The position numbers and the translations under genes are program-made. A DNA stretch of 23,226 bases from a virus, in IMG/VR virus record IMGVR_UViG_3300022602_000444, positions 1 to 23,226 of that record; one strand, 5' to 3'. A model generated the notes under the pieces. It had not been told where the DNA came from, searched no databases, and was given only the letters and a program-made list of their open reading frames with translations. Every line of letters begins with the position of its first letter. Positions within the stretch are counted from its first letter, which is position 1. Shown piece by piece: positions 1-23,226 of this stretch.

Positions 1-35
1 CCTTCTATTTTGGCCAGGCCTGGTTGAATAATCAT
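1..35 (-). CDS. 5' end of an unidentified gene (truncated by window edge)
   Basis: An ATG at 35-33 overlaps the stop of the 49-aa ORF in an ATGA arrangement, the usual signature of translationally coupled phage genes. The frame stays open to the left edge and reads MIIQPGLAKIE, then a partial Gly codon. Only eleven complete residues are visible, so no function can be given. The support is the coupling geometry and the strand agreement with all upstream genes. It may instead be chance, because short open frames are common in such sequence. Confidence 0.45.
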   Translation of the reverse strand, partial: MIIQPGLAKIE

Positions 36-181
36 GCTCGTTTCTCCACAAACTTTTCTTTTGTGTTTGGATCAAAAATCCTTACAAATCCTTCAACCGA
101 AATACTTCCTGTTTCATTGGGCCGTTTAGGTGCAGTTTTAAGTTCTAGTACGGGTTGTGTTGGCGTTTTATTTTCAGTCAT
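32..181 (-). CDS. small 49-aa phage protein, unknown function
   Basis: The ORF begins at the ATG at 181-179, 16 bases after the stop of the giant gene, and ends in TGA at 34-32. A longer reading from an ATG at 283 is possible but would overlap the end of the giant gene by 86 bases, so the internal ATG is preferred. The protein is hydrophilic, starting MTENKTPTQPVLELK and ending in the segment GFVRIFDPNTKEKFVEKRA. That segment resembles the start of short phage proteins that, from memory, read like G-hydrophobic-K-I-x-D-P...V-D-K-R-N-A-I and normally continue further. Here translation stops right after KR-A. It may be a true short gene or one shortened by a frameshift. It sits just downstream of the baseplate genes; its role is unknown. 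Confidence 0.6.
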   Translation of the reverse strand: MTENKTPTQPVLELKTAPKRPNETGSISVEGFVRIFDPNTKEKFVEKRA

Positions 182-185
182 GATA

Positions 186-193
186 TATTTACC
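186..193 (-). promoter_or_regulatory. GGTAAATA leader before the 49-aa ORF
   Basis: On the minus strand GGTAAATA is followed by TATC and then the ATG at 181. The same octamer at the same distance precedes gp25. The GGT could be a weak Shine-Dalgarno sequence, or TAAATA could be part of a T4-like late promoter. If it were a promoter the start site would fall almost on the ATG, so a ribosome-binding role is somewhat more likely. Confidence 0.35.
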
Positions 194-197
194 TAGA

Positions 198-3100
198 TCA
201 AAGTCCACGTAGGAATCTTGCGGCTTTTGTTTGTGTTTCCTGCAATGGTACGCCATTACTCGGAGTACCTGATCCAGGTGCATACCAAGTTACTCCTCTG
301 CGTACTAAAATAGTTACTTCTGATCCATTTGCAGGTGCAGTAACAAATGTTACCGTAACAGGGTTATCGTTTGTGATAGTATACCCAGATGTTTGCAATG
401 ATCCACCAACATATACTTCTACTGTTTGATTTCTGATATCGCTAGGTTCTTGAGATGTGTCAATGTCATTGGCCACAAATATTGTTGTTGACCCGTCGCC
501 CAAAGAGTTATTGGCAACTATATAATTTTGGTAGTCCACTGGTAGTAGATTTCCAGGACCTATGTTATATACTGTGTCACCCACAGCATGCGGTGCAGCG
601 GCCGTTCCTGCAGTACCCCTTAGCAAACTGCTAACAGTATTGTCAGTGGTGTTTCTAATACGATACATAATACGTTCGCCGCCAATGGTCAGTGCTCCCC
701 ATATATTATCTGCTAAATTTGGTTCAATAAGTGCATTTGCATTGGCCACATAAATTATGTCATCTGTAGCGGACACTGATTGTGTCACTGTTGTGGTTGT
801 ACTAGCAGTTATCCTATATGTAGCTTGTACTCCGCGCATGTCTTGGAATATCCGAAAAGCCATTGCTTCTGGTACAACATATTGTGTAAAACTTGTTATT
901 GCTACAACGTCAATTGTACTTATTACTGGTCCTGTTAGTGTAATGGTACTACCTTTTACGGAATACCCATCACCATTGAACAACCAATGGCCATTGACAG
1001 TAATCAAAATGCGCTCTGGATTTAATATAGGAAATCCTACATCAAATGTATTTGTTTGTACAGGTACAGATGTGCCGTAATCAAAAGATCCTGATTCAAA
1101 ATTTGTTGTTCCAGAATCAAACAATGTTGTATCAAATCCTTCACCAACATATACTCCGCTTGAAGTTGGTCCAACAAATACTTGTGTCAACAATTGTTGT
1201 TCACGTGTATCGTTCCAGGTAATAATTTCAATGATGTCTCCAACTTGCGGACTTAGACCAGCAGCAGGATTGAATGTTAGTTGATCGCCTGATATTGAAT
1301 ATTGTGCAGCAGTGCTGACAGAAATCAATATTGTTGATCCTGTTGCAGCAGCAGTAGTCAAAGTTATTGTACGCGGTGTTGCGCTAACGTATGCATTAAC
1401 CACATAGTCAACATTTAAAGTCAAACTTTGACTGTTTACATATACTGTAACATCTGAATCAGAAATTATACTTTGGTTATATCCGCCATTGTCTGGCAAT
1501 GCGTAAACGGTTTGAGAACCATTACTAATATAACTTATTCCTTCAGCAGGGCGAGCACGAACACCATTTCTGGTTATTATGATATTAGCAGGATTCGTTC
1601 CTTGCAGACTATTTGTTAGTGTGTAGGTCAGCACAGTCGAATCAGTGATTGTGATAGTTTGAAACACTGGCAGACTCCAACTATATGTTGGGCCTGTTGC
1701 TGCATAACCAAGACAGGTTAAATTAATTCTGTCTGTTGAGCCAAATGAATATGCAAAATTTATTTGTGTTTTATTTTCAGAGTAAGTTGCATAAGTGTAG
1801 TCAACTCCTTCGACCAGTGGGCCATACTCACCATCATAGATAACAAATCCGCTGATGGCACTGATAGGGAAAGGTATGATTATGATATTGCCAATATCAG
1901 AGCCGACATAGGTATTGCTCAATAGTTGATTTCCACCTCCTGTGGCAACAACTGCAATTTGGATAATATCACCTGCGTTAGCACCTTGCGTTAACGTATA
2001 ATTATAGTTGACCCAATCATATGCACTTGGCTCAACTCCTAGACCAGTGGTAATATTCCATGTCAATACGACCATTGGGAATGGTAACAAATCTCCAAAG
2101 TATGCCACAGGATTTGCTGGATCGTAAACATAACGCTTTCCGATAAAAGGAAAACCAAACCCTTGACCAAGCCAATCTGCTCCAGGAGTTGTATAAACTC
2201 TGAAATCTAGTGTATCAAATTCAGCACCAGGAACTAGTTCTTCTGGAGCATGACTGCTATAAGGACTTATATAGGCACCACCTGCGACATTTATATCAGT
2301 GGGTCGTGTTCCAAGATACAAATCCAGATACAAACTGCTGTATTGAACGTCTAAGATTCCAGGATCGTATGTGATAAATCCCGCTGGGCTAATAAAATAG
2401 TTATCCCAGGGATTGATATCAAAATTGCCAACATCAAATCCTGTGTTTTGTTTGTAACTGGGTGCAGTGACTTGAACGCCAGGATAGTCAATTCCGTTGA
2501 TTAATAAAGGTAAACTTAATCCAGGCTGATTTTCTGTGGGAGTATAAAATCCCATGGTACGGTTTACACCACTTAACGAATCTGCGCTGACTAATGTCCA
2601 TTCACTCGGCAAGAACTGTGTAGAAGATTGTGTAGCTTTGGCACTCCATACTACATTAAGATACCGTACTTGTGTACCTTGTGTGTAGACTACGTTAGAT
2701 TGCCATTCTACTATGTTACTCTGATATTCATATCTATCATATTTGATCACCGTGCGTATTGATCTAATAAGACCATTGCCCATTTGTGCAATAGCAATTG
2801 CTCCAGATCCAGATGTAGAAGTAAAAGTTATTGTTGCAGTGGTACTATACCCTTGACCTGGAGTTATAATGTTTATAGCAGTGATTACTCCTGATCCGTT
2901 TACTGTTGCAGTCATTGTGGCTGGTATAATACACGTGCCAGAAACAGTTACTGTGGGAGGATTGTTATAATCATATCCAGAGCCTCCGTTGACAACGACC
3001 ACATCTTGAATTTCTAACAAGTAATTGTTGTACCATTGATTCCAAGGAAACTTCAACCAAATTGCAGCATTGGCTGCAGCATCACTGTTGAAATTTTCCA

Positions 3101-6100
3101 CGGTGCTAAGTGAACTAGTATATGGAGTTAGTACTGGGCTAACAAACTGCGGAATTTCTAAATCAGTGTCCCAATAAGCCGGAACATCATAATCTGTCAG
3201 TGAGCCGTCATATACATCCATGCCGTTGTAGATAAGATTAAAATTTAGTATTTGAGTATGGTAAGGTTTTACTTCTTGAATATAATCTTCAACAAAAGTT
3301 TGATTATCAGGCTGGTATAACTGATATGGTAGTAGTGCTCTTATTTTGTGATCTACATCAATGTAACTGGTTTTTATCAACCATTCTGGTGAAGTGAATT
3401 CACTGTAGATAAAATTAAACATCAAAATCAGTGATTGATTGCGCTCTAATAACAAATCGTCTACATAAATTTCTTCATTTAATGCACGAATGATCTGGCG
3501 AGTTTCAATCACAGGTTCCTGATCAAAATATTGTGCATCAAAGACTTCAGCATCAAATCCATATGGGCCTAGTGCATAATTCCATAGCACTGAGTCAAAT
3601 GCAATAGTTCCATCTTGAAGAGCCACACGAGTCCAACCAGTGGCTGTTCTTTGATAGATTTCAAATTTACCTTGACTGTTTGCAGTGACTTTTACGCTGC
3701 TACCAATGGGTGCAGTTGCCAGTGTTAGTGTGCTGAGATCTGCGTAATTGGCCACAGTGGCCACTATCTGTGTGGAACTGTTGTATCCTGGCAGGTACCA
3801 GGTAATGTACGTCCAGTACAATGGGGTATCATAATTTTGTATGCGTACAAGATCAAGCACTCGCTGGCCAGGTAGGCCGCCTTGTGCAACTTGGTAAATT
3901 GTCCAACGACCGCTTTGACTTGAATCTGAATCAACCAAATACAAATAGCCCAATGGAACTTGTGCAAGATTTTGATACCCCAGTACTTCTAAATTAGGTA
4001 CTTCAAAATTCCATGCTCCTGTATTGGGTGCTGGTTTTGATTCTGAACTGTTGAGTAAATTAAAACTACGAGTTTCACTGATAGGATACTGTGCCAGCAC
4101 ATTATTTGCTCGTGTCAAATAATTTTGCAATGCCACAAATCTATTAGCAAACATGCTTTGACGTGGTCTGAATTGAACTCCGTACTGTTGTCCAGGACTT
4201 AACATGGGATCTGGTACAAGATTACCCAGCGTATCTACTCCGCAAAAACTGTCTAGTAATTTGCGATACAAATTGGCATTTAAAAAACTATCTGGGCGAC
4301 CGTCGGCAATAAAAGCATACTCAACGTGCACATCAGCCGTAGTTGCTTGCCGATCATATCCAACATGTAATATAGTATCTTGAGCTGACAATAAACTGTT
4401 GGCATTATAAATGGCAATAGTACTGGCATTTAATCCAGCTATATACGGAATACCACTGCCAATGGGGTTTGAAATATAACCAGCAATACCTGTGGTACTC
4501 AGAGTTTTTCCTACTGCGGTGTTTATTGTAGATATTCCTCTTACCCAGAAGTAATAATTTGTGACAAAAATTCCGTTTACATCCACAGTGGTTGCCACAG
4601 TGTAGCTGATTGTGCTGAGTGGAGTACCTTGACCTGTGTAATTTGCAGGCGCCACTGAACTTTCTATCCACTGATAAATGTCTACATTACTACCTGGAAA
4701 TAATTGTGCCCAACGTTTACTAGCATACACAATGTCATCTTGGTTGGGATTGATAAATCTCACACGGTTGGTATCCCACCAAATTTCTCCCACATGGGCA
4801 GCGCCCCAACTGGTTCCTACATTGTGCACTGAACCTTGATTGTAGTTTGCAGGATCTACTGCACCAATGTAATCTATGTTTTGCCTTGCAGCGCCTAGTA
4901 TCTTTCCCTGGAGTGGGTCAATAAAATCATAATATGTTTGTGTACTGTTCAACAATTTATCGTAGCTGTAAACAGAATCCAACAAGTTTGTATCTACCAC
5001 TGGTTGCTGATAGTATTTTACTTCCCAAGCAAGTGCTCCTGTGGGATTGTCAAACACATAAGCTTCACCATAATTTGTTGTGCCGTTGCCTAAATCGCTG
5101 CCAGGTGCTCCTACTAATAATCTCCCTCCGACGTAGTTTACTGCTGTTCCAAATTGATCACCAGTCAATAATCCACTGTTATATATTTGTTGTCCAAATA
5201 TAAAAGCTCCTGGGTTCATCAATGAAACTGATGAGCTAGGCAAATAATCGTAGGTGTATGTTACACCACTGTTTGCAATAGCATCAAAAAATGTTGTGCT
5301 TCTCTCATCAAAATAAGTGGTGCCACTGTCAAATGTCATTTGTTCATAGACATTGCCGTTTGGAGCACCAACCACAAGATTTATGGCTCCAGAGTTTACG
5401 CTGATACTGGTTCCAAAATATGCATAATCAGTAGGGCTTGGACTTAGTATATCTTGCGTCCAAACATAAGTGGTAAATCCAATTGCATCAAATGCACTGT
5501 TTACTAGTCCCGGCAATACACTGAGTTTGTTAAATGGTGATGCAGATGTGGCATTTATCACAGACACAGTCATTCTGCCAGATATAACACTAATTGCAGA
5601 TTTTGATGCAGGTGCAGTTGTAAACAATATTTGTTGAGTATTGTTGTTATATGTGTAATCAACTCCTGAAGTTTGTAACACAGAATTTACATACACCACT
5701 GTGGTATAAGAGTCTGCAGCAGAATACACAGATCCTACATTGTACACTTGAGTAGTACCGTCTCCAACAAATAACACATCAGGAGTAATCGACGCCACTG
5801 CGTTTGGAACATTGGCAGCATTGATTGCTGCAACCAACCCTGCTATGTTGTTGTTAGGAATGGATGGTACAGCAATTTCAAACCCATTGATTCTAATAGT
5901 GTGACCAGCAGTCAGTGGAGGATTGGCAATGGTTGAAGTTGTGACACCATAAATTCTACTTTGATTTACTAGTCTTTCAACCATGCCTGATTCAGGAGGG
6001 CCAGCCTGACTACTTGTTGGGGCGCCAATATACACACTGCAATCATTGGGGCATATAACCACTGCTGATCCAAAAGCTGATGCAGTAGTAGGTGTTTTAG

Positions 6101-9100
6101 CAATAATTTTTTCGATCAAGTTAAATTGATTGGTTTCAATTGTAAGCGTATCTCCGATAGTTAATACAACATCAGAGCTTAGTACAATATTGCTTCCACT
6201 TATAGTATACTGGCCGTTGATATATTGAGCAGTATTTGTCAAATACGCATTGTTCAACAACACTGCAACAGGTGCAGTAACTGACCCTGGAATTGCATAG
6301 GTGTTTTGCGTTGTGCTGGTTATTTGATAATTTATCAAACTACGATCGTATGCATATACTGCTCCAGCATCTGACACTGTGCCAGCGGTGTCATTGATTG
6401 TGCCGATTATTAATTGGCGACCGTCGGTAGATGTAGTTATACTAGAACCAAATACTGCATCCATGCCAAGATCACTGCCGGTGATTGAGTCAACGTATTG
6501 CCAGTATGTGCTAGCAGTTACTTCAATGATTGCACCTGCATCTGGAATAACAACAAATGTCAATGCCCCAGCAGTAAATGTGTAGTCAATGTACGGTCTT
6601 TGTAATACTCCGTCTACAATGACTGTAAACGAATATATGTCAGTAATAGTATAAAAATATGTAGCTAATGCAAAATTATTATTTGTACTAATTCCGGTAC
6701 CAGAAGAAGTAAATTCAGTTATTGCTCCCAAATTTACTCCGGTCACTGTTATGACCAAATTATTTGCACTTGATCCATCAGGGCAAACCTGTGTATAACT
6801 TATGGTCAAAGTATTGCCAACTGCATATCCAGTACCACCATTGGTTAGTGCAGTATTATAAACTCCACGAGTATTAACTACAGTAAATTTAGCTCCGCTA
6901 CCAGATCCTGTGGTTGAATTTTGTTGCACATTAACATAAGTTTGAGTATCAAGTTGTGCATTTTGTCGACGGGCAATAGTTAAAGATAGTCCTGAAAAAG
7001 GAGCAGTATAAAATTGTATTACATTTGAATTAATATAATAATCAACTCCGTATTTAAGAACTGCATTATTGAGACTAACTCCAATTTGATTCGGGTGTGA
7101 CGGATCTATTAAAATAGAGTCAGACCAATTAAATGCAGTCTGTGTGCCGTTGGTTGTATAAGTCACTGATTGGAACGGAATATCAACTCTGCTATAAGCG
7201 TAAACTGTGTTGGCGCCAGGTGCGCTGATATATATCCAATGCTCGTTTTGACTTATTGCAGTCACTGCGCCAAAATTTATAGCACTGAAATTTTGATCTG
7301 GTGCTACCAATAATTGGGTTTGCAGATAATCGTTAGTTCCAGGAACTTGATACAGTACTGTTGCATATCCAGCATTACTGTTACTGGCACTGGCACCTGC
7401 AACGGCCCAATTTTTGCTTCCAAACATTACACTATTTCCGTACCCTGCGGTATCGGTAGCAGAAAGTGATAGTATAATATTGTTTACATAAGGTACTGTA
7501 TTAGATTTACGATATGTATAAATTAGTCCCGAACCTGAATTTGCGTTTGGACTACCTACTAGAACACTGTAATGATCTATAGTTTGACTTATACTTGTAC
7601 CAAATAATGAATTATCAAATAATTCATAAGGTTTTAATAAATCAGTTGTAGAAAATGGTGCAGTTTTTTCTAGTACTTCCCAGTGTCCGTTGCCATCATT
7701 GTCAACCCAGGCAGTAGCACCCGGAACAAGTGCCTTGGCATAAGGAAGATTAATAATGTTGCTGGCTTGACTTACTCGCATACTTTCTAAATAAAATACA
7801 AGTCCAGTACCAATAATTTGACTTTGATTGGTATTAGTAAACGCAAATGCAATAACAACAGTAGTAGACGATGGTACGCTTAAAACACGGTATACACCGT
7901 TTACTGCATCATTAAAATATTTTATAATAATTGTATTACCAATGGCTAGTCCGTGTGTTTTATTAAACTGAACTACACTGGTTGCATTTAAATTATTACT
8001 GAGTACATTCATCTGTCCCGGAACTTGTACACATCGATATATGCCCCAGTCGTAACTGTTAATTTGTGCTACCCATATAACAGTACCATCTCCAATGGTA
8101 TTAATGTTAGCATCAATGTTTGCTGGATTGTTCAGATTGAATACTGTTATATCTACATCATTTATATTCACATAACCAGCCGACGGCAGTGCAGTGTCAA
8201 GATTTGTGTTATACGTAGTGGGTAGTATATCTGTTGTGGGTATTGCATAGCTTTCGCTCCACAAATTACTCAAATAAATTGTTTGATCAGCTTGACTTGT
8301 TTCGCCTGGTTGAATAATTTGTACGGTGCTAGGATTGCTAGTCAATAATGCTTGATTAAGATTTATTTCAAACCAACTGCGATTGGCATTGGCTCCGTAG
8401 GTGCCAACTAGTATTCCCCAATTTTCATAAATGTTATAATCACCAGTTTCTCTGCCTAAGTTTGCTCGAGTAAACAGTTCAGCACTAAGATTAGTACCTT
8501 TGCTGCCAATAAATCCTTGATATATTTGAATTTGACTTACGTCATCAAGATTCAAATCAACCATGTACTGTCTTGGTCTGAATCCAGTAAGTCCAAATGC
8601 CAATAAATCATTGTCGCTGGCCAAATTGGCATCATAAATGTTATAACTATTGGCTTGTTGATCGGCTTTGTTGGGAATGTTAGGTAACAATCCTTGATCA
8701 ATCATGGCATAATTACTTTTAACCCAATTTGCATAATCAAATGTTTGGCTGGGTTGTATAATATTCAGTGCGCTCCAGTAATTATTTTTGTAAATTACTA
8801 TTTCACCTTTGGTGTATTTTACATTAGGTTGCCACTGAATAACATTATTTTGATTTAAAATAAAACCTTGTGCATTTAGTGTGCCGTCCCAGTCACTGCT
8901 GATGCTGGATTTCCATGCCACACGATTTTGCCGTTCAGCAGTTATAGGATCATAAATCAAATCATTGAAAATACTCACATTATCTAGTACTGCCATATTT
9001 TCATAATTGGTGAATTTTAAATCCAAATAAGAAATAGTTTGATTAGTAGCAGACGATATACTAAATGTATCACCATCACGAACAATAATCAAATTGTTTG

Positions 9101-12100
9101 ATTTGATACTTTGTTTATTTTGATCAGTTAATTGATTTTCAGGAGTCAAGCTTGTGACTGCAGCTACAACTGCTCCGGGCTGATACACTGAAATTTTGCT
9201 ACCGCCAGGATTCAAATTGATAATAGTGCCGGGTGCCCAGCCTTGTTGACTCCAGTACAGGAATTCCTGAGCCATTTGTGGCCAGTTAAGCACATAACCA
9301 TTTTGTATGCCGTCAAATACCATGCCTTGACTGGTTAAAAATACTCCGTAACTCAGGATAAAATCTACAACAATGGCAGCATTAGAAAAATTATATCCAT
9401 AAGGAACATTAACAATATTATTTGTGTATTTTGCAGGTACTGTTACAGTTATTCCGCCTGCACTAACAGTTTGTGTTATATTGTTGGTTGAACTTACAAG
9501 AGTAGGAAAGTATGGTTGTACGTTACTATATCCATATACACTGAATCCTGATTCTAATTGTTGAACAATTATCGAACTGTAAACAACTTCTTTAAAAGGT
9601 TGATTGGCGTACAATAATAAATTCCAACTTTCAGGAGGTAGTAACAAACTGGCATTTTGACTTTCAGGGCTAGATTTTTCTAAATAAATGCTGGCGTATT
9701 TCTTGTCTGTAAATCCAGCCATTCTATAGCAAAGTCTTACATCAAGATTAGCCAGATCTTGTGTCAATGCAGAAGAAGAATTAACACCAAGTTGTTGATT
9801 ATAATCTATTATCCAATTAATATAACTGGCTTTGCTTGAGCCGTTGCCGTATACTTGTACTTCGTTGGCATTTATTCTGTAGCGATTGTTGTAGAGATAT
9901 TGATCAAATTCTGCGTTATAACGATATAAATCTCTGTCAACAAACAGGCTAAAGAATTCAGCTGGTCGTGTCAGTGCCAACAATCGCATGACTGCAAAAG
10001 GATAACTTGAGCTAGACCACCAAGCAGCTTCTGTGGGACCGCCATCGCCAACTACCCAGCTTTTACGCCAAGAATTAGGATCGTATTGGCCAACTACACT
10101 GTCTAACGGACTTAGCAATGCACCTTGAGAGTCCACCGGAATTACTGTGGTTAATCCAGGGCGTGCATATTTTGTATTAATATAAGGAGCCACAGGGTCT
10201 GCAATATACCCAGCTTCAAGGTCTCCCCATAATACCAAGTTATCACTGGTATAAGGAACAGGACCATAACGTGAAGTCCACCATGTGGGTTGTTCAGTGA
10301 ATCCTAGCATTTCCCATGGTGTTAAATTAGGACTTGTAGTATCGTAAAAATATCTATAAATTCCTCGCCATGCACCTAACAATGGTTCTTCGTTGATTTT
10401 ATTGCCAGCAACACTGTAGTTGTAGGTAAAAGAATTTGACGCAATATAATTTTGTGTTTTGTAATCTACTTTATTTTGCCCAACCCAACTTAAAAAACTC
10501 TCTCCAAGTATTTGTGTAATCTGTGCTTGTGTGTAGTCAGTTGTTCTAAAGAATCCAGGGATAACATCATCAGCAGTTAATGGAACAGGATTTCCGTCAT
10601 TTTTAAGATTATCGTAAATTCTCTTTTCAAATTCTAATAGAATTTCATCTCTGAAATCACCAAAACTTAAAGTTATACTACCGTCGTGTCCTTGTATAAC
10701 CAACGTTGGATTTAAGTAATTTGTATCATAAAAGATTTCTGGTTTGAATTTAGGATATAGTCCTAACTTAGTTGGAGTGTTGGGCACGTAGTTGCCAATG
10801 GTACTACTATATTCGTTGATAGTAACAATATCTCCAACGTTCAACGGCACAGTTATAGTTAGTACTGGACTGTCAGGTGAAACTGTATAATCGTAGTTGC
10901 GGACTAGTAATACATCGTTGAGATATACCAATAACCCTAGATAGTTAGATTCGGTAAAATTATAAGTTTGAACAGTGTTAAACACTGATGTTGTTATTTG
11001 AGATACAGTTGTAGAATTTGAAACAAAAGTACTACCAGTTGGCAACATGTCTGACCAATAAAAAGGACTCAGACTGGTTTTTCCGACGGTAATTTGTGCA
11101 ATTGTAGAATCTAAAATTTCTGGAATAGTCATTGTGCCATAATCATTGCTGATCACTGTGCTTAATAATAAAGATTTAAATTTAATATATTCTCTGCTGT
11201 TAAAATCTAAGCTTGCAAATATATTGTAATTAGGATCTCGCATAAAATAACCAGCCAAAGTCATAGGAGAACTTTGTTGCAAAATCTGCAGACCATATGG
11301 AATTATGTTACCAAGATCTCTAGTGTTGTTGGCACCAATTACTGGGCCTTGCAAAGGAATTAAATTTTGTGCTATAGTACTATAGTGATTACGAATAGTA
11401 CCTAATGTAAATTGTTTGCTATTTCCGTTGAGAGGATTATTTTCCAAATTAATAGGCACTTGGAAAAATCCTTGATTACTAACTTGATCGCTAAGAACTT
11501 GTATTTCGATTAAGTCTCCGGGTACGTATGCCGTTAACCAGGTAATAGTAGTTGTGTTAGCTGTTGTAGAAACCCTATAGTGATAAGATTCTTGGAACGT
11601 GGCATTTACAAATACTTGTACAGCAGGAACAACATTGTTGGTACTAACTGCAATATCTAGCTGCGCAGGTGACCCATCGTACACAAATTGAAACTGTTGT
11701 CTAATCTGACTTTGTGTAACAGCTGTTTGCCAACCAATTTCTCTTTGATATGTAAGTCTAGAACTGTATTGTCTTACAAATCCAGAACTCAATGGAACTG
11801 TTTGTCCAGCACTGTTTATAGTGTAGTTAAAAGAATCTGCATATAAATTATTGTCAAAAACAATATCGCCAATATTAGATAAACTCAAATAAGTCAGTGG
11901 AAATCCCAAATACAGATCTAACGGGCCTGACCCCACTGCATAGCTAAACAACGAACTACCATGAAAATTTGTACTAGGGTATGTAATAGAATCACCAAAA
12001 CTAACTCCATTGGCATCATATATGTTAAACTGTGGAGGCTGATTTACATTTAATTTTTGTTGTTCAATTATCCAATTTAATCCATCAAAGCTAAAACTTT

Positions 12101-14474
12101 GTCCCTGTAATGTATTACCGTTTAAACAAAGCACAGTTTGATCAACCAATGCTGGACTATCATCTGTGGCTGTCAATGCAATTATTGGCTCTGCAATCAA
12201 TGGTGGAACTGTGTCTGGGGTAATAAAATTAACCTGATAGACTGTGCGTCGTACCACTGGGTCTAAATCAGCAGCAAATACGACCCTGTTACCTTGAGCA
12301 AGTTGGTATCCGTCGGTGTTAAACCCTATGCTGCCGTTTACTGTTCTAAGTGCGTCTGTTTGTGTAAAATCAATTATACTAACTGGAGTTTTTCCTTCTG
12401 TACCAAAATTGAATAGTCGTGTGCCAGCACGGAATTCTAATATGGGTCGTCGTGCACGGAATTGATTGTCTAATACTGGAACTGTGTTATTATAAGCGGC
12501 CGCAGCCAAAATAACATCTAGATGAGTCCAACGATTACTGCGAGTCCAAGGATTCAAATCTCCACTGGCACGATTAATAGTAAGATAATCTGGAACTATA
12601 GGAGTGCCAGATGGATAAGAACTACTAACATCTGCATGTTCTTGTACAATATACGGTTCTGGTGTAACAAAATTTGTTGTTGGTAGTAGTTGAATTGCAG
12701 AACCTACTCCTTCAACCCAGTACGAATTATTTTCATAACTGGTAGGCAAAGTAGATCCTCTAAAAGTTACTATCATGCCATTGGTAAATGTTACTCCATT
12801 AGGACTGGTGTAATTTTTTTGTCCAATGATTGTAGAAATATCCAATGTGGATGCAGAAGTTTGATCAATGAGTCTAATAGTCCCAAAGATATTCGGGTCT
12901 GTTCCGTCTTGGTACCAAAGCACGCTACGTGCGGCAGTCAGCAAAGGTATTTGTTCAAAGTAGCCGTTGGCATCTTTGTACCACTGTGTACTTGCCCACT
13001 GATTGCCAAACAACACAGTAAATTTGTCTAGGTCTAGCACGGGCGCAATGCTGGTCAAGGACAAATATACACGACCTCCAGAATCAGTCTGATATTGTAT
13101 TCTCCATACACTGTATTGTTGTGCTGTATCTGTAATAAAAGTAGTTTGATCAAATGGCAAGCTATCAAAGCTACCGGGCAGACCATTTTGCCCAGTCAAC
13201 AACGGATCAAAAGGAGTTGTAATATCCCATCCCTGTGTAGAAGTAAAAACAATCGTGCGGCCATTTAAATTTGTTATTCCATCTATGCCATCAGGATTAG
13301 CTGCATAAAAATTGTCAATGTATTGATTATTAACTTGATCAAATTGCAAAGAAGTTGAAATAAGATCAACTGTGCCGTTGTTCAATAGCAACGGAGTCAA
13401 GTTGTAATAAAAACTCTGTGCGTCACTGAGCGGCACATCAAATGTCACAGTGCCAAGATCAATACCGTTGTTGGTCACACCCAGCACAGTTCTGCTGCTG
13501 ATATTAGGAGTAGCAGGTATCTGCCCATTCACACCAGGATCGGTTTGAATCCAAAAATCATTGCCAGTACCTGGTGTTGCATCAATAATATTAAACTGTC
13601 CGCGCAGATTAAATTCTACGGGATTACAATAGTAAAGCGTGTCAGGTGCATCTTGCGGTACAGTAAATATAATTTGACCATCACTGGCACCGTTGTTTAT
13701 CACTCCTTCTGTGTATACATTTACTATGCCTAAACTGGCAATAGTTTTAATATAAAAAGGAAATGCACCTGTAAGTGAAAGATTAAAATAGTAGGTATTA
13801 CCCCGAACTAGTGTTAGTGTAGGATTTGATTCTTGATTAATAACATAGGCACTTGTGCCGTTGTTGGTCACACGATATGTTATGGTTTCTGTGGTATTTT
13901 GTGCCACATTGAATGTATAACTGCCGCCTTTGACCAGAGTCAGTGTGGGGTTATTTCCAGCATAGGTACTAAAAGTATAAACACCGTTGGCACGTGTCAC
14001 TGTGAAATTGCCAGTGGTTGGCACACCGGTGGCGCTAACATTAACTGCTTCTGGTCCGCTTGGTAACCAAAAATATTGAGCATAGTTTACAAATTTGTCA
14101 AAATCAACAAACGGATCCCAGGTATAATAATCACTGGTATACAAATAATCAGAGTTGTCAGTGATACCACCTTGTAGTGTAATGGCATCAGTTATACCAG
14201 GATAAGTGATAGCATCAACAATTTTAGTTGAATCTGTGGGATCAATTTGTATTACACCAGGTTCTAACTGATAGTCAGTTCGACTTTTAGTAGGCTCAAT
14301 TACATACTGATCATTGGCATTAACTCCAGGACCAACACGTTGTCCTATAAATCCTTGTGATTTTTTAAAATTAGGATTTTGAACCAATTGATCAAGGGTA
14401 GCAGATAAGAATTGCTTATTAACCGGAGTCTGGAATATGTCAGGTAAAAAATTTACAGTACGTGTTGTGGCCAT
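198..14474 (-). CDS. giant 4758-aa virion structural protein, probable baseplate/fibre-associated
   Basis: This single open frame has no internal stop. It starts at ATG 14474-14472, sharing one base with the gp6 stop (UAAUG) and preceded by GGAG seven bases upstream. It ends GVPLQETQTKAARFLRGL. I read it as a multidomain beta-rich structural protein. Seen along it: an N-terminal head with FLPDIFQTPVNKQFLSATLD (residues 9-28); a cupredoxin-like domain (217-298); an aromatic block (about 1365-1515); two W-Y-G-Y-W-W carbohydrate-binding-like modules (about 1878-1925 and 3921-3965); seven FG-GAP-like repeats (about 2290-3143); GGSGY/GGTGY hairpin segments (near 2540 and 3830); and about eleven VNG...DYT modules, densest between 4180 and 4730. 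Only about ten cysteines are present. No signal peptide, membrane helix, protease or glycosidase active site was recognised. It directly follows gp6, where T4 encodes gp7 and gp8, so I infer a peripheral baseplate or receptor-contact role. Structural assignment is fairly sure; specific function is not. Confidence 0.85.
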   Translation of the reverse strand: MATTRTVNFLPDIFQTPVNKQFLSATLDQLVQNPNFKKSQGFIGQRVGPGVNANDQYVIEPTKSRTDYQLEPGVIQIDPTDSTKIVDAITYPGITDAITLQGGITDNSDYLYTSDYYTWDPFVDFDKFVNYAQYFWLPSGPEAVNVSATGVPTTGNFTVTRANGVYTFSTYAGNNPTLTLVKGGSYTFNVAQNTTETITYRVTNNGTSAYVINQESNPTLTLVRGNTYYFNLSLTGAFPFYIKTIASLGIVNVYTEGVINNGASDGQIIFTVPQDAPDTLYYCNPVEFNLRGQFNIIDATPGTGNDFWIQTDPGVNGQIPATPNISSRTVLGVTNNGIDLGTVTFDVPLSDAQSFYYNLTPLLLNNGTVDLISTSLQFDQVNNQYIDNFYAANPDGIDGITNLNGRTIVFTSTQGWDITTPFDPLLTGQNGLPGSFDSLPFDQTTFITDTAQQYSVWRIQYQTDSGGRVYLSLTSIAPVLDLDKFTVLFGNQWASTQWYKDANGYFEQIPLLTAARSVLWYQDGTDPNIFGTIRLIDQTSASTLDISTIIGQKNYTSPNGVTFTNGMIVTFRGSTLPTSYENNSYWVEGVGSAIQLLPTTNFVTPEPYIVQEHADVSSSYPSGTPIVPDYLTINRASGDLNPWTRSNRWTHLDVILAAAAYNNTVPVLDNQFRARRPILEFRAGTRLFNFGTEGKTPVSIIDFTQTDALRTVNGSIGFNTDGYQLAQGNRVVFAADLDPVVRRTVYQVNFITPDTVPPLIAEPIIALTATDDSPALVDQTVLCLNGNTLQGQSFSFDGLNWIIEQQKLNVNQPPQFNIYDANGVSFGDSITYPSTNFHGSSLFSYAVGSGPLDLYLGFPLTYLSLSNIGDIVFDNNLYADSFNYTINSAGQTVPLSSGFVRQYSSRLTYQREIGWQTAVTQSQIRQQFQFVYDGSPAQLDIAVSTNNVVPAVQVFVNATFQESYHYRVSTTANTTTITWLTAYVPGDLIEIQVLSDQVSNQGFFQVPINLENNPLNGNSKQFTLGTIRNHYSTIAQNLIPLQGPVIGANNTRDLGNIIPYGLQILQQSSPMTLAGYFMRDPNYNIFASLDFNSREYIKFKSLLLSTVISNDYGTMTIPEILDSTIAQITVGKTSLSPFYWSDMLPTGSTFVSNSTTVSQITTSVFNTVQTYNFTESNYLGLLVYLNDVLLVRNYDYTVSPDSPVLTITVPLNVGDIVTINEYSSTIGNYVPNTPTKLGLYPKFKPEIFYDTNYLNPTLVIQGHDGSITLSFGDFRDEILLEFEKRIYDNLKNDGNPVPLTADDVIPGFFRTTDYTQAQITQILGESFLSWVGQNKVDYKTQNYIASNSFTYNYSVAGNKINEEPLLGAWRGIYRYFYDTTSPNLTPWEMLGFTEQPTWWTSRYGPVPYTSDNLVLWGDLEAGYIADPVAPYINTKYARPGLTTVIPVDSQGALLSPLDSVVGQYDPNSWRKSWVVGDGGPTEAAWWSSSSYPFAVMRLLALTRPAEFFSLFVDRDLYRYNAEFDQYLYNNRYRINANEVQVYGNGSSKASYINWIIDYNQQLGVNSSSALTQDLANLDVRLCYRMAGFTDKKYASIYLEKSSPESQNASLLLPPESWNLLLYANQPFKEVVYSSIIVQQLESGFSVYGYSNVQPYFPTLVSSTNNITQTVSAGGITVTVPAKYTNNIVNVPYGYNFSNAAIVVDFILSYGVFLTSQGMVFDGIQNGYVLNWPQMAQEFLYWSQQGWAPGTIINLNPGGSKISVYQPGAVVAAVTSLTPENQLTDQNKQSIKSNNLIIVRDGDTFSISSATNQTISYLDLKFTNYENMAVLDNVSIFNDLIYDPITAERQNRVAWKSSISSDWDGTLNAQGFILNQNNVIQWQPNVKYTKGEIVIYKNNYWSALNIIQPSQTFDYANWVKSNYAMIDQGLLPNIPNKADQQANSYNIYDANLASDNDLLAFGLTGFRPRQYMVDLNLDDVSQIQIYQGFIGSKGTNLSAELFTRANLGRETGDYNIYENWGILVGTYGANANRSWFEINLNQALLTSNPSTVQIIQPGETSQADQTIYLSNLWSESYAIPTTDILPTTYNTNLDTALPSAGYVNINDVDITVFNLNNPANIDANINTIGDGTVIWVAQINSYDWGIYRCVQVPGQMNVLSNNLNATSVVQFNKTHGLAIGNTIIIKYFNDAVNGVYRVLSVPSSTTVVIAFAFTNTNQSQIIGTGLVFYLESMRVSQASNIINLPYAKALVPGATAWVDNDGNGHWEVLEKTAPFSTTDLLKPYELFDNSLFGTSISQTIDHYSVLVGSPNANSGSGLIYTYRKSNTVPYVNNIILSLSATDTAGYGNSVMFGSKNWAVAGASASNSNAGYATVLYQVPGTNDYLQTQLLVAPDQNFSAINFGAVTAISQNEHWIYISAPGANTVYAYSRVDIPFQSVTYTTNGTQTAFNWSDSILIDPSHPNQIGVSLNNAVLKYGVDYYINSNVIQFYTAPFSGLSLTIARRQNAQLDTQTYVNVQQNSTTGSGSGAKFTVVNTRGVYNTALTNGGTGYAVGNTLTISYTQVCPDGSSANNLVITVTGVNLGAITEFTSSGTGISTNNNFALATYFYTITDIYSFTVIVDGVLQRPYIDYTFTAGALTFVVIPDAGAIIEVTASTYWQYVDSITGSDLGMDAVFGSSITTSTDGRQLIIGTINDTAGTVSDAGAVYAYDRSLINYQITSTTQNTYAIPGSVTAPVAVLLNNAYLTNTAQYINGQYTISGSNIVLSSDVVLTIGDTLTIETNQFNLIEKIIAKTPTTASAFGSAVVICPNDCSVYIGAPTSSQAGPPESGMVERLVNQSRIYGVTTSTIANPPLTAGHTIRINGFEIAVPSIPNNNIAGLVAAINAANVPNAVASITPDVLFVGDGTTQVYNVGSVYSAADSYTTVVYVNSVLQTSGVDYTYNNNTQQILFTTAPASKSAISVISGRMTVSVINATSASPFNKLSVLPGLVNSAFDAIGFTTYVWTQDILSPSPTDYAYFGTSISVNSGAINLVVGAPNGNVYEQMTFDSGTTYFDERSTTFFDAIANSGVTYTYDYLPSSSVSLMNPGAFIFGQQIYNSGLLTGDQFGTAVNYVGGRLLVGAPGSDLGNGTTNYGEAYVFDNPTGALAWEVKYYQQPVVDTNLLDSVYSYDKLLNSTQTYYDFIDPLQGKILGAARQNIDYIGAVDPANYNQGSVHNVGTSWGAAHVGEIWWDTNRVRFINPNQDDIVYASKRWAQLFPGSNVDIYQWIESSVAPANYTGQGTPLSTISYTVATTVDVNGIFVTNYYFWVRGISTINTAVGKTLSTTGIAGYISNPIGSGIPYIAGLNASTIAIYNANSLLSAQDTILHVGYDRQATTADVHVEYAFIADGRPDSFLNANLYRKLLDSFCGVDTLGNLVPDPMLSPGQQYGVQFRPRQSMFANRFVALQNYLTRANNVLAQYPISETRSFNLLNSSESKPAPNTGAWNFEVPNLEVLGYQNLAQVPLGYLYLVDSDSSQSGRWTIYQVAQGGLPGQRVLDLVRIQNYDTPLYWTYITWYLPGYNSSTQIVATVANYADLSTLTLATAPIGSSVKVTANSQGKFEIYQRTATGWTRVALQDGTIAFDSVLWNYALGPYGFDAEVFDAQYFDQEPVIETRQIIRALNEEIYVDDLLLERNQSLILMFNFIYSEFTSPEWLIKTSYIDVDHKIRALLPYQLYQPDNQTFVEDYIQEVKPYHTQILNFNLIYNGMDVYDGSLTDYDVPAYWDTDLEIPQFVSPVLTPYTSSLSTVENFNSDAAANAAIWLKFPWNQWYNNYLLEIQDVVVVNGGSGYDYNNPPTVTVSGTCIIPATMTATVNGSGVITAINIITPGQGYSTTATITFTSTSGSGAIAIAQMGNGLIRSIRTVIKYDRYEYQSNIVEWQSNVVYTQGTQVRYLNVVWSAKATQSSTQFLPSEWTLVSADSLSGVNRTMGFYTPTENQPGLSLPLLINGIDYPGVQVTAPSYKQNTGFDVGNFDINPWDNYFISPAGFITYDPGILDVQYSSLYLDLYLGTRPTDINVAGGAYISPYSSHAPEELVPGAEFDTLDFRVYTTPGADWLGQGFGFPFIGKRYVYDPANPVAYFGDLLPFPMVVLTWNITTGLGVEPSAYDWVNYNYTLTQGANAGDIIQIAVVATGGGNQLLSNTYVGSDIGNIIIIPFPISAISGFVIYDGEYGPLVEGVDYTYATYSENKTQINFAYSFGSTDRINLTCLGYAATGPTYSWSLPVFQTITITDSTVLTYTLTNSLQGTNPANIIITRNGVRARPAEGISYISNGSQTVYALPDNGGYNQSIISDSDVTVYVNSQSLTLNVDYVVNAYVSATPRTITLTTAAATGSTILISVSTAAQYSISGDQLTFNPAAGLSPQVGDIIEIITWNDTREQQLLTQVFVGPTSSGVYVGEGFDTTLFDSGTTNFESGSFDYGTSVPVQTNTFDVGFPILNPERILITVNGHWLFNGDGYSVKGSTITLTGPVISTIDVVAITSFTQYVVPEAMAFRIFQDMRGVQATYRITASTTTTVTQSVSATDDIIYVANANALIEPNLADNIWGALTIGGERIMYRIRNTTDNTVSSLLRGTAGTAAAPHAVGDTVYNIGPGNLLPVDYQNYIVANNSLGDGSTTIFVANDIDTSQEPSDIRNQTVEVYVGGSLQTSGYTITNDNPVTVTFVTAPANGSEVTILVRRGVTWYAPGSGTPSNGVPLQETQTKAARFLRGL
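276..1937 (-). repeat. C-terminal array of VNG...DYT beta modules in the giant protein
   Basis: Residues of roughly 4180-4733 carry at least five divergent copies of a module of about 40-60 residues: a beta strand with V/I-x-V/I-N-G/S, a turn, G-V-D-Y-T or a variant, then I-T-F/L-x-T-A-P/A-x-x-G-S and a final strand. Clear examples contain VYVNSQSLTLNVDY (near 4345), ITVNGHWLFNGDGYSV (near 4491) and VYVGGSLQTSGYTI (near 4685). A different segment interrupts the array near 4595-4630 with TIGGERIMYR and LLRGTAGTAAAPHA. Six further copies lie upstream near residues 952, 1181, 2465, 2619, 2739 and 2928. The fold is inferred to be an Ig-like or fibronectin-like sandwich. Confidence 0.6.
2580..2714 (-). 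other. carbohydrate-binding-like module, copy 2 (giant protein residues ~3921-3965)
   Basis: The segment carries W3924, Y3930, G3933, Y3938, W3943-x-A and W3959. This W-x5-Y-x2-G-x4-Y-x4-W-x-A...W spacing resembles family 5/12 carbohydrate-binding modules, which use the aromatics to bind polysaccharide. Spacing matches the other copy at 8700-8843 except for one residue before the last Trp. Binding is inferred, not shown. Confidence 0.5.
5046..7607 (-). repeat. seven FG-GAP-like repeats, putative beta-propeller (giant protein residues ~2290-3143)
   Basis: Seven segments share the pattern F/Y-G-x-x-V/I...hydrophobic-hydrophobic-G/S-A/S...G-x-(V/I/A)-Y-x-Y: near residues 2291 (FGTSISQ...VLVGSPNA), 2343 (YGNSVMF...AVAGASA), 2400 (FGAVTAI...YISAPGAN), 2675 (FGSSITT...IIGTIND), 2800 (FGSAVVI...YIGAPTS), 3019 (FGTSISV...VVGAPNG) and 3107 (FGTAVNY...LVGAPGS). 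In integrin alpha chains seven such repeats form one seven-bladed propeller. Blades 3-4, 4-5 and 5-6 are separated by inserted VNG...DYT modules. The calcium-binding DxDxDG loops of integrins are not evident. Confidence 0.6.
8700..8843 (-). other. carbohydrate-binding-like module, copy 1 (giant protein residues ~1878-1925)
   Basis: The segment shows W1881, Y1887, G1890, Y1895, W1900-x-A and W1917 in the aromatic spacing of family 5/12 carbohydrate-binding modules. It is about 2040 residues upstream of the second copy, and the rest of the two sequences is diverged. A role in contact with surface glycans is an inference from the motif only. Confidence 0.5.
9930..10382 (-). other. aromatic-rich conserved-looking core of the giant protein (residues ~1365-1515)
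   Basis: This block is dense in Trp, Tyr, Pro and Gly: PWEMLGFTEQPTWW at 1386-1399, then YGPVPY, LVLWGDL, WRKSWVVGDGGPTEAAWW and PAEFFSLFVDRDLY. From memory it looks like the best conserved part of very large phage structural proteins, more so than the flanking repeat modules. I know no fold or activity for it. It would make a good anchor for homology searches because it is not low-complexity. Confidence 0.4.
13581..13826 (-). other. cupredoxin-like domain with lost copper ligands (giant protein residues 217-298)
   Basis: The segment opens with NPTLTLVRGNTYYFNLS, continues with PFYIKT, GVINNGASDGQIIFTVP and closes with DTLYYCNPVEFNLRGQFNI. Phage cupredoxin-like domains of this pattern usually end in a C-x-x-H-x-x-M-x-G metal site. 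Here the Cys remains (residue 283) but the expected His and Met are replaced. A partial copy of the opening strand, NPTLTLVKGGSYTFNV, sits 42 residues upstream at 175-190. I infer a structural, non-metal-binding domain. Confidence 0.55.
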
Positions 14475-17400
14475 TAAATTACTCCGCTACCAGGGGCAGT
14501 CTGTAGATTTGTACTGGTCAATGCAGTTATAACTTGTATGTCATTGACTGTGGCACCATTGACAAAAATTTGATTTGGTGCGCATCTTATTTCATATAGG
14601 TCACCAAAACTCTTTTGTGGATTGAGTGGAACCAATACCACTGAACTAACCACATCACCTATTTGTTGATGTATGTAAGCAGCCAATTCTGAAAAATAAA
14701 ATGTTTGCCCAAAGTCCCATACTGCTATGTCAAAGTATGCATTCATGTTGGCCACAACTAAATTTTTGATTTCGTTAGTGCTGGCTGTACTTTGAATTGA
14801 CTGTATGACTTTAATAGTTGCTCGCAATGCAGGGTCTGCTTTGCTGCCAAACAAGGGTTGGAACTGCACTGAATTCAATATCATGTTGTCAGATATCATT
14901 TTATAATTTTGCAATCCCACGTAAGCAGTGGTCAAGTCATCAATTGTGGGAGGCGACGGCAATGCCACAGTGCCTGTTGAATCATAAAGCCAATTTGTAT
15001 AGGCAGTGTAATAAGCATTGGTAGCAATGTACACGTCAATGATATTGGTTGAGCCAGGATCTATTCTACTGGTCAATGGTGAATTGTGTCGATATTGGAA
15101 ATACAATCCTTGGCGGCCGGTATAAGCAATAAAAGTTGTGTCTACAACCAATATACTGTTGCCTGACGAATCTACAGATAAATCGTAGAACACTTGATCT
15201 TGATAGGCGTAAAATACCTGTCCAAGATTGTACTGCGACATGGCCAGTTCAATTGCTCCAACTGTGGCATAATCACTGTTTACTGTTCCAGGAGCAACCA
15301 ACAAATATCTTTGTAGATTGTCAAAATCAACTGTTTGTTGTAGGAACACCAACTTGTGATTGGGGTTAACTGCAGGGGCAACTATATCGTTGAAGAAGTC
15401 AGGGTTTATAGGAATCAAATCTCCTGGTGTGGTAGCAAAGCTGACCAACACTTGGAAATCGTCGACTAGACCGTCACTCAGTATTGGTTGGTCAATGATA
15501 GTTAAAATATTGTCGCCAGGCAATGGATAATTGCTGTCAGGTTGACTGTTAACTTTTAACACATTCACATAGTCCCTGACCACTGTACCTGTGCGTGAGT
15601 CGTAGATTGGTTGATTTGTGTAAAAGAAAAATCTTGTGTCAATCACACTACCAAAATAATAGTCCAGGCTTCTTGATACCACAGTGTAATTGGCCAGGCC
15701 TGGTGCAGTGGTAGTGCACTGTATCAACCAAGAAGCATCACTGTTGGTACCAGCAGTGCTTTGTTGATTGGCCAAACTGAATGTGGCATTGACAGCCAAA
15801 TTGTTAGCAGTTATGATATACCATGTGGCAGTTATGTTGTTGTAGCCAATGCCAAAATTTTGATTTAGATAGATTTGATTAACAATACTTTGTTGGATGC
15901 TAACTGGAATGTCTGTGACAAAAACAGGAATCACTTGAGTGGGTATGGCACCAGTGGGTACAAAATTATTCAGCACCACTGGACCAACACCAGATGGAAG
16001 ATTGCCATAGCCTTGTGCAGTTCCACTTAGATACACCGCGGTAGGGCTAGCCCAGATAGATAATTTATCCCCAGCCTGGCCCGGCGTGCCTACTACTATT
16101 TGATTCTCTGCATTAAAATAATATCCGCTAGGAGGAACAAATTTGACCAAACTGCTTTCAGTTATGTACTTGGCATTGTTGCTGGCATAAGTTCCAATGG
16201 GTACTGGAACTCCTGCAGAATTTTGAAAGTAGCCGGTGGTCTCATTGGTGATTACTGTGCTTTGATGCCAAGTATAATTCAACACTGACAAGTCAGGTCT
16301 TGTAAAGTTAGCATAATAAAATTGTTGCAGGCCAGCTTTTAGCAACAACGGACTGATTTGATTGTAAACCACATCTGATATATCTGGTATGGTCAACCAC
16401 GAAAATTGAAATGCTGGCAATGTGTTTGCTTCATACAGTGCGCCATCAGCCGCAAATATATTTGTACTGGAGTATTTTCCAGTGCCGTCAACTAGATCAA
16501 GATATCGACTGGTTCCGATACTTGCACGATTCAGTGCCTTGCTTTTTAAAATACTGTTGTATTGCGTAAAAGGAAAATTGGTGTAATCTTCACCGTTGAC
16601 CATGCGATTTTGTGTGTAGTACTGTGCTGGTGCCCGTTGTTTGATTTGTTGTAGAGTTTCACGAGCCTGCGCATTGGTCACAGGAGCAGTGATACCACAG
16701 GTAAATGTTATGGTTTCAATTTGATTGGTACGGCTAACATAACTGATTGGAATGCTAACACTTTGCATTTCCTCTGGGTTGATGATATAGGTCAGTCCGT
16801 TGCTGGCACGTACATATGTGCGGAATGTGCCCACTGGTATTGTACTGAATATGCCATCACCAAAGTTTAGTATAATTTGATCGTTGGTAGCACTGGTTAT
16901 ACTGTAGATATCTCTTGTGCCTGGTGCCAATTGTTCAATGGCCGCTGCATAAACACTTTGTACAATTTGCCAGTAACTGGTTATGTTTCCTACATTGTCC
17001 AATTGATACAACCAGACGTCAGTGTTGTTGATACCTTCGATATTGATATTAACCTGACGATTGGCAATGCGTTCTGGCAAGTTAAAATCTTGATTTTGCA
17101 ACACACCTTGCTTGAAGTAAAAGAAAAATCCTGTGTTGGCACTTGAAAATCCCAGTTGATCATTTCTAAACAACACGTTAAACTGTCCGTTGGGCAAGGG
17201 AGGTGGTTCGTAAATGTAGTTTTGTCCACTGCTGGTAGCATTGACTGCTTCAAACGGCATGTTCACACCATCAATGGTTGCAGTGTAAGGTATCACAGGA
17301 AGATAGCCAGGCACAAGATTTATAGTGTACTCTTGAGTGTCAACTCCCAATATGACCTGATCATTTCCAGGATTACCAAATCGTTGTGTGTTGACCAAGG

Positions 17401-17887
17401 CGGCATTGATAATACTGGTAAATTGTTCTTGCCAGTTGAGATTACTGGGATCTGCCCAGTTCACTGTGATATTGGCAAGATTTACACCGTTATAGTCTTG
17501 AACATTTTCTGTGGTTTTGACACTGAATACTTTGAGATAGCCCGAAGCTTCTGTGTTTCGTAACGGCGAATAGCTGACCAAATTGGCTAATTTAATCACA
17601 CTGTCTCGGCGTTCTGCAGTGTCTAAATAATTTTCACGTGTGTTTAGGTCAGATCTGAATGCAAGACTTTGCCCCATAAAGGCCATGACATCCAACAAGG
17701 CAATAAATTCTGATGATTCAATGTAGTCATTGAATGTTTCTGGATAGTACAAACGCAGATAGTCTACAAAACTCTTGCGTAAGGTTTCAAAATCGTAACT
17801 TTGGAAGTCAGCTTCTCGGTAGGTTTGATAGATTCTTTTCCAATCTTCAACACCAAAAATTACTGTCTGTCTCGTAGTTGTTGCCAT
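14474..17887 (-). CDS. 6: baseplate wedge protein gp6 (T4-like), enlarged
   Basis: T4 gp6 forms the continuous wedge ring of the baseplate that holds the sheath and transmits the contraction signal. The N-terminus matches the family: FETLRKSFVDYLRLYYPETF (residues 33-52), the EFIALLDVMAFMGQSLAF helix, and YLDTAERRDSVIKLANLVSYSP (87-108). A baseplate-J-like region follows with LNFGDG near 341, VGTFRTYVRASNG, then the AQARETLQQIKQRAP stretch and RMVNGEDY near 429. The C-terminus has IKVIQS...YFDIAVWDFGQTFYFSELAAYI near 1020-1070, typical of the family end. At 1137 aa it is about 1.7 times T4 gp6 (660 aa); most of the extra length lies between about 450 and 1000. The start ATG at 17887-17885 is preceded by AGGAA five bases upstream. 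Its stop overlaps the giant gene's start by one base. Assignment is firm at the family level. Confidence 0.93.
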   Translation of the reverse strand: MATTTRQTVIFGVEDWKRIYQTYREADFQSYDFETLRKSFVDYLRLYYPETFNDYIESSEFIALLDVMAFMGQSLAFRSDLNTRENYLDTAERRDSVIKLANLVSYSPLRNTEASGYLKVFSVKTTENVQDYNGVNLANITVNWADPSNLNWQEQFTSIINAALVNTQRFGNPGNDQVILGVDTQEYTINLVPGYLPVIPYTATIDGVNMPFEAVNATSSGQNYIYEPPPLPNGQFNVLFRNDQLGFSSANTGFFFYFKQGVLQNQDFNLPERIANRQVNINIEGINNTDVWLYQLDNVGNITSYWQIVQSVYAAAIEQLAPGTRDIYSITSATNDQIILNFGDGIFSTIPVGTFRTYVRASNGLTYIINPEEMQSVSIPISYVSRTNQIETITFTCGITAPVTNAQARETLQQIKQRAPAQYYTQNRMVNGEDYTNFPFTQYNSILKSKALNRASIGTSRYLDLVDGTGKYSSTNIFAADGALYEANTLPAFQFSWLTIPDISDVVYNQISPLLLKAGLQQFYYANFTRPDLSVLNYTWHQSTVITNETTGYFQNSAGVPVPIGTYASNNAKYITESSLVKFVPPSGYYFNAENQIVVGTPGQAGDKLSIWASPTAVYLSGTAQGYGNLPSGVGPVVLNNFVPTGAIPTQVIPVFVTDIPVSIQQSIVNQIYLNQNFGIGYNNITATWYIITANNLAVNATFSLANQQSTAGTNSDASWLIQCTTTAPGLANYTVVSRSLDYYFGSVIDTRFFFYTNQPIYDSRTGTVVRDYVNVLKVNSQPDSNYPLPGDNILTIIDQPILSDGLVDDFQVLVSFATTPGDLIPINPDFFNDIVAPAVNPNHKLVFLQQTVDFDNLQRYLLVAPGTVNSDYATVGAIELAMSQYNLGQVFYAYQDQVFYDLSVDSSGNSILVVDTTFIAYTGRQGLYFQYRHNSPLTSRIDPGSTNIIDVYIATNAYYTAYTNWLYDSTGTVALPSPPTIDDLTTAYVGLQNYKMISDNMILNSVQFQPLFGSKADPALRATIKVIQSIQSTASTNEIKNLVVANMNAYFDIAVWDFGQTFYFSELAAYIHQQIGDVVSSVVLVPLNPQKSFGDLYEIRCAPNQIFVNGATVNDIQVITALTSTNLQTAPGSGVI
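14482..14485 (-). promoter_or_regulatory. ribosome-binding site GGAG for the giant gene
   Basis: GGAG lies seven bases upstream of the ATG at 14474, inside the last codons of gp6. Together with the UAAUG overlap it fixes the start of the 4758-aa frame and suggests translation is partly coupled to gp6. Confidence 0.6.
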
Positions 17888-17892
17888 GTCGC

Positions 17893-17897
17893 TTCCT
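17893..17897 (-). promoter_or_regulatory. ribosome-binding site AGGAA for gp6
   Basis: AGGAA is five bases upstream of the gp6 ATG at 17887, in the only intergenic gap of any size in the window (17888-17932). It supports this ATG as the true start. Confidence 0.65.
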
Positions 17898-17905
17898 ATT
17901 TTTAT

Positions 17906-17913
17906 TATTTATG
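17906..17913 (-). promoter_or_regulatory. T4-late-type promoter box CATAAATA upstream of gp6
   Basis: The minus strand reads CCCATAAATAATAAAAATAGGAAGCGAC before the gp6 start, shown here in two pieces: the box CATAAATA, and the Shine-Dalgarno AGGAA downstream of it. The T4 late promoter consensus is TATAAATA, so seven of eight bases match. The box ends 18 bases before the ATG, leaving room for a short leader that includes the ribosome-binding site. No -35 element is expected for this promoter class. It would drive gp6 and the giant gene separately from the upstream hub genes. Confidence 0.5.
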
Positions 17914-17932
17914 GGAAAAATAAACTGGGTAG

Positions 17933-18307
17933 TTAAACGTAACTGGCAACTCCAGAACCTTGATCAAAAAATATTGCCAGCAACTGAGCATCTTGGCCAG
18001 CAACTGTTTTTAGTGCGAGTTGTATCAGTAAACCATTTTGTTGCGGAAATACCTGAAGTGAATCAACATACACTCTGGGATCTCCAGCAACAACTCGTTG
18101 AATTTCGTTGTAGACACTGGCCAATGATTCTTGTGTTTGATTTTCAAACAAGTTGTTCCAGAGTGTGGTACCAAAATTAGGACGTCCTACCAACTGCCCT
18201 TGCCTGATATTAAAAGCATTTAGAAGGTCTATTTTGATCAGGTCAAAGTCAACCACAGTAAATTTTTTATACTGATTGATAGTGTTAAATCCAATGAATG
18301 TGGCCAT
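17933..18307 (-). CDS. 25: baseplate wedge protein gp25 (GPW/gp25 family)
   Basis: gp25 starts sheath assembly at the baseplate and binds gp6 in the wedge core. The 124-aa length is close to T4 gp25 (132 aa). Family features are the helix FDLIKIDLLNAFNIRQGQLV (21-40), the motif GRPNFGTTLWNNLFE (41-55), the helix SLASVYNEIQRVV, and DPRVYVDSLQVF with the following hydrophobic strand at 76-102. The ATG at 18307-18305 follows the upstream stop after only seven bases. The gene lies immediately before gp6, the same 25-6 order as in T4. No strong Shine-Dalgarno is visible; a GGTAAATA element sits just upstream. Confidence in the family is high. Confidence 0.92.
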   Translation of the reverse strand: MATFIGFNTINQYKKFTVVDFDLIKIDLLNAFNIRQGQLVGRPNFGTTLWNNLFENQTQESLASVYNEIQRVVAGDPRVYVDSLQVFPQQNGLLIQLALKTVAGQDAQLLAIFFDQGSGVASYV

Positions 18308-18311
18308 GTTG

Positions 18312-18319
18312 TATTTACC
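18312..18319 (-). promoter_or_regulatory. GGTAAATA leader before gp25
   Basis: GGTAAATA followed by CAAC and the ATG at 18307 repeats the octamer and spacing seen before the 49-aa ORF. It overlaps the last codons and the stop of the 872-aa gene. It may serve as a weak ribosome-binding site or as a degenerate late-promoter box (six of eight bases of TATAAATA). Confidence 0.35.
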
Positions 18320-20933
18320 CGAAGAAATCGCTTACTGCACTGCTAATGTCTGCAGATGCAGTGTTTACTGCAGAGCTAATTGCTGATGTGGCTTGACCTT
18401 GAATACTGGATAATACATTTTGTGCTTGAGTTATGTTGGTTGAGGCTGCCAGTGATTTGGCAGTTGGCAATACATAAGTTGGTGTAGGAATCTTGGCACT
18501 GCCAAGAATTTTTACCACTGCTGCATCCACAGTAGAACGATTTACAGTATTGCTGAACCCTGCGGCTTGTTTGGTTTGCCCAGCCAGGCCACCGCCGCCC
18601 ATGAATGCTCCAACCACACTACCCAATCCTGGTATGCTGGTCAACGATGTCAGTGAACTCAATGATCCGCCGCCAAGTATTCCTCCTAAACTGTTTAACA
18701 CAGTAGGAACCAAAGAAGCGCCTCCAGTGAAAATAGCAGTACCAACTTGTATGGCGGTATTGAGATTTTTTGCATCGGTTCCGCTGATACCCAGTGCTTT
18801 TTCTGCTACACCAAGTACTGCAGGGTTTGACAACAAACTGCCAGGATCAAAGTTTGTGATTGCATCGCTGAGATTAGATCCTGCATTTTCAACAAAATTT
18901 GTTACGTTGTCGGCAGCAGCGCTGATATTGTTGCCAATATTGGTAGTCAAATTATCAATGGCCACACCAGGGTCTGACACCAAACTTGCAAAATCAGAAC
19001 TTTTAGCAAGATTAGCAACTTGATCACTGACCGTAGTGTTACCGTTTACTAGATTGGTTATAGTAGAATTAATACTGTTGGTCACAGCATTGGTAACTTG
19101 ATTTATACCTTTATTGATATAACTGTTGACCACCTGCGATGCCACATTGTTTCCTAGTTTTGAAGTGACATAGTTGTCTACTGCCACCGTACCAAATTTA
19201 CTGGCAGTGGATATTAATCCTGCAGTGGTTCCTGTTACTATACTGTTGACTTGCCTTGTGGTATTATCTGACACAGTACCGTCTGCTCCACTGTTTATAT
19301 CATTGATTGCACCGTTGATTAGTGAACTTGTTATTGCCGCTGCAGTAGATGTCAGTGCCACTGCTGGAAAATTTGACAATGCAGATTGTACCACACCTGG
19401 CACACTCAGTGCAGAATTAACAGCCAAACTTATTGCTGACACTTGCTGGAGACCAGATTGTGTGTAAATTTGCCCTTGACTAATTGAAGGTTGTGTCACT
19501 GGCGGTGTTATAACTCCTGTGGCAGTGAGCTGATTGTAGGCATTTTGCATCAATGTTGTTTGAGCAATGTTTTGAATCAAGGGACTTGATGTCATATCAT
19601 TCAATGAATTGATCCCATCTTTGCCAGTCCAAACTCCTGGTGCGCTCAACACCTGTACAAAATTTCCAGGAGTTCTTTCTATGTAAGTAGCACCTACTGG
19701 GCCGTCCCAGGTTATGTAATTGGTCCAGGTAAATGTATGTCCAGTTGAGAAAATTCCATAGTACTGATAGGTACCCGGAATGGCTTGCTCATCTGGTATC
19801 ACAGGAATGGTTCCTTTGTCATCAAATGTAAACGGGCCGCCATAGGTGTAACCATTGGGGTTTACGCTGTCACTTATTATACTCAAGGAATTCCATAATT
19901 CCGTAGAATCAGGTTTCAAGATCTGTGCTGCAATACCAGCAGGGCCACCAAGATTATCAATACTTAAAGTCACTGTGTATGTTCCAGCAGTTACAGCCGT
20001 GGTAAAAGTTTTGTAATCAAAGAAAGAATCATAGGAAAATGTTCCTACTCCGTCAATGATAACAGCACCAATGTTGTCTGTACTGAGTTTTATGGTATAT
20101 GTTCCTGTTGTAGGAAATGTCAAATTGAATCTGTAGACATTTATGGTGACATCTTGTGCGCCACCAACCCATACTGCATAGTTGTCCATAAAAGCACACC
20201 ATGTGGGATCAGTAGGAGCCTTGTACCATCCGCCCACTGCTTGCCATACAAATGTGGTTTTAGGAACTCCAGTTACAGAATAACTGGCAGTGTACCCTAC
20301 TGGAAAAGTGGTAGGACCTGTTATACTTTCGTTGCCAGGAGTTATAAAATTACTGATTCCAGGTTTGAGATATCCTGCTTGTTCTAATTGGGAAGCATCA
20401 AGACCGTACTGTCCTAGTCCACCAGGGTATGTATTGGTATTAGTAATTGAAGTAAATGTGTTAGGCACAACAACTGCATTGGCTGGTTGGTTGACAAAAT
20501 TTATAATTTGTGCTTGAACCGCTTGTACTTGTGAAGAACTCAGTGGCCCAATGGCAGGAGCATTGAGATTGCTACCGTTGTTGTAACCAGACCCGTCTGA
20601 CACAATACCAACTACATTTCCTACATTCACAGGATTTGACAGTGCAGTGTTTATAGATGACGGTAGTTGGGCGGATATCACCGGTAATCCAGATACCACT
20701 GACAACAGTGCAATGTCGTCAACTCCAGCAGTTCCACGATCCAATCGGCTTAGTTGGAATTTGGTTATTTGTGACAGACCACTGCTGAGAGTTTGTCCAG
20801 GCAAGTAACCTACCAGACTGCCTGCTGCCACTTGCGAATAAAATACAGCATCAGCTTGCCCTTGTGTGGTGCCAGTAGGAGCTTTTAGAGTAAAACGATC
20901 TCCTGAAGCTAATGTGTAGTTGAATATGGCCAT
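18315..20933 (-). CDS. 872-aa tail/baseplate protein with PA14-like domain and Ala/Ser/Asn-rich C-terminal half
   Basis: The start ATG at 20933-20931 shares a base with the stop of the spike gene (UAAUG); no strong Shine-Dalgarno is present, so translation probably depends on coupling. The N-terminus contains GTTQGQADAVFYSQVAAGSL (21-40), a pattern I recall from tail proteins of large phages. YGLDASQLEQAGYLKPG at 176-192 and VLSAPGVWTGKDGINSLNDM at 428-447 look like two halves of one conserved unit. They are separated by a beta-sandwich of about 228-352 with PA14/GLEYA-like strands (GTYTIKLSTDNIGAVIIDGV, GTYTVTLSIDN, GIAAQILKPD). Residues 480-740 are Ala/Ser/Asn/Thr/Val-rich with hydrophobics every three to four positions, suggesting long helices. 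Residues 747-785 are Gly-rich and hydrophobic. Between the spike and gp25, it is probably a hub, tip or host-contact component; enzymatic activity is not evident. Confidence 0.75.
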   Translation of the reverse strand: MAIFNYTLASGDRFTLKAPTGTTQGQADAVFYSQVAAGSLVGYLPGQTLSSGLSQITKFQLSRLDRGTAGVDDIALLSVVSGLPVISAQLPSSINTALSNPVNVGNVVGIVSDGSGYNNGSNLNAPAIGPLSSSQVQAVQAQIINFVNQPANAVVVPNTFTSITNTNTYPGGLGQYGLDASQLEQAGYLKPGISNFITPGNESITGPTTFPVGYTASYSVTGVPKTTFVWQAVGGWYKAPTDPTWCAFMDNYAVWVGGAQDVTINVYRFNLTFPTTGTYTIKLSTDNIGAVIIDGVGTFSYDSFFDYKTFTTAVTAGTYTVTLSIDNLGGPAGIAAQILKPDSTELWNSLSIISDSVNPNGYTYGGPFTFDDKGTIPVIPDEQAIPGTYQYYGIFSTGHTFTWTNYITWDGPVGATYIERTPGNFVQVLSAPGVWTGKDGINSLNDMTSSPLIQNIAQTTLMQNAYNQLTATGVITPPVTQPSISQGQIYTQSGLQQVSAISLAVNSALSVPGVVQSALSNFPAVALTSTAAAITSSLINGAINDINSGADGTVSDNTTRQVNSIVTGTTAGLISTASKFGTVAVDNYVTSKLGNNVASQVVNSYINKGINQVTNAVTNSINSTITNLVNGNTTVSDQVANLAKSSDFASLVSDPGVAIDNLTTNIGNNISAAADNVTNFVENAGSNLSDAITNFDPGSLLSNPAVLGVAEKALGISGTDAKNLNTAIQVGTAIFTGGASLVPTVLNSLGGILGGGSLSSLTSLTSIPGLGSVVGAFMGGGGLAGQTKQAAGFSNTVNRSTVDAAVVKILGSAKIPTPTYVLPTAKSLAASTNITQAQNVLSSIQGQATSAISSAVNTASADISSAVSDFFG

Positions 20934-22507
20934 TATGGAAAGTTTATCCCAGAATCTGTGTTGAAATTATCAATGGCATCAGTGACTGCTGATGTTGCAG
21001 CATTGACAGCAGTGATACTAACATTGGCTGGCATGGCAGGAGCGCCAGGTGGTGAAGTTGGTTGCGCAGTTCCTAAATTTACACTGACTTGTACACCTTG
21101 ATTGTGATAGGGATAAGGTTCGTGCGTGGGTGCTCTGGTAACTGCACTAGATAGTCCTGATGGATTTACTGTCCAGCCAGTTGAAGCATTAAACTGTACA
21201 TCTGGTTGAATGTAATTGGTCAAGCCAGTGGGCGCATCAACTGGTAATGTAGGACCACCGTTGAGGAACATAATACCACCACTCAAACTCAGTGTAGCAC
21301 CTGCGCCCCAACTTCCTAACGTACTACTCAATGCCAAACTGGTGCCGGCTTTGATTCCCATGGCCTTGGTAGCAAATAATGTCACACTGCCTTTGCTGGC
21401 AAGATCCAACTTGCCTTCACTTTGTACTGTGGTATAGCCTTTGCCTTTGATGTTCATTGATCCACCAGCATACATGTTTATGTCACCATCAGCATGAAAG
21501 TTTAGCGTGCCTTCGGTGCGTAGATTTATACTGTTGGTTGAGTACACATCCAGTGTGCCTTCTTGTCCCAGTTCAACCCAGGTCTGTCCATTGGCATGAC
21601 AAATATAAAAACAATTGCCGTCATCACTCATGGTAATTTGGTGACCTTTGGCAGTGCGAATACGCACAAGATTATTGTTGCCGTCCGCATCACCGTCGTC
21701 CATGACCAAAGTGTGTCCGCCTCGACGGCCAATCACATTGACATCCTGAGCTTGAAGTTGCGATTGATCTTTGTCGGCGGTGACATCATCTACTCCGCCT
21801 TGATAGATTGCGCGACCCGGAGTTGATATGCCATAACAGTTGCTGGGGCTTTCTCGTTGACTGCTGGATGCAATAGGACCTCTTATGGGGTCATTGATTA
21901 GCCCTTGCTGGAACAGTGTGGCAGCCACATAGCTGTGTACTGGTTTGGGTTGATTATATACTTGAGGATTATCTGCAATTTGTGTGTTGGCAGGATTGAT
22001 TTCTGTCACTGGCAAATTGGCACTGCCGTTGAAATAACTGGCTTGGGTGGAATTTTGTGTGGTGGCCTGTGATTTAGGCGCAGATCCAATGGCAGGAATC
22101 ATGTGATTTAAACTGGGTTCAGGAATACATCCTATGTAATATCCTTTGGTAGGATCACCTTCTACAAATATACACAACACACTTACACCAATATCCGGTG
22201 GAGTGAACCACATACCATAACTTTGTTGATTACCTGGAGTATACCCACCAGTGCCTGCGCTGGTGCCAGACTGCGGAGTTACTCCATAAAAAGGTGGGCA
22301 GTAGCTGACTGTGCGCCAGCTGCTGGGATTGTCTGGTTGTCCAGACGCAAATTGTTCGATATAAACTTGTAGTCGTCCCTGCCGTGTTGGGTCGATGTTG
22401 TTTTTGACTACTCCTATATAAGGGCCATTTTCCGTGGGCATGCCTCCACGGTCAAATTTAAAATTACTTGCCCTGCCTGTACTTCGTGGTAGATTTTCTC
22501 CGGCCAT
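20933..22507 (-). CDS. baseplate hub spike, gp5/VgrG-like, without visible lysozyme domain
   Basis: This is the central membrane-piercing spike under the tail tube. An OB-fold region at about 28-130 begins GPYIGVVKNNIDPTRQGRLQV and ends GDPTKGYYIGCIPEP, the usual opening of gp5/VgrG proteins. After a linker (about 140-255), residues 260-317 carry GRRGGHTLVMDDGD and KGHQITMSDDGN, leading into a beta-helix at 318-390 of short repeats (GTLDVYS, SINLRTEG, DINMYAGG, KLDLASKG). The tail includes RAPTHEPYPYHNQGV (458-472), a motif I associate with spike ends. T4 gp5 has a lysozyme domain between OB fold and needle; no Glu/Asp-Thr catalytic pattern of that kind is seen here. The ATG at 22507 shares a base with the upstream stop, with AGGA nine bases upstream. 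Assignment is strong for fold and role. Confidence 0.88.
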   Translation of the reverse strand: MAGENLPRSTGRASNFKFDRGGMPTENGPYIGVVKNNIDPTRQGRLQVYIEQFASGQPDNPSSWRTVSYCPPFYGVTPQSGTSAGTGGYTPGNQQSYGMWFTPPDIGVSVLCIFVEGDPTKGYYIGCIPEPSLNHMIPAIGSAPKSQATTQNSTQASYFNGSANLPVTEINPANTQIADNPQVYNQPKPVHSYVAATLFQQGLINDPIRGPIASSSQRESPSNCYGISTPGRAIYQGGVDDVTADKDQSQLQAQDVNVIGRRGGHTLVMDDGDADGNNNLVRIRTAKGHQITMSDDGNCFYICHANGQTWVELGQEGTLDVYSTNSINLRTEGTLNFHADGDINMYAGGSMNIKGKGYTTVQSEGKLDLASKGSVTLFATKAMGIKAGTSLALSSTLGSWGAGATLSLSGGIMFLNGGPTLPVDAPTGLTNYIQPDVQFNASTGWTVNPSGLSSAVTRAPTHEPYPYHNQGVQVSVNLGTAQPTSPPGAPAMPANVSITAVNAATSAVTDAIDNFNTDSGINFP

Positions 22508-23226
22508 TATGCGTCGTCCTGTGCTATTGGTTGTGAGGTATCTGTAGTATTTTGTCCTACAGTTTGATCTTGTGGTGTGTCACCATTGGTGCTGTCAACG
22601 TCTCCGTTGCTGGTCGGCGGAGCTGGTGGTGCAGATGGTTGTGTGCCTGGATTGCTTGGTGGTGTTTGACTGGTTGAATTAGGTGCGGGATTGGAATTTT
22701 GAAACTTTTGTAGGCCTGTGACCCAGGTACTGGCATCAGTGGTCAATGAATTGACCTGTCTACTGAGATTGTTCAAACTTAAATTGTTGATCACTGCGTT
22801 ACCAATAATTGCAGTGGATGCAATGTTAGTTGCAGAGTCTGCACTGCCTGTTTGTGGTCGTCCATTGGCTGCGGCTGCAATGGTGTTGGTCTTGTTGTAC
22901 TCAATCAAGGCACGACCTTCCAGCTCCTGCTCAAATCTTCCTTTGCTGAATGTGCTTTTGCATTTGACCGCTGTGTAGGTAATATTTTCAATGGGTTCTC
23001 CATATTGATTTTTTTGAATATTCATTGTGCCAGTGTCAAGATTGTAATCAGTGGGTCTGTTCCAACTTATGTCAAACACAATTTGTTGGCTGTCATAATT
23101 TATGCCGCCATCTGCGTTGAAAGGTTGAAAACTAAAATTGCTGGCAGGACCAATACCAGGGCCTGATTCGCCTTGTTGCATCCAGGCAGGGTCGCCCACG
23201 ATTTTCAAATGACATTTGGCTTGATC
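22507..23226 (-). CDS. 3' part of a probable baseplate hub protein (truncated by window edge)
   Basis: The frame is open to the right edge and the first visible residues are DQAKCHLKIVGDPAWMQQ, so 239 residues of a longer protein are present. A start could be called at TTG 23208, but it lies inside this run and is probably not real. The visible part has ASNFSFQPFN, a strand IVFDISWNRPTDYNLDTGTM, and YTAVKCKSTFSKGRFEQELEG. This resembles, from memory, the last domain of hub proteins that bridge tube and spike. The final 70 or so residues are Pro/Ser/Thr/Gln/Asp-rich and probably disordered. The gene directly precedes the spike with a UAAUG overlap, which fits a hub protein (T4 gp27-like position). 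The identity is inferred. Confidence 0.65.
   Translation of the reverse strand, partial: DQAKCHLKIVGDPAWMQQGESGPGIGPASNFSFQPFNADGGINYDSQQIVFDISWNRPTDYNLDTGTMNIQKNQYGEPIENITYTAVKCKSTFSKGRFEQELEGRALIEYNKTNTIAAAANGRPQTGSADSATNIASTAIIGNAVINNLSLNNLSRQVNSLTTDASTWVTGLQKFQNSNPAPNSTSQTPPSNPGTQPSAPPAPPTSNGDVDSTNGDTPQDQTVGQNTTDTSQPIAQDDA

Follow-up and report, generated by a model that had tools for sequence, protein, structure and literature searches.

A half-megadalton modular protein encoded next to gp6 in jumbo phages probably takes the place of gp7 in the baseplate wedge

In bacteriophage T4, gene 7 lies directly 3' of gene 6, and its product gp7 has 1032 aa. Much larger versions of gp7, the baseplate wedge initiator, are encoded in T4-like cyanophages, where the gene follows gp25 and gp6 (Bellamy: 4067 aa, P-HM2: 4454, S-CAM9: 3884, ACG-2014f: 4225); the corresponding proteins of S-RIM44 and S-PM2 have 3274 and 3048 aa. 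In the cyanophage A-1(L), two gp31 and one gp32 build the wedge as a heterotrimer, held together by an N-terminal helical bundle (PMC10966104). In jumbo phages, large proteins encoded beside gp6 were recovered from virions in work published in 2017-2020: 21 peptides were reported for CBB_236, which adjoins the gp6 CBB_237 (PMC5259590), and 17 for phAPEC6 gp245 (381.88 kDa), which adjoins the wedge protein gp244 (PMC7247149). Huge phages encode proteins of up to 7,694 aa, some of them tentatively structural (PMC7162821).

The DNA analyzed here (the window) is a linear IMG/VR record of 23,226 bases and therefore a fragment. Its genes are all encoded on the minus strand and follow each other 5' to 3' in the order incomplete gene, gp5-like gene, gene of an 872-aa protein, gp25, gp6, giant gene, 49-aa ORF and the start of another ORF (Table 1). 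The stop codon of gp6 (TAA) and the ATG of the giant gene overlap by one base, and the start context of the latter reads ...GGAGTAATTTAATG, with GGAG at 14485-14482, seven bases 5' of the ATG. The same translational overlap is found between genes 6 and 7 of T4, whose gp7 is 4.6 times shorter and has no significant sequence or profile similarity to the giant protein. The gp6 end is located at most 250 nt upstream of the giant gene in 116 of 129 relatives. The order gp5-gp25-gp6-giant recurs in PA5oct, RaK2, Phosso, PBECO4 and Munch, and the giant gene also adjoins gp6 on its 3' side in Atu_ph07, Vibrio 2.275.O and Hallingskeid; in SCTP-2, the upstream gene carries no gp6 annotation.

Table 1. 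Features of the window, with residue numbers referring to the giant protein.
Feature	Positions	Strand	Evidence
49-aa ORF 3' of the giant gene	32..181	minus	GxVxIxDPxT motif
Giant gene, 4758 aa, ~520 kDa, pI 4.3, Lys 1.6%, 10 Cys	198..14474	minus	ORF, PHROG 10938, dN/dS 0.083
Residues 1-150: most universal, N-terminal core; LP motif at start, short helix 17-31	14025..14474	minus	alignment, AF2
Residues 150-532: variable insert, tandem cupredoxin-like domains	12879..14027	minus	Foldseek, occupancy profile, self-similarity
Residues 533-1160: conserved core 2	10995..12878	minus	alignment, occupancy, AF2
Residues 1160-2150: conserved core 3, mixed alpha/beta	8025..10997	minus	AF2, Foldseek
Residues 1875-1917: CBM5/12-like domain, copy 1	8724..8852	minus	Pfam PF02839 below gathering cut-off, Foldseek
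Residues 1985-2010: 'F-KGT--S' motif, invariant K-G	8445..8522	minus	weak similarity to gp7 'DFYxSKGTxxSxxxLF'
Residues 2287-3145: FG-GAP repeats interrupted by beta modules	5040..7616	minus	Pfam FG-GAP_2 E 3.3e-13
Residues 3130-3790: conserved core 4	3105..5087	minus	alignment, occupancy
Residues 3790-4758: variable C-terminal region, further ~75-residue beta modules	201..3107	minus	occupancy, self-similarity
Residues 3821-3898: beta module in common with Bellamy giant gp7	2781..3014	minus	37% identity, E 1e-5
Residues 3918-3959: CBM5/12-like domain, copy 2	2598..2723	minus	Pfam, self-similarity
gp6 stop/giant start overlap TAATG	14472..14476	minus	sequence
Ribosome-binding site GGAG	14482..14485	minus	sequence
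gp6 baseplate wedge, 1137 aa	14474..17887	minus	PHROG 10646 E 1e-275, PHROG 219 E 5e-21
gp25 baseplate wedge / sheath initiator	17933..18307	minus	Pfam GPW_gp25 E 4e-7
872-aa protein between gp5 and gp25	18315..20933	minus	ORF
gp5-like spike/hub, OB domain	20933..22507	minus	PHROG 13211 E 2e-38, Phage_base_V
C-terminal part of a further gene, cut by window end	22507..23226	minus	ORF

The remaining genes deserve a short description. The 872-aa protein is encoded in only 35 of 129 relatives with enough upstream sequence, which marks it as the product of an accessory gene of the baseplate region; one stretch of it is similar to a domain from a PHROG named major head protein. No lysozyme domain was detected in the gp5-like protein, the gene cut by the window end matched no family among the PHROG and Pfam profiles, and no tRNAs were found in the window. 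The motif of the 49-aa ORF recurs in the post-giant genes of PA5oct, Atu_ph07 and Phosso. This ORF ends with 'FVEKRA' and is overlapped by 4 bases by the second ORF (35-1, minus strand), which in the contigs L010 and L011 opens with the GFVxIxDPxxGE motif again, a pattern reminiscent of a domain duplication. A single gene of L062, and likewise of Phosso, continues the motif into 'NAIHYENMSVA'.

The original prediction, made from the sequence alone, described a single 14.3-kb gene for a 4758-residue structural protein that takes up about 61% of the window, has a clear start (GGAG plus UAAUG overlap) and is several times larger than any T4 baseplate protein. All of this is borne out: the minus-strand frame, a strand left unstated at the time, comprises 4758 codons with a terminal stop only, covers 61.5% of the window, starts in the context given above, exceeds the 1032 aa of T4 gp7 severalfold and lies among baseplate genes, with homologues in a PHROG named 'virion structural protein'. 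The frame is one real gene, as 72 complete homologous frames and a dN/dS of about 0.08 along its whole length demonstrate. Of the 74 longest frames that are complete on independent IMG/VR contigs, 72 span 4046-5341 aa, and some open frames among the relatives exceed 5700 aa; the two exceptions, L129 and L153, contain frame shifts within otherwise continuous homology. Moreover, the relative L010 is 85% identical and aligns across residues 1-4758. Comparison of the two genes yielded a dN of 0.099 and a dS of 1.20 (dN/dS 0.083, 4736 codons), and dS greatly exceeded dN in all six sections of 800 codons. That the frame comes from a single metagenomic contig might raise the suspicion that it was chimerically assembled or misread, an idea which the end-to-end match of an independent contig, the 72 complete homologues and purifying selection throughout refute for practical purposes; going by these sequence comparisons, the frame is very unlikely to be fragmented or chimeric, in line with the earlier claim.

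Profile searches placed the giant protein in a family of giant virion proteins already described from jumbo phages, of which it is a large representative: it matches PHROG 10938 'virion structural protein' in four stretches (E 2.3e-283). Members of this type are RaK2 ORF070 (3326 aa), PA5oct gp355 (3857), Atu_ph07 gp180 (4449), SCTP-2 gp140 (3807) and Phosso 294 (4555), and further homologues have lengths of 3771 (Vibrio 2.275.O), 3333 (PBECO4), 3330 (Hallingskeid) and 3342 aa (Munch). A query with residues 1301-1900 recovered 56 relatives, and a search with the core alignment led to no fewer than 598, all on uncultured contigs. Uncultured aquatic phages with such a protein number in the hundreds. 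CBB likewise gave matches to the family. CBB_236 and phAPEC6 gp245 are probably homologues too, since both are encoded beside gp6 and gp245 is also of fitting size. The database record of PA5oct marks gp355 as ESI-MS/MS, and the main text of the RaK2 paper does not name ORF070. Giant-core relatives were also encountered within bacterial MAGs (L155, L156, L157, L158, L159 and L160; L155 and L157 are named Candidatus Neomarinimicrobiota) and probably represent phage contigs binned along with these. The earlier suggestion of an exceptional protein is thus not supported, as the corresponding slot codes for 3300-4600 aa in sequenced jumbo phages and for a gp7 of 3000-4450 aa in cyanophages; with the family known and proteins of up to 7,694 aa reported, the size is not new.

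Compared with the window protein (4758 aa), the jumbo-phage members of PHROG 10938 share the slot behind gp6, the giant size (3326-4555 aa among those compared) and four cores with 22-41% identity, which correspond to residues 1-150, 533-1150, 1224-2150 and 3130-3790. They differ in the cupredoxin-like inserts and the FG-GAP propeller, which they lack or replace by other inserts. The best reading is a conserved chassis of about 2400 residues into which lineage-specific beta modules are inserted. Many beta modules and a few non-repetitive, conserved-looking cores had been anticipated from the sequence, and both are borne out. The core at 1224-2150 is mixed alpha/beta and not all beta in the model of core 3 (residues 1160-2150, AF2 pLDDT 80). 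Apart from the CBM-like domain, this model found no match in the PDB at E<=0.001 using Foldseek, and its strong matches in BFVD, where named, were other phage giants only. Searches for solved relatives by sequence profile gave chance-level matches only. Long alignments contained spurious joins with the second CBM-like copy, and such rows were excluded from the alignments used for structure prediction. A YHYH-like domain in core 3 of the relative L065 (~1405-1532) is shared with Bellamy gp7 (1259-1394, 38% identity), which points to domain exchange between giants of different phages.

The variable parts are of several kinds. The insert at residues 150-532, almost absent from the known jumbo-phage homologues according to the occupancy profile, is self-similar (181-282 / 223-357), and its modelled domains (AF2 pLDDT 85) resemble laccase and rusticyanin (Foldseek E 2e-5 to 2e-4). 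Despite these fold matches, an identity as copper cupredoxin was rejected, because a scan with one regular expression found the type-1 copper-ligand pattern in none of 146 giants. The two CBM5/12-like copies match each other in self-comparison (E 1.5e-7), and the first one hit chitin-binding domains as well as baseplate and fibre chains from solved phage structures in Foldseek. FG-GAP motifs at about 2291, 2345, 2401, 2675, 2801, 3020 and 3108, about seven in number, suggest that residues 2287-3145 form an interrupted seven-bladed propeller. FG-GAP is present in the window-type relatives L042, L054 and L062 and was not detected by Pfam in RaK2, PA5oct, Atu_ph07, SCTP-2, Phosso and L065; among the papers searched, none linked it to baseplates. 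The C-terminal region contains ~75-residue beta modules at 4309-4391 and 4652-4726, and for residues 4259-4758 no homologue was found in isolated phages.

How does this protein relate to gp7? The giant gp7 of cyanophages occupies the same slot, is of similar size and shares the mobile beta module at residues 3821-3898. In contrast to the window protein, with its weak KGT motif near 1990, it contains, close to the N-terminus, a segment that can be recognised as T4 gp7, and the cores of the two giants are unrelated by profile comparison. In Bellamy gp7 (gene 111, L161:4071-16274), the resemblance to T4 gp7 (727-813) is restricted to the region around 191-296. HH probabilities for the window giant did not exceed 30% with cyanophage gp7 and stayed under 1% with T4-type gp7, compared with 95-97% for the cyanophage-T4 control, and no match to PHROG 964, 17744 or 2885 was obtained at E<=0.1. 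No gp7 was among the best 50 PDB matches listed for core 3, and those listed for residues 1-1160 were cupredoxins. Direct homology to T4 gp7 was thus not established by Pfam, PHROG, HHalign or Foldseek. The one match that recurred aligns the family pattern FYxGxIxxKGTxxS (~1990) with the gp7 motif. Its scores of 31-34 lie above the maximum of 24.6 from 100 column shuffles (31.2 in that comparison) but short of accepted significance, and it was obtained with cyanophage and not with T4-type gp7 profiles; as a sequence likeness it is weak and suggestive only. T4-type gp7 (PHROG 964, 17744) was found in none of eight sequenced jumbo phages and four large relative contigs, with the controls T4 and V09 both detected. 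Given the shared slot in T4 and cyanophages and the lack of any other recognisable gp7 in the jumbo phages tested, the giant protein most likely fills the place of gp7, to which it is similar by position and probably in role.

We therefore consider it, with a probability of roughly 70%, to be the outer wedge (arm) protein of the contractile-tail baseplate of jumbo phages and a positional, probably functional, analogue of T4 gp7. This is in agreement with the gp6-adjacent gene order, the probable homologues in virions, the weak KGT match to cyanophage gp7 and the CBM-like domains in solved baseplates and fibres. Against it count the lack of significant profile similarity to gp7 and of a gp7 fold match for core 3 as well as the filing of PHROG 10938 under 'head and packaging', although the neighbours are baseplate wedge genes. 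In light of the low HH probabilities and the KGT score, we prefer to say that the protein works like gp7, in its place, and not that it is gp7. A closer kinship is possible, if rather doubtful: the giants could be true, extremely inflated gp7 with a split wedge core, consisting of the N-terminal LP-helix and a KGT helix-turn-helix about 1950 residues further on. A newly folded chassis and mobile domains would then fill the space between the two parts and follow the second. If so, T4 would have enlarged gp7 N-terminally and cyanophages C-terminally, and a single wedge subunit would have grown by three different routes.

An attachment outside the wedge core, as a side fibre, tail whisker or receptor-binding arm, appears unlikely to us. 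Beta modules of the giant (~196-300) do occur in fibre-annotated cyanophage genes, it carries carbohydrate-binding-like and FG-GAP modules, and RaK2-like phages have whiskers along the tail (PMC5259590, PMC7247149). However, conservation of the four cores from aquatic to enterobacterial jumbo phages, the dN/dS of 0.08 and the fixed linkage to gp6 are unlike fast-evolving receptor-binding fibres, and RaK2 retains the chassis without the window-type modules. Cleavage of a precursor into several virion proteins is quite improbable. The size of the protein would fit such a scheme, and because the published mass spectrometry coverage of homologues is low (7.6-7.7%, with the full-length protein not demonstrated) some processing may take place. 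On the other hand, the four cores keep a constant order, no protease site was identified and no relative has a conserved split; split genes were rejected, as the only two broken frames (L129, L153) look like frame shifts.

Under the wedge assignment, the protein would attach to the gp6 dimer of all six wedges through its N-terminal and central cores, so that a virion would contain about six copies. The lineage-specific beta domains (cupredoxin-like, CBM5/12-like, FG-GAP and ~75-residue modules) would be inserted in chassis loops and appended C-terminally, and they may act as spacers that widen the baseplate and offer surfaces on which fibres and the host envelope dock or make contact. This placement, the copy number and the role of the inserts are inferred.

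Taken together, these results assign a likely place and role to a jumbo-phage protein family that ranks among the largest unassigned ones and has relatives on at least 598 uncultured contigs. They also suggest a second look at the filing of PHROG 10938 under 'head and packaging'. Two phage groups encode giant proteins beside gp6, and if the wedge placement is right, a modular arm of half a megadalton would be present in about six copies in the baseplates of these jumbo phages.
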